Notes under the pieces: generated by a model | What the model was told of the DNA's origin: nothing | The model's database searches: none | Seen by the model: only the letters and a program-made list of their open reading frames with translations | Translations under genes and position numbers: made by a program | Part shown: one piece after another, positions 1 to 64,000 of the stretch | Position numbering within the stretch: position 1 is the first letter of the stretch | Layout of the letters: each line of letters begins with the position of its first letter | NCBI GenBank assembly: GCA_036365455.1 | Contig: JAWQUS010000008.1 | Span: 18,831,501 to 18,895,500 of the forward strand | Origin: Macrosoma leucophasiata | Taxonomy: Eukaryota; Arthropoda; Insecta; Lepidoptera; Hedylidae | Reading direction: 5' to 3' | Length of the DNA: 64,000 bases

Positions 1-197
1 ATCACTTGTGTTTGGATCGTGATTCAATCAAAGTGATTCTATCGCTCGCGATCGACTCAGCTCTAGTGCAAACGGTGCGCTGTGCTAATTCTAAAGCTTG
101 TTTATTTGTATTGTGGTTGAAAATGTGATTTATAAATTTCGCTATATAGTCAATTGCTTCTCAGCGTTGCTTTATTTACAGTCTCGTTCCTGCCAAG
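1..197 (+). promoter_or_regulatory. Jarid2 5' leader and possible proximal promoter
   Basis: This segment precedes the first Jarid2 ATG (198-200). An in-frame TAG lies at 147-149, so an unspliced leader cannot extend the protein upstream. A good acceptor (pyrimidine-rich, ending ACAG at 178-181) sits 16 nt before the ATG. The first coding exon may therefore start at 182, with more 5' exons outside the window. An initiator-like TCAGC lies near 57. No TATA box is evident. Which transcript start is used cannot be decided from the sequence. Confidence 0.35.
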
Positions 198-217
198 ATG
201 AACACCACAATGAAGCC
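198..217 (+). CDS. Jarid2: Jarid2 exon 1 (start)
   Basis: The ATG at 198 opens a seven-codon start (residues 1-7, MNTTMKP). The exon ends after two bases of a Pro codon at a consensus donor GTAAGT (218). An in-frame stop lies upstream at 147-149. The exon may really start at 182 if the ACAG acceptor there is used. The choice of start is the least certain part of the gene model. Confidence 0.7.
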
Positions 218-3200
218 GTAAGTTTAAGTTCTAATCAAATGTGATAGTACCTACATGTGTGTAAACATTACCCTCATGAAATTCAATTATATCTTCCCTT
301 GCGTGAGACGGCCATTGAGGACATTTGAGGATTCTGCTTTCTGAGTGTTTGTGGACGCACCTGTTTATCAGCTGTCTTAAATTTTTGAAGCGTTAATACT
401 TTCTTTATGTCATTTTTGTTTAGTGAATGTTTATAAATATCAGTGGCGATTTCTCTAAGATGGCTCGTATGGCGCCGTCATACCACAAGCGGGGGTCTGG
501 CGCTTTGAATGGAGCACTACCTAACGATTTTTCGCATGTATTACGTGATAGTGTAGATTTGTGATAGTGTTTGTTACGTTTTCTATCTCTCTATTGATTT
601 AATTTACTTTTTATTTAGTAATTAAACCCTAAAATCGCGAAAAACGATGAGCTTTTTCATACAAAAATGTTAAATTATATTAAATTTCTTTTTTGCAAAG
701 TACAGTAGTAAGTATTTATATCTTCGTATCATCCTCTTCTCATCTTTCTGTAGCGCGCAAGGCCTCCCGGCTGGTGTAGAACGCAAGCGATTTACTCGAT
801 TAAGCGATACAGGTGTGTGACGGGTGACCACTAGTGGCAAATTAAAATGCACATTTTTGTGCTTCGGAGAGCAGGACGCCGACGGTCCCGGTTGCTATCG
901 ACAGATAGCAGTCGTTAAACCTTGTTGGAGGCTTTATGGGCGGTTTGAAAACATCCAACAGCGGGTTGGCCACTAACCCTTAAGCAAGTAACTCCACCAA
1001 CCCGCATTGGAGCAGCGTGGTGGAGTAAGCTCCAGACCTCCCCTCAAGAAGGGTAGAGACTCATGCCCAGTGCCCAGCAGTGGGACGTTTCAAGAGTTGC
1101 TATTATTATTATGTCATCTGCTTCCTCTTCCTCTTCCTCATCCTCTTCCTCCTAAAAATATCCTCTTCCTCATCCTCTTCCTCCTAAAAATATCCTCTTC
1201 CTCATCCGCATTCTCTAAATTGGTGCATCACAATTCCTCTTCCTCCTCCTCTTCCTCATAATCACTTCCTCAACAACCCTACTATATGGATGCCAAACCT
1301 GGGTTCACACCAACAAAACAAAACAGAAAATTGTAACCACACAGAGAGCAATGGAGAGGAATATATTACGGATAAGTAAAATACAGAAGATAAAATGTAG
1401 TAAAATTAGGAAAAGTCTTAAATGACAGATGCATTAACAAAAGCACTAGCATAAAAGTGGCGATGGGCTGGCCATATCTCACGATTTGTGGCTGACAGGT
1501 GGACATTGCAAACCACAAGCTGGGCACCAGGAAAAAGAAATGTTGGAAGGCCTTATAAACGGTGGTCTGATGACGTAGTCCAGACAGTTGGCTCTAACTG
1601 GCTCAATCTCGCCAAAGATCAGACTGCTTGGAAAAGGATGGATGAGGCCTATACCCAAAATGGGGCTGAATCTCCAAAAAGTACCAATAAGTAGTAACCC
1701 TACTAATTTAAATTAAGGCAGGTACTAACAACTAACATAAATTTATGATAAAATATAAAAATTATAGAGATCAGAATAATAAAGGCTTCATTATTATTAT
1801 TTATTATTATTATATTATTTTATATTTATTATTTTATACGTTATTATTATTTTATACCAATTCTTTGTATTTGTGATCAGTATGAAGTGGAACAACTTTC
1901 TCATATGTAGGTACATAATTTGGGTGACTTGTGGTTTGCAATGTCACGGCCCCACCAGAAAGCGCTGTAGTGCCAACTACAGCAATTAGCTGAGGTGGGT
2001 GCCATTTTTTTTTGGTCTCATACCTGTATCATGCCATAGGTAATAATATTCTTTACAGGTATAGGTATACCTACGTTATCGTAGTTACTTATACATAAGT
2101 TGTCATTCATGTTTTCTTTTTGCTTTCTCTATTATTTATTGTCATGTTGATGCATTGTGTGTATCAAAAAAAAACTTATAGTTATTTTTTGTTTACATTG
2201 TGACACGAGACACAAAAATTTTATAAATAAAGACTCGCAATGTTATAATCATTTTTACTCCCATAGAACCTTCCTTCGTTCTTAACACATTGAAAACATG
2301 TGATCCAAATTGGCTCGGCCATTCTGCGCTTCTGTTATTAGAACCACATTCAGCGATTTATTTTTATTCATATAAAAACCAAACGTTGTTTACAGGAGAG
2401 TTCAAGCACAACGTAAATTTGCCCAAGGAGCATATATACCACCTAATATTATTATAATGAATAATACTCCAACTGAACACAAAAATGAAAGTGTTCATAT
2501 TAGAGATGAAAGAAGAGCTGCTTTTCAAAACAATCAATCTGCCAAATCGCTATTAGATGTTATTTCTTTTCACAGTAAGTTATGTAAATAATTTGTATTT
2601 GTACTCATTTTTGTTCCATGTCTCTTTTCATTATGCTTTTCTACCACACTATTGACATGTAATAACAATAATAAGGGGGCAGAGCAGCTTGTGGCGAGCT
2701 GTTGGTAAGTTGCGACACCACCTGCCTAAAGTAGGATTCAATGATGTGAGATGTTGAATTTATGCAGGTGCCGGATCTCACTCCATAGGTCCAGCCAGCT
2801 TGTTAACTCACAAAGCCAAAAATTTGGCGAGTCATTTATCATTACAATAGTCCCATGGAACGTGTATTCTGTGGTTTACGATTCGCCGGTTATGTTTTTG
2901 GCCCATGTAACAGGTGGCGAGCCTGTTGACATCTCCGGGCACGTTACCAAACTTTGAGGTGCTGGGAAATTTCCAGAAAATGGAAAAATCCCAATAAAAC
3001 CAGAATTAAAGGACTACACCATTATCTCTGATAACCGCCTACCCGGGAATCGAACCCAGGAACTCTCAGAAGGAGCATAGTAGTAGTGGCCAATAATAAT
3101 AAGATAAAATTGTATAAAACCTCTTAAAAAAGATTGTCATACTAATTTTTTTTTTTCTTTAAGCTTTTCATACACACAATGATCCTGTGGTTATTTTGGA

Positions 3201-6200
3201 ACGATTAGAGAGACCTGTTGCCCAGGAAAGTGGAATAGGAGAATATTCTAATGCATCAGCTCATCCACTGTCAATATATAATAATACATTTTCAAGTGTG
3301 CCGCGAAATATACCTACCGAGCCTTTACCTATTCGACACACTAACAAACTAATTAAAAAAGTTAATGTAAAGAAAAAGACCAAAAAATTGGTTGGAATTA
3401 AAAAGGCAACTCCAATAAAAAGAATACTTACGAGTCGAAAAGAAAAGCCTGTTGCTGCACCTATCAAGAAAAAAGTATTTAGGAAAGCACCATCTCAGTC
3501 ATCATCCGACTATTGCTTAGATGACTTAAAGCCTTTAACTTTTTTCACCAAAAATACCAGTGTGGATGTGTCTACGAGAATAACTACACCACCATTGACA
3601 AAAAAGCCACGGCGTGTTCCAGGTATGAATTTCTATTATGAGTATATATCTTAACCCTAGATTCCTTACGGGGTAGGCAGAGTAAGTGGAGCGTCAAATA
3701 TACTATACATATACACGCTGATTCTAGAGGCTCTTGATCTTCAGATAGTATACGACCTCTTTGGTCAAGGTAGATCAGTCGTGATCTTTCTGGGTAACTG
3801 TAACTTTGACAAAACACAAGGTTAACACCTTGTGTTTTGTCATTCACTCATTCGATATATTTTTTATGTTATGGAAGTGGCAAAAAATCATGCAGTTCAC
3901 ATTGATGTTAAGCGATGACTGCAGCCTATAGACGCCCACACTAAGACCAAGGTCAAAATGCAGATGCGTTACCACTCCTGAGGCCTAAGGTGTTATGCCT
4001 CTGTGTACATTACCACCTGACTGGAACACAATAGTGCTGAACACTACCATTTAGCGGCAAGTATATAAGGTAATGCGGTGGTGCCTACGCCCCCTACGGT
4101 TCGACACTGGACCTCTATCACCAGTTAAACGATATTTATTCTACATGACCAAATCATCAGAGCATGTTTTCATTGTTAAACATATAAACTTATTCACACA
4201 AAGCTTTTTTCTTAAATCTATATTTGTATGTATGTATGCATGTATGTATGTATCTTCACGCCAGGTCCCTAACGGGGTAGGCAGAGAGTGTAGAGCGCCA
4301 GATATCCCGGTTCTGACAAACCTCTCGTGCCTCGTCTACCTTCATCATTCTCTTCATACATGCACGCCGATTCCTATCTATATTTGTGTATTATGTTAAA
4401 TGCATATAATATATTATGGCTATTATAGAACATATTTATTATGTTATTAAAAAGCTTTAGAATTATACGCCCGAAAAGGAGATGTTTCAAAAATGATATA
4501 AGGTAACAATTTCAAAAGAGTATTTCAAAGAAGAATTACTTAAGGTAAAGATTCTAGCAGAATCAATAATCCTCCATTCCTAAAAAAAAAAATTAGTAAA
4601 AAATGAAGTCGATTGAACAGTTCAACTTTTTTTTTTAATCAAAAAAAAAAAAATATTTTACCCTAATTATTAACCTTTTTTGGCATACTTATTACAATGA
4701 ATGGCTACAGAGTGAAACATTTCCTTTATATTGTAAAAATATCATTGTTCTATTTTTTTGTTTTGACATTTATTATTGTCCTTTTTTCAGTTAAACGAAT
4801 GCCAGTAGCCGAACCACCTCTTCGGGGAAAACGGTCTACTCGAAAAGGTACAGCTACAAATCCTACTATATAATTTAATATATTATTAGATTACTTATCA
4901 CACTTAATCGCAAATTTCATGGTTTTTCGTTTTTGAGATACAGCCAAAAAACGTAATTTTTTTCTCGCGGGCGTTAGCATTACTGCATTACCTATAATAT
5001 ACTTGCCGCTTAATGGTAGTGTTCAGCACTAACGTTTCCGGCACAGAGGCTTGACCTCTGGTCTTTGCATGGGTGTCTGTCTATAGGCTGCAGTCATCAC
5101 TTATCAATGTGAACTGCATGTTCGTTTGTCACTTTCATTAAATAATTTTAAAAAATCTTAATAACAATTGTTATTTTTTGTGCTAATCAACAATTTATAT
5201 GCCTTTTCCAAATATCACTGAATCGTATTAGCCGTTCCACAAATTTTTAAGAGCCTTTAGCGCTAAGCAGCCTATTCAGTCCTATGCGGTAATCGCTGGC
5301 GCCTGCGGGAGCGGGGTTACCACGCGGGTTTCAATGCGATATTTGGGATGAAGATTCGCGACTAGAGCGGAATATAGGCGGCGGTATAGCGGTATTGTAT
5401 CGGTAGGATCCCACTGCATGCAGAATTATTTCGTTCATCCAAATATGCTGAAACCTAATTTTTACGCATGTTTATAATCTAGAAAACATATATCCACTAG
5501 ATTGCCGCCACCAAAAAAGTACCGCCACGGGCAGCTGCTTAGGTGTGAACATTTATTTTACCGCGTGGGGACGTGGTTTCGCTGCCGCAAGCGGGAGCGA
5601 TTACCGCGCAGGTCTGAATAGCGCTTTATAAAGAATTAACACCGTCAGAGAATATATGTAATAATACTGCGTATGGACACTTCGACGTCCCGCCCGATTT
5701 CTTCGCCTTACCTCATCACCCTCCCTCGAGAGGCAGTTGAATAAACTTCAACAGTGAGGTTGCGAGCGGTCTATTTTTAATTTTTTATATGAATTCCATC
5801 ACGTAGTCAGTGCAAAGATTTATTTCACGATTGTTTTAATTCACAACCCTACGTGCTACATTTCTCTGTGCGCGTGTACTGATTGATGTCTGTGTAATAG
5901 GTAACCAGAATAAGCGTTTGTATGGAATTTTAACCGAGTGTCCGGTGTATGACACCATACATTAGAGTCAGGTGCAGTAACTAGACTATCATAAAACTGA
6001 AAGCAAGCTATAGGTATTACACTGCATATTTAAAAAGGCTGCTATTCGAGAGTAACAAAAGACAAAAGTAGTCCGTTTAATATATTTGTCGAATATGTAA
6101 GACTCTTAAAATACAGTAGGTAACTAGCTGGTTTATCTGAAATCTTTACGATTTTGTAAAAGAACAATTACTTTTTTAGATCAAGTCGCAGAACCGGCAA

Positions 6201-9200
6201 AAGCTCCTGGAAAATGTGAGTTCATCTATACTTGTATACTAATATTACCAAAAGGAAACATTTGTGGTTTTGTATGTATGTTTTTAACGTTTTCACACAA
6301 AATGTACTTGACCGATTTAAAAAATTATTTCACCATTAGAAAGCTGCATCTTCAACTGAGTGACATGGGCTGTATTACATTAATCACACTCGTGCGAAGC
6401 CGAGGCGAGTAGTCCATGTCACTTTTATCCAAATAATGTTTTGTCATATTTTCAAATATTACAGCGTACCTACTAGACGGGACACTCCACTTGGTAGAAC
6501 TATTCCAGTTTTTTGCATTCAATTTACCATGAATGAATGAATTTATTTGCTAGAAATATAGTACATGAGATCTTCACTATAATACAATAACTTCCTTTCA
6601 TATTTCACCACTTCATTGACATGCAAATAACAGAACATATTAAATTTTATCAACACATTATAATCATTACAATTATTCCATTTAAACATTGATCAAATTA
6701 TATATATATATTAATTATACCACGCTGTCCCATAGTAACATGACAGATGTGAAAACTTCTTAAATTAATATGTTTCAAATCAATTTAAAAACGAAAACGG
6801 CTGTTTGTTCCCTGTGTCTTATTTATATATAAACCTCATTGATTACAGCACCAAAATTAGCTGAACGTAGTCTTCGTGATAAACGGTCTGCATCAAAAAG
6901 TAAGAATTTACATACTGATTTTATTATGAGGTAGAGAAAACGAGCGGATTTTAAGAGTTATCACAAAATCGCTTTTAACCATTCGCGCCTATGCGTAAAT
7001 ATATCTTCATGATTGTATTCCCCGAAGGCAAGTGAACGCATTGAGGTAAGCATACATGCAAACGCTCACGATTCGCCAATTACATTTTTCACTATATAAA
7101 GTGACGAACCTATTGACTCTACCTCTGTCGGCAGATTTCTTAATTCGAATTAAGCCACTGCTACGCTCGACTGCACAGTAAAAAAATCTTCAAGAACTGC
7201 AGTTTTCGCTCATACATGCTCTTAATTTATTTAAACTTTTGCTCATAATTTATGTACAGAGGTGGACTTAATACCTAGTAGTATTCTCAATCAGTCAACC
7301 AACAAGCAATTATAATTTATCGGTACAGTTTTACAATAATGAAGATCCAACGCATTACCAACCACCAAAGAATCCCGACAGGTAGGTGGCAAACCAACAT
7401 GCAGTTTACATTAATATTTTGTGATGACTGCAGTCTATACACATCTACACAAAAACTAGAAGTGAAATGCAGATGCGTTGCCACCCCTGAGACCTTAGTT
7501 CTTATGTCTCTGTGATAGTCACTACGGGGCTATACATTACCGTCTAACTGGAATACCATAGTGCTAAATACTACTTCACCTGTATGTTTTTTGTATGTAT
7601 ATTACGCGATTTCTCCGGCGTTTACAAAATTATTGTTTTATTTGAAAGCCAATACTTCCGCGGTGGTCCCATTACCACAAAGTCGGCATGTGATGATGGA
7701 ATCCTAGAGAAATCGATATAAAACCTTTCCTTCACATTTATTGCATTAGCGACATCTGTTGCCAACAATGACAGGCAACCGATAAAACAAACTTTCAGTT
7801 TATTAAATATCGTAATGAAAAAATCAACTTCGGGCGGGACTTGAACTTGCGATCACTGGGATCTCTAGTACAGCCGCTCTTCCAACTGAGCTACCGAAGT
7901 CTTCATCTGATTGTCGTCTAATCTTTCCTTCAAATTATTTACATTGCTTTGGGGCGGCAGTAGCGACATTTATTGTCAACAATGACAGGCAACCGATACA
8001 ACAAACTTTCCAGTTTATCTTCCAGTTTTTATATCGTAAAGAAGTCGCTTTTATTACCCTTAATAATTGTTTTTATATTACTTATTCGCAACACATGCGA
8101 GTGAAATATTCCCAAACCCACAGATTGTCGCATATTATTATGTGTATTAAATTAGATGTAAATAAAAGGTCGGCCCATAATAAAATTTGACTAGCCACAA
8201 AAAAAAACAGTATTTTAATCAAATGGTCAGCATTTAAAGATTTTGTATGCAAGAAAAATAAACAATTGGCAATCAAAAAATTATCAATGATCAGTAATTT
8301 TATCATATAATTATACCTAATTAGCTTAAAATAATATGTGTTTGCCAAATAAACAGTTTATCCGCAAAATAACTACGTAATCAGCAACATTCACGATTGG
8401 TCAGCAAAGAATACTTGTCTGGTTCGTGTTGGTTGGGCGTGATGAGAAACTAGCGACTTGAACGGGTTAGGTAGAACGGTGTAACGTATTTTTTTAGATT
8501 AGTTGTTTCCCTTTAAAATACCGAAATAAATATTAAATTATAATATTTATTTCGGTATTATAAAGCTTCTTTTTAACACTATTTTGAAATCATTAAAATG
8601 TTATTTACAACTTTTTAGTGTTAGTTTAAACTTGTTCTTTATGTATAAGAGGTAGATTCTATATAGTTTTTAAGTCGGTTTTAATTTTTTTAATAGTATT
8701 ATTCCATTTAATCTTATTAAGAAATAAATAAGGTCCTATCATGTTTTTATTGTCACCGGTTGGTGTGCATTGCATATAGGCAAATAAGTGAGATACTGAT
8801 ATCTCACTATAAAAATCTTTTGTTGCAGTTTCTTAAAAAATACGTTTTCTAATGATTATTTGACCTTCATTTATTCATGTTATATAATTTTCATATACCT
8901 CTTAAAAAAATATTTATTTATTTATTCTTCAATGCACCGAGTACATTAGGCGGACTTAATGCCACTAGGCATTCTCTAACAGTCATCCTTTCTAATCTTC
9001 AATGATAAATTTCATACAGTAAAATATCGCGCGAATTCGTAAAACTGCTTACCAAATTCACGCACTCTCCCAATTCATTTAGCATTAAAGCCACTAAAAA
9101 CTAGCGGTCTGCCCCGGCTTCGCCCGGGCGCAGTATTACCTACATAACTACTACTAATACGGTACTAATCTAAAGGATTTCGAAATCGGTAACTTTTCCT

Positions 9201-12200
9201 TAAACCGAACCTGCTGTATCTGTTTCATACGTACACTCTAAAAACATACCCTTAGGGCACAGACATTCCGCCAAAATTCCATACAAACGCTTAATTTTTT
9301 TCTCTATTACACGGATATCAATCAGTGACTGCACCTGTGTGCGTAGCACGTAGAAAATACCAACCGTCGCCCATAAGAGGTTGGGTGATGCGGGGAAATC
9401 GGGCGGGACGATGAAGTGTTCATTCTATACGTAGTATTATTTTGCGAAATTTGTCGGAAGGTACTTAGGGGACGAATTTCGCAAAATATCGACTTTAACA
9501 TCACCTACGTGCTTAAAAAAGTCCCTATCTAAAATTTGAGACTTTGCACTTTTGCACTTGTTATTCCTAAGATTTACGGGGCAGGCCGCTATTATACATA
9601 TATCATAACACAAAATGACAGTATTAAAATATTGCAATGTATAACGATGCATTTATGATTTAATGATTTACTTTTCAGACACATTCACGGGACAAGTACC
9701 TAAGATTCGTAAAAAAAAATCTACAAAATGTGAGTTGAAGAAATAATTTTACTGTTGGCAGAGCTCTAATGCCGAATTATTTATATTTATATATCCTACG
9801 TTTATTTCTCTTCTTACAGACAAGGGTAAAATATCAGGATTATCAGCATTTTCCGACAAGAGGCCTACAAAGGATCGTTTACGCAGTAAGTTGTTATATT
9901 TATGTAACTATGAATAGTGATTTTGGACAGCATTTTTTGGATATATCTTTTGGTTAATTTTGGATCATATGAAAACACATAATCATAGCTAGACTAACGC
10001 CACCAAAGCCACCAATGTCATCAACGCCACCACTGTCACCATCGCCACCAGCAACGCCACTAATGCAACCGCATTCAACTCTGTTTAAAAAATGGAAGCA
10101 GTGGAACATAACTTCTTTTTCTCTTAACCGATTTTGTCAAAACCATGTTTTTTTGGTTTCTGTCACTCTTTTTTCGTCGCCCCCCTATCAGTTTTTTGGA
10201 AAAATATTTAATGTTCTGTACATTAAGTATATTTCCACTCTTACACTCGAATTTTACTGTCTTATTATATTATAGACTAGCTGGCCCGGCGAACTTTGTA
10301 CCGCTTTAAAGTAAAGATATAAAAGTAGACCACAGTTTTAGCGAAACTAACAAACAGAAATTGATTTTTTAAAATTGCCTAGCCTGTCCAGTTTCGATAA
10401 TCACTCAATGACATTTATTAAAAATGAAATAGTAAGTACACCTACGTCATAATGGCGGGCATTGACATTTGAATTTATAAAATTTACCGGACATCCCTCA
10501 GATCACCGGTTATAACTCATACGTCTAGTGCCTCCTTAATCACCAGAATTTGGCAGAATTACCCAAATTGAGGTAGAAGCCGTAGTATAACGAAGAAGAA
10601 GAAAATTATTGATTTTATTTCACGAATTATCATTAAATACGAATTTTGCGGATACATGTACGTAAAAAAAATATTCTGAGTCGAGAACTCAGAATGAATT
10701 TTTTTTTTTACGATCTTTTTATTGTAGATAGGTTTCGATCGATAGATCCGTAGATCTGTGGCAGAAAATATGACATGTAATGTCTGTGCATAGGTTCTAT
10801 TGGCGGCTGTGAAAATTTTAATATTAACGTTGTGCATTTTTAACTACTAATGCCACCAACACTACGATCACCATCACCACCATCGTCACCACCACCACCT
10901 CCACTGCCTCCACCGCCACAAACACCATCAACGCCACCACCAACACCTACATCACCAAACACCTACGCCACCAACGCCTCCAAAACTACCAACAACACCA
11001 CCAACGTCATAATGCCTCCATCGCGACTAAAAACCACCGCCACCATCCCTTACACCATCAACACCACCACCAGAGTCATCATCAACACCTACGCCACCAA
11101 TGACACCAATGACACCAATGACACTAACGACACCAACGCCACCAACGCCACCAACGCCACCAACGTAGTGGCGAAAGTAGTAAAGAAAAATGGAAAGAAA
11201 AATTTGACTTCAGGCGAGACTCGAACTCGCGGCCACTGGGAATCTAGTACAGCCACTAGTTTTTCTTTAAAAATAATATATTTCACAAGCATGTGTTAAT
11301 GCGAAATAATATAAAACAATAATTAAGGGTAAAAGCGACTTCTTTACGATATTCAATAAACTGAAAAGTTTATTATATCGGTTGCCTAACAGCATAGTGT
11401 GGCAATAGATGGCGCTGCTGCCACCATAAGGCAATGCAATAAATGTGAAGGAAAGATTTGACAAATCGGGCAGGACTTCGGTAGCTCAGTTGGAAGAGCG
11501 GCTCGACTAGATTCCCAGTGCGGCCACGAGTCTCGCCTGAAGTCAAATTTTTCTTTCCATTTTTCTTAAAAATAATATATTTCACAAGCATGTGTTAATG
11601 CGAAATATTATAACAATGGTTACTAATTATTAAATAATTATTGTGAATAATTATGTATTTACATATTTCAATAAAATCGATCATTTATTCTTAAAATTGG
11701 CACATTAATATTATAATTACATTAACATAGAATCGCGATGCTTCATCGATTGTTGGGTCCATCACTATTAGGTTATATGAGGTATCATTATTTTACGAAG
11801 TGACAGTAGCTCTAATGTCAAATGCGGAATCGAATTTAAACTCAGAGTACAGCCACGCATGAAGCGCGCATGGCCCAGCAGCTGGTGTAGATCGTAAGCG
11901 ATCTGCTCGGTTAAGCACTACGGGCGCGGTCGGGTAGTGTGATGGGTGACCGCTAGTGGCAAATTAAATGCGCGTTTCCGTGCTTCGGAGGGCACGTTAA
12001 GCCGTCGGTCCCGGTTGCTATCGATGGATAGCAGTCGTTAAACCTTGTCGGAGGCCTTATGGGCGGTTTGAAAACATCCGACAGTGGGTTGGCCACTAAC
12101 CCACCCACCTCCACCAATCCGCATTGGAGCAGCGTGGTGGAGTAAGCTCCAGGCCTCCCCCCAAAGGGGAGAGACTCGTGCCCAGCAGTGGGACGTATAT

Positions 12201-15200
12201 TATGGGTTGCCATTATTATTATTATTATTACAACCACTTTTGTTTTCAAAAACCATAATTATGTTTTTTATTACAGATACGGTCTCTGAAATAATTACTG
12301 TTCCAGAGCCAGAGCCAGAGCCAGTTTCTAGTCTAGTGAATCAAACAATAGAAGAAACTGTAAGTAAGTAACTTAGATACACATTGATTATATCTTTATA
12401 TGTTCTTAGGTTTTCGCGAGCTACACTCATTGAAATAAAATTATTTTTACGGATTTATCACGCGTATATTAAACTAAAATGATTTTTAAAATCAACCCGA
12501 CGTTTCGGTCTCTTTTCAGCTTCCGTGGTCCCGGGCAGACTGAGGTGACATTTGTCTGACAGACGTTTGAAAAATTATATGTAGCTACCTCCATCGATTT
12601 TGGTAAACGCCTTGCATAGCGTTCAAGATTAACGCAAAAATTACTCATGGTATCTTGAGGTCTTGCAGACTGCTGCGGCTGGGATTTAATTTTGCTAAGT
12701 ATGGGATCCCATGATGTTGATAATCGCCATCCATCTTCTGTATTGAAATTTGGGTGTTTTTTTTTAATTTCAATAGGCTCGCATACCATTCGTGGAATGG
12801 GTATAGCGAGTATTTGAACTTAATCAAACTAGATGTAATGGTTCAGCTTATCCGCTATGTGTTCAAAGACTGCAGACCTCCCTGTTCTCCGGTGACGCGG
12901 GTACAGCACTCTTCGTTTGACCAATATATGAGGGTCCACAATCACAATCTAATTTATAAATGCCAGAATTTTGTAATGGAATATTACTTTTTATGGGTCT
13001 TAAATACTGATGAATCTTTTTATATGGTTTGAAAACTGTTTTAAATGGAATTCTTTTTTAAAATGTTGCTGATTTTATCTGTGACACCCTTAACGTAAGG
13101 TAGTATAGCTGGTTGTCGTTTTACTGTAGGTGGTTTCACGCGGCCTCTGTGACGGACAGGTGGTACACGGAGCTTGTTGTTATATAGCACCTGGCGTAGG
13201 TGCTTCAGCTCCCCCTGAAGATAGTGGTCGTCACAGATGCCTCGTGTTCTCTGAAATAGAGATGAGCTAACGGCAGATAAATGAGCCGGGTGATGGTGTG
13301 ATTCACCATTAAGGTACCTATCAGTATGGGTAGTCTTCCTAAACACAGTGTGACTGAGTGTGTTATTGGTGTTTCTAATTAATAAAGTATCTAAAAAGGC
13401 TAATTTATTGTCCTGTTCCAATTCCATAGTGAATTTGATTTTATGGTGTATTGAATTGAGATGTGAAAGAAAAACAGAAACATTGTTGCTATCCAATATG
13501 GTGAACGTGTCATCTACATGTCGTGTGTAAATGCGAGGTGTTATGGTTGTAGTGCTCAGGGCTCTCTCCTCGTAATGAATTCATTTGCTGAAAGTTGTAG
13601 ATGTTTGACTTCAGCAATGAAACTGTAAGAGTCTTCTTTGACATACGCTCTAGTGTGTCCCCGCAGTGGTGAAAGTATCTGTGCCACATGTTTTGCCAAT
13701 TTGTATGTTGGGGTATCATAATAATATTTGTCTAACTATGGGACGAAGCGGAGCGCCAGTCTTATGTATTTTAGGGAGCCCATACAGTTTGGGTGGCTTT
13801 GGACAAGCAGGGAAAAGTTTTGGTACGTCAAGATCCAATGAATATGAATATTTATGAAGTAAATCGGTAGTCTTTTTTTTTAAATCATTTTAGTTTAATA
13901 TACGCGAGATAAATCCGTAAAAATAGTTTTATTTCAATGATTATATCTTGCTTAAAAATCTTTGTTTATAATATTCAGTTTATTCATTTATTTCATATAA
14001 TTAGGCTCCTGGAGAGCACTTTTACATCGTCATTTTTTTAAAACCACCACATCCCTAACATTTTATTTTGAGAGACTTATCCAACGATATCCCACACATA
14101 AAGAAAACGAAAAAAATATTTTTTACTGCGGTTTACTATATATAGGACAGTATACTCGCTCCAGAGTCGATATACTAGTCACTTTTGTTTTCAAAAACCA
14201 TAATTATAATGTTTTTTTTTCAGATACGGTGTCTGAAATAATTACAGTGCCAGATCCAGAGCCAGTTCCTAGCCTAGTGAATCAAAAAATAGAAGAAACT
14301 GAAAGTGAGTAACATTTACTAGCTGATCTAGACGATGAGAATACCTTGGCCATTGCCGCGATGAATAAATTCTTACAAAATACAACACAAATTGAATCAA
14401 CGGGCAACCCGTTCTTTTGATTAGTTGTTTGAAACCCAAAACAAAGCGAAGTTGTGGTGGTAAAGGGTTTATGAAGGAGTATTTTATAGGGAAATTTATT
14501 TGCTTAATTTTGAGTTAAAATTATTCAAACGTGTCAACCGAATACGTAAAGAATTTGCGCAGGATTAATATTACACACAATATCTTTATAAATTGTATAG
14601 CCTATGTGATATTCTGTAGTTTTTACGTGAAAGAATAACGAACATCCACCCATACATACATATTTACAATTAAGATCGCGCTCAGTCCGTAATCAGTTAC
14701 CATTATAACCTGTAAGAAGGTTAATTAACTTACCCAAATTCAAACGAAAGTAATAATATCATTAGCAGTTTAATGCTTGTAATGCTTATTAACAGAACGT
14801 AAGGGGTTTCCCAACACCAGCGATAAAATAAACTTTCAAAGATAAGCGGCATCAATCCACGCGGATCTCATTACGACCCGCGAATTGTTATTCTGGTCAT
14901 CACTAAACCAAGACTAGCGCTATAGTTGTACCCCCTAAGAACTCACGGAGCGTTTTTGTCCTGTGCCCGCCGCGGTGGTGGAACTGCGGTTTTATATTTA
15001 TAATCTCACGAGACCGGTTATTTGCACGGTTACGCGGCCGTCGCGTTTGAGATCATCGCACGCATACGTGGTGGGCATTGAACGCAAGATGGGCGGTTAA
15101 CGATCAGTTGACTGCCAGTTCTGAGTCGCTCGCCAACTGAGTGCCTAGTACGGGATTTTATTTAATTTCCATACAAATCTGCGTTTACTCTTACGCGATA

Positions 15201-18200
15201 ATTCGGAAATCTCGCACTAGGCACTCTGGTCAAAAAGCGCGCGGGCGAAACCCGCCGAGACTGCGGGTGACCGCGGCCAGTGCGATTCTACTAGGTGCCC
15301 GGCGGTTGCAACGATCGACGTGTAAAACGCGTCGTAAGATGTGCTTTAATTATTTACATATTAAATATCTGCATTCTACAGAAGCTACGGGCCTTCAACC
15401 GCGTCGGACGCGGATGTAAATCGCTTTGTGAATTCTTAGCCTAATTCGTATGTCTGGTCTCACCTACCCTATCCAGTAACACTCTAAACCGAAGTTCAGA
15501 AAAGAGGGTTTTCTTAGGCTAAGAGCCATTTATACCCGTCTCTTGTCCTTTGTTGAAGACGATAAGGCGATATCTCGAGATTGGGCCTCTCATATACTTT
15601 AATAGAGATTCCATTACCCGATGCAAACGCGTGCTACTTCTACCACATAATGTTTTTTATTTTTACCTGAAATAGAAACAAGGTAGCGCTAAACAGTGCT
15701 ACTCAGTGACAGATAGATGAGGAGACGTGACGAATTAAATTCAACTATCTTTTTCATCTAGGTTGCTTATTATAATTATGTCATTATAATAATTAAGTTC
15801 ATATTTTTATATGCGGTTTTATTTTCAGATGTAGCCCCAGAGCCGGATCCTAGTCCACTCGAAACATTTCCGATACAATATGATGAAGGTAAGGAAAATT
15901 TATTGTGTAAATAAGTAAATTATTACTTAGATCAATCGACATTTTCTCAATAGTATTTGTAATGTTGTGTATGTATCTTCACGCCATGACCTTTGCGGGG
16001 TGGGCAGAGAGTGTTGGGCGCCAGATATGCCGATCCTGACCCACCTTCATTGCTTCTTCTACATTCATACATGCGTGCCGATTCCTAAGACTCTTGACCA
16101 CACCCTCAGGGTGAGATTCACAGGCCGCACCTCAGACAGTAGTACTTAGTAGTAACTTTTATCTATATATTTATTAGGTAATATTATGAAATACAGTAGT
16201 CATTTGCAAAAATACATCATAGAAAGTAAACTTAAATTACCTCGTTGAAAATTACTTGTTACTCTTCTTTTCATTGTTTTTTTTATGTAATGGAAGTAGT
16301 AAACAAGCATGCAGTTCATATTGATGTTAAGTGATGACTGCAGCCTATAGACACCCACACAAAGACCAAGGTCAAAATGCAGATGCGTTACCACTCCTGA
16401 GGCCTAAGGTGTTACGCCTCTGTGCCAGAAATTATAGGGCCGTACATTACCATCTGACCGGAACACGATAGTGCTGAACATTACCATTTATCGGCAAGTA
16501 TATTAGGTAATGCGGTGGTACCTGCGCTCGCGAGCTCCGTCACTGGATGTCTACCACCAGTAAAAATAATTTACTCATTCGTAGTCGCAGGAAGACATAG
16601 TGGGATCGGGAACACGTTCAATTGTCTGCTTTGCATGTTATTTACATTATAAGTAAGGATCCCACTGGAGAATCATTTCGTTCATCCAGATTGTATACTA
16701 CTATTGTTTTAGATATTTTTTATGCATATTTATAATCTAGAGAATATATATCTACTGTTGCCTATCAAAATATGGCCGCATATATTTTTTTGTATTTCGT
16801 TTTAAGGGTTTTTTTTTTACATCTTTTTTCAATAAAATATCGTTCGCTTCACGGCTATATGTATAAACTCTGTGAAAAATCACAGACTAGCCGTTGCGCA
16901 CTTGGCCGCCCCTACATATTTACGTTCCGCCTTGATGCCTTTTTACGTTCAAAACGTTGTTTGTTGTTTATATATCAAATAAAAGCTATTTGTTTCTCAT
17001 TATTATGATAAAAGAAGCCAAATTAAATGGGCAGTCTGCGAGCGTGGGAATTTATTTTTGAACACACATATAGAATTTTTCTACTCACACAATTAGATCA
17101 CGCAGTATTGTATACCAACGCTAGGAAGTGACAAGAACTGACATAAGTCTTAGTCTCTTATAAAACTGCAAAATCATCTTTTAAAATACGTGACATGATT
17201 CTAGGATTCTTCATCTCCCGAGGTAAAATATTTTATTTTATTTTAATTTATTTTTTACAATTTTGGGGTAACTAACAGCTAGTTACCAAGATAAATAAAC
17301 ATATAGATATTTGTTACCGAGAGTTACAGATATGTACCACATATAACTTTAGAAGTAGGTACACGAAACGGTTACAGTAGACAACGGTTATTCATAATTT
17401 TACAATAGTAGAATAATGATGTAAAAAATATAAAATTAATTGCAAAAACAGCAACAAACGCACAACACACGGCTATAAGGGGAAGAAAATTCAGATGGTA
17501 CGGTTGGAGACACCGTCCGTATTTGGTTCCTTTTGCACTTTCAGACACATGATCAAATCTTACTAATGCGAGCATGAAAGGATCATCATCGTTTTCATTA
17601 TTTTCAATTGCATTTGTATTGAACTCCGTGTCGGAAATGGAGCCGGTTTCGCGCATTTTAGGTTACATGAAAAACGTAAATTAGGTACATACTTAATTTT
17701 CATTTTTTCTTGATTGTCATGTAGTCGTCAGAGTCAGACTTGGCGATCCGACACTCGCGCGATTTCCTTGAGCACTGATTGATTTTGACACGAGTCCTGA
17801 CGGCCGTTCTCTTTTTTACAAAATGATATCGTCTAGCGACTTCTGCATAGAAAAATGTATTGGCAGCAGGATGCGTAAAAATATATAATATATTTAGACA
17901 AACTTATCTGTTTCTTTTTTCCGATTACAAAAAAAAACCAATAGTGATTGTAATGTTTATACTTTTGTCTCACGATTAAGCAAAAATATTTTTAAAATAT
18001 AATTTGGAAATAGTATAAATAAATATTTCCAATAGAAACGGTCGATTTAGATGTTTTTGTATTGATTATAATGTTTATGATTTTTTTTTTAGCGTTGCTT
18101 AGTGTAGTGGATTTTATAATATTTTGAAAATCGTAAGGCCCTATCTCGCTTTTTCCAGGGACGGGCCTTTTAAATCGGCCGCAAATAAAAGTTACTGGGA

Positions 18201-21200
18201 TTTAAAGATAAAATAATTTAATCAAAAATACTAGCGGCCATATTTTAATAGGCAACCTAGTAGATTATAGATTCTCTAGATCAGAGGTTCCCAAACTATT
18301 TTTTCTTGTAGACCCTTTACAATTTTTTCTGGTTCCTGTGGACCCCCGTCCTTGCTACATTTATATCACATTCCCATATTTCCAATTTTACGCCTTAATA
18401 TTTACGCCTACGTAGACCCCCATCGAGTCTCCCATGGACCACCTTGGGAATCACAGGTATGATGTAAGTAAATTTGTACTATCAGTGTATGTGTTGAGAT
18501 CCATTATCGTGGACCCCCATTTTAAGTTCATGGACCCCCAATTTTTTTTTTCGCTGAAGCCAACCTCTTTTTCTTGTCATAGACCCCCAGGGGTCGATAT
18601 AGACCACTTTGGGAATCACTGCTCTAGATCATAAAATTAAATATACCTATTAATTAGGTAAGCAACATATCTGGGTGAACGAAACAATTCTGCAGTGGGA
18701 TCCTAACCTATTATAAGTTTTTTGTATTAAAAATAATCTGCACACAGCTTAAAGAAACCAGTAACATTACCTGCATATTATTTACTTTATCACATCGGTC
18801 GGTACCGATGCATGTCACGTCTTCCTTGCTTCGTCTGTTTTCATCATAGGGGGTATTCAACCAGTTGAAACTACTAGTTGTTCTGTTTATATGATTGAGA
18901 TCTCAGCCATTTATTAATTTCTGTCTGGAATTAAGGAACGTGCTCTTGAACGGACCAAGGTGTCTACGAATCGAATTAAGGGTGGAGATGTGACCATAAC
19001 GAGGAAGGCGTGAGGCAAATACAGTGCGAATATTACGCAGCCCTACGTCTCGTGTTTTTGTTTTCACAGTCGCCAAGGTCAATCAGCAACTGATTTAATT
19101 CTGTTGTGGTGGCTTGTCTGATGCTAAAGTAATAAAATTAGCTGCGTCTGCGAATTGTGATGTGAATAAGTATAGAAATGTAGTAGTGTTTACGTCGTCA
19201 TTAATAAAATAGTTGCAAAGTGAAAACGAAATAAAAAATTTGGCTGCTATATATACTAACCCCTTTATTCATAAACGTATTTTAGCTAAAGTGTTGCTAA
19301 TCTCTCCTTTGTCTATTTCTATCCTGCACATTTGATAATGCAACTGATAAGGACAAAGCATTCTATAGCTAAAACGTATCTAATCTACGTTTATGAATAA
19401 GGGGGTAAAAAATTATTTTAGTATATTATATACTAAAATACATTTTAAACACGTCTCAGCTCTGTTGCTTACATTATATTTACCTCAATATCATTTAAGA
19501 TTATATACAGGGCGGACAAGACAATTATTAAAACTGACAGTATCCAAATTGAATATTATCTCATAGCTTATTCTGAAACATTTTTGTTTATTGTAATATG
19601 ATTTTAACATGTACAGAACTGTGTTATGATGCTGTAATCATTTGAATACGATAAATTATATTTCTTTTACGTTACACAGTTGTATTAGCTAGAATATGCA
19701 GTATTATTAGTTTTTTTCCGCCTTGTGTATGATTTATACTAACCATATTCTTAATTTAGCGCATGCTTCGACTCTTGGGATGGGTCAGCAAAATGTAATA
19801 CTCCAAGGCACTTCTTGGGGTGAGTATTTATGTTTTGTTTCGAGTATTAAACATGATTATGTACTCGTACAGATAATGGTAGACTAATAATTACAAAATG
19901 GTTGTAAATAATCATTGCAATCATCTGAATAAAGTGTCCACGTACATTATCTCGAGCCTTTGTTTACAATAGAAGATACATTTAGAAGGGGCCTGAGTTT
20001 TCTTTACTATCGTTCAAACTGAAAATCGTAAATGTAAAGGCACGTCGCTGTCTATCATTAATCAAACAATCGATTTTACTGTTAATAATTCTCATATTTC
20101 TCATACATGTAATGAAAATACTATCATTGCGAAATTGAGCCTAAAAGACGTTAAGATTTGACAGATAACTCTCTTGTGTGGCCGGACTATTATAAAACCG
20201 AAAGCATGGCGTTACCGTTCACAGCGTTGTACATTGTTCTTCCAGTGCGGTGTGCTTTAAATGATATTGAACAAAAGCGGAATTGTATTTAAAACTGGAA
20301 CAAATTACTGTGAAAGTGTGTAATAAAAGATTACAATTTCTATTACTTATTATTTATCGTATTAACTTGAATAAAATGTCAATACGTTGTTGTGTTACGT
20401 TGTGTTACGTTGCAACGTATAGTAGACATTTAAATATAATGAACAGATTTTAATGTTTAACTCGTTAACCTGCAGTTGGACCGATATCGGTTCACGAACA
20501 ATTAGAAATCAATTGTCATATTTTTCTCGCGAGTTTACAGATTAATCTGTAGGGACGTTAGTATTAGTGGTAGCTAGTACTAAGCAAACAGGTTTAAAAA
20601 TTATTTGGATTGTATATGTTTCAGAATTACCTGCGCAAATCCATAACAATATGATTTCATCCATACATGATACAGTCCCAGTAGCTACAAACTCTTCATA
20701 TGGTAAGTATCATTTCACTCTAGGTGACCTGGCAAACGTCTTTCTGCCATACCATAAATGTTGAAGCCGCATAAAAATAGAACAGGCGGTGCCCGCGTTT
20801 GTGTGAGCAACGCGTTTGAATGAAATTAATTATCATACGCGCTTTTCCTTGTGAATACTTCCAAGATATTAATTTTAATTATACATATAGTGTGCTTGAA
20901 ATGCTTAGCGTGGGTCAAGATATTTGTTAAAGTTATTGTAACATTTAATATCCTTCTCTAACTTTTACAGATTTCTTTAAGTTAGAGAAGAGAAATATCT
21001 CGGTGCTACCCAGGCTTAAAGTAACAAAAGTATTTAATTTGATGAGGATTAATGCTCTATTTTTTTTTGTTACACTTATCACACTTAATAGGCGTGTTAT
21101 CTTATTTCGTAACGAGGGTAGTAAGAAATTAAAATTCGGAGCGTACAACCGCTTCGCGCAATAATTAGAGAGAGAGTTATATTGTGGCGTTGCTGTTGTA

Positions 21201-24200
21201 AATCTTAAGCAAATTTTTTTTTTGTTTTAGAGCAATACAATCAAGCCATGACAGCACCGACGAATCTCCAGATGCAAACAACTTCGTGGGGTATGTATTA
21301 TTTAATGCCCTTAATTTTAATTTTTAACCCTTATGGCATCTGCTTCATTATTTGTGTGTTCATCGTGTGTTTATTTTTTAGTGCCCGGTCCGGTACCTGT
21401 TACTATGCCTCCATTGCACGGTTATAACACATACACTGTTCCACCACAGCCAAACCAAATGGGTAAGTTTTATTGTTTTGTAATTTCATCGCATTAATTG
21501 ATTTACAGTTAATTTCATCAACGATACAAATTCCGAGTTTACAAGTATATCGTCATCGTATTGGCGTAGAGGGAGAAATAAATAAGTATGTTTTTTTATG
21601 TTATATACACGAGTTTAGGTTCAGCTCAGTTTAGAACTTTTCTGATTTCCAGTAGCAATCAATATAATTATTGATGTGAAATATTCATATTAATTATATT
21701 GACAATGTGTTAGCTTAAACAGGATACTTGGTTTCGGCTTTGTAAAGCTTTATCTTTACCGTACTAAACACTCACAGCCCAGTATTAATACGGAGCTGCT
21801 TCAACCCTTCTAAACAGAGTTGCATGCAAAAAAAAATATGTTCTACAATTTTTATAATAGATGTTAACATCATTGGAGCAATAGAAACTGAGATAATCGC
21901 GAAAAAACTTATTTTTGACCCTTGACCTCGTATAACTTCCGGATAAATGGAAATGAGTTGTGAAACGTTAGAGACCTTAAATAAGGTATCACAGTTTTAT
22001 ATTTACATTGTAATGTATATTTTCAGTGCACATACCTACACTAATACATATCGCACAAGGATTCAATCCATATGGAGTAACTGTTCATGGAAATCCCCCT
22101 GGTAAGTATAATTAGGAAAGTCTGACGTCCAGCAGTGGACAGTGGACAGTTTTAGGTTGATAAGTAGTATAATTATCAATATGTCATGTTATTAATATTA
22201 TTAAAAATGATGTCAACTTTATAAATATTTAAATATTCACATCGTTCCGTCGCGTATGGTCAAATTAGCAATAGGTCAATTTCATGAGAATCGCAATCCG
22301 TTTAAATAGCAAATTTTAAAGGTTCTTATTGTCAAAAGGAGACACAATTCGAATTTAAAATAATTGATCGAGTGCGATCTAGACTGTTTGCTGATTTTAC
22401 CGTTTGCGATTTCAAAATCATGTGTAATTGACAATTCGCGATATGGACCAATCGCTATTTTGACAGTTTGAGATATTGACCAATCACTATTTTGACCCAT
22501 TGCGGTTTAGTCGGTTTTTGTCACTTGACCGATTGCGGATTTGACCATTCGCGACAAAACCATTTTTTTTTTAATGTAATAAAAGTGGCAAACACGCATG
22601 CAGTTCACATTGGTGTTAAGTGACGACTGCAGCCTATAGGGGTGTCTATAAACACACAAAGACCAAAGTCAAAGTGCATATGCGTTATCACTCCTGAGGC
22701 CTAAGGTGTTATGCCTCTGTGTCGGAAATTACATTACCACCTAACCGGAACACGATAATGCTGAACACTGCCATTTAGCGGCAAGTATATGTATAAAGTA
22801 ATGCGGTGATGCCTACGCCCGCAAGGTCCGTCACTGGAGCTCTACCACCAATAAAATATTCATTTTTTATACTAACACTATAGTATAATGAGTTTACCAG
22901 TGCTGCCTTAGGCGTGGGATGCATCGTGGTATTGATACTAGTTTCAATTGGTTGACTTGTTTAAGTATGACAGAATAAGAATCAATAATAATTAAAAACA
23001 GCTTAATAATCTATATATTTTTATTAATTACTTTTACACTCGTACATGGCAGGCATTTCAGTTTGAACTATTATTTGACCTAATGTACCAATGTGTTTTA
23101 CTATTAGAGTTATATTAATAAATGTTACTGACTAATTATTGTATAACTTTAGCGCATACTTCACAACCAATAATGGGCCAACAAAATTTAACACTTCAAG
23201 GAGCACAATGGGGTAAGTATTGTAAGCAAATTTTATTATGAGACTGTATTTTTAAATTAAGGAATTTCTTTCGCGTCACTAATACTGGTCTCCCAAATAT
23301 AAACGATATTAAGTTTAAAATATACGTCGATATAAATTAACTACTAAAAATTTCCAAGGTCATACTACCTATATAAAATGGGAAAAAATGTGTTAGCACA
23401 GCACAGCATATGAGATACGTTGAAGAACATAGAACGAGCGGACCAAGTTTTCTACTGAGAGCTCTGATCATTTTTTTTAAATTTAATAAAAGTGGCAAAC
23501 AAGCATGCAGTTCACATCGATGTTAAGTGATGACTGCAGCCTGTAGAGACCCACACAATGACCAGAGGTCAAAATGTAGATGCGTTGCCACTCCTGAGGC
23601 CTAAGATGTTATGCCTCTGTGCCGGAAATTACAGGGCCGTACATTCCCAGCTGATCGGAACACGTTAGTGCTGAACACTACCATTTAGCGGCAAGTATAT
23701 TAGGTAATGCGGTGGTGCCTACGCCCGCGAGCTTCGACACTGGAGCTCTACCACCAGTAAAAATAACACAGTCAGAATAACACCAACGTATGTGACATAA
23801 ACTCCCACCAGAACCTCATTATAAGCGCGGAGTAGATCGTACCAAAACAAAGTTATTTCATTGCTCTCTAATTTCCATTTTGAAGTTGGAAAGGAATATT
23901 AATTGCACGAACTGTTTTTTCCATTTTACAACACAGCACGAATTCTAACGTTTTTTCTATTATAAGACGAAAAGTTCTATGTATAAAAATATTGTAATTT
24001 GACACATAAGAGTCCAAAGTTTTTCAGGTCCCTTTTCTAATTTGACAATTATATATTTTTGCTTATATAATATGTTTATAATTATTTCTAAACGAATTCT
24101 TTGTTTCAGTTCAAATTGCCGATCCAGTGTCGATTGCTAACGCGCCTGTGCAAAACACGCAATGGAGTGAGTATAATCAAATGGCAGTATTTTATAAGCA

Positions 24201-27200
24201 TTAAATCACTACATATGTGTATTATCGCAACTTTTTACTACGCTGAGTTCCCTGAAATAAAAAACGGAACCCTTTATTGTCCGTCTGACTTTAAAAAATA
24301 ACACAGTCATAATAACACAAACGTATGTGACATAAACTCCCAACAGACTGTCCCTGTCTTATTTAAGAAAAACGGATTCTGTTTCACGAACCTTCGCCCA
24401 GCAAAACTTGTTACATCGAATTGTTGTATGTTCATAATAGTTTATACAAAAATAAATTTTATGTACGACAGTTTTAAGTTAACGTTTGCGCACTATCTTA
24501 TAATTACAGAACAATGCCACCAATCTACTTCTGCACCTGCTGAAGGTTCTGTTTTAACGGCTGAAGCCCCTAAGGGTAAGGGATGTTTTAAAATATTTTT
24601 ATTTTTATTTTTCTGTTTAGATTTACTTATTATATTATCAATTAATGTCTTTAATCAATGTTTATTTTGGCTACTATAAAAGAAAATCTTATTATTGGAA
24701 ACAGTGTTTAGGTGTTCATTTTTATTAACCCACTCGGGCAGTACCTACTCGTAAAAGTAGTTAAAGAAGTACTTAATTTATTGTTATATTTAGCACTAAT
24801 TAATTTTGATTTAAATTGTAATAAAAACAAAAACATATCTAATAATAGCTGTAATTACTTATCCTTGCAGTACAATGCTCAAAGCCTACTTCTACAATTG
24901 CTGAGGGATCTGTATTAACGGCTGGTGCACCTTGGGGTAAGTAACAGATGATGTTTTAAAATATGTTTCTCCTCTAGTCATTTGAGATTTATACTATTGA
25001 ATAATATCTTACCAACTTTTATTTTAGCTACTAACAAAGAAAATACTGGTGCTGTAAACAGTTCGAACAACGTTGTGATGATTCAAAATCTTCAGAAAAC
25101 TAATCAAGAAGAAACAAACTACAATCCATTTGTAATAGAACACTGGTTCCGTAAAACCTCGGATACTGAAACACTTTCTAATCATTCTGAAAGGCCTGAA
25201 TACAATGCAGATATTTTTAAAATACCAGCTGTACTGAATCCAAAACCTTGCGACCGTGAGATTGATAGTGAACTAATGAATGTTATGTCAACTACTAGCA
25301 AAACAATTTCCTCAAGAAAGGATTTGGAAGAGCAGGATATGAATTTCAGTGTCGTAGATTCTACTACATCCAGTCCTCCACTATATTTACAAAACTCTAA
25401 CACGTCATATTTTAAAAACAGTAGAACGCAATGCGAAAAAGCTTTGACACAGTTATCATCATCAGAAGCGGATGTTACAGGTAAACAAACAAGTTCTAAA
25501 GAAAGACCATCAAAACGCAATAAACAAAAATTACAGAAGACGCCGACAGAAGAGAAGTCACATGTTGAGATAAACTCTGAAATAAACGATTCAACTTCAG
25601 CTATAATAGAACCTGTAGATTGTCTGTCTGAACGATTTGCTACAGTGAAACAAGTAGTTACCGCCAGTAAAGAAGACCTAGACAAGCGCTGTTATAAATG
25701 TAGACACTGTGGAAGGATTGATAAAATTATTCTTCTCGCTGAATTAGTGCGAAAACCTGAAACTGAAGCAAGTCTTCTTAAAAATACAGTTTTAACTCAA
25801 CCTGTATCAATTGATGGCGAAGTCTGTCCACCGTTAAAAAAGTCGGAATACATAAAACGCATTGATTATTTTGATCTATTACCTGATAGCTCTCATGTCA
25901 TTAAGGTAAGCTGGATGATATTACCCAATCGAAATAAACCTATGCTAACTGCGTGTTTAGTTAAAAGGAATGGAGAAAATGATGGTGACGTATCTCTTAT
26001 TGAACACGAAGGTGCGATCGATCAGCTTCTAGTGGGTTTCATGATAAGCAAGATAAAACCTGGAGATACTTGCAGTCATCATAGTGTAATTACGCCGAGT
26101 ATTGGTGAGCCCTCACAAATTCTTCAAATTCAGCCGAGTGATTCCAGTAATGATACGATGCCAAGTTATCAACTACACGAAAGCGTTAGAAGTCCTCCTG
26201 AACCTGCCATTTCAAATTTTCTAAAACCTCGTGGAAAAGGAAAGTTGGTGAACGCACCTGTATTTTATCCTACAGCGGAAGAATTCATGGTTTGTATAAA
26301 ATTTTGTCTCGTTTCGTGCGTCGTGAAATTAAATTCTAGTGTACAGATATCGAACGATTCTTTTTTCAAAATATGTAAGCTACCACGATATAAAATACTT
26401 TAAAGTTAAGCCCATTAGCTAATAAACAAACGGACAACATAGAAAAACAAAAGGGGAGGTTTAAAATTCACCTTGAAGTTAATGAATGAATTTACGAGTT
26501 TACTTGAATTGACATAATCAAATCACCGACTTCATTGTCTTACGTATAAAGTTATAACCAATTTCAGGAAGGTCCAGTGGCATATTTTGAAAAAATTATG
26601 CCTATAGCTGCAAAATTTGGGCTGTGTAAAGTAGTAGCTCCAGAAGGCTTCAAACCAACTTGTAAACTAACCGAGGATATTCGATTTACGGTAACAAACC
26701 AGTATATATCAAGAATATACACTCGATGGGGTAGCTCAGCCAGGGAATTGAGTGCTATTAAGGCCCATCTAGCAACAGAAGGAGTAATTTTCAATCGATC
26801 ACCGCTGGTAACTGGCATTCTCTTATTTAATTATAAGTTATTTGTGTATGTTTCGAAATACACTGCTGGCGCTGTAATGTGACACTAGTGCAGTATTCTG
26901 CGAAGCCGTTACTTTAACTGTGAATTAAACGTCGGGTTGATTTAAAAAAATATTTAAATGTGTAAAAATAGTTTAATTTCAAAAATGATAATACATTTCT
27001 TCAGTTACTTATATTTCATACAAATATTAGTTTAAACTGCAACAAAATATATTTCACTCAATCATCATTTACATCAATACTCAATACTTTATTTGAATGA
27101 CAATTTAATCATTTCATTATCAAAGCACTGAGTATTTTATCTCGAAAACGCCATTACTCACTTTACAAAAATGGCGACGATTATGACGTCATATAACACA

Positions 27201-30200
27201 TGTCATGTGACACTGCGACAGTATATTGATAGTCTATAAGGGAGCAAAATTCTCCCCCGTAAGTGGATTGCTGGTAGTGTATTTCGGAAGACATCCCTTT
27301 TATTGTCCTACATTTCTATATAAAATTTCACGTGTGATTAATAAAAAATATTTTTAGTTGGAATATTCGGAAGTAAATCTTCCGAAATTGTATCATATTG
27401 TCCAAAGCCAAGGAGGGCTAAAAAATGTTATAGAAAAAAAGCGCTGGAGTCGTGTCGCCGAAGAAATGCGTTTTTCCAAAATTGCCAATCCAGAGAAGAA
27501 AGTTGATCGAATTTACCTCAAATATCTTTTGCCTTACGATACAATGATGTCGGGTAAGTTTGTACAATATATGAAGTATCTTCGACAGCTAGCCAACGCC
27601 GTTTACTTGCCACTTCGTACACTGTCCTATCCATGTTATAAGGTATAATCCGCGTGAAAATCTAATTTGCTTGATCAACATATAATGCCACCTCATCTTG
27701 ATGATGACAAGTGCTTACTGCAAAACACTGAATAAATTAAAAATATCATACACTACAGCTTTTGACCTTTCCTACATTTTCAAGATGCGTCCGTACCTCT
27801 AGAATATCTTTTCTAAAACTAGAACTAGTATTATTAATAAAAGATAAATTATGATCTAGGCATAATAATTACATATTGTTATGAATGCCTGGGCCATCAC
27901 TACATAACTGAGAAAGGCTTTCTCAACATCTTTGATAGCTTTTAATCCTTAATCATTTTTAGAATGCAATAATTTAAAACAATAACTTAGTGTAAGAACA
28001 TTAGACATTTCAGATATTTTTCGTATTTATTTTGTTACATTGATATTTATGAAATGATAAATGTGGCCTTGGGAAGTCTTGTTCTTAAAAGCTAGTGCAG
28101 CATTATTTGTGTCTTTTAGACGCTTATGGAATTACTTAAACAACTTCAAGTGATGTGTTCTAACGTTTTCGCGAGCTGTAGTAAATTTATAGCAATTTAT
28201 TTACGGGACATTGTATAAAATTATTATATATTTACTGGTGGTAGAGCTTCAGTGACGCAGCTCGCGGGCGTAGGCACCACCGCATTACCTAATATACTTA
28301 CTTGCCGCTAAATGGTAGTGTTCAGCACTATCGTGTTCCGGTCAGGTGGTAATGTACGGCCTTGTAATTTCCGGCACAGAGGCATAACACCTTAGGCCTC
28401 AGGAGTGGTAACGCATCTGCATTTTGACCTTGGTCTTCATGTGGGTGTCTATAGGCTGCAGTCATCACTTAACATCAATGTGAACTGCATACTTGTTTGC
28501 CACGCCCATTACATTAAAAAAAAAAGTAAAACTATGATTCATTAAATTAGAATGATAAATTTTTTAACTCTTAAATTTTGCATTCGGCTATTTATTCTAA
28601 CCGTTGTTAATCAACATTTGTTTACTTTCCATAGGACTAAAGGGATATCAGTTGAAAAAAAAGCTGCAGAAATTACTTTCCAATATACCGCACCCGTCGT
28701 TTGCTCGGCCTTTAAATAACTGTTATGGTATGCTTCATAAAAATTTAATTGTTATTGTCTGATTGTGAATGGTGTTCCGAATATATATTTAGTTGGCAAC
28801 AATATCGTAATTTTTTGCTGCGGATTTCGTCGCGAATGTTGAAATTTGCAATCGGTCAAGTTTCAATGTGTAGATATTTGTATAAGGCAACAGACGCGAT
28901 GTGATGAGTCACGCAATACGTCATTGCGAATATAGGAAATAGCACTGCTACGGTCGCATTTTTCTTCTTGTGTGAGGCCTTCCCTACCCTCCACTTCGTC
29001 CATTCATATAGAAAAGTATAGAAGAAGAAGAAGAAAGAACATTTATTTGCAACAATGTTACACGAGGGATAGTAAAAATAAATAGGTCTAGTATTTTACA
29101 TTGCATCGTTACAAATTGGTCCTAACTCAGCATATGCTGGTTGAAGAACAACCAGCGCCATATATCAATTCATAATAAATAAATAATAAAATAAAATACG
29201 CTTACACTCACAGCCCCACAGTAGGTATAAACCTGTGTCGTGGGTGCCGTTGTACACATACAACACATACATAAACACCCAGACCCGAAACAAATATCTG
29301 TAGGCCATACAAATATTTGTCCCGGTGCGGGGATCGAACCCGCGACCCTTCGAATCAAACGGTCATCTCACACCGCTGGACTAACCGGGACGTCAAACTC
29401 ATGATGTTGTATACAACATCATGAGTTGATATAGAAGCCTATTATTACTTTGATCTTGTTCTTGAATTTCATTTCTTTCTTGAGTAGGTTTATCAGATTT
29501 GTTATACATGAAATTACATTAAATAATTATTATATTAAATACACTGAGCAGTGATCTATATACCTAGCGGTGAAAACAAAAACAAAAAGCCGGTTCCGTT
29601 TTTAAATTGAATTGATAGGTGTCAAGATGGCGTGTTTTTTAATAATATTTATTTATCCATGACTGTTCACCCAATTCTTCATACCATTTCGCTGGCTTAG
29701 CGAACCCAAGTGAGTGTTGCCTTCGAAATGAGGAAATTTCACCTTCTTCTATCTTGAGCGATTTCAGGCCAGTCGTAGATCCGAAGTTCGCGCAGGTCTG
29801 CCTCAACTATGTGCAGTAGTGTCGAGGCCGGCTAACCAAATATCCATATATAATTATATTATTATCACGATACGATTCGCCTAATGGGTGACCATTATTT
29901 ATATAATTGTAAATAATTTTGGGATAAATTTTTCTTAGGGGCCATCCATTATTCACGTGATGTTTTTAGCGTCGTTTTGACCCCTCCTCCCCCTTGGTGA
30001 TACGTGGTGAGGTTTTAGATAAACCCCCCATCCCCACCTAAGATCACGTGTATTTTTTGGAATAAAACAGGTAGCTTCTTTTTTTTTTAATTTAGCGGTA
30101 AAACATCTGACGTTGGGGAAAAAATCGCGTATATGTTTTATATACCACTAGCTGTTGCTCGCGGCTTCGCCCGCGTGGATGTCGTTTTATAAATAACTAA

Positions 30201-32357
30201 GTAGCCTATGTTCTTTCTCAAAGTCAGCTCTATCTCTGTACCAAATTTCATTAAAATCGGTTCAGTCGTTTGAACGTGAAAAGGTAACAGACAGACAGAG
30301 TTATTTTCGCATTTATAATATTAAGTAGGGATTACTAAGCTTGTATTTGGCGTGAAAATTGCTTACTGGCGACTGTTAGGTCGAGACGAAATTGGCACTT
30401 TTCGGCTGAAATCGGGCACTTGAAGAAGAAATAAACACACGTGATATCTGCATATTAGCCCCCCTTCCCCTTGTAGTGTTTCGTCATATTGTTCGGATCC
30501 CCCCCTCCCCCTTTCGAGCCTCACGTGATTAATAGACGACACCTTATATTAAAAATGTCTGAAATCGATTAGGTTGTTTCTATATTATTTCGCATTAACA
30601 CATGCTTGTGAAATATATTTTAAAGGAAAATGGGAAGAAAAATGTGACTTCAGGCGAGACTCGAACTCGCGGCCACTGGGAATCTAGTCCAGCCGCTCTT
30701 CCAGCTACCGAAGTCCTGCCCGATTTGTCAAATCTTTCCTTCACATTTATTGCATTGCCTTATGGTGGCAGTAGCGCCATCTATTGCCACACTATGCTAG
30801 ATAGGCAACCGATACAATAAACTTTGTAGTTTATTAAATATCGTAAAGAAGTCGCTTTTACCCTTAATAATTGTTTAGGATTCGATTAGGTTATCTATTC
30901 TGAACAAACTACTCTGACCACAAATATTTTTTTTTTTCACTTCTATAGGATATTAAAATAACTCCTTATTTCTTAGTAAATGTTCGAAGATGTACACTGT
31001 ATTGAAGTTCCATTCTCAAATGTTTTTGAGGCTAAGCTCAGCATATTTTTTTTTAATTATTTTTATTTACTTTCATCTGAATAATCTAGTACTAGCACAA
31101 ACCTCGTAAGTTAGGTTTATTAGTACTATTTAATTAAGCCCGTATTGTACTTTTATTTGAAAAATAAATAAATTAAAAAAAAAAAATCATCAATGTCTAT
31201 TCTTCTAGTACATTTAAAATAACTGTAGTAATCAGCAAGTATTTAAAATACAATATCTTTAAAGTAATGGTACTTTCCTTGTCTGCAATTGGTCCTCATC
31301 AAATTATATTTTTTCACTTTTTCATCTTATGTTGTGTGCAGTAAATATTATGCAACTTAGCTTAAACTTTATTGAAATTTGCTATAGTTTTGGCATCAAA
31401 AACTATTAATGCAGTATTTACATAAATTTGTTACATATTCACACGTTAACTTTATAAATTGTATATACAACGTGTAACAGGATTAAATGTACAACCCGAA
31501 ACTAGTTTGTTCAGAATCGATAATCGATTTCAGGCATTTTTGATGTACGTAATTTTGGGACAAAATATTACCTAGAGAATGACTATAATAATAATCCAAT
31601 AGGTATTAATAAATACCAATTTAATAATAATATTTAACCGATACGTGAATCATCAAATATTTCAATTCCTTCATAGAAGAAAATGAAAAATCTGTTCGTC
31701 ATAATCATAGTCATTCACTTAGTAGAGTTCCAAGTGCAGGCACTACTGAGACTGACTGACAAATCATCATCCCTCCCTCAGCACGTGAAGCGTAATAGAG
31801 GGGGGGATGGTTCGGGGGTCGAGGATTTCCTCATTCCCCGGGCCTATCTGCCCCCGAAGCGTCGGGGGCGTGGTCGTTAATGGGATGCTGGCACGCAGGG
31901 AAAACTAGCTGAGGGAGGCCATATACACTTTTTTTTTCTTTTTTTTATCATATTTTTAACTACACTACTGAGAAGAACTCCGCTACCCAACAAACTCAGC
32001 GTGTTGCTCTTTTGTCAAAACCTTAGATTTAATACAAATATTATTAAATAGAATAAAGATAATGTGAACGTCCATGGCATATAAATATTTGCATATAAAC
32101 ACAAACGCAAATACCCATCAACAGCTAAATATCGTGATAGAAAATAACGCCCGCAAATCACAACAGACCAGTCCCCACAATTAGCACCCGTTCATGAGTA
32201 TGATGCATGTGGCAGCCATTGCTTTCCTCGACCATTTTGAAGGGAAGTGAGCAACCCGTCACAGTCCTGTTACACGTTGTATATCTTAACTGTGTTAACT
32301 AAATTAAACAAGGCAATAGCTTTATCCTTATACTATGTTCATAATTTTCCAAGTTAC

Positions 32358-32451
<94 letters not shown>

Positions 32452-35400
32452 CCACACGCCCACACGTACATGTGCGACGTAGATGAAACACACAATCATG
32501 CAAACACTTCTGAATTAATAATATTTAGTTTTTAGTAGGTATTAGTTTAAGTTACTCTAAATTGAGCTAAAACTATAAGATAAAATGTAAATCGCTTGCA
32601 GTAATCACGGTGGAGAGAGGTGGAAGAGCGAGGCATTCCCAACTCAAGTGTCTTGTGACAACTTACTGGGAAGTCTTGGTGTTAAAATTTGTTAAGATTT
32701 ACTTAAATAAAAGATATTTTATTTATTTATTTACCTTCATTTAAAAACACAGTAATTATACGTGTAAAAAAGATTTGGCGCCTAATGTTAGTATTACTGG
32801 TTTTACTGGTGGTAGAGCTCCAGTGACGGAGCTCGCGGGTGTAGGCACCACCGCATTACCTAAAATACTTGCCGCTAAATGGTAGTGTTCTGCTCTATCG
32901 TGTTCCGGTCAGGTGGTAATGTACGGCCCTGTAATTTCCGGCACAGAGGCATAACACCTTAGGCCTCAGGAGTGGTAACGCATCTGCATTTTGACCTTGG
33001 TCTTTTTGTGGGTGTCTATAGGCTGCAGTCATCACTTAACATCAATGTGAACTGCATGCTTGTTTGCCACTTCCATAACATAAAAAAAGAAAAATGTCTC
33101 AGTGGCCATGATATATAAGCCTCCGTATGTATTTTACTTATGCACGTGCCGCTTTTGTGTAAGTTTGAATAGCTTTACGTCATTTTTTATTTTACGTTCT
33201 AGCTCATTTTCTTTTGGATTGATACAAAACAGTTGTTCCGTGTGACATTTTCATATAATTATTTACCTAGGAGAAGGTACTTTTAAAACGGGGATTCTAT
33301 ACATATATTTCTATTTTTTATGTTCTATGTCAGTGGAAGTAATCGGTAGTTGTCTTTAGTCCATTAGTTTCACATGTTACGCCAGCCTGACTGTGAAGCT
33401 GTGAAATTGAGCTATATCGCTGAGGCTGAACGTTGTATAGATGGATACAGTGTGAAGTAAGAGATAAAACTCAAAATGTTATCTCTATTTTTAGATGCAA
33501 GACAATATATAAAAACATTGATAGAAACGGCTTGGATCCATCATATCGTGAAATTGACTGGACGATCACGAAATCCTTTGCACCGCCAGAGAGTAATACT
33601 CGGTGATTCTGATACTGAAGACGATGAAGAAGATGACGAAGAAACATCGCTTCTTAAAATACATATTGAAAGAGCTTTGGCAGAAATAGAAGAATGCATT
33701 GTTGCGGGACGAGTCATGAACTTATCCATGTTCAGAAAGGTAGAAATTTTAGATTAGTAGTAGTAATAAGAAGAACCTAGACCTATGTAAAATCACCCTA
33801 AAATATATTTTCATGAACTCTCCTTTGATAAGCTGGTCACATTCGATTGTTGTCTACATAACTAGCACGGAGAATATGTATTCATTTTTATTAACCTGAA
33901 TCAAAGAAAGGGTCAACAAAGTGGCATAAGGAAGACTTTTTGCTCTATAAGAAATCGCGATCGGGTCGAGCATTAATCATATCATTCGTTTGGAATACTG
34001 AAGTCCTTTTGATCAATTATAAGAATATAATTGATCAAAAGGACTTCAGTGTATAAAAACGGGTGTATAATAAGTTATAAGATAAGGAAGTTTAAAATTT
34101 TACAAAAACTTTTGGGTGTAACCGAACCTTACAGTTCTGACTTCATTTCAAGTGATTACTCAAGATTTTTTCCGATGGTGTTAGTAAATTATATGATAAA
34201 TCAGAAAAAGAGAAGAAGGGATCATATATATGAAAAAAAAGGATAATTTCAATTTTAAAGCTTCACGGAATGTTAATACAAACTTTTTAATTAGTAGCAG
34301 TATTGAATAAATTAAATTTAACAGGCTTGCAACGGGATATTCGTAACCGCGAAATATCGGGCGGAGCGAACGGCGCTTTAGTACACTTCTATACATTTGT
34401 TTTTTCGCTGGAAGCATTGTCGATCGCCCCATGCGATTTTTACTGCAAACTGTGACAGGGTTAAAAAATAAACATTTTTTTGGGAACACTGAAATGTTTG
34501 GGAATAGTCTATTAAGATATGCAAAAGGTTTCTGTATAAGGTTGTTGTAATATGTTTTGTGTCCTTCAGATAGCAGCCACTACGGTGGAAATGAACTTAT
34601 CCAACGCAGGCGATTTGGATACACATTTAATCGAAACTGCTTATTGGCAGTGTGCTATTCTAGCATATGAACATATCTGTGTCAACGGCGCTTCTGTTGA
34701 CACTGGCGAAGAAGGATATGGGTTTACGAAGAATAAAAATGATCCTTACAGTAAACATCCCTGGAATCTAAAGGTAAACAATATTTTTTCTATTTTATAA
34801 AACCCATATAACTTTTAAATGTCTAATTAATTATTTAGATTAATTTTATAATTTACGACATTTCACTTGAAAATTATAATATAATATTAATGTGTAACAC
34901 TTTGATCAAAATGTATTTTTCAATATTGACCAATCTTCTATATCTAAATAAAAATGAAATGACTTTTATTAGTATCACTAAAACTGCAGAACGCATGGAC
35001 CGAAGTGGCTAATTTTAATATGAAGAAATTGCCAAGAATTTAGGATTTTATTTTCCTGTGCAAGGTTGTACCAGTCGTACATTATTTATTTCTAAGGCGG
35101 TTCGCAGGTTCAGCTTGTCTGGAATATAAAGTTATGTGAGAAGATATCATTATTTTTTTTTACGCAAAACAGTCTTAATAGTCACGCAAGTAATAAGAAA
35201 TGTTTATTATGAAGAGAGAGTCCCACACAAAAAAATGTATTGGTGATAAAATCTTTTACTGGTGGTAGAGCTTCAGTGACGAATCTCACGGGCGTAGGGA
35301 CCACCGCATTACCTAATATACTTGCCGCTAAATGGTCGTGTTCAGCACTATCGTGTTTCGGTCAGGTGGTAATGTACGGCCTTGTAATTTCTGGCACAGA

Positions 35401-38400
35401 GGCATAACACCTTAGGCCTCAGGAGTGGTAACGCATATGCATTTTGACCTTGGTCTTTGTGTTAGTGTCTATAGGCTGCAGTCATCACTTAACATCAATG
35501 TGAACTGTATGCTTGTTTGCCACTACCATGACATAAAAAAAATGTTTATTACATCAATTTTATATTTGTTCCAGACCTTACTCAACAATGATAAAAATAT
35601 TCTCCGTTATTTGGGGCCGGTTTTGGGAGTCACAGTACCCACATTGCATTTTGGAATGCTCTACTCGACATGCTGTTGGCATAGAGATCCACATGGATTG
35701 CCATGGATGGAGTTCATGCATGAGGGCCCGGGAAAAGTTTGGTATGAACACATATTCAATCATTTCCCTAGTCCATTCTATGAGTGAAGCGCGCATGTCC
35801 CTGCGGCTGGTGTAGATCGCAATCGATGTACTTGGTTGTGCGATAGTGGCGCGGTCGGGCTTGTGAGGGGTGACCGCTAGTGGCAAAATTAAAATAAGCG
35901 TTTCCGTGCTTCGGAGGCCGCGTTAAGCCGTCGGTCCCGGTTGCTATCGATAGATAGTAGTCGTTTAACCTTGTCGGAGGTCTTATGGGCGGTTTGGAAA
36001 CATCCGACAGTGGGTTGGCCAGGAACCCGTTTCTCCACCAACCCGCATTGGTATAGCGTGGTGGAGTGAGCTCCAGGTCTCCCCCCAAAAAGGGGAGAAA
36101 CTCGTGCCCAGCAGTGGGACGTACAAGGGTTGCCATTACTTCTATTATTTTTCTTTGAGTAATTTTGTAACGTCAACCTTATTTTCACCGGGGGTAGAGT
36201 TCATTACCTAATCTCTCTGCCAAATATGTATACGTTCAGCAATATCGTGTCACTAACTGGATTAGACGAGAATAATAATTCATGGCCCCGTTATAACTAT
36301 TAACTATTATTATTAACGAAACCATACATGGATGGCAGTGCATTTACATTTTTACCACCTGTTTTTGTGTAGATATCATTAGACTGCAGTATTTGCTAAC
36401 TTACTATGAAAACTGCTTGGCACAATCGCTACATTAAAAAAAAAATCTAATTCTTTACATCCGCAACAGAATAATTATATTATGTAATATATTTTTAGGT
36501 ATGGGATTCCCGATGAACAAAGCGAAAATTTCAGGCGGGCTGTGGAATTCATTAATCCGATTATATGTCAAAATAAATCAATTTGGCTGCCATCGGACAT
36601 CGCAATGATACCACCCAATCTGCTTCAAGAAAATCACGTGTCTCTATCGCGAGTTGTTCAACGTCCCGGAGAATTCATCATAGTCTTTCCCAAGGCTTAC
36701 TCGTGCTCTATTTCGACTGGGTTTTCCGTTTCCGAAAGCGTTTATTTTGCTACCCAATCTTGGCTTGGAACTGTCTTCTCTGTTTTTAAGGTAAGTTTTT
36801 GAATATGCTAAAAATAATAATATGAGTGAGTTAAGATCTTTTGTAATCGCTAATGCACGTAGGAAGCACATTCTGGTAGCCCCTGGCGCCCAGAGTCGAA
36901 AATGACTGCACACACAAACTGCTTCCGTAGTTCAGAGTGGTAGTGGGTGACTACTGCATTTTATCTCTGCATAACCTTCGAGGAATATAATAATAATAGA
37001 AGCAAATGAAATATCTCGGCTTCGGCTGTGATTGTGCCGTCAGGGTTAACGGTCTAATTACTGGTGGTAGAGTTCCAGTCCAAAAGCTCGTGGGCGTAGG
37101 CACCACCGCATTACCTAATCTATCTGCCGCCAAATTTACTGTTCAGCACTATCGCGTTCCGTTTAGATGGTAATGTATGGTAAGAACTAATACGTACGGG
37201 GTACGGTAATGTACGGGGGGGTCGTCGGGCCTACCTTTGAGGTGCTGGTTTCTCGGGCGTGGGCGAGCTCAGACCTGGCTCCCGTGACGTGGGTCCATAG
37301 GTTGCTGGTGGAGCTTGAATCCTTAAGAGTTTGTACACGAGGAGTCTGTTACTCGGTTACACACACGCACAGACACTATTGAAGATGATCGGAGTCACGT
37401 AAGTCCACACGTGGTATGCGGCGTGGGCAACTCGCGATCGACGAAAGTTTAGGGAAATGTCGGATTTGAGAATACGCTTGGTTACGCGGCGTACCTCACG
37501 AACGACACAAAAGGCAATGATGGCCCGACGGTGGATCCGTCATAGTTATGAAAACTACCCACAAGTTGTGTTTTCTCTAAAAATCTACCTCTCGTTGCTG
37601 TACGGAACACCTAACGTGACCATTTTATCGTTACTCAAAACGGGACATTTTCAAAATTAACCTTCAAAGAACCAGGGGGAAGAGGCTTACTAATGAACGC
37701 CCAGCTATAACGCCCTGCTTTATATATCTCATGTATCGCTGTCAATATCTTTTGAGATTATAATAATTCAAAAAATATTTTAAATTCGGACTGAAGTTTA
37801 GGTACATGATAGCTTTAGTCGGGCGGTAGTTTTCTATACGTTTTTGCTGAGCCGATAACGGGACATTTTCGCTTCCCAAAAGTTCCCAAAAGGGACACCA
37901 GGACGGGCTGCATGAAAACGGGACTGTCCCGTTCAAAACAGGACGTTTGGTCACGTTACTAATAACAATCAGAATAATACCTCGTAAGAAAAATCACAGA
38001 GACAAAACAACTAAGGTCTCAGGGGTGGCAACGCATCTACATTTTGACCTCTGGTCTTTCTATGAGTGTATATTATAAGCTGCAGTCATCATTGTGAAAT
38101 GCAAGCTTGTTTGTCACATCATCACAAAAAAAACCCAGTCTTAGTTTTCGGACATGTGAGGAGACAGCGAGCTACCCGTTCCCTTTCGCATCCGCCTATC
38201 GACATTGCTGTCGTCATTTCATTATTCCTGTCAAATTTTCATGTCAATTTATACTTTAACTAAATATCAATAATATAAATTTTAATAATCTACCATTATC
38301 GCTTGTTTATCACCTACGAAAGCAAGAACATCAATCAGATTATCACTACTGCTTATAAAGGAGCTACAAATCGACATGAAAATATGACAGCAATGACAAT

Positions 38401-40048
38401 GACGACAGCAATGTTGATAGCCGGACGGCCCCGCCTATACATCTTACATTTCGTGTTGCAATTGTATAGCGTTAATTTTTGCGTGTACTATGTATAGTAC
38501 GCGCAAAACTTAAATGCGCCCGTGAAAGTTACCAAATTTCCAATTTTATGGTACAGAAGGAAAGCGAGGGGCGAAATGTGATTATAGTTCGATTTCAGCA
38601 GGTCAACATTGAAACTGTGTTAATCATTCGTTTGCAGGAAGTGCGGAGCAGTTGCGAGCCAACCATGTTCTCAGTCGAGAGACTGTTGCTCTCCATGGCC
38701 GGGGATCTGACGTTGCCACTCGTTGTATTGCGACAGGTGTACGACGATCTCTCCACTATTGTGCAAGAGGAAATAGAACATAGGATAGCCCTCAAGAACC
38801 GTGGATTGCATGTTAGTATTTATTTTACGATGTTATTAGTCGACGTTCTGGCGATTGCCGGCAACAATTTCTAAATTTAACACTGTTATAACTTTACCTT
38901 TACTATTTTTTTAAATTAACTTATAACTTTGGTAGATTCCACGGAGCAAAACTGTGATGAAAGGCAGCCGGCGTCCGGCAGGCACTTGGAACGGACGGCA
39001 TCAAGACGAATGTGAAGTGTGCCGCCACTCACTCTACTTCTCTAGGGTAAATATAGGATTTTCCTATTTCAATAACTATAAGTATTTAATTTGATTATCC
39101 TACGGTTTCAAAGTCCTTCGTTTTAAGCTGGTCTTTTCCCACTTTCATCTTTTTCCTCATCCACATTCCTAAGCCATTTTGTCAGTGTTAAGAAGAGGTA
39201 TTGGCTTCGTCTCCGTATACCTGTCATACTTGAGTACATGGGCGCATATAAAAAAGTGGCTGTAATTGAATTCAAGAAGAATAACCCGGAAAAATGTGGT
39301 TCAGGGATAGACTTTATTTTGATTTTGGAAAACATTGTACATATTGCAATCGTCGTAGATTACGAACAATTTACCAACTGCCACCTTCTACCTTCAAAAG
39401 ACAAAAGTTTAGGTGTTAATACCGGCTAAAATATGGCTGCCGCGGAATTGCTCTTAGTTCGATGCGATTTATTTAATCATAACAAACAGACTACGTAGGT
39501 ACGTGCGTTGCTTTCGACTTGAACAGGTTAATTGACGTAAGCAGAGAAGAGTAGGTACCTAATTGCGCGCGTGGCGTGTGGCGACGTTTGATAGTGGCCG
39601 GTGCGGGCCACAAGAAGCGAAAAATTACGATTTGTAGCGAATGGCATCCACCGGCGTCAACCGTGTACGGCGAGCCCATATAAAATGTATGAAAACTATA
39701 GGAAATATGCCAGTTGCGGCGTTTTGTGTTTGTGCCGGTGCCTCGTGTGCGGCGGTCTTAATTGTTCCAGTTGTTTCCATAAACTAAGTACAAGATCTAT
39801 TCCAGAATGATCAATATTTCAACATTTAGATATCCAATAACTACATTGTCATTTATGTACAGATGAATGGCGTACCGTCGAACAATTGCTCCGTGTGCCT
39901 GCCGCACGGATTGGTTATTATGGACGTAGCTGAGAGAAAAAAGCGACCTACTCCAAAAGCAGACGTCGAAATATTCTTCACTGACTCTGAATTAAAAGAA
40001 ATATTATCGAATTTGGAAAAACATCTAGTCAATATGAATACATCTTAA
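198..40048 (+). CDS. Jarid2: Jarid2, PRC2 cofactor with JmjN-ARID-JmjC domains (31-exon model)
   Basis: This entry spans the whole gene; the exons are listed separately. Joining 31 exons at GT-AG sites gives 4920 nt (1639 residues plus TAA) with every phase consistent. Domain order is an N-terminal PRC2-binding lysine motif (K14), a Lys-rich segment (about residues 120-185), a microexon-coded disordered region (220-584), a large exon with a CxxCxxC cluster (805-811), JmjN (about 994-1035), ARID (about 1065-1147), JmjC (about 1331-1483) and a Cys/His zinc-finger-like segment (1567-1593). Jarid2 proteins act in the nucleus. They help PRC2 bind nucleosomes and stimulate its H3K27 methylation, and they are regarded as catalytically dead demethylases. 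The identity is supported by strong collinear similarity to JARID2 from the JmjN to the C-terminus and by the N-terminal motif. KDM5 is excluded because PHD fingers are absent and the JmjC iron site is broken. The splice model is inferred from sequence only; isoforms are likely. Confidence 0.93.
218..695. other. Jarid2 intron 1, 5' part: nothing recognised
   Basis: AT-rich sequence without ORFs or known repeats. The rest of intron 1 holds the 5S-type SINE, a non-LTR fragment and an (ATT)n tract. 1870-2390 is again featureless. Confidence 0.6.
700..1290 (+). mobile_element. 5S-rRNA-derived SINE, copy 1, with (CTTCCT)n tail
   Basis: The head (about 755-835) reads like 5S rRNA around its internal control region: 'cgattaagcgatacaggtgt' then 'gacgggtgaccactagtgg'. 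The body ends 'gcccagcagtgggacgt', followed by a (TTCCTC)-rich tract. It is nearly the same, inverted, as 44610-45115. Confidence 0.7.
1350..1694 (+). mobile_element. Non-LTR retrotransposon ORF2 C-terminal fragment
   Basis: Frames read [17 protein letters not shown], then [17 protein letters not shown] and [11 protein letters not shown]. The 'KWRWAGH...GRP-x-RW-x-DD...W...EAYVQ' pattern is the end of ORF2 in several non-LTR clades. There are several frameshifts. An (ATT)n tract follows at about 1788-1850. Confidence 0.75.
2396..2574 (+). CDS. Jarid2: Jarid2 exon 2: EED/PRC2-binding lysine motif
   Basis: The acceptor is TTTACAG and the donor GTAAGT. It encodes residues 7-67. The sequence [11 protein letters not shown] (residues 7-17) matches the vertebrate JARID2 segment around K116. 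PRC2 methylates that lysine, and EED reads it to activate the enzyme. Here the lysine is K14, almost at the N-terminus. A basic RDERR stretch follows further on. The match in such a short region strongly supports the gene identity. Confidence 0.93.
2671..3085 (-). repeat. SINE-like repeat with tRNA-like T-arm
   Basis: The right end has 'cgggaatcgaacccaggaac', a T-arm/B-box-like motif in reverse. The interior phrase 'gattcgccggttatgttttt' recurs, diverged, near 7070. No ORF. Confidence 0.5.
3164..3622 (+). CDS. Jarid2: Jarid2 exon 3: lysine-rich segment
   Basis: Residues 67-220. The acceptor follows a long T tract (TTTAAG) and the donor is GTATGA after phase 1. A strongly basic block, with [11 protein letters not shown] and later KKKVFRK, could be a nuclear localisation signal or a nucleic-acid contact. 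A Ser-rich and a Pro/Thr-rich tail follow. No known domain is visible. Confidence 0.9.
3655..3845 (-). repeat. Non-LTR retrotransposon 3' fragment
   Basis: It carries the 'cttacggggtaggcagagt' phrase and flanks shared with 4261, 15990 and 48150. It contains the palindrome at 3807-3842. Confidence 0.65.
3807..3842. repeat. Perfect palindrome, 16-bp arms, 4-nt spacer
   Basis: Arms TGACAAAACACAAGGT and the inverse around TAAC. Confidence 0.9.
3859..4124 (-). repeat. Repeat A (290-bp poly-A-tailed family), copy 1
   Basis: This is the family defined by the 28231 copy. In sense orientation it begins 'ttactggtggtagagc', contains 'ccttaggcctcaggagtggt' and 'ctataggctgcagtcatcac', and ends in a poly-A tract. 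Confidence 0.8.
4244..4385 (-). repeat. Non-LTR retrotransposon 3' fragment
   Basis: 'ccctaacggggtaggcaga' is followed by 'tcgtctaccttcatcatt', nearly identical to the fragment at 48128. Confidence 0.7.
4791..4847 (+). CDS. Jarid2: Jarid2 microexon E4 (57 nt)
   Basis: Residues 220-239, phase 1-1, after TTTTTTCAG and before GTACAG. It encodes [19 protein letters not shown]. This resembles E6 ([14 protein letters not shown]), so the two are probably duplicates. It is basic and likely disordered. Confidence 0.85.
4967..5140 (+). repeat. Repeat A, copy 2 (internally deleted)
   Basis: It has the 'cattacctataatatacttg' and 'gctgcagtcatcacttat' blocks; the middle is missing. Confidence 0.7.
5409..5515 (+). 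repeat. Lone arm related to the 16655-18709 element
   Basis: 'ggatcccactgcatgcagaa', 'ttcgttcatccaaatatgc' and 'tataatctagaaaacatata' match the element arms in order. No partner arm is seen nearby. Confidence 0.55.
5630..5945 (+). repeat. Dispersed repeat E, copy 1
   Basis: 'tgattgatgtctgtgtaata' followed by 'taagcgtttgtatgg' is shared with 9245-9450 (inverted) and 51430-51530. No coding signal. Confidence 0.6.
6180..6215 (+). CDS. Jarid2: Jarid2 microexon E5 (36 nt)
   Basis: Residues 239-251, phase 1-1, after CTTTTTTAG and before GTGAGT. It encodes [12 protein letters not shown]. This is the shortest exon of the array. The short length leaves a small chance that it is a splice-site coincidence, but phase, frame and both sites agree. 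Confidence 0.75.
6216..6848. other. Jarid2 intron 5: nothing recognised
   Basis: AT-rich, with a short (TA)n at about 6700. No exon or repeat could be supported. Confidence 0.6.
6849..6899 (+). CDS. Jarid2: Jarid2 microexon E6 (51 nt)
   Basis: Residues 251-268, phase 1-1, after ATTACAG and before GTAAGA. It encodes [17 protein letters not shown]. It shares the E-x2-LR-x-KRS core with E4, and the DNA is similar around CTTCG and AAACGGTCT. Confidence 0.85.
7010..7160 (-). repeat. Diverged fragment of the 2671-3085 repeat
   Basis: 'cacgattcgccaattacatt' and 'gtgacgaacctattgac' correspond to the 2870-2935 part of the other copy. Confidence 0.4.
7384..7572 (-). repeat. Repeat A, copy 3 (partial)
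   Basis: It has 'gatgactgcagtctatacac' and 'ctgagaccttagttcttatg'; it lacks the 5' part. Confidence 0.7.
7733..8078 (-). mobile_element. tRNA-like SINE family, copy 1
   Basis: On the minus strand, 7900-7827 folds like a tRNA end: ACTTCGG pairs with CCGAAGT, A-box-like TAGCTCAGTTGG, B-box-like AAGTTCAAGTC. The anticodon arm does not pair properly, so it is not a functional tRNA. A partial second copy of the body lies at 7733-7815. Confidence 0.65.
8080..9240. other. Jarid2 intron 6, 3' part: mostly unrecognised
   Basis: It contains the palindrome at 8517-8559, a decayed retroposon end near 8920-8990 ('accgagtacattaggcggac') and a 'ccccggcttcgcccgggcg' fragment at about 9110. No gene. Confidence 0.5.
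8517..8559. repeat. Perfect palindrome, 18-bp arms, 7-nt spacer
   Basis: Arms AATACCGAAATAAATATT and the inverse. Jarid2 intron 6. Confidence 0.9.
9245..9450 (-). repeat. Dispersed repeat E, copy 2
   Basis: Inverse of copy 1, with 'ccatacaaacgcttaattt' and 'gtgcgtagcacgtag'. Confidence 0.6.
9679..9729 (+). CDS. Jarid2: Jarid2 microexon E7 (51 nt)
   Basis: Residues 268-285, phase 1-1, after CTTTTCAG and before GTGAGT. It encodes [17 protein letters not shown], a short basic module. No clear sister exon is seen. Confidence 0.82.
9820..9885 (+). CDS. Jarid2: Jarid2 microexon E8 (66 nt)
   Basis: Residues 285-307, phase 1-1, after CTTCTTACAG and before GTAAGT. The 22-residue product contains [14 protein letters not shown]. 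It lies only 90 nt after E7, so the intervening intron is unusually short. Confidence 0.82.
9990..10080 (+). repeat. (ACC/GCC)-rich minisatellite, part 1
   Basis: 'acgccaccaaagccaccaat' and similar phrases form a degenerate 9-bp unit. The same unit reappears at 10850. Confidence 0.65.
10850..11166 (+). repeat. (ACC/GCC)-rich minisatellite, part 2
   Basis: Degenerate ACC triplets resolve into near-perfect 9-bp units (gacaccaat, gccaccaac) at 11100-11166. The open frame here is Thr/Pro/Asn-rich and reflects the repeat. It is not counted as a gene. Confidence 0.8.
11185..11615 (+). mobile_element. tRNA-like SINE family, copy 2 plus inverted fragment
   Basis: The tRNA-like core is at 11475-11543 (plus strand, TAGCTCAGTTGG present). 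A reversed piece of the same core lies at 11190-11250. Both are followed by 'atttcacaagcatgtgttaa'. Confidence 0.65.
11858..12230 (+). mobile_element. 5S-rRNA-derived SINE, copy 2
   Basis: This is the best-preserved 5S-like head: 'cggttaagcactacgggcgc' followed by 'ggtcgggtagtgtgatgggt' and 'gaccgctagtgg'. In 5S rRNA this segment is the A-box/IE/C-box promoter. The body ends 'cccagcagtgggacgtat', and the tail is (ATT)n. It stops just before the duplicated intron block upstream of Jarid2 exon E9. Confidence 0.75.
12277..12363 (+). CDS. Jarid2: Jarid2 microexon E9 (87 nt)
   Basis: Residues 307-336, phase 1-1, after ATTACAG. It encodes NTVSEIITV, a (PE)n run, and VNQTIEET. It is a close paralogue of E10. 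The donor is a tandem GTAAGTAAGT. The site at 12364 keeps the frame; use of the site four bases upstream would shift it. Confidence 0.88.
12427..13940 (-). mobile_element. Penelope-like retroelement remnant with GIY-YIG motif
   Basis: On the minus strand, scrambled frames read N to [13 protein letters not shown] (degenerate '[10 protein letters not shown]'), a VDDTFTI catalytic core near 13500, [20 protein letters not shown] with [15 protein letters not shown] (13041-13496), [20 protein letters not shown] (GIY-YIG endonuclease, about 12910-12972), and [19 protein letters not shown] (12469-12789). This is the RT to GIY-YIG order of Penelope-like elements. The middle of the RT is deleted and there are frameshifts, so it is dead. 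Inverted copies of about 62 bp bound it (12427-12490 and 13878-13940). It sits between the duplicated Jarid2 exons E9 and E10. Confidence 0.85.
13977..14041 (+). repeat. Retroposon end shared with 63941-64000
   Basis: 'ataattaggctcctggagag' and 'cttttacatcgtcattttt' recur inverted at the right edge of the window. Confidence 0.6.
14224..14304 (+). CDS. Jarid2: Jarid2 microexon E10 (81 nt), duplicate of E9
   Basis: Residues 336-363, phase 1-1, after TTTTTTTTCAG and before GTGAGT. It encodes [19 protein letters not shown], then NQKIEETE. It differs from E9 mainly by a shorter PE run. The similarity continues about 42 nt into the upstream intron (from 14180, matching 12235), so exon and intron were copied together. 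Confidence 0.9.
14816..15420. other. GC-rich intronic segment
   Basis: This segment of Jarid2 intron 10 is clearly richer in G+C and CpG than the surrounding DNA ('tgcccgccgcggtggtgg', 'tgcgggtgaccgcggccag'). It has no convincing ORF or exon. It could be a mobile element or a regulatory region. Confidence 0.4.
15139..15226. repeat. Short inverted-repeat element
   Basis: GAGTGCCTAGT at 15139 pairs with ACTAGGCACTC at 15216-15226, extended by GATTT/AAATC. It lies within a GC-rich patch. Confidence 0.55.
15829..15888 (+). CDS. Jarid2: Jarid2 microexon E11 (60 nt)
   Basis: Residues 363-383, phase 1-1, after ATTTTCAG and before GTAAGG. It encodes [20 protein letters not shown]. The PEPDPSPL core recalls the proline part of E9 and E10, suggesting an older copy of the same module. 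Confidence 0.85.
15966..16150 (-). repeat. Non-LTR retrotransposon 3' fragment
   Basis: Same tail family as the 48128 fragment, more diverged ('ctttgcggggtgggcagag'). Confidence 0.65.
16279..16565 (-). repeat. Repeat A, copy 4 (full length)
   Basis: All blocks are present, from the poly-T at 16279 to 'taccaccagtaaaa'. Confidence 0.8.
17372..17656 (-). CDS. Candidate intronic antisense ORF, 94 residues, C-terminal transmembrane segment
   Basis: The reading frame is intact from ATG (17656) to TAA. The N-terminal half is polar and acidic (NNENDDD). Residues about 57-85 form one long hydrophobic segment ([19 protein letters not shown]), followed by a short basic tail, as in a tail-anchored membrane protein. 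About 110-150 nt past the stop the minus strand has AATAAA-type signals. A CAGTG initiator-like motif occurs near 17780. No family is recognised. It lies between the inverted arms of the 16655-18709 element. It could be element cargo, a small nested gene or a chance ORF. Confidence 0.35.
   Translation of the reverse strand: MRETGSISDTEFNTNAIENNENDDDPFMLALVRFDHVSESAKGTKYGRCLQPYHLNFLPLIAVCCAFVAVFAINFIFFTSLFYYCKIMNNRCLL
18282..18621. mobile_element. hAT-type MITE with perfect 8-bp target duplication
   Basis: It starts CAGAGGTTCCCAAA and ends with the inverse of CAGTGATTCCCAAA, classic hAT termini. The duplicated target CTCTAGAT is present at 18274-18281 and 18622-18629. The interior repeats 'gacccc' and 'tggacc' phrases and has no ORF of note. 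It is nested in the arm of the 16655-18709 element, so it is the younger insertion. Confidence 0.85.
19260..19405. mobile_element. 146-bp MITE with inverted ends
   Basis: It begins CCCCTTTATTCATAAACGT and ends with nearly the exact inverse (ACGTTTATGAATAAGGGGG), with TA-rich flanks. Intron of Jarid2. Confidence 0.7.
19760..19819 (+). CDS. Jarid2: Jarid2 microexon E12 (60 nt)
   Basis: Residues 383-403, phase 1-1, after TTAATTTAG and before GTGAGT. It encodes [20 protein letters not shown]. It is a clear paralogue of E17 (MGQQN and LQG shared, both ending in Trp). Confidence 0.88.
19980..20400 (+). promoter_or_regulatory. TATA-containing promoter-like segment or solo LTR
   Basis: TATAAAA lies at 20191-20197, with a TTCACAG start-like motif about 30 nt on. 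AATAAAA follows at about 20322 and another AATAAAA near 20370. A promoter followed by poly-A signals within 200 nt suits an LTR. An internal Jarid2 promoter before exon E13 is the other reading. Confidence 0.25.
20625..20702 (+). CDS. Jarid2: Jarid2 microexon E13 (78 nt)
   Basis: Residues 403-429, phase 1-1, after ATGTTTCAG and before GTAAGT. It contains [20 protein letters not shown]. No sister exon is recognised. Confidence 0.82.
21231..21290 (+). CDS. Jarid2: Jarid2 microexon E14 (60 nt)
   Basis: Residues 429-449, phase 1-1, after TTGTTTTAG and before GTATGT. It encodes [20 protein letters not shown]. The LQ-x(2-3)-TSW ending and the 60-nt length place it in the Trp-ending family with E12 and E17. 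Confidence 0.85.
21382..21462 (+). CDS. Jarid2: Jarid2 microexon E15 (81 nt)
   Basis: Residues 449-476, phase 1-1, after TTTTTTAG and before GTAAGT. It is Pro- and Tyr-rich ([20 protein letters not shown]). Only 91 nt separate it from E14. Confidence 0.85.
22027..22101 (+). CDS. Jarid2: Jarid2 microexon E16 (75 nt)
   Basis: Residues 476-501, phase 1-1, after ATTTTCAG and before GTAAGT. It contains [20 protein letters not shown]. It is more hydrophobic than its neighbours. No sister exon is recognised. Confidence 0.83.
22564..22857 (-). repeat. Repeat A, copy 5 (full length)
   Basis: All family blocks are present in reverse. It lies in Jarid2 intron 16. Confidence 0.8.
23153..23212 (+). CDS. 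Jarid2: Jarid2 microexon E17 (60 nt), paralogue of E12
   Basis: Residues 501-521, phase 1-1, after TAACTTTAG and before GTAAGT. It encodes [20 protein letters not shown]. Length, phase and sequence match E12, although four other exons lie between them. Confidence 0.88.
23470..23762 (-). repeat. Repeat A, copy 6 (full length)
   Basis: All blocks are present in reverse. It is followed directly by a 55-bp segment that recurs at 24293. Confidence 0.8.
24110..24166 (+). CDS. Jarid2: Jarid2 microexon E18 (57 nt)
   Basis: Residues 521-540, phase 1-1, after TTGTTTCAG and before GTGAGT. It encodes [19 protein letters not shown]. It ends in Trp like E12, E14, E17 and E20. Confidence 0.83.
24510..24575 (+). 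CDS. Jarid2: Jarid2 microexon E19 (66 nt)
   Basis: Residues 540-562, phase 1-1, after ATTACAG and before GTAAGG. It encodes [22 protein letters not shown]. It is a close copy of E20 (shared AEGSVLTA). Confidence 0.87.
24871..24936 (+). CDS. Jarid2: Jarid2 microexon E20 (66 nt), duplicate of E19
   Basis: Residues 562-584, phase 1-1, after CCTTGCAG and before GTAAGT. It encodes [19 protein letters not shown], then APW. It is a tandem duplicate of E19 with the same length, and is the last exon of the array. Confidence 0.88.
25028..26289 (+). CDS. Jarid2: Jarid2 exon 21: large linker exon up to JmjN
   Basis: Residues 584-1004. The acceptor is TTTTAG and the donor GTTTGT, phase 0. Most of the exon is Ser/Thr/Asn-rich and probably disordered. 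A basic [11 protein letters not shown] block and a Cys cluster C805-x2-C808-x2-C811 (CYKCRHCG) stand out. The exon ends with FYPTAEEFM, the first strand of the JmjN domain, which continues in exon 22. Confidence 0.95.
26568..26807 (+). CDS. Jarid2: Jarid2 exon 22: JmjN domain and start of ARID
   Basis: Residues 1005-1084. It opens with [20 protein letters not shown], which completes the JmjN domain and matches the JARID2 pattern F-x-DPL-x-Y-I-E. It then runs through [13 protein letters not shown], the first helix of the ARID. Phase 0 on both sides; donor GTAACT. Confidence 0.95.
26808..27357. other. Jarid2 intron 22: nothing recognised
   Basis: 550 nt, AT-rich, no repeat or ORF supported. 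27554-28230 (start of intron 23) is similarly plain. Confidence 0.6.
27358..27553 (+). CDS. Jarid2: Jarid2 exon 23: ARID domain
   Basis: Residues 1085-1150. [20 protein letters not shown] and [11 protein letters not shown] are the core ARID helices, followed by [10 protein letters not shown], the last helix. ARID is the AT-rich DNA-binding module found in JARID2 and KDM5. The acceptor is TTTTTAG and the donor GTAAGT, phase 1. Confidence 0.96.
28231..28525 (+). repeat. Repeat A, copy 7 (full length, reference copy)
   Basis: It starts TTTACTGGTGGTAGAGC and ends in an A tract. It has 'ttccggtcaggtggtaatgt' in the middle. There is no ORF. The poly-A tail and lack of TIRs suggest a retroposed SINE or LINE 3' fragment. 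The start of the element has a weak A-box look. Confidence 0.8.
28635..28727 (+). CDS. Jarid2: Jarid2 exon 24: post-ARID linker
   Basis: Residues 1150-1181, with [16 protein letters not shown], a basic helix after the ARID. Phase 1-1; acceptor TCCATAG and donor GTATGC. It lies alone between two repeat-filled introns. Confidence 0.85.
29040..29391 (-). mobile_element. tRNA-derived SINE (second type)
   Basis: On the minus strand the head, 29390-29320, has a perfect 7-bp acceptor stem (TCCCGGT/ACCGGGA) and a perfect 5-bp T stem with TTCGATC, but no proper anticodon stem. The body runs left to an (AATA)n-rich end and 'tatgctggttgaagaacaac'. A perfect 32-bp palindrome abuts the head. Confidence 0.6.
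29396..29427. repeat. Perfect 32-bp palindrome, no spacer
   Basis: AACTCATGATGTTGTA followed directly by its inverse. It adjoins the tRNA-like head of the SINE at 29040-29391. Confidence 0.95.
29938..30542. mobile_element. TIR element with nested retroposon
   Basis: The left end 'gggccatccattattcacgt' and the right end, inverted 'ggtgtcgtctattaatcacg', are similar. Both arms are followed by C-rich 'ccccctccccc' stretches. A non-LTR 3' fragment lies inside at about 30150-30335. Confidence 0.55.
30150..30335 (+). repeat. Non-LTR 3' tail ('gctcgcggcttcgcccgcg')
   Basis: 'gttgctcgcggcttcgcccg' and 'aaatcggttcagtcgtttg' are typical of a short lepidopteran retroposon tail. A related, reversed copy is at 43430-43610, and decayed ones are near 9100 and 46275. 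Confidence 0.55.
30585..30875 (-). mobile_element. tRNA-like SINE family, copy 3
   Basis: The reversed tRNA-like core at 30647-30713 has a short gap in the A-box region. Flanks 'tcgcattaacacatgcttgt' and 'gcccttatggtggcag'-like sequence match copy 2. Confidence 0.65.
30876..32359. other. Jarid2 intron 24, central part
   Basis: This is mostly plain AT-rich DNA. 31683-31880 has a 65-codon frame with a signal-peptide-like start, merging into a G-rich 'cgaagcgtcgggggcgtgg' tail and a poly-T. It looks like a retroposon end. No gene is called. Confidence 0.45.
32360..32449 (+). repeat. (AC)45 microsatellite
   Basis: Ninety nucleotides of uninterrupted AC, then 'gcccacacgcccacacgt'. Jarid2 intron 24. 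Likely length-variable. Confidence 0.97.
32801..33088 (+). repeat. Repeat A, copy 8 (full length)
   Basis: Very close to the 28231 copy. Confidence 0.8.
33495..33739 (+). CDS. Jarid2: Jarid2 exon 25: acidic linker before JmjC
   Basis: Residues 1181-1262. It contains an acidic run, [13 protein letters not shown], and the segment [12 protein letters not shown]. The latter aligns with the JARID2 stretch just before the JmjC. Acceptor TTTTTAG, donor GTAGAA, phase 0. Confidence 0.92.
33997..34050. repeat. Perfect palindrome, 25-bp arms, 4-nt spacer
   Basis: The arms start ACTGAAGTCCTTTTGATC. The spacer is AGAA. It lies in intron 25 of Jarid2, about 260 nt after exon 25. Confidence 0.95.
34570..34773 (+). 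CDS. Jarid2: Jarid2 exon 26: pre-JmjC region
   Basis: Residues 1263-1330. [20 protein letters not shown] and [12 protein letters not shown] correspond to the JARID2 'EYWRLVEE...VDTNTHGSGF' region that precedes the JmjC fold. It ends at NPWNLK-like HPWNLK, a conserved point. Phase 0-0, donor GTAAAC. Confidence 0.95.
35256..35541 (+). repeat. Repeat A, copy 9 (full length)
   Basis: It ends about 30 nt before the acceptor of Jarid2 exon 27. Its A tract therefore sits beside the JmjC splice site. Confidence 0.8.
35575..35741 (+). CDS. Jarid2: Jarid2 exon 27: JmjC domain, first half
   Basis: Residues 1331-1386. [20 protein letters not shown] leads into [16 protein letters not shown]. At the iron site, H1366 and D1368 occupy the first two ligand positions (H-x-D/E). 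K1384 sits at the 2-oxoglutarate lysine position. The donor GTATGA splits the Trp codon (phase 2). A 5S-type SINE begins about 50 nt downstream. Confidence 0.95.
35788..36150 (+). mobile_element. 5S-rRNA-derived SINE, copy 3
   Basis: Same family: 'gcgcgcatgtccctgcggct' start, 'gggtgaccgctagtggca', and the tail 'gcccagcagtgggacgta'. It begins about 45 nt after the donor of Jarid2 exon 27. Confidence 0.72.
36188..36447 (+). repeat. Repeat A, copy 10 (strongly diverged)
   Basis: Only scattered blocks match ('gggggtagagttcattacct', the poly-A end). It lies just before Jarid2 exon 28. Confidence 0.5.
36499..36790 (+). CDS. Jarid2: Jarid2 exon 28: JmjC domain, second half
   Basis: Residues 1386-1483. 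[26 protein letters not shown] and [20 protein letters not shown] give the rest of the JmjC barrel. The position of the third iron ligand (His in active KDM5 enzymes, AYH) is S1454 (AYS). Demethylase chemistry is therefore not expected. Acceptor TTTTTAG, donor GTAAGT, phase 0. Confidence 0.96.
37059..38130 (+). repeat. Repeat A, copy 11, split by an insertion of about 0.8 kb
   Basis: The first half is at 37059-37182 and the second at 38010-38130, where 'ctcaggggtggcaacgcatc' resumes. The DNA between is unrelated to the family. Confidence 0.7.
37183..38009. mobile_element. Insertion inside repeat A, with possible TIR sub-element
   Basis: 'ctaacgtgaccattttatcg' near 37611 and the inverse 'tttggtcacgttactaataa' near 37947 are similar termini. 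A 350-bp MITE-like unit may therefore end this insertion. The part at 37200-37600 is GC-richer and unrecognised. Confidence 0.4.
38638..38811 (+). CDS. Jarid2: Jarid2 exon 29: helical post-JmjC segment
   Basis: Residues 1484-1541. [18 protein letters not shown] aligns with the JARID2 'PFSMEKLLYQIA' segment, and [15 protein letters not shown] with its 'RQRRQLFEAGLH'. Phase 0-0; acceptor TTTGCAG and donor GTTAGT. Confidence 0.93.
38936..39046 (+). CDS. Jarid2: Jarid2 exon 30: zinc finger, first half
   Basis: Residues 1542-1578. [14 protein letters not shown] places C1567 and C1570 at the first metal-ligand pair of the JARID2 finger. The Cys that normally follows (HLC) is Leu here. A basic [14 protein letters not shown] stretch precedes. 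Phase 0-0, donor GTAAAT. Confidence 0.9.
39863..40048 (+). CDS. Jarid2: Jarid2 exon 31: zinc finger end and C-terminus
   Basis: Residues 1579-1639 and the TAA at 40046-40048. [10 protein letters not shown] supplies C1587, C1590 and H1593 of the finger. The protein ends in a charged helix ([19 protein letters not shown]), like the C-terminal helix of JARID2. Acceptor GTACAG. Confidence 0.92.
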   Translation: MNGVPSNNCSVCLPHGLVIMDVAERKKRPTPKADVEIFFTDSELKEILSNLEKHLVNMNTS

Positions 40049-40470
40049 GTGCAAATATATATATTTGTAGTGAAGGTCTAGCAGCGGTTGTATTTTTGGA
40101 CGGAGACAATAGGATACTTGATTGTGTAATCACATTAATCGATTCTTAATGTCGAAATTAAGTTCCGAAACAGTTGTGCTATAGCACTTTGTGACTGATG
40201 ATATTCATTAAATATTAGTAATGTAAAATTCTATATAAAAAGGCGAATTGCACTTGTATTTGTGTTTTTATAGACATGTGTTTGATATACATTTTTCATC
40301 CGTATTAAGTATCCAACTGTAATGATCCTTTGATAAATGCACATCTTTCTAGGAACCCAAAACTTATTATAATGTAATATTTTGTTTATTGAAACAAAAG
40401 TACACAGTCGTGCAGATTACGCATATTTATCGATTACGACCTGAAATAAAAAGACAATTTTGTTACTTCA
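40049..40470 (+). other. Jarid2 3' UTR (predicted)
   Basis: This is AT-rich sequence after the stop codon, free of recognised repeats. A canonical AATAAA lies at 40445-40450, so cleavage would fall near 40465. Repeat-derived DNA resumes after about 40630. The end point is inferred, not observed. Confidence 0.5.
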
Positions 40471-40629
40471 CATTTCTAAAACAGGCAAAATGAAGTTCGT
40501 TTTTGTAAATACGCATAGGTTTTTTTAATATTTAACTAATAACTAACTACCGCCCACGGCTGTGCACGCGTGGCCTATGTGTTATTTTGATGTACAAGCT
40601 ATATAACTATAAAGTTTCAACTAAATCTG

Positions 40630-40680
40630 TTCACCTAATTCAACTAATTCTGTTCTGTTTCTGTACATATACTCATCCAT

Positions 40681-40714
<34 letters not shown>

Positions 40715-41235
40715 TTTTTTTCCTTCAATTTCTCCATATTTTCTTACCTTTTAAACCTTCCCTGGACTTCCAAAAATAATTCAAAACCAAAATTAGCCAA
40801 ATCGGTCTAGCCGTTCTCGAGTTTTAGCGAGACTAACGAACAGTAATTGATTTTTATATATATAGACTAGCTGACCCGGCAAACTTCGTATTGCCTCAGA
40901 ATGAAATAATGTGTCAAAGGTTTGATAGATACGGACTATTTGTATGGAAAAATACTGTGGTTTTTACTATTTCCCTTAATTTCTTCATATTTTCTTACCT
41001 TTTAAACCTTCCTTGGACTTCCAAAAATCATTCAAGACCATAATTAGCTAAATCGGTCCAGCCGTTCGCGAGTTTTAGCGAGACTAACGAACACCAATAG
41101 ATTTTTATATATAAGGCTAGGTGACCCGGCAAACTTCGTATTGCCTCAGAATGATATAATGTGTCAAAGGTTTGATAGATACGGACTATTTGTATGGAAA
41201 AAAAAGCTAACGAACAGCAATTGATTTTTATATAT
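40630..41235 (-). repeat. Tandem non-LTR 3' tails
   Basis: Three imperfect units share 'ttaccttttaaaccttccct' and 'ctgacccggcaaacttcgta'. Starts recur near 40862 and 41112. A CA/TA microsatellite lies at 40680-40713. A reversed unit is at 62175-62445. Confidence 0.65.
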
Positions 41236-41239
41236 ATAG

Positions 41240-41515
41240 ATTAAAGAAAAAACGGAAAGAAAAATTTGACTTCGAAACGGAAAGAAAAATTTGACTTCGG
41301 GCAGGAATTGAATCTGCGACCTCAGGATAACCAGTACAGCCGCTTTACCACTAAGCTACCGAAGTCCCACACCGATGCGTCAAATTTTACTTTCCCATTT
41401 TGATTTTTTAACCGGTTAAAAAGTCAGATCGATCGCAGGTTCGATTCCTGCCCGAAGTCAAATTTTTCTTTCCGTTTTATCTTTAATTTCTTAAGTTCAC
41501 TTGCATGTGTTATTG
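41240..41515. mobile_element. tRNA-like SINE family, copy 4, foldback arrangement
   Basis: A reversed core (41278-41366) and a forward half-core (about 41432-41462) face each other. They share 'cgggcaggaattgaatctg' and its inverse. A short 'aaacggaaagaaaaatttga' segment is repeated twice at the left edge. Confidence 0.6.
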
Positions 41516-44264
41516 TGAAAAATAAATAGTACAACACGTATTAATGCAATGTTGTTCACCTTGGTAAATATTTTAAAAGCATTATTCAATACATCAAAGT
41601 AATTTTAAGTACATTAAAATAATTTTCGCATTTAATCATTAAAAGTTAAGTGTCTCATGGGTGTAGTATCGTAATGTATTCCTTTTAAACCTAAGATTAA
41701 TGTTTAGTATATGCTTGTCATTTAATATAAGAACTTTTATAGTTCCTCTAAGATGTCATTAATGTAGGAATTTAGATCTATAAGGTAACTACTAATTTGC
41801 TCGACAGGGCAGGTACTCTGAAGTATAATTTACTATTACTCGTAAATGACAATATATTACCGCTTTTGTCAACATTTTTTTGGTGTGTATTTATATCATA
41901 GTTTGTTAAGTTACGTCATCCTGTTTAGGAAACTGAAGAGTAAATGTTATATTAAGTGAATTTTGGCGTTTAAAGATGTTTCTTAGATTATAGGAATCTT
42001 TAATTTATTGAATCAGTACTTACGGGTCCCTTATTTTAAGCGCCACTTAAGACCGCTAGGCGTCTTCTAAGCAATGGTGAAAATCGAATCAACTTCTTAA
42101 CTTTATTATGGGGATCCCTAAAGTTCGGCGCAGAATCGTGGACGGTCAGTAGATTTACAATAAATCAGCCATATTCCACTATACATTATCGTCACGAGAA
42201 TGTGTTTAACAATAATAACATTCAATAAACGTTTACTTAATTTCCGCCGGTCGTGTAATCAGAAATAAGGCCCATTAGATTAGTTTTAAAAAAATTAAGC
42301 CTTCAACGCTCAATTGATACTTTATATCAGTTTTCACATAATATAGTCGAACTGACAGGACTTTATATTGCAGCAATGGATACTTAGATACGTCTTTTAT
42401 GGTTAATCGAACAATGTGCACTTTTACCATCCTTAAGAGATTCCAAACTACATCGTTATACTACCACAGGAAAAAACCTGCCGTTTCGATTACTGTAAAA
42501 TCTAACATTAACTCACAATACAATCCTGTGATTTTTGTTTTCTATTTTCTTCGCCATGTCAGTTATAACGGTCATTCTGGAGCTACTGCACTGTTTCATG
42601 GTCAGAGCCTACCTTGACGCCTTGACCTCTTCATTGGATGCCACTTGTAAGATACTTCGTTCTACTACTCTTTGGTTATAATATAATAACTAGTGTTCCG
42701 ACGAACTTCGTATCGCCTAAGCGGTAAGCAAGGCTTGGATACCGGTTAAATTTTCGAACCGGTTTCGCCGTATAGTTTCGTGCGTATGAACGTAATATCA
42801 CTGATTCGTTCTGATGAAACCGGTGTTTTAAGGGCTTCGTTCCTAATTTGCTCTTTTTAAAGATTAATGTTAATTAAACAGTATTCGTCAAATATGCGCA
42901 GTATTCACTAGTATGGACTTGATTTTCATAAGTTGTGCAGTAACAATAATTATGCCTTGTGTTAATAAACCGGTTTATTTCCGTCATAAAAATTAAATTA
43001 CAACGGATTTCGTTCTATACGAACAGTATGTGACTTACGTGAAACCGGACATTTTTACCAAACCAGTTCTGAGCCTTGACTGTATGAGATATGCTATATG
43101 ACTACTCTACGACGGGCCTACCGAATATACACAATATATACAAAAATACATAAATAGATCAAGTTGTTTCGGACGAATTTGGTCACACCGTGGCACGAGA
43201 ATTTTGTGTAGTTGCACCGCCTTAGGCGTAAATTTGTGATTTTACTTCAGGTTCCTTACAAAAGGCAAGATGGATTAGATGTACCTATTAATTAAATATA
43301 AAGTCGATATGACTATAAATTATAATAAACATGTCTATTCTTTCAAAAAGACGAGTGAATTATGTAAGAATTTTTTTCACTAGATTAATAAACACTGATG
43401 GCTTAATGATAGTTATTAGCCTATATATCTATAATATAAAAATAAGTCGGGTTTTCCTTCCTGACGCTATGACCCCAGAACGCACGAACGGATTTCCACG
43501 GTTTTGCATTCGTTGGAAAGGTCTCGGGCTCCGTGAGGTTTATAGCAATGAAAATTCAGGATTATAAAAAGACATCCACGCGGGCGAAGCCGCGGGCAAC
43601 AGCTAGTTATGTATAAACTTTGAAGCAATTACGTAATCAAACTATGCAGTTTTACAATAATTGTAATTACGCGATAGATAGAGCGTGGAGCGCCTTACAA
43701 GAAACATAACTATTATTTCGTTATTGTAGCTTGATTGCTTACACGTGTAGTGCTTCTAATCTATGCTCACAACCTTTTTAATCTACATTAAGGTAAGATA
43801 TTAATTAGTTACATTATAATAGTTTGTAGAGAACTGCCGTCTACGTCGTACTAGGTGTCAAAAGAACCTGAAAAACAAGTCACCCGGTCTCCCCATCTAC
43901 AAGTGTCATCATGAAATGAAGCAAAAATGGTGTGGAGCCTAATTAGCTTTTTATATTATCATTACAGACATTACGATATTAAGCAGAATTTGTTAAAGTA
44001 TGCAAGTAAAGTTAAACATGCGAGAATGTAATTTGTTTGTATTTGTGTGTGCGCGCGCATCTTTAAAATAATATACTATGTATTTCCATAACATTTATAC
44101 ATTTCCGAAGCAAATATTTGACACGTGTTTTAATTAAGCAGTCATTACGAATAATCAAGGATCACTACTTTAAATCGAATCGAAAAATATTGCAATTTAA
44201 GAAAGGTTAAAATAATGAAATAAGCTGCCTTTTGTTATACATTTTTTACACTTTAAGATAAATA
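41516..44264. other. Intergenic DNA, mostly unrecognised
   Basis: Between the repeat cluster and the mariner. It holds one decayed retroposon tail near 42690 and one at 43430-43612. No coding region is supported. Confidence 0.55.
43430..43612 (-). repeat. Non-LTR 3' tail, reverse copy
   Basis: It ends in 'cacgcgggcgaagccgcggg' then 'caacagctagtta'. Same family as 30150-30335. Confidence 0.5.
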
Positions 44265-45317
44265 TTAGGTTGGGGAAAAAGTTTCTTCGCATTTCTTAAG
44301 ATAATTCAAAACATTTTTTAATATAGTTTATTTAAATTTAACTGAAGTATGTATGTACCATTTTGTTCGATAACCTTTTGCCATCTTGTAGGTAGGAACA
44401 TGATCCCATTGGTATAAACATTTTGGAACTTCTCATCAAAATACCGCGACAAGTGGATTTGGCAGTCCTCTCGTGATGTTAACCTAACATTGCATAAAGA
44501 ATTCTGAAGAGACCGAAACAGGTGGAAATCTGAAGGTGCAAGGTCAGGACTATACGGCGGATGCATTAACACCTCCCAGCCAAACTCTCTTAATTTTTGC
44601 TGAGTGGCTTTAGATTAGGGTTGTTGGAAGAGGAGGAGGAAGAGGAATTGTGATGCGCCAATTTAGAGGATGCGGATGAGGAAGAGGATATTTTTATGAG
44701 GAAGAGGAAGAGGAAGCAGATGACATAATAATAATAGCAACTCTTGAAACGTCCCACTGCTGGGCACTGGGCATGAGTCTCTACCCTTCTTGAGGGGAGG
44801 TCTGGAGCTTACTCCACCACGCTGCTCCAATGCGGGTTGGTGGAGTTACTTGCAAGGGTTAGTGGCCAACCCGCTGTCGGATGTTTTCAAACCGCCCATA
44901 AAGCCTCCAACAAGGTTTAACCGGGACCGTCGGCGTCCTGTTCTCCGAAGCACGAAAATGCGCATTTTAATTTGCCACTAGTGGTCACCCGTCACACACC
45001 CGACCGCACCCGTATCGCTTAATCGAGTAGATCGCTTGCGTTCTACACCAGCCGGGAGGCCTTGCGCGCTACAGAAAGATGAGAAGAGGATGATACGAAG
45101 ATATAAATACTAGCGGACCCAACCTAAAATCCGCTGTTCTGTCTCTATCTACTTAACTAAGTATATATATATATATATACAAAAAAAAATTAAAAGAACA
45201 TTTTGTAGTGGTTGGTCCACACCAAATGCTCTTTTAATTATTTTTACTATGAATCTAAAATCTAAACCATTCTCAAAAAACATACTATAATGCGAAAAGA
45301 CTTTTCCCCCAACCTAT
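44265..45317 (-). mobile_element. mariner element, internally deleted, split by a 5S-type SINE
   Basis: TIRs start TTAGGTTGGGGAAAAAGT at the left (about 44265), with the inverse at the right (about 45317); both abut TA. The minus strand at 44318-44572 encodes the transposase C-terminus: HPPYSPDLAPSDFHLFRSLQ and LPTRWQKVIEQNG. This includes the catalytic-triad SPDLAPSD region of mariners. The N-terminal part is missing, and the middle is replaced by the SINE at 44610-45115. Confidence 0.85.
44610..45115 (-). mobile_element. 5S-rRNA-derived SINE, copy 4, with (GAGGAA)n tail
   Basis: This is the inverted near-duplicate of copy 1, including the CTTCCT-type tail and the flank 'agtatttatatcttcg'. 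It is inserted inside the mariner element at 44265-45317. Confidence 0.75.
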
Positions 45318-48127
45318 TACATTTAAAGTAATACATAATCAATTCAATAGATGGAATTCAATTTCATTGTTTTATTGCAGATTCAATTTACTGAATATGA
45401 GAATCAATATTTGAAATCAATGTACTAAGTATGTATTTTTTTGGTTTCTTTTTTTTCTTTCTTTCTTTCACATGTATACATTTACGTGATTGCTTTACAA
45501 ACTACACAATTATATTTGCTTCTAAAATCTTACTATTAAAGTAGTTGCTTGTTTCACGTTCTTCCCGTTCGTTCATCAACGTAAACGCACGTGTGAAATT
45601 GAAAATAAGGCATTCAAAATCTTACACATATTCTTTTTTTTTACTTAAAATTGTAAGGTAGTACATTTAAATTTTAAAAAGCATATGAAGCAAGTCATTT
45701 CATTAATATTATTAACTGAATATGATTTAAAGTTAAATATATGTTGTTAGGTGCTAATATATTGAGCTGAACCAATTTCCACATTTGATTGGAAATATTT
45801 TCTTCATTCAGAAGGAATTCATATAGGTAATGTGGAACACATGTGTGAATTCCTCGACACTTATCCTTTTATAAATTAATCAAATTATATAGTGTTGATA
45901 AAATCATAGGATCGATCTTCCCATATTCTTTAAACTGCCCAGTTTGATTATTAATTTCATAGAAGTGATTGGCATTACTTATTCACAAATAGAATGTGAA
46001 TGGGACTTGGAGCAAGGCATTGACTTCAATTCAGTCCGTTGCTGCTCACATAGGTTAGTCGATGGAAACAATCGAATTTATAAATTAATAGATATTAATA
46101 TGTGTCTATTTTATATTCAGTAATATAAGTTGAGGGGGCCTCCCCCAAAAAGGGGAGAGACTCGTGCCCAGCAGTGGGACGTATAATGGGTTGCCATTAT
46201 TATTAATATAAGTAATAGAGATGGACAGATAATTTAAGAATTAATCTTCTATCGCGTTCAAATTTAATTAATAAGTGTCTGCCCCAACTTCGTCTGGGTA
46301 CGATTTTATAGTATGCCTGCCATCTAGGTTTAATTATTATTACATTTGTTTGATATGAACAGTATACGAGTTTATAGTTAAGTTCTGTTTACTGAGTTCT
46401 TCTTAAATATCGGATGTGAAGAGTGGCTCAAGCTTGCAAAGCAAAACGTGATACTCGCGGTCAGTGAGCGACGATAGTCGTAGATAATTTTAAACCGGTG
46501 AGGCTGGCCGTTAATAGGATGTGCGAGAAATAAAAAAAAAAGTAAAAAGCCGAAAGAAGTACATATCCTTCAAGAACATTTTGTTTTAGGTATATACGTA
46601 TAGGAATTTGTTACTTTTCTGAGATCCTCCAACAATTTCAATATTTTGTATTCCAACCATGGCGATTGTCCCATAACCCATTTATGGCCCTTTCCCTTCT
46701 TGAGTAACCATCTCCAATAGCATAGCTATTGCTCGATATGTTAGATAAGCTTTCATTGACAGGTCCAATTCTTGTAACTCTTTTTTCGTGCGCCATAACA
46801 GGACTTCGATGAAAACCCACGACTTGCCTGGTTGGGATAGGTCTCCTTCCTTTGATAAACCGATTTTCTCAATTGTGGTATAGTCATTGTCAACTCATTT
46901 ATCTGTCTCGCATTATTTAAATTATGATAAAAAACTAAAATAGTTATACATTCTAAAATATGATCCGCCTAATATTTCATAGATTTTATACAATTTTTAG
47001 ATTTGTAAGACTGATAGTAGTAGCTGTCCTAGGGGGTGGAAGTCGTAGATGTCATGATCACCCCCACTTCCGAATCAGACGACAAGTAGAAAATCATACA
47101 AACAAAATATCAAAAACAGGCTTATACAAATTACCTCTCAAAAAATTGTTTGCAGTCTATGACCCCATCTCCCCAAATTTTTGTCTAGGACCCCGGCTTG
47201 AGCCTGGTAGGTAGTTATGATCTCAATAAACGTAGAGTAAATAAATAATTATGTATTTTCATTTCTGTTCTGTGAAATTTGTTCTACATTACATTATTCA
47301 ATGTGCGATTAAAAGAATAAACGATCGAGAAGCATTTACGAGTTAAATTATATACGATCTTGAAAAAAATAATCTATTTCTAAAAATAAAATTGTTAAAA
47401 TCGTGATTCAGATTTTCGGGTTCAATAGCTCGACCGCCTAACTGAATCGCTGTTGTCCTCTTAAGACGGATTTCACCGTACTCTCTGAGAACTGAGTTTA
47501 ATAAAACGCGGTTTAGCTTAAAATTTGCATGAAATTTCAACCTTATCACGAACAATTTTCGTTTGTGAAACCCGAATATAATTATTGAACTTGTTAAAGA
47601 GCGTAAAACTGTCCGAAATCAAATTACTTTTTCAATTTTCTTCAAAATAATATTTATCTATAATTTAATGAAGCATCTACCAGGTCGTTATCAATTACTT
47701 CCTGCAAAACATTAAATCAAATTAAGTAAATTCTTCCGCTTAAATGTGCGACATGTTTCGTCCTTTTTATGCCAAATTCTGACAATACGAATCAGTGTTT
47801 TTAGTTTTCGGAACTCTATGGTAACTACACTATTCAGCTTATAAATATCATAGCGTAGGTACTGTTTCATAGCATAGAACTGACCTTTAATTAATAAGTT
47901 TTTTTTTATATCACTCTGCATGTCTTTCTTTAATATATGTATAGCCATTCTGGTAGATACTTAATTCACAACATCTAGGCATGATTGGTCCAACTCGATT
48001 AATTCGTCTGTTTTGTTGTTGATATTGATTGACATAAAACTGTTCGCTGTTGACAACATTTTTAGTTCGAAGACCTAAAAACTTACATTACGTACCGCAC
48101 ATAAAACAATAGTAGAGCAGTTGTATG
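45318..48127. other. Intergenic DNA, mostly unrecognised
   Basis: Apart from the truncated 5S-type SINE (46137-46205) and a decayed retroposon end near 46275, no feature is supported. Confidence 0.55.
46137..46205 (+). repeat. 5S-type SINE, truncated 3' end
   Basis: Only the last 60 nt or so are present: 'aaaaaggggagagactcgtg' and 'cccagcagtgggacgtataa', then (ATT)n. Confidence 0.7.
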
Positions 48128-48443
48128 TATGTATCTTCATGCCAGGTCCCTAACGGGGTAGGCAGAGTGTAGAGCGCCAGATATCCCGGTCCTGACATAC
48201 CTCTCGTGCCTCGTCTACCTTCATCATTATCTTCATACATGCACGCCGATTCCTAAGACTGTCGACCCCACCATCAGACAGAACTCGACCTATTTGGTCA
48301 TGGTAGGTCAGTCTTGGTCTTCCTGAGCCTCTGCAACCATCCACATTCGCATTGTATGTCTGTTTAGTCATCCGGTCATTCGACATTCTTTCTATATGCC
48401 CGAACCATCGGAGCATGCCTATTTGAGAGCAGTTGTAATTCAA
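48128..48443 (-). mobile_element. Non-LTR retrotransposon ORF2 C-terminal fragment
   Basis: The minus strand reads GMLRWFGHIERMSNDRMTKQ, then GRPRLTYHDQIGRVL and [20 protein letters not shown]. This is the zinc-knuckle-adjacent end of a non-LTR ORF2. The same 3' tail occurs at 3655-3800, 4244-4380 and 15966-16150. Confidence 0.8.
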
Positions 48444-49644
48444 GTATTAAAACAAAATCAAACACGTGGCTTGAAAGGTCGATCAAAGTCGATCAATACC
48501 AGTCTGGGAAGATTAACACTGAGAAAAGACTAATAATGTATCTCTCTCAGTGATTTGTGAGAATAAAGTGCATTAAAAGTATTTTTTATATTCACTCTCT
48601 GCGGGGAACATTTGGACCAATCCTGCCTAAAGATTTATCTACTATAATTTTGTCGGTTTGAATCTTTAGTAGAAATTTTGAGACATTTGTAAACTTCTTT
48701 AAATGAAGAACAATTAAAAGGATGTTTAATTAAAATCAGACTAGGGCACAAATATCCCACGAAGTGATTGTGTCAGCGACATAACAAATAAGGCCGCGAA
48801 ATACGTCGCAAATAATTTGATCCCTACTTTATCCCTAGATTAAAAAGTTAAGAATAATATATTTTAAGTTAAAAAGGTGTGTACCCTAAAGCCCCGAATA
48901 ACAAAGCTAAGTGTTTTTTTCGTCGTACAATCTGTATGAATCATATATGCTCCATCAAGCAAGACTTGTACTTATCCATTATTCCTCTTTTGTATGATTA
49001 AGTTGATTAATAATATAACAGTGACTGTAATAAAACTTAAGAAATTAAGTGGTTTTTTTTTTATCTATACCCAACATTTTGTCATAAACTATATCAGAGA
49101 CAGAAGAAGCTTTGATTTTGATCCATTAGTACAGCAGTATCCAATAAGAAATATTGCACGTCGACCTAAAGTATGAGGCTTCGGTTTATTTCGGATCTGT
49201 AGAGCGTTATCTCTCTCGCACCTTACCTATCTGACGTTTTTCGATCATTTGATCAAGTTTTGACCAATACCGGACTACGGATGCTTACGCGAGCAGTACA
49301 TACAATGAATAGGGCTTTTTATAGCGGAGAACGCGCGTCTTTAATTGAATTAGGTACAGTCAAGGGCAAAGATATGTATACAACTGTAGTTACATAAAAT
49401 AAGTCCTCATAGAAAGTTGCATAAAATTGTACGCGTGACACATGACTGACCTCATAACTATATATACAACACTAGCAATAATAAGTAATCAACTAAAGAT
49501 GCAAAATATTGTAGTCAGATAATGTGGCATTAATATGTATACAACAAGAAAATTAACGAAAATGCATGGTATGTAAGTATTCGAGTAATTATAGGGTACA
49601 GGTAAGTACCGACGTGGCAGCAGGAGCGGCTTAACCTATAGTGC
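48444..49644. other. Intergenic DNA with possible MITE fragments
   Basis: 'aagggcaaagatatgtatac' near 49365 and 'taatatgtatacaacaag' near 49533 recall the 'tatgtatacac' motif repeated at 51680-51880 on the other strand. Nothing else is recognised. Confidence 0.4.
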
Positions 49645-50230
49645 ATGCTGTATACAAATGAAGGAATTCTGATCCGCATTGTTACTTGTGACGAGAAATG
49701 TATCTTGTTTGACAATCGTAAGCGCTCAGCAAGTTGGTTGGACCCTGGTTCAGTACCCAAACAATGCCCTAAACGAAAACTTACCCCCAGAAAAGTGATG
49801 GAAATTTGGTGGGCAAACCCGGATGTAATTCATCACAGCTTCTTACCAAACGTGACGAACATTACTTTAGACGTGTACTGTGTAGAACTGAACACAATTG
49901 TGGAGGAACTTGCACGTCTCCAAACCAGCTTTGTTCAATTTTGCTCCACTAGGAGTAGTGGAGCAAAATTGAACAAAGCTGGCTGGAACACTGCTCCTGC
50001 ACGACAACGCGTGACCTCATTCTGCACAGCAGACGGGCTCCAAGCTGTAAGAGCCTACGTGCCTACAGACTTGCAATTTTTTTCCAGAATTTGGAATACT
50101 TCTTGGCGGGAAAAAATTAAATACTTACCCGAGAGGCCAAAATACCTTTGAAAAATTTGTTGCCAGTCCAGCTGATTTTTTCAAGAAAGGCATCAATAAG
50201 TTACCAATGCTTTGGCAAAGATGCATTGAT
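49645..50230 (+). pseudogene. mariner transposase pseudogene
   Basis: The plus strand reads IVTCDEKCILFDNRKRSASW, LDPGSVPKQCPKRKLTPRKV and VIHHSFLPNV, typical of mariner catalytic domains (CDEKW-I-x-YDN). After a palindrome at 49925-49982 the frame shifts. LLLHDNA and then FFKKGINKLPMLWQRCID (to about 50227) follow in other frames. The N-terminal helix-turn-helix part is missing. It is inactive. Confidence 0.85.
49925..49982. repeat. Perfect palindrome, 27-bp arms, 4-nt spacer
   Basis: The arms start CCAGCTTTGTTCAATTTTGC. The spacer is GGAG. It interrupts the mariner reading frame. Confidence 0.95.
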
Positions 50231-50379
50231 TAAATAAATAATAAAATAAAATTCCTTGCCCATACGTTATTAGGAATTCAAGCTATACTCGCACGCCGAG
50301 TCTTTGTACGGAAGCCTCGGTGCGCGAGTCCAGCTCGCACTTGGCCGGTTTTTTTAGATGAAGATGTTAAGCCTGGCTT

Positions 50380-51285
50380 ACATAACATATAAGTGATAGT
50401 GATAATGTACGGGCTTCAATGATAGAGCTCAAAGGCACACAAATATTATATGAGTTATATGGGTAGGTATGTCAGATAACCTATAATGATGGGTGTCAAT
50501 TTTGTGGGTTCTTAGGCTGGTGATTACGAAAATGGCATCCATTTTCAGATTCAAGATGACGAAAAGTTTTTTTTTTCAAATTTTAGTACGTGCGTCTAAT
50601 TTGAAGTTTTTTGGGGCGCTGATTACGAAAATGACAACTTTAATGAAATCCAAGATGGCAGACATAATTATTTTTCCAAATTGTAAATATGTGTGTCAAT
50701 TTCAAGGTTTTTCGGGGTGCTGATTACGAAAATGGCATTCGTTTTCAGATCCAAGATGGCGGAAAGACTTTTTCTTTCGAAATATGATATGGGTATCAAT
50801 TTCGAGGTTTCATGGGGTGCTGATTACAAAAATGGCATCCGTTTTCAGATCCAAGATGGCGAACAGATTTTTTTTTTCAAAATATGGTTTGTGTATCAAT
50901 TTCGAGGTTTCTTGGGGTGCTGATTACAAAAATGTCATCCAATCTGAAAAATGATAGCATTTCCAAATAATTATGTCTCGAAATTGACACCCATATTACA
51001 TTTTGGAAAAATAATAATGTCCGCCATTTTGGATCCCAAAAAAGATGTCATTTTCGTAATCATCACTCCAAGAAAACTCGAAATTGATGCCCATACCATA
51101 CCATCTTGGATCTGAAAATAGATGCCATTTTCGTAATCAGCACCCCAAGAAACCACATTTACACCCATCATTTAAGACTATCTATATCCCATATTACTAG
51201 CATAATATTTGCGTGCTTTCGAGCTCTATTATTGAAGCTCTACCAGCGTACTTTACCACTATCACTAAGCAGCAGGTACACATAT
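50380..51285. mobile_element. Foldback element with tandem internal repeats
   Basis: From 50487 to 50945, units of about 115 bp repeat 'ggtgctgattacgaaaatgg' and 'cagatccaagatggcg'. From 50946 to 51175 the same units are inverted. The outer edges are also inverted copies ('agtgatagtgataatgtac' against its reverse near 51265). The open frames here come from the repeat. Confidence 0.75.
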
Positions 51286-51424
51286 TATAATGCGGTGGTG
51301 CTGATCGAGCTCGAGTGTGATCCCAAGCTCTTTCAGCAAGCTTTAACACGAATTTCCCAGAAAAGTTATCGATTTTTTGTGGCCAAAAAAAATTGAATGT
51401 TGAAATGTTCTTCTCGTCGCGGCC

Positions 51425-51530
51425 TGAAGTCATAACCCTACGTGCTACGCACACAGGTGCATGTGTAAATACACGTCACTGATTGATGTCTGTGTAATAG
51501 GTAAACAAATTAAGCGTTTGTATGGTATTG
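51425..51530 (+). repeat. Dispersed repeat E, copy 3 (partial)
   Basis: 'gtgctacgcacacaggtgca' and 'taagcgtttgtatggtattg' match copies 1 and 2. Confidence 0.55.
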
Positions 51531-51680
51531 TCCGCGGTGTGGTGTTGGTCCCAACACACTACCTTGTGGTACAACAAAAGAGTTTCGAGTCACAACTCCG
51601 GTGATCTCCTATCTTAACACGCTGAGTTCTGTTAGAATTATAGAAAATATCCAGCGAACCACGTATTGTTGACATTGTTG
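51530..51680 (-). repeat. Non-LTR RT fragment (possible)
   Basis: The minus strand reads TQRVKIG near 51620 and, after a frameshift, VVPQGSVLGPT near 51550. This is the 'GVPQGS-x-LGP' block of jockey/CR1-type reverse transcriptases. It is very short. Confidence 0.5.
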
Positions 51681-52380
51681 ACTATAATGATGTATACATA
51701 TTTATGAGTTTCATGGTGTTTCTAAATTTAAGCGTCGATTGTTGGTGACATGTTATTGACCCTGTTGCTTACATACTTTTCTTTCAAACAGTGTATACAT
51801 ATTTTTGCAGCTTTTGATGTTCCCTTATTTATGATACTGTTGATGACGTCTTTTTTTGAGACTTTGTGGTGTATACATATTTTTGCCCTTGAGTACATTA
51901 AGAAGTCATTAGCACCGTTTTTGGGCGCACACGTGTAGGCAAATGCAAGCAGTGGAGTCGCATCGACACGTACTTACCAGCGAAGAAGGCGAATTGTATC
52001 TACTGTACACACTTGTTGTTCGCGAACTCAGATTTACATCCGATGCTGGAGAGAAAACTTTTTTTTGTAGGCGCACATTGTTAAACATTTAATTTTAATA
52101 TGAATTGGACCAATGATAAAATCATCAAGAAGCCCGACGTCATGGATGCAACTGTAAACTCTCCTGCATAATGAACATGTTTGTGCAGTGTGATACACCT
52201 TGTGCATACAAAAGTTACACACATCCTTGCCGATGAAAACAGTGGCTATGCCAGAGGTCAAGCGTAGTACATTGCTGGAGTTTGGCACAAAATGTGCTAC
52301 ATACTACGAGTATTTTGGTTAAATCGACTGGTGCCACCATTAAATTGGCGTGCCATGGCACATTTATAAAATAAAAAAGC
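51681..52380. other. Intergenic segment with thrice-repeated 'gtgtatacatattttt' motif
   Basis: The motif occurs near 51682, 51788 and 51870. At 52034-52288 a minus-strand frame is Cys-rich (DVCNFCMHKVYHTAQTCSLC). It may be a decayed transposon protein with a zinc-binding end. No family can be assigned. Confidence 0.35.
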
Positions 52381-55071
52381 AACTTTAAAAAAGAAAATAT
52401 TTATTAAACATTGAAAATCGTTGGCAAGTACACTGTTATACATGCTGGTATTTTAATGATAGCTTATTTATTTACTAGGTAAGTATGTAGCCGTTAATAG
52501 TGGGAAGTCAATGTTAGTCTATTGAGATTATTTCAATTAGAACAGAATAACAAGTAAAATACAATATTCGGGTTAAATTAATAGCAATATGTGTAACATA
52601 TATTTGTAATAGACCGTACTATAAAAAGACTGATGTTTTATTAATTTTAACATGGTTACATATACTTACCTGTACTTATTCCGTTACAAATTTTGGCACT
52701 TTTTTGCAAATATCTCGGAGTTGTAAAGCAGTGTATTATAATTTGCATTTTTAAATTTCAGTGTGAGTATTACCTATTAACTACACTTTCTTGGCGGCAA
52801 TTCTCCCCTGGTAAGAAAAAGGTCTATTCCATCTTGATCACCAGAGTAACATAAACCTTAAGCACTTATTAGAATATTATAATCTGACTTCGTAAGACTC
52901 TTTCTAAATAAATATTTCGATATCTTTGAACAACTTATAACAACGCTTTAGATTAAACGTTTAGGTATGTTAGTTTATTATTCTTCTTAATAAAGAGATT
53001 GGGCGACATAATTTAAGGATGATGAACGAACGATTTTATCTCCAAATAAGCCGAATTAAATGTTGTTACCGATAAGAAATTAAAAGCGTAATCAGTGTTT
53101 TTATAGTACGCTAACTTTTTCAATGGACACAAACAGTGCCTTTTTTTTTTCAAAATTTATTTTATGAGCATTTTATCGAGATTACGATAGGTACCGAGAA
53201 TCAGGATCGTATACCTGTTTACAAATGCCGAAATCTACCTCATTAAACACATATAATGGTTATTAAAGTGCACGAAAGTAGTGATTACCTAACAACCAAG
53301 AAAGACACCTACTCCACAAGATTTAATTAACTAGGTTGACATTAATGTATGATCATTATAAATAATTCTCAAGCGACAGTTAAATTCCAACATTATTTTA
53401 AACCATGTATAATCCTACAAGATTAAGGTCACTAAATAGACATTAAAGCCTTATCATTACATATTGACAGTTATATCTCACCATATTGCGAACTAATACA
53501 GTTAGAAGAATAACACTATCGTTATCTTAATACTATACAATATCCTCGTCAGGCCGTAATGGCATCTTTTCCTACACATAAGACAAGTCAGTATCCGGAA
53601 TGTTTACTTGTTCATTCACTTAACCTTGGGACACAATAGTGCAATTTACAGCTAAGTTTTTTTAAATTATAAAACATACATTAAAATTACGACAGTAAGT
53701 ACGAGCATTAAAAATCTTAACCATATTTACGAATAATTTCACAATAATCTAATAATGAATACCTACATAAAAAACGAGATATTGATCCACAAACTTCGTG
53801 ATTAATAATAACAGAATTTACATCTAAAATCGTATACTTATTGATCGGAGGTGGGGCAGCCTTAACCGAAGAAATATGTTATTAATATTAGTTTAATACA
53901 AAAAACAGGTCAATTTTATAATCCAAGACCATCCAATCAACAAGCAAACAAGCAAAATAAAATGAGTCTTGATGATATTTTCATATTATGTACGTATGTA
54001 TTGAAAAACTTCGTGTAATAAAAACGATGACGGTCTTGAATCAAAAATAGGACAAAAAGAGTGAGAAACGAAAAAAAAAACGGTAAACATTGACGGAGCC
54101 ATTTACCAAAGACAAATTTAAATAATATAATATTGTTTATCGTGTCTGTTGCGTGTTTTCAAAGCCTTATCTTTGTCAGTTAAATTAATTTGGTATTAAA
54201 ACTCGTAAATTCAAAATCTAAGCAAAAACAAGTAACATATACCATGCCAATCATATTCTCAACAGATCACATTATAGCGCAAAATTTTCAGTAAATCAGG
54301 AACATAAAACACATACGGGTTTTACTACACAAAGGTTGCAATAAAGCTGTTGAAAATGAAAACATTGCGAAGAACTCCGTCAACATTTAGCAACAAAATA
54401 ATGTTTATCGTTATGCTACTCTGAAATCGAAACGTTGAATTAATATACTAAAATAATGTTATCCTAATATTAAAAACTAAAAAGTAATTATTCATAATAT
54501 CCGACAGTCTTATATAGAAGCTAAATAATTAAAGATTTTTTTTTACCTTTATGTAAAAAAATAAGTGTAACTAAAACTAGTTTTCGAGCTCAGTGTCAAT
54601 GAATGCTAAAATGTTACAAGTGGTCGCCCAATGGTCGAAATTTGACCACAATTAATAAGAATATAGTGATATATTCTATGTTATTCTTTGGCGACAATAT
54701 CTACTCAGTTCTTCTGATTGACCTTGGACTATAAATAGTGCGATTGTAAGCAAATTTTAACTTTCTGCAACTTTCCAAATTTTAACATTTGTCTGTGCAC
54801 ACAATACTTAAAAGTGGTTATAATGTAACCATAATATGCAAAGTGTAACAAAAAAATATAGGACATGATTTAGACAAATAAATATATGCAACGTGTAAAA
54901 GAATGTTACTATAAATCATAAGGGATATATTGTTTCGGTAGTGTTTTATTTAGTAGTACTAATTAGGCAATTGATAAGATTATATACACATATACTTTTG
55001 TATTATAGTTAAGAAAATATTATTGCAAAAGCTTTGGGTTTATAAATAAGATTGGTTTGATCAGTTGCCTT

Positions 55072-55100
55072 CAGATATATCTAACAGTTAGATATATCTG
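55072..55100. repeat. Perfect palindrome, 14-bp arms, 1-nt spacer
   Basis: CAGATATATCTAAC, A, then the inverse. Confidence 0.9.
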
Positions 55101-55287
55101 TACCTAATATGTTAGATTCTAACTATTCAACAAGAAATCTAATTAATGGTTCTGAGTGATTCTTATAAAACGGTTGATTTATACATATTTAGTGATGCAT
55201 CCTGTTTAGAAAAGTTCTGCTAAGCTAGAATAATTCAAAGGAAGTATTTTCGGTAAAATCACATACATATAGAGTGCACTTAGTTTA

Positions 55288-55769
55288 TACAAGGTGTCAC
55301 CGTAGGGTCCAACAATAATGACATGTCTTCATCTGTAACAGGTTACAAATCACTTTACGTAAACAAAAAGAATGAAATCACGTTTTTTTTCATACAAAGT
55401 TAAAAAAATATTTTTTTGTTATTTTATTTAACAACTCCAACAAGTCGTCAATGAAAACGCTCAGCATTTGACACACAAATACCGCGCGTGGTGATGGCAA
55501 GGCGAGCGGTATGCGTGTGTGTGTATGAAATGCAGCATCTCAGCAATTAATACCTACGCACATACGCGTAGCCTTCGCCTTCGACTGATACGCTGTCAGC
55601 TGTTGTTATCAGGGTTGAAACACTATAAAATCTGAATCAAAGTTTGACTCGTAATAACTTGACCGATGATTTTACTTTCTCAGGAGAAAAAGACCTTGGG
55701 GGATGAAGTCAACATTAGTATAGGCATGGACTGTTGAAATATTGTTGGACCTTTCCATTACACCTTGTA
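55288..55769. mobile_element. 482-bp TIR element with TA target duplication
   Basis: Ends are TACAAGGTGT plus GGTCCAACAAT, and the inverse. TA flanks both sides. There is no ORF. It lies in the RCC2-like 3' flank. Confidence 0.7.
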
Positions 55770-57561
55770 TATTATATTGGTTACCGGTACACCCGCGGCT
55801 CTGTCATCAAAATAGTGTAGGTACCTTAATTTTAAAATAACTTTTACGTGTGTAGGTACACAGATTTTCAAGAGGTACGTAAAGTATTATGTGGTGCGCA
55901 AATGACAAGCGTGGCAAAACTATGAAACTTTGGAATCGTCATTTGATGATAGTTTTGTCAATGTTCGGGGCAATTAAGATCTTACAAAACTTTTTAACAA
56001 GGAGGCCTCCCAATGTCATCAACGCGCCGAAATATCCATGTCGGTTTATTCTCCTATATTTTGTCAACACAATTCTTCCAATGATATTTTAATATAAACA
56101 ACAAGTTCGCATAGGGGAAATAAAAACTGCATATAATTGCAGAGATTTGCACTCAGGTCACCACATCCGTACATTTCTTTTAAACAAGAGATTTATTTTA
56201 ATGTAATAATAGACTACAAGACAAACGTTAGTTTACGCTGCTTTTGATGATATACTTTTTCTGTATGACGCATCTATTTGTAAAATGTCTTTGTTATCTA
56301 TGTTATGTATGTACCTCTTAACACATCTTTTAAAAAATCTGGCCAAACACGTAAATTTTAAGATACTCACTAAGCACATAGCTTTGTTTCAGTTTGCTTA
56401 TTTAAAATTATAATGGCTTTCGATATTATAATTGAAAAATACTTTCAACTGCGATTAATTGAATAACAATTTTATATGGGGTGTATAAAGAGCGCTGAAT
56501 GGAGTTGTAATTATAAAATCACAGAAAAAAAAATTGACAGAATTTGACAAATTCCAAAACAATATCTGATCTTCCAACACAAAACTACTTCTAAGAATCT
56601 ATAACATTTTACATTTATTAATATATCATAAGCAAGAGATGCCTTATAAAAACAGTCTATTTGACAAGTGAATAAGTATTTTAAGTTATAATTAAATTTA
56701 TTTCCGTCAATTAAGTCATAATGTGAAGTTTGCATAGGTACAAATATCTTAAAATCGCGTTGTAGCTCAGAAAAAAAAACAATAAATAGCAAAAGACAAC
56801 TAAAACCAACATAATATTAATTATGTATATAAAACATGTTTCTAGTCAGTCCAAGTTCTTTAACAACGGTTTACAAGCGTATTAACATCAAATTACAATT
56901 TGCTTAGAATAATTTAATATGTTGTTCCGTCTTACAATAACGCAGCTTCGATAAATTGTTCCAAGTGAAAATTTAGGAATCATTTTGAATATATCTACAG
57001 TCTTATAAATGGACATAATGTTATTTACTCGACAGAGAATGTAACATGAACATTGTTATCAATAAACTAAAAGAAAACAACAGACGGAAAACAACAAGAT
57101 CATTTTTCATTCCTATGCTATTTGCGAGTTGTAGGTACAGTGTTTTTAAAAATATACGATGTTTAACTTATTTGAGGTTCACTTACAATCGACATTACTA
57201 ATTATTATGTTAAAATCACACATACGCACATCTGAAAATGTTTTGAGCAATTTGAGATTACAGCTGAAAAAGAAAAAGTATTTATAAATAATATTTTTTA
57301 AAGTTATACATGCTGTGCCATCAATTACGGCGAGCACAAAAAAAAATGAAGAAAAGAAGAAATTATAGAATCTTACGTAAAACACAGATTTAGATTCGTA
57401 TCAATTAAATAATGGATGGTGTGTTAACTTAGGAATTACGCCCATGGACTTTATTCTCCTAACATCACAAGTACCAGAACTAAAAAGAGGTCGCTTATCT
57501 GCTCTAACAAAAGGCGCGCTTTTGTCTAAGCGGATATTCGCATGAAAGGACAAGTTCCATG

Positions 57562-57833
57562 TTGGGCCCGCACCTTGTACACTATATTAAAAGATAGAGA
57601 AAAATACGTAGATCATAAAAAAATAATTTAAATTGTTGTTTATTTGTTGGAAATATTTATTTTATGTAATTTTTGTATGACAACAATATGTCACCATATT
57701 GCTACAATAACATTCTTGTTTTTTGAAATATACTTTAACAACAATTAATTGAAGGTATACGATTTGAATAGCTGAAAATGATTAAGTATTTTCTGCTTAT
57801 TCTCTCAATATAGCGTACAAGGTGCGGGCCCAA
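57562..57833. repeat. Inverted-repeat unit with 27-bp arms
   Basis: TTGGGCCCGCACCTTGTAC continues to CTATATT; the arms match at 26 of 27 positions (57562-57588 and 57807-57833). Weaker matching continues inward. It is about 95 nt from the RCC2-like stop codon, so it may be in the 3' UTR. Confidence 0.7.
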
Positions 57834-57926
57834 GCTCCATACATTTTGGAACGTCTCCTTTGCGATTAAACAAGTAACATGTTAAGGGAGTAAGGCCAGT
57901 AGAGGAGAAGGGCCAGTATTTTATAC

Positions 57927-58097
57927 TTATGGGTTGAAGAGAGGTATATTAGCGAGCTTCTGTTTGACTTCTTCGGTGGAGTCGTCAGACAAGAGGAGCG
58001 TGTGGGAGAAGCCCATGGCGACCTGGGAGATGCTGAGACCATCCATACGAGTCACCTCCTTGGGGCGCGTAGTCGACTTGTTTATCTCGCCAGTACC
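57927..58097 (-). CDS. RCC2: RCC2-like terminal exon
   Basis: It reads GTGEINKSTTRPKEVTRMDG, then VAMGFSHTLLLSDDSTEEVK and ends IPLFNP with TAA at 57929-57927. Family members end in '...KLPEYNPRTL', so the tail is about three residues shorter. The acceptor is TGTACAG. Confidence 0.93.
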   Translation of the reverse strand, partial: GTGEINKSTTRPKEVTRMDGLSISQVAMGFSHTLLLSDDSTEEVKQKLANIPLFNP

Positions 58098-61000
58098 CTG
58101 TACATATAACACTCATGATATTCCTGAGGCCCGGAAAACCCGTTCATTTGATTGAGCGTTTGAAAAGGTTTAACCCATTGTAGGGTTATTCGTTAGTATG
58201 GGTTAACATTTGTTCGACTTAACCATTATAGAGGTAAGCTTTGTTGACAGGGTTAACCCAAATTTGTACGGAACAACAACGGAAGTTGTAAGAGAGGATT
58301 GTGATGGGATTTTAAAGATCTCGATTTTCTTAATTCAATGTATGGCCCCGTAATGACTTTCACAGAGACAACTTGAGCCTCAGGGGTGGCAATGCATCTG
58401 CATTTTGATATCTGGTTTTTGTGTAGATGTCTATAGGCTGCAGTCATCACTTAACATCATGATGTGAGCTGCATGCATTTTTGCCACATTTCTTACATAA
58501 AAAAGCGGTTATGTTTGATGATTAGGATATAGAAACTTTCCCCCTTTTTTGTGATGGGATGGGCTTTACAAAACTTAATAATGTATAGAACAATGTGACC
58601 TAAACATGTGAGAGGGTGAATGGGTTAACTTGAATTAATTCAAACAAGAGAGTTAACCTCAGAAGTGGTTAATGCTTTGAAATACTTAAAAGAATGTAAA
58701 CATTTCTCAAATTCAGCACTGAACAACTGGATTAAAAAGCCTTTCAAGAGTAAGCGGTTCTGGCCCCGGGTTTAACAGTTATTAAAAAATATAACAGCAG
58801 AGTTTTACGCCTTTGTATCGAGGGCTTAAGGCTCTTGCACGACAGTTAATGGGGAATTAATGTCAAGCCACAGATATATTACAACGAACTCCAATTTTTT
58901 AAATACAAGCCATATGGTGGCTATCTTAGTAATTTAGAGGACAATGTAGATTTTTAGACGAGAATGTTATTAAATACAAGTAATTTTAAATGACATACAT
59001 ACCAGTTCACCGTAAGTAGGCGACACTCCCCAAGCTATGAGAGTGTCGTCAGCAGCAATAACGATGGAAGTGTTACTCGTGCCCACGCTGCGTATGTTCC
59101 AACCTACAACACCATCATATTTTATTCTTCAAGTCAATAGTTTGACATGTAGAAAGTATTTATCGAATAAGGAAAATATTGTATTCATTTTCTATATTGA
59201 ATGCAATTTTGTCACTCTTCTCTCAATATGGCGATCCAGTTAGAGGATGTTTCGGAAAGATCGGATGTTTCACACACCCTTTCCAAATTAGCCACAAATT
59301 AACAAATTTACATTGACAACTGCCATAAGTCTCCATCTGCAGGTAAATGCGAAACAATACATTCGTATTATAAAAAAATAAAACAAACATAAGACGAGTA
59401 ACATTGACCTACTCGTATTATTGAGTGAATAGACCGTTGATGATATGTTAGGTCATTCATTGAATGTTAACTAGAAACCATAATTTTGTTTCTGAAATGG
59501 ACAAAAGATATTCGTCACTTTTACTTGCCGGTTAGCTCTAACTAGGAAGTAGTTCATCAATGCTTTACTTGGAGATGGTGATACAGGCCCATAGGGTCAT
59601 AGAATCTTCGTAGGGCTTTATCCATCCGATAAGGTACTCAAAGATAGGTCCATATGTTTTTCATTCCCAATCTGATCACCGTATCCGTATCGCCGCTGTT
59701 AGTCATGCTCGCCTATTACGGGTTTCATATCATGATCAGTATCACCCGTCCAAGTAGGATATTTCGTAGATCTACCAAAAATACAAATCGGCCAAGCTGT
59801 CTTATATGAGTTCCTGAACAAACACTTGGGTCACAATATTAAAGACATAGATTAAATGAATGCCCAATATGCAAATTGCGTTAGTATTTAAAATATTACG
59901 AAGAAGCCCAATATTAATGTTACCATTAATTGCATACATTAAATAACACAAATCCTTTGATAAAGGCAGAGCTACATACAGTTTACTGGTGGTAGAGCTT
60001 CAGTGACGGAGCTCGCGGGCGTAGGCACCACCGCATTACCTAATATACTTGCCGCTAAATGGTAGTGTTCAGCACTATCGTGTTCCGGTCTGGTGGTAAT
60101 GTACGGCCCTGTAATTTCCGGCACAGAGGCATAACACCTTAGGCCTCAGGAGTGGTAACGCATCTGCATTTTGACCTTGGTCTTCATGTGGGTGTCTATA
60201 GGCTGCAGTCATCACTTAACATCGATGTGAACTGCATGCTTGTTTGCCAAGCCCATTACATAAAAAAAAAAAATACAGTCAGGGAAATTACTGCTTATCG
60301 AAAATTGATCAATTATAGCATTTAATATACCGCATAAGGTGTCCATCAAACTCAAAAATTATTCTATTCCAATGATACTCTACATACAATATTAAATATC
60401 GGTCGAAACAATTAGAATGAAAATAAATTACAGACATCGCTGGGCCAACCATCTCGTCAGAGAGCTATGAGAAAATTAGAATAACAATAGAATTTAGAGG
60501 TCAAATTACCTGTGGATACGGCTAATCCTGTTATCTCGGACCACCCATATTGGAAATAAACCATCGGAATCGCGTTAGTCGAGAAACGCGATTCCAATGG
60601 TTTATCCAGATGCGAATCTGATGTCAAATAAAATTCTCACCTGTAAGATCCTGCACTGGTTTGGGATACATATTTGCCTCCCCGGTTCGCTTAGTCTGGC
60701 CGAAGAGGAAGAGAACCCCTGAAATATGTAGTTGAATTGTAATGTATGAATGCTTTCAATTAATTAAATGATGTGTGAATGATATCATTCTTCTGAAAAT
60801 ATTAATATTACATTTTTGCAGGGGAAAATACGTGTGACCCACACTACAAAAATCGTCTGAAACTCACACCTTGACTTTTAACAAAATACATAAACAATTT
60901 CACGCACACATTAAAATTTAAACATCTAGGTGACAGGCACAATTGTGCTTGCACTTTGACAGAGGGGAAAGCCTGCATATGGCTACTCCTCCCCCCGGCC

Positions 61001-62140
61001 CGCCGCGGCCGGTGGCCCGTGTTGCTCTATGAGTTACGGTAACGGAAGCATAGTTACCATTTTCGTTGACGGCGAGACTGTAGGTGGAGCCGCAGTGCAC
61101 GGAACGGACGCCGCGTGAGCTTGTCTCGAAGTACTTGATGAGGCGCGGCACGCTCTCGTCCTTCTGTTCGGCGTGCCCCAGCCGTCCGAACCCGCCGAAA
61201 CCCCAGCTGAACGCTCGCTTCTTAGAGTCTATCGCTACCTGGATACAGAGCACAAGCGTACCATTTTATTGTGTCATGAAGTGGCATCTACATAACATCT
61301 ACATAAATTTGAATGCAGATGCATTGCCCCCTGAGACTTAAGTTGTTATGTCTGTGTGATAGTTAATGTGGTATTGCCTACGCCCTCGAGCTTCTGCGCT
61401 GGATCTCTTACCACCAGTCATTCGTTAAATCCCGTCAGTTCATACTTATTATAAACATAAAATAGGTTGTGATAAGACAGAAAATATACCCTTTTCTCTC
61501 CTATCATGACTTATTTTCGTTCTCCACTCTTCTGAAAGCATATCTCGGTCAATTAGAAATAACAGAAACATATAACTACACGCAACTCACCTATTTGCTT
61601 AATCCTATACTTAGTACTTTTCAGTACGAATGCAAAATATTTTATTTAAACAATATAGATACATTTCTGAATTGATCTTTATCATCGAATTATTAGCATA
61701 GCAGTTAATTAATTACACAATTGACATGACAAAACTTACAGTGTGATTATTCCCACAAGAGAAATCTACAATATCAACATCTTTTACGGGCGTTATGTGG
61801 CCATCTTTTGATTTCTCGAAGAACAGCGCAATGTGCTTGGGAACTGTTTCAAAATGGAATGACAACTTTGTGGACGTCACAAAGTATTTACCATCCGTAT
61901 TGTGACCTGGAACAGTCAAGTAAGAAAACATAATATAAGCTACTCATCTTCCATAACCGTATTTATACAATCAGTCGAATTTTTGTGTTATAACTTTACC
62001 TAATTGTCCATACTCTGGCAAGCCAAAGGAATGTAATGCGCCATTACAGTCTAATATCATGGAGAACTCTGCTCCACAACCCACTTTCACTATAGGAGCA
62101 CCGCTGGAGACAAGAGAAAATCATGTTACCAGTAAATAAA

Positions 62141-62179
<39 letters not shown>

Positions 62180-63366
62180 TTTCTGTTCGTAAGTCCCGCT
62201 AAAACTCGAGAACGGTTTGGCTAATTTTGGTTTTAAATGATTTTTGGAAGTCCAGGGAAGGTTTAAAAGGTTTTCTTACCTTTTAAACTTTCCCTGGACT
62301 TCCAAAAAGATATGAAGAAATTGAAGGGAAATAGTAAAAACCACAATTTTATTTTCCCATAAAACCCCGTCCGTATATATCAAACCTTTGACACATTATT
62401 TAATTGTGAGGGATACGAAGATTGCTGGGTCTGCTAGTCTGTATATATAAATAAATCCCGTCTTACTGATTGATATGATATGTCAATGCCCAGCGTAAAC
62501 CCAAGGAACCAAGAAGGCCTAATTTTCTAATTTTTAAATTTTCTTAATTTTTTGACATAATTTGTTCAAAAGATTTTACGAAATTCTTGTAATTCCAAAC
62601 CCAAGATAGTAAAAAATGGGGTGAAAGCCGATGAGGTTAAGTATATAGAGAAAACATCGGGAACAAACAGCCAATTTCGGTTTTAAATTGATTTGACAGA
62701 TATTTATGTGAGACATTTCTACGTTATTTGTTACTTAGTGAAAGTGGGGTTAATTGACTTACTGGAACTCTGGTCTAGTACTTTAGTAGGTACATATAGG
62801 TCAATAATGAAAGATTGTATTTTACGAATCCCACACGAACGAAATCGCAGGCTAAAGATTATATTATTATATAGTTCTTACAATTCGGAAGTACGGTCGG
62901 CGCGGGTGTTTGATTGTGTTTACATGTGACAATGTGCAAATGTTTCGGTGTGTGTATGTGGATTTACATCAAAAGAGCAAATGCTCATCCTAACGCCACC
63001 ACGTCTGATTCTTGTGCTGTAAACCATGACAGAGGATTCTTTATTCTATCTCTGATCTATAGAATATTATGAGAATAGTAAAAACACTCACTTCTCTGAT
63101 TTTGCATATTTCTAAATAAAATGATATTGCAAAAACGTGATGTGAAATATTGGATGTATTATTAATTGGATTGTTGCTTGATTTTTGTTCGACGTTCCAT
63201 AATAGATTCTTGTAATAATAAGTGAAACGTGATAGGTATTTTGTAGTAATTATACAAGTGACTTACGTGTGCCTAACACGCGTTGGTTTGAGGACTTGCT
63301 GAGCCGTGCCTCCCACCCCGCATTGACCACTCTTATTGTCGCCACACGCGTATACTGCGCCCGTAT
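57927..63366 (-). CDS. RCC2: RCC2/TD-60-like RCC1-repeat protein, C-terminal 299 residues (5' end outside window)
   Basis: This entry spans seven exons on the minus strand. Joined, they give 902 nt in one frame ending in TAA. Landmarks from N to C are ACGDNKSGQCGVGG, VGCGAEFSMILDCNG with FGLPEYGQLG, DFSCGNNHTVAID, FSWGFGGFGRLGHAEQKDE, MYPKPV, AWGVSPTYGEL and VAMGFSHTLLL. Order and wording follow vertebrate RCC2, a seven-bladed beta-propeller that binds Ran/Rac/RalA-type GTPases and the chromosomal passenger machinery at centromeres and the midzone. RCC1 itself lacks the AEQKDE and PEYGQLG wording, so RCC2 is preferred. The first part of the propeller lies beyond 64000. The gene faces Jarid2 tail to tail. 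Confidence 0.93.
58348..58505 (+). repeat. Repeat A, copy 12 (3' half)
   Basis: 'cctcaggggtggcaatgcat' to the A tract. It lies in the last intron of the RCC2-like gene. Confidence 0.7.
59003..59103 (-). CDS. RCC2: RCC2-like exon
   Basis: It encodes WNIRSVGTSNTSIVIAADDT and LIAWGVSPTYGEL. RCC2 has 'WRIRSLACGKSSIIVAADESTISWGPSPTFGEL' at the same place. The usual Ala-Cys-Gly is Gly-Thr-Ser here. Acceptor TTGTAG, donor GTATGT, phase 0. Confidence 0.92.
59983..60272 (+). repeat. Repeat A, copy 13 (full length)
   Basis: Nearly identical to copies 7 and 8. It lies in an RCC2-like intron. Confidence 0.8.
60556..60605. repeat. Palindrome, 21-bp arms, one mismatch, 8-nt spacer
   Basis: ATAAACCATCGGAATCGCGTT and its inverse with one change. 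It lies about 35 nt downstream of an RCC2-like donor site (minus strand), so it could fold in the pre-mRNA. Confidence 0.85.
60641..60718 (-). CDS. RCC2: RCC2-like exon
   Basis: It encodes GVLFLFGQTKRTGEANMYPK and PVQDLTG, matching RCC2 'GGLFFWGATN...MYPKAVKDLCG'. Acceptor TTTCAG, donor GTGAGA, phase 1. Confidence 0.92.
61058..61238 (-). CDS. RCC2: RCC2-like exon
   Basis: It reads VAIDSKKRAFSWGFGGFGRL, then GHAEQKDESVPRLIKYF and STYSLAVNENG. WGFGG-x-GRLGHAEQKDE is the best RCC2 signature in the window. Acceptor ATCCAG, donor GTAACT, phase 1. Confidence 0.95.
61287..61420 (-). repeat. Repeat A, copy 14 (partial)
   Basis: 'gatgcattgccccctgagac' and 'ctcttaccaccagtcatt' mark the two ends; the middle is missing. 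Confidence 0.55.
61740..61906 (-). CDS. RCC2: RCC2-like exon
   Basis: It contains HNTDGKYFVTSTKLSFHFET, VPKHIALFFEKSKDGHI and DFSCGNNHT. This aligns with the RCC2 stretch 'HNSDGKF...VAIFIEKTKDGQI...ACGANHT'. Acceptor TTCCAG, donor GTAAGT, phase 0. Confidence 0.94.
62000..62103 (-). CDS. RCC2: RCC2-like exon
   Basis: It encodes GAPIVKVGCGAEFSMILDCN and FGLPEYGQLG, which are highly diagnostic for RCC2. Acceptor CTCCAG, donor GTAAAG, leaving at phase 1. Confidence 0.94.
62175..62445 (+). repeat. Non-LTR 3' tail in RCC2-like intron
   Basis: Reverse of the units at 40630-41235. It begins beside a (TA)n tract at 62137-62170 and contains a local inverted 'cctttta/taaaagg' pair. Confidence 0.55.
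62446..63260. other. RCC2-like intron: nothing recognised
   Basis: AT-rich with no repeat blocks from the families above. The region 63370-64000 is also intronic. It ends in a retroposon 3' end ('tcctggag' block, reverse of 13977-14041). Confidence 0.5.
63267..63366 (-). CDS. RCC2: RCC2-like exon (first in window)
   Basis: It reads TGAVYACGDNKSGQCGVGGT and ends VLKPTRVRHT. The acceptor side is AATAG at 63367-63371 and the donor GTAAGT at 63266. It enters with two bases of a split codon and leaves at phase 2. RCC1-type repeat. Confidence 0.9.
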
Positions 63367-63940
63367 CTATTTTAAAAAAAGACAATAACTCTCTTATTAC
63401 ATAACACTTAGCCTGGGTTGCACCACGATATGGTAATGTATACGCTTCTATAACAAAATACCTGAAGACGTTCAAAGTCTTTCGATTTAAGACAGTTATC
63501 AAAAAACGCTTATACATGTGCAACTATTATAAAACGTGTGATTATCTTAATGACACCACACCATGGGATTGATGCGATCGCTCCCAGGCTATTTTGAAAA
63601 CCTGTACTTTGAATTTACAGACTGTATTAGATTTAAGATTAAGTTTAAAAGAGCTGTACTGAGTTTCTTCAGTGGCGGAGTTCTTCTCAGTATTGACTGC
63701 ACTTGGAATTCTGCAAAGTGAACCTTTGTCTTCTCTTTTATATTTTTATCCTTTGTGAAAGTGAAACCTTTATCATGACGACCAAATTCCTTCTTTCTCA
63801 GTTTCTTTTGAAATGGGGAAATGGAGGAATTTGTAAATAATTGATGCTTTCCATAATATACAAAATTGTTTAGTTTCTATTTAATTGATTATGTGTTTTG
63901 ATTATTATTAGTGGTTATTCACTCTAGGTTAGTTAAAAAA

Positions 63941-64000
63941 AAATGACGATGTAAAAGTACTCTCCAGGAGCCTAATTATATGAAATAAATGAATAAACTG
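63941..64000 (-). repeat. Retroposon end shared with 13977-14041
   Basis: Inverse copy of the 13977-14041 block, cut by the window edge. 63660-63690 ('tcagtggcggagttcttctc') may belong to the same element. Confidence 0.55.

Follow-up and report, generated by a model that had tools for sequence, protein, structure and literature searches.

The window analysed here is a 64,000-nt stretch of DNA from Macrosoma leucophasiata (Hedylidae; assembly GCA_036365455.1, contig JAWQUS010000008.1, positions 18,831,501-18,895,500, forward strand). It carries a gene that a preliminary description had named Jarid2, an identification borne out by Pfam matches to JmjN, ARID and JmjC in that order, with scores of 44.3, 59.1 and 76.2 against cut-offs of 26, 24.1 and 24 for a query in which later exons were joined by eye and pieces were left out. 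It is also borne out by a ten-residue motif in the second exon that, in a by-eye comparison, shares AQRKFAQ with residues 110-119 of JARID2 chain 7kso_F. A PDB search with the predicted N-terminal part of the protein gave no match at E 10. In the spliced model from E1 (proposed) to E22, the frame is open over 3252 nt. The exons at either end of this model, with positions counted from the first letter of the window, are:

198..217, + strand: E1 (proposed from the sequence), 20 nt beginning MNTTMKP with an ATG, donor GTAAGT, phase out 2, in-frame junction to E2
2396..2574, + strand: E2, open, GT-AG; carries AQRKFAQ, the JARID2 motif that contains the methylated lysine
3164..3622, + strand: E3, phase 1-1; conserved anchor DDLKPLTFF near its 3′ end
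25028..26289, + strand: E21, 1262 nt, phase 1-0; IEHWF, a CLSERF...C..C..C motif and the start of JmjN
26568..26807, + strand: E22, end of JmjN, then the initial portion of the ARID region

A single alternative start candidate to E1 lies at 667, and a candidate zf-C5HC2 exon, picked by eye only, lies near 39595.

Between E3 and E21 are 17 further exons, E4 to E20 (4791-24936), which measure 36-87 nt each and 1092 nt in sum and encode residues 220-584. All 17 have GT-AG splice sites, all 17 are phase 1-1 with an open frame, and all lengths are multiples of three. The frame-neutral array within the linker that had been described earlier was thus recovered, with the same coordinates, sizes, phase and residues. 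In order, the exons are:

4791..4847, + strand: E4, 57 nt, basic (19 residues); weakest donor of the array, GTACAG
6180..6215, + strand: E5, 36 nt; last base T, stop when spliced to E13, E14 or E19
6849..6899, + strand: E6, 51 nt, basic; weakly resembles E4
9679..9729, + strand: E7, 51 nt, basic; last base T, stop when spliced to E13, E14 or E19
9820..9885, + strand: E8, 66 nt, basic; 90 nt downstream of E7
12277..12363, + strand: E9, 87 nt, acidic; duplicate of E10
14224..14304, + strand: E10, 81 nt, acidic; duplicate of E9
15829..15888, + strand: E11, 60 nt, acidic
19760..19819, + strand: E12, 60 nt, neutral, terminal W; duplicate of E17
20625..20702, + strand: E13, 78 nt, nearly neutral
21231..21290, + strand: E14, 60 nt, nearly neutral, terminal W; weakly resembles E12
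21382..21462, + strand: E15, 81 nt, neutral; 91 nt downstream of E14
22027..22101, + strand: E16, 75 nt, neutral
23153..23212, + strand: E17, 60 nt, neutral, terminal W; duplicate of E12
24110..24166, + strand: E18, 57 nt, nearly neutral, terminal W; weakly resembles E12 and E17
24510..24575, + strand: E19, 66 nt; duplicate of E20
24871..24936, + strand: E20, 66 nt, terminal W; duplicate of E19; E21 starts 91 nt downstream

The label "microexon" in the preliminary description does not suit these exons, which are too large: none of the 17 is below 30 nt and only E5 is below 51 nt, while the limits found in the literature consulted are 3-27 nt for neuronal microexons (PMC7935315), <30 nt, or <51 nt at the widest. 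Along the array, charge falls into three blocks, basic from E4 to E8, acidic from E9 to E11 and nearly uncharged from E12 to E20 (permutation p 0.003, a value inflated by E9 and E10 being copies of each other). All five tryptophans stand at exon ends, each as the final complete codon (p 1e-7, for a pattern noticed post hoc), and GC content is 0.44 in the exons versus 0.36 in the introns.

A scan of 4300-25020 for splice sites and open frame, using splice-site frequencies from general knowledge and thresholds chosen after the exons had been seen, returned 17 non-overlapping phase 1-1 candidates, comprising 16 of the 17 exons and one stray at 13667-13702 within a transposon; E4 was missed because of its weak donor, GTACAG. 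First-order resamples of the stretch (n=40) gave a mean of 1.7 such candidates and a maximum of 5, the minus strand of the array stretch gave none, and 41000-61720 gave three. The two 10-kb pieces of the array held 6 and 10 candidates, compared with a mean of 1.4 and a maximum of 4 in 40 genomic 10-kb strand-pieces from 20 places. In the array the scan also found 9 candidates of class 0-0 and 7 of class 2-2, which are probably for the most part the same exons open in a second frame. Additional exon candidates at 5483, 7295, 12669, 13667, 13775 and 17223 were dropped as unsupported; those at 12669, 13667 and 13775 fall within an element at 12411-13956.

Relatives of the array peptides were sought in 36 lepidopteran sequences, the set of 41 less five isoforms or near-duplicates, none of them from a close relative. 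None of the 17 peptides was clearly found; E11 was marginal (p 0.049). Over the conserved part, identity to the closest species compared is about 58-66%, and no close kin appears in the tree. The same comparison recovered the flanking anchors at the end of E3 and in the CLSERF motif of E21, while the W motif of E21 did not rise above shuffles in those relatives (p 0.87). A 480-residue query, made of the array plus parts of E3 and E21, was run against proteins of about 264-840 residues, a range that excludes full-length Jarid2; of 7995 candidates scored, none reached E 10. A 1077-residue query found seven proteins, three lepidopteran and four vertebrate, and neither search returned a Jarid2 product of M. 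leucophasiata from the protein collection. Against its own genome, with the best candidates scored, the array gave 17 matches, of which 16 were the array's own locus and the other, at E 3.65, is attributable to chance.

Three exon pairs, E9/E10, E12/E17 and E19/E20, are duplicates, with identities of 0.85, 0.65 and 0.73 against a mean of 0.43 and a maximum of 0.60 in the 133 other exon pairs (z 9.7 for E12/E17 and 9.6 for E19/E20). The dN/dS ratio is 0.22 for E9/E10 and 0.18 for E12/E17, and pooled over the pairs there are 20.4 silent changes in 47.8 sites versus 27.6 replacement changes in 150.2; with the counts rounded, p is 0.0016. The more distant flanks are at background identity in five of six cases; the exception, downstream of E19/E20, reaches 0.65 where the background does not exceed 0.58. 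Similarity also extends over about 42 nt immediately upstream of E9 and E10. Because amino acids have been kept in the three pairs while most of the flanking intron has decayed, coding use under purifying selection is likely for these six exons, the portion of the 17 that the test covers directly. This preservation of frame and amino acids, together with candidate counts far above background, makes it very improbable that the array is a mirage of chance splice-like sites or a set of remnants now unspliced, a reading to which the weak E4 donor and the peptides' want of clear relatives (in the 36 lepidopteran sequences and in proteins of about 264-840 residues) would lend themselves.

Clear homology within the pairs, two of which are adjacent, raises the question of mutually exclusive use, and a long inverted repeat in the E9-E10 intron could be taken to point the same way. 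The end of that repeat, however, has 42 matches in the genome including itself, several at 99%; it is therefore a multicopy transposon, and its role as a splicing structure was rejected. Four other exons stand between E12 and E17, and lengths that are multiples of three mean that frame cannot enforce exclusion, leaving this explanation only the slimmest likelihood.

The preliminary description had held that any combination of the exons could be skipped without loss of frame. This is true of 129132 of the 131072 subsets (98.5%), which remain open, but fails at six junctions: E5 and E7 end in T and therefore give TAA or TAG on joining E13, E14 or E19. The frame thus permits many versions of the linker to be made from one gene. 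Exons added inside one phase-1 intron are, however, necessarily 1-1 and hence each removable, and the uniform phase is no evidence for regulated skipping. The splice sites of the array (means of 3.4 for acceptors and 8.7 for donors, on the scale used here) are no weaker than those of E2, E3, E21 and E22, and three introns, E7-E8, E14-E15 and E20-E21, are only 90-91 nt long.

Strong donors and adequate acceptors suit constitutive use, in which all 17 exons would always be included to give a long divided linker and their symmetry would be useless. Such use would agree with purifying selection on the duplicated exons, and it shares with the favoured explanation below the view that the exons are genuine. 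Within single annotations, only Battus offers isoform evidence for skipping, its isoforms X2, X5 and X6 being told apart by the presence or absence of entire linker segments (54 and 94 residues). Those isoforms, and linker indels of 33, 19 and 20 residues between two Vanessa species, nevertheless show segments that are variably present, though as support for many versions of the linker they are indirect and thin. Exons of small size flanked by long introns are commonly skipped at a certain rate. Strictly constitutive use is accordingly a minority possibility, unlikely but to be taken seriously. For Manduca (313 residues) and Papilio (42 and 80), the segment differences come from comparing separate annotations and could be artefactual, as could those of Choristoneura. 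Differences between other species pairs (Colias, Maniola, Leguminivora/Cydia) are less clean.

The opposite extreme, regulated combinatorial splicing, would have tissue- or stage-specific subsets yield numerous versions of the Jarid2 linker, by which recruitment of PRC2 would be tuned. The large share of open subsets, charge blocks that would let subsets shift net charge, and the frame-neutral linker variants annotated in Battus are consistent with it. Against it stand splice sites no weaker than those of the neighbouring exons, three short introns that suggest fixed joining at those points, the six junctions that produce stops and a uniform phase accounted for without regulation, and it is rather improbable. 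An extended form, in which tissue-specific subsets would provide thousands of variants, giving one PRC2.2 subunit a splicing-programmed linker, and the charge blocks would set affinity for RNA, nucleosomes or condensates, is speculative and quite improbable.

The explanation we favour, and hold to be somewhat probable, is that E4-E20 are genuine Jarid2 coding exons, grown within one phase-1 intron, mostly included by default and with some skipping. The array would have arisen inside the single intron between E3 and E21, partly through exon duplication, at a site where lepidopteran Jarid2 seems to tolerate widely differing linker lengths: both the E3 and the E21 anchor are present in 16 of 41 sequences, where the distance between them runs from 36 residues up to 481. 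With all 17 exons spliced in, as we infer, the product would be a modular linker of 364 residues, probably unfolded, with three charge blocks, placed between the PRC2-contact motif of E2 and JmjN-ARID. Most exons would probably be in by default, and skipping some would alter linker length and charge, with a possible effect on PRC2 or chromatin binding.

In titin, the PEVK motifs correspond to small frame-neutral exons. The I-band PEVK is unfolded and built of 26-28-residue motifs, and alternative splicing of a region with >220 exons produces length variants (PMC5498327). The Jarid2 array is alike in its serial small units and its probably unfolded segment. Titin PEVK differs in being a muscle spring with far more exons and established splicing variants, whereas Jarid2 is a chromatin protein with an array of 17 exons that may be skipped, and no sequence relation is claimed. 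Tropoelastin also has small, omissible exons with the same codon split, but it is an extracellular elastic protein unrelated to Jarid2. The exons of schistosome micro-exon genes are smaller than those of the Jarid2 array, and their products are secreted, in contrast to Jarid2, which belongs to chromatin and contains conserved domains. Both systems consist of consecutive symmetrical exons in one gene; for the schistosome genes, serial symmetrical micro-exons are described and a protein mixture via alternative splicing is suggested (PMC4671649). Neuronal microexons are likewise small exons in regulatory genes but measure 3-27 nt rather than 36-87 nt (PMC7935315). Vertebrate JARID2 shares with the present gene an AQRKFAQ towards the N-terminus, a long middle region that varies, and the JmjN, ARID and JmjC domains. 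To our knowledge, no comparable exon array is known from it.

If the modules are removable, the array would offer a naturally graded set of linker lengths separating the PRC2-contacting and DNA-binding ends of Jarid2, opening the testable question of whether linker length or charge is relevant to silencing. The lepidopteran Jarid2 linker appears to be a site of gain and loss of coding segments within an otherwise conserved gene. A scan of lepidopteran N-termini covered 27 sequences (two species being entered twice), 11 of 38 having been lost because they had no cut point; in 19 of the 27 an internal repeat exceeded the best of 20 shuffles. Among other insects 18 of 19 were lost in the same way, and the remaining one, Nasonia, also exceeded its shuffles (63 versus 62).

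Jarid2 is encoded on the plus strand of the window (contig positions C8:18831501-18895500 of a 616-Mb genome), with JmjN, ARID, and JmjC above Pfam cut-offs in a query whose later exons were assembled by eye with pieces omitted. The AQRKFAQ motif of its second exon, E2, is also present in the JARID2 chain 7kso_F near residue 116. A search with the conserved part gave 333 relatives; among the 120 listed, many are lepidopteran (the best 58% identical) and the top-scoring match is a midge protein (45%). In a midpoint-rooted tree of this part (39 rows), the window gene is one of 31 rows in a fork (support 99/96) whose named rows are all lepidopteran and which includes no close relative. Between E3 and E21 the modelled gene (E1-E22) carries an array of short exons:

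4791-24936, plus strand: E4-E20, 17 exons, each with AG before and GT after, all phase 1-1 and all multiples of three in length.

The spliced E1-E22 frame is open across 3252 nt, E4-E20 total 1092 nt, and introns from E3 through E21 range from 90 to 3871 nt. The phase, divisibility by three, and residue range (220-584) reported in the preliminary description are all reproduced. The array peptide matched no Pfam family at E 1. Net charge falls into blocks (E4-E8 +21, E9-E11 -16, E12-E20 -4), an order with p 0.003 that is inflated since E9 and E10 are copies, and all five array tryptophans are the last full codon of their exon (E12, E14, E17, E18, and E20; hypergeometric p 1e-7, noticed post hoc).

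The number of exons is well above chance. A scan requiring splice sites and an open frame, with splice-site frequencies entered from general knowledge and thresholds fixed after the exons had been seen, counted 17 phase 1-1 candidates in 4300-25020, none overlapping another; these comprise 16 of the 17 array exons and one stray, and E4 was missed because its donor is weak. Forty first-order resamples of this stretch gave a mean of 1.7 candidates (maximum 5), its minus strand gave 0, and 41000-61720 gave 3. Background from the same genome (20 pieces of 10 kb, 40 strand-pieces) averaged 1.4 with a maximum of 4, and the 10-kb array pieces starting at 4300 and 15000 held 6 and 10. Phase classes 0-0 and 2-2 yielded 9 and 7 candidates in the array, probably for the most part array exons open in another frame. 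The probability that a random stretch of equal composition and length stays open is ~1e-9, a crude figure because the exons were selected for openness.

Evidence for translation comes from three duplicate pairs, E9/E10, E12/E17, and E19/E20 (shuffle z 12.0, 9.7, and 9.6), with identities of 0.85, 0.65, and 0.73; the 133 other exon pairs average 0.43, with a maximum of 0.60. Flank comparisons, starting 20 nt before and 8 nt after each exon, gave upstream identities of 0.55, 0.50, and 0.48 against a background maximum of 0.63 and downstream identities of 0.48, 0.42, and 0.65 against a maximum of 0.58, so that five of six lie inside background and one, E19/E20 downstream, above it; ~42 nt immediately upstream are also common to E9 and E10. 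The dN/dS values are 0.22, 0.18, and 0.51, and the pooled pairs show 20.4 changes per 47.8 silent sites vs 27.6 per 150.2 replacement sites (Fisher p 0.0016, rounded counts). Coding sense was retained while most flanking intron decayed, which speaks for translation of these six exons; the coding case for the other eleven consists of splice sites, open frame, and phase. The dS values of 0.37, 1.94, and 0.54 suggest that the pairs were born at different times. Among the W-ending exons, ten end-anchored comparisons (p values uncorrected) showed clear likeness for E12/E17 (p 0.0002), p 0.006-0.012 for five pairs, 0.015 for E14/E18, and 0.031 for E14/E17, with none for E14/E20 (0.58) or E18/E20 (0.37).

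Under the exon shuffling rule, exons entering a phase-1 intron must be 1-1 if the gene is to stay intact. Since E3 ends and E21 starts in phase 1, exons inserted within such an intron would be uniformly 1-1 without any splicing code. This uniform phase makes the array exons removable, and the earlier proposal that any combination could be skipped holds for 129132 of 131072 subsets, which stay open, failing where E5 or E7 is joined to E13, E14, or E19. Array splice sites (mean acceptor 3.4, donor 8.7 on the report's own scale) are no weaker than those of E2, E3, E21, and E22 (acceptors 1.1, 5.8, 1.5, and 0.6; donors 6.7, 8.8, 3.3, and 7.2), and, with the phase needing no code, inclusion by default with some skipping would be expected. 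E7-E8, E14-E15, and E20-E21, separated by introns of 90-91 nt, would be expected to behave as units. A review describes an N-terminal nucleosome-binding domain in JARID2 and a methylated K116 read by EED (PMC7603765); at a guess, the basic block E4-E8 might help such contacts.

The array with short flanks had no match at E 10 among proteins of about 264-840 residues, and nothing outside the window fell below E 3.65 in its own genome. When array peptides were aligned locally to N-terminal parts of 36 of 41 lepidopteran sequences (five isoforms or near-duplicates excluded, two counted as lepidopteran by likeness), none clearly exceeded shuffles, E11 reaching p 0.049 due to P/E content. Shuffles were exceeded by the E3 end and by the CLSERF...C motif of E21, each at p 0.016 (60 shuffles allow no lower value), but not by the short W motif in the latter exon (p 0.87). 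Absence from close relatives had been named as grounds for rejecting the array; its segments are unrecognisable in the relatives compared, none of them close, which counts against an ancient conserved array only and not against a recent one. Both anchors were located in 16 of 41 sequences, where [ED]D.PL lies 36 to 481 residues from the W motif; in the window gene the distance is 430. These figures are approximate, since the anchors were picked visually and a W match may in some cases be another motif. With this distance so variable, the array seems to lie at a position of lepidopteran Jarid2 where length is free to vary. Battus isoforms X2, X5, and X6, which belong to a single annotation, show differences of 94 and of 54+94 residues. 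Pairs from different annotations carry little weight: Manduca (313 residues), Papilio (42 and 80, plus other differences), and Choristoneura (350 absent at one end, 131 and 28 extra). At the protein level, indels of 33, 19, and 20 residues separate Vanessa tameamea from V. atalanta X3 (only indels of at least 5 listed), sizes near those of the array exons; the differences are less clear-cut in three further species pairs.

The spaced-cysteine motif of E21 (25028-26289) is conserved in lepidopteran Jarid2, its pattern, modelled on lepidopteran sequences, occurring in 18 of 41 of these vs 0 of 84 others; Battus X5/X6 and Manduca X3 are without it. In Parnassius, predicted Jarid2 has near-identical tandem repeats, of 32 residues at 218-319 between the anchors in P. 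mnemosyne and of 51 residues at 709-912, closer to JmjN, in P. apollo.

Judged by the titles and abstract openings listed in open-access searches, no account of such an exon array in Jarid2 came to light. Schistosome MEGs have series of small symmetrical exons, and titin has an unfolded PEVK region whose length is varied through splicing. The Jarid2 array is a new instance, in a Polycomb accessory gene, of a series of small symmetrical exons.

Array introns and the stretch just upstream of the array contain a single dispersed repeat family:

3858-4130
7367-7593
16277-16565
22566-22856
23473-23762

The E8-E9 intron holds a degenerate CCACCAACG minisatellite (10841-11171) inside a 151-codon open frame, with no sign of being an exon. 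The E9-E10 intron holds an element with 81-nt inverted ends, 88% alike (12411-13956); its end has at least 42 genome matches including itself (scoring covered 40 of 365 candidates), and with several of them at 99% identity it is a young transposon. Minus-strand tRNA-family matches at 7826-7900, with an inverted near-copy at 11474-11511, and at 41293-41365 suggest tRNA-derived SINEs. An open stretch at 49642-50148, judged by eye, resembles part of a mariner-type transposase.
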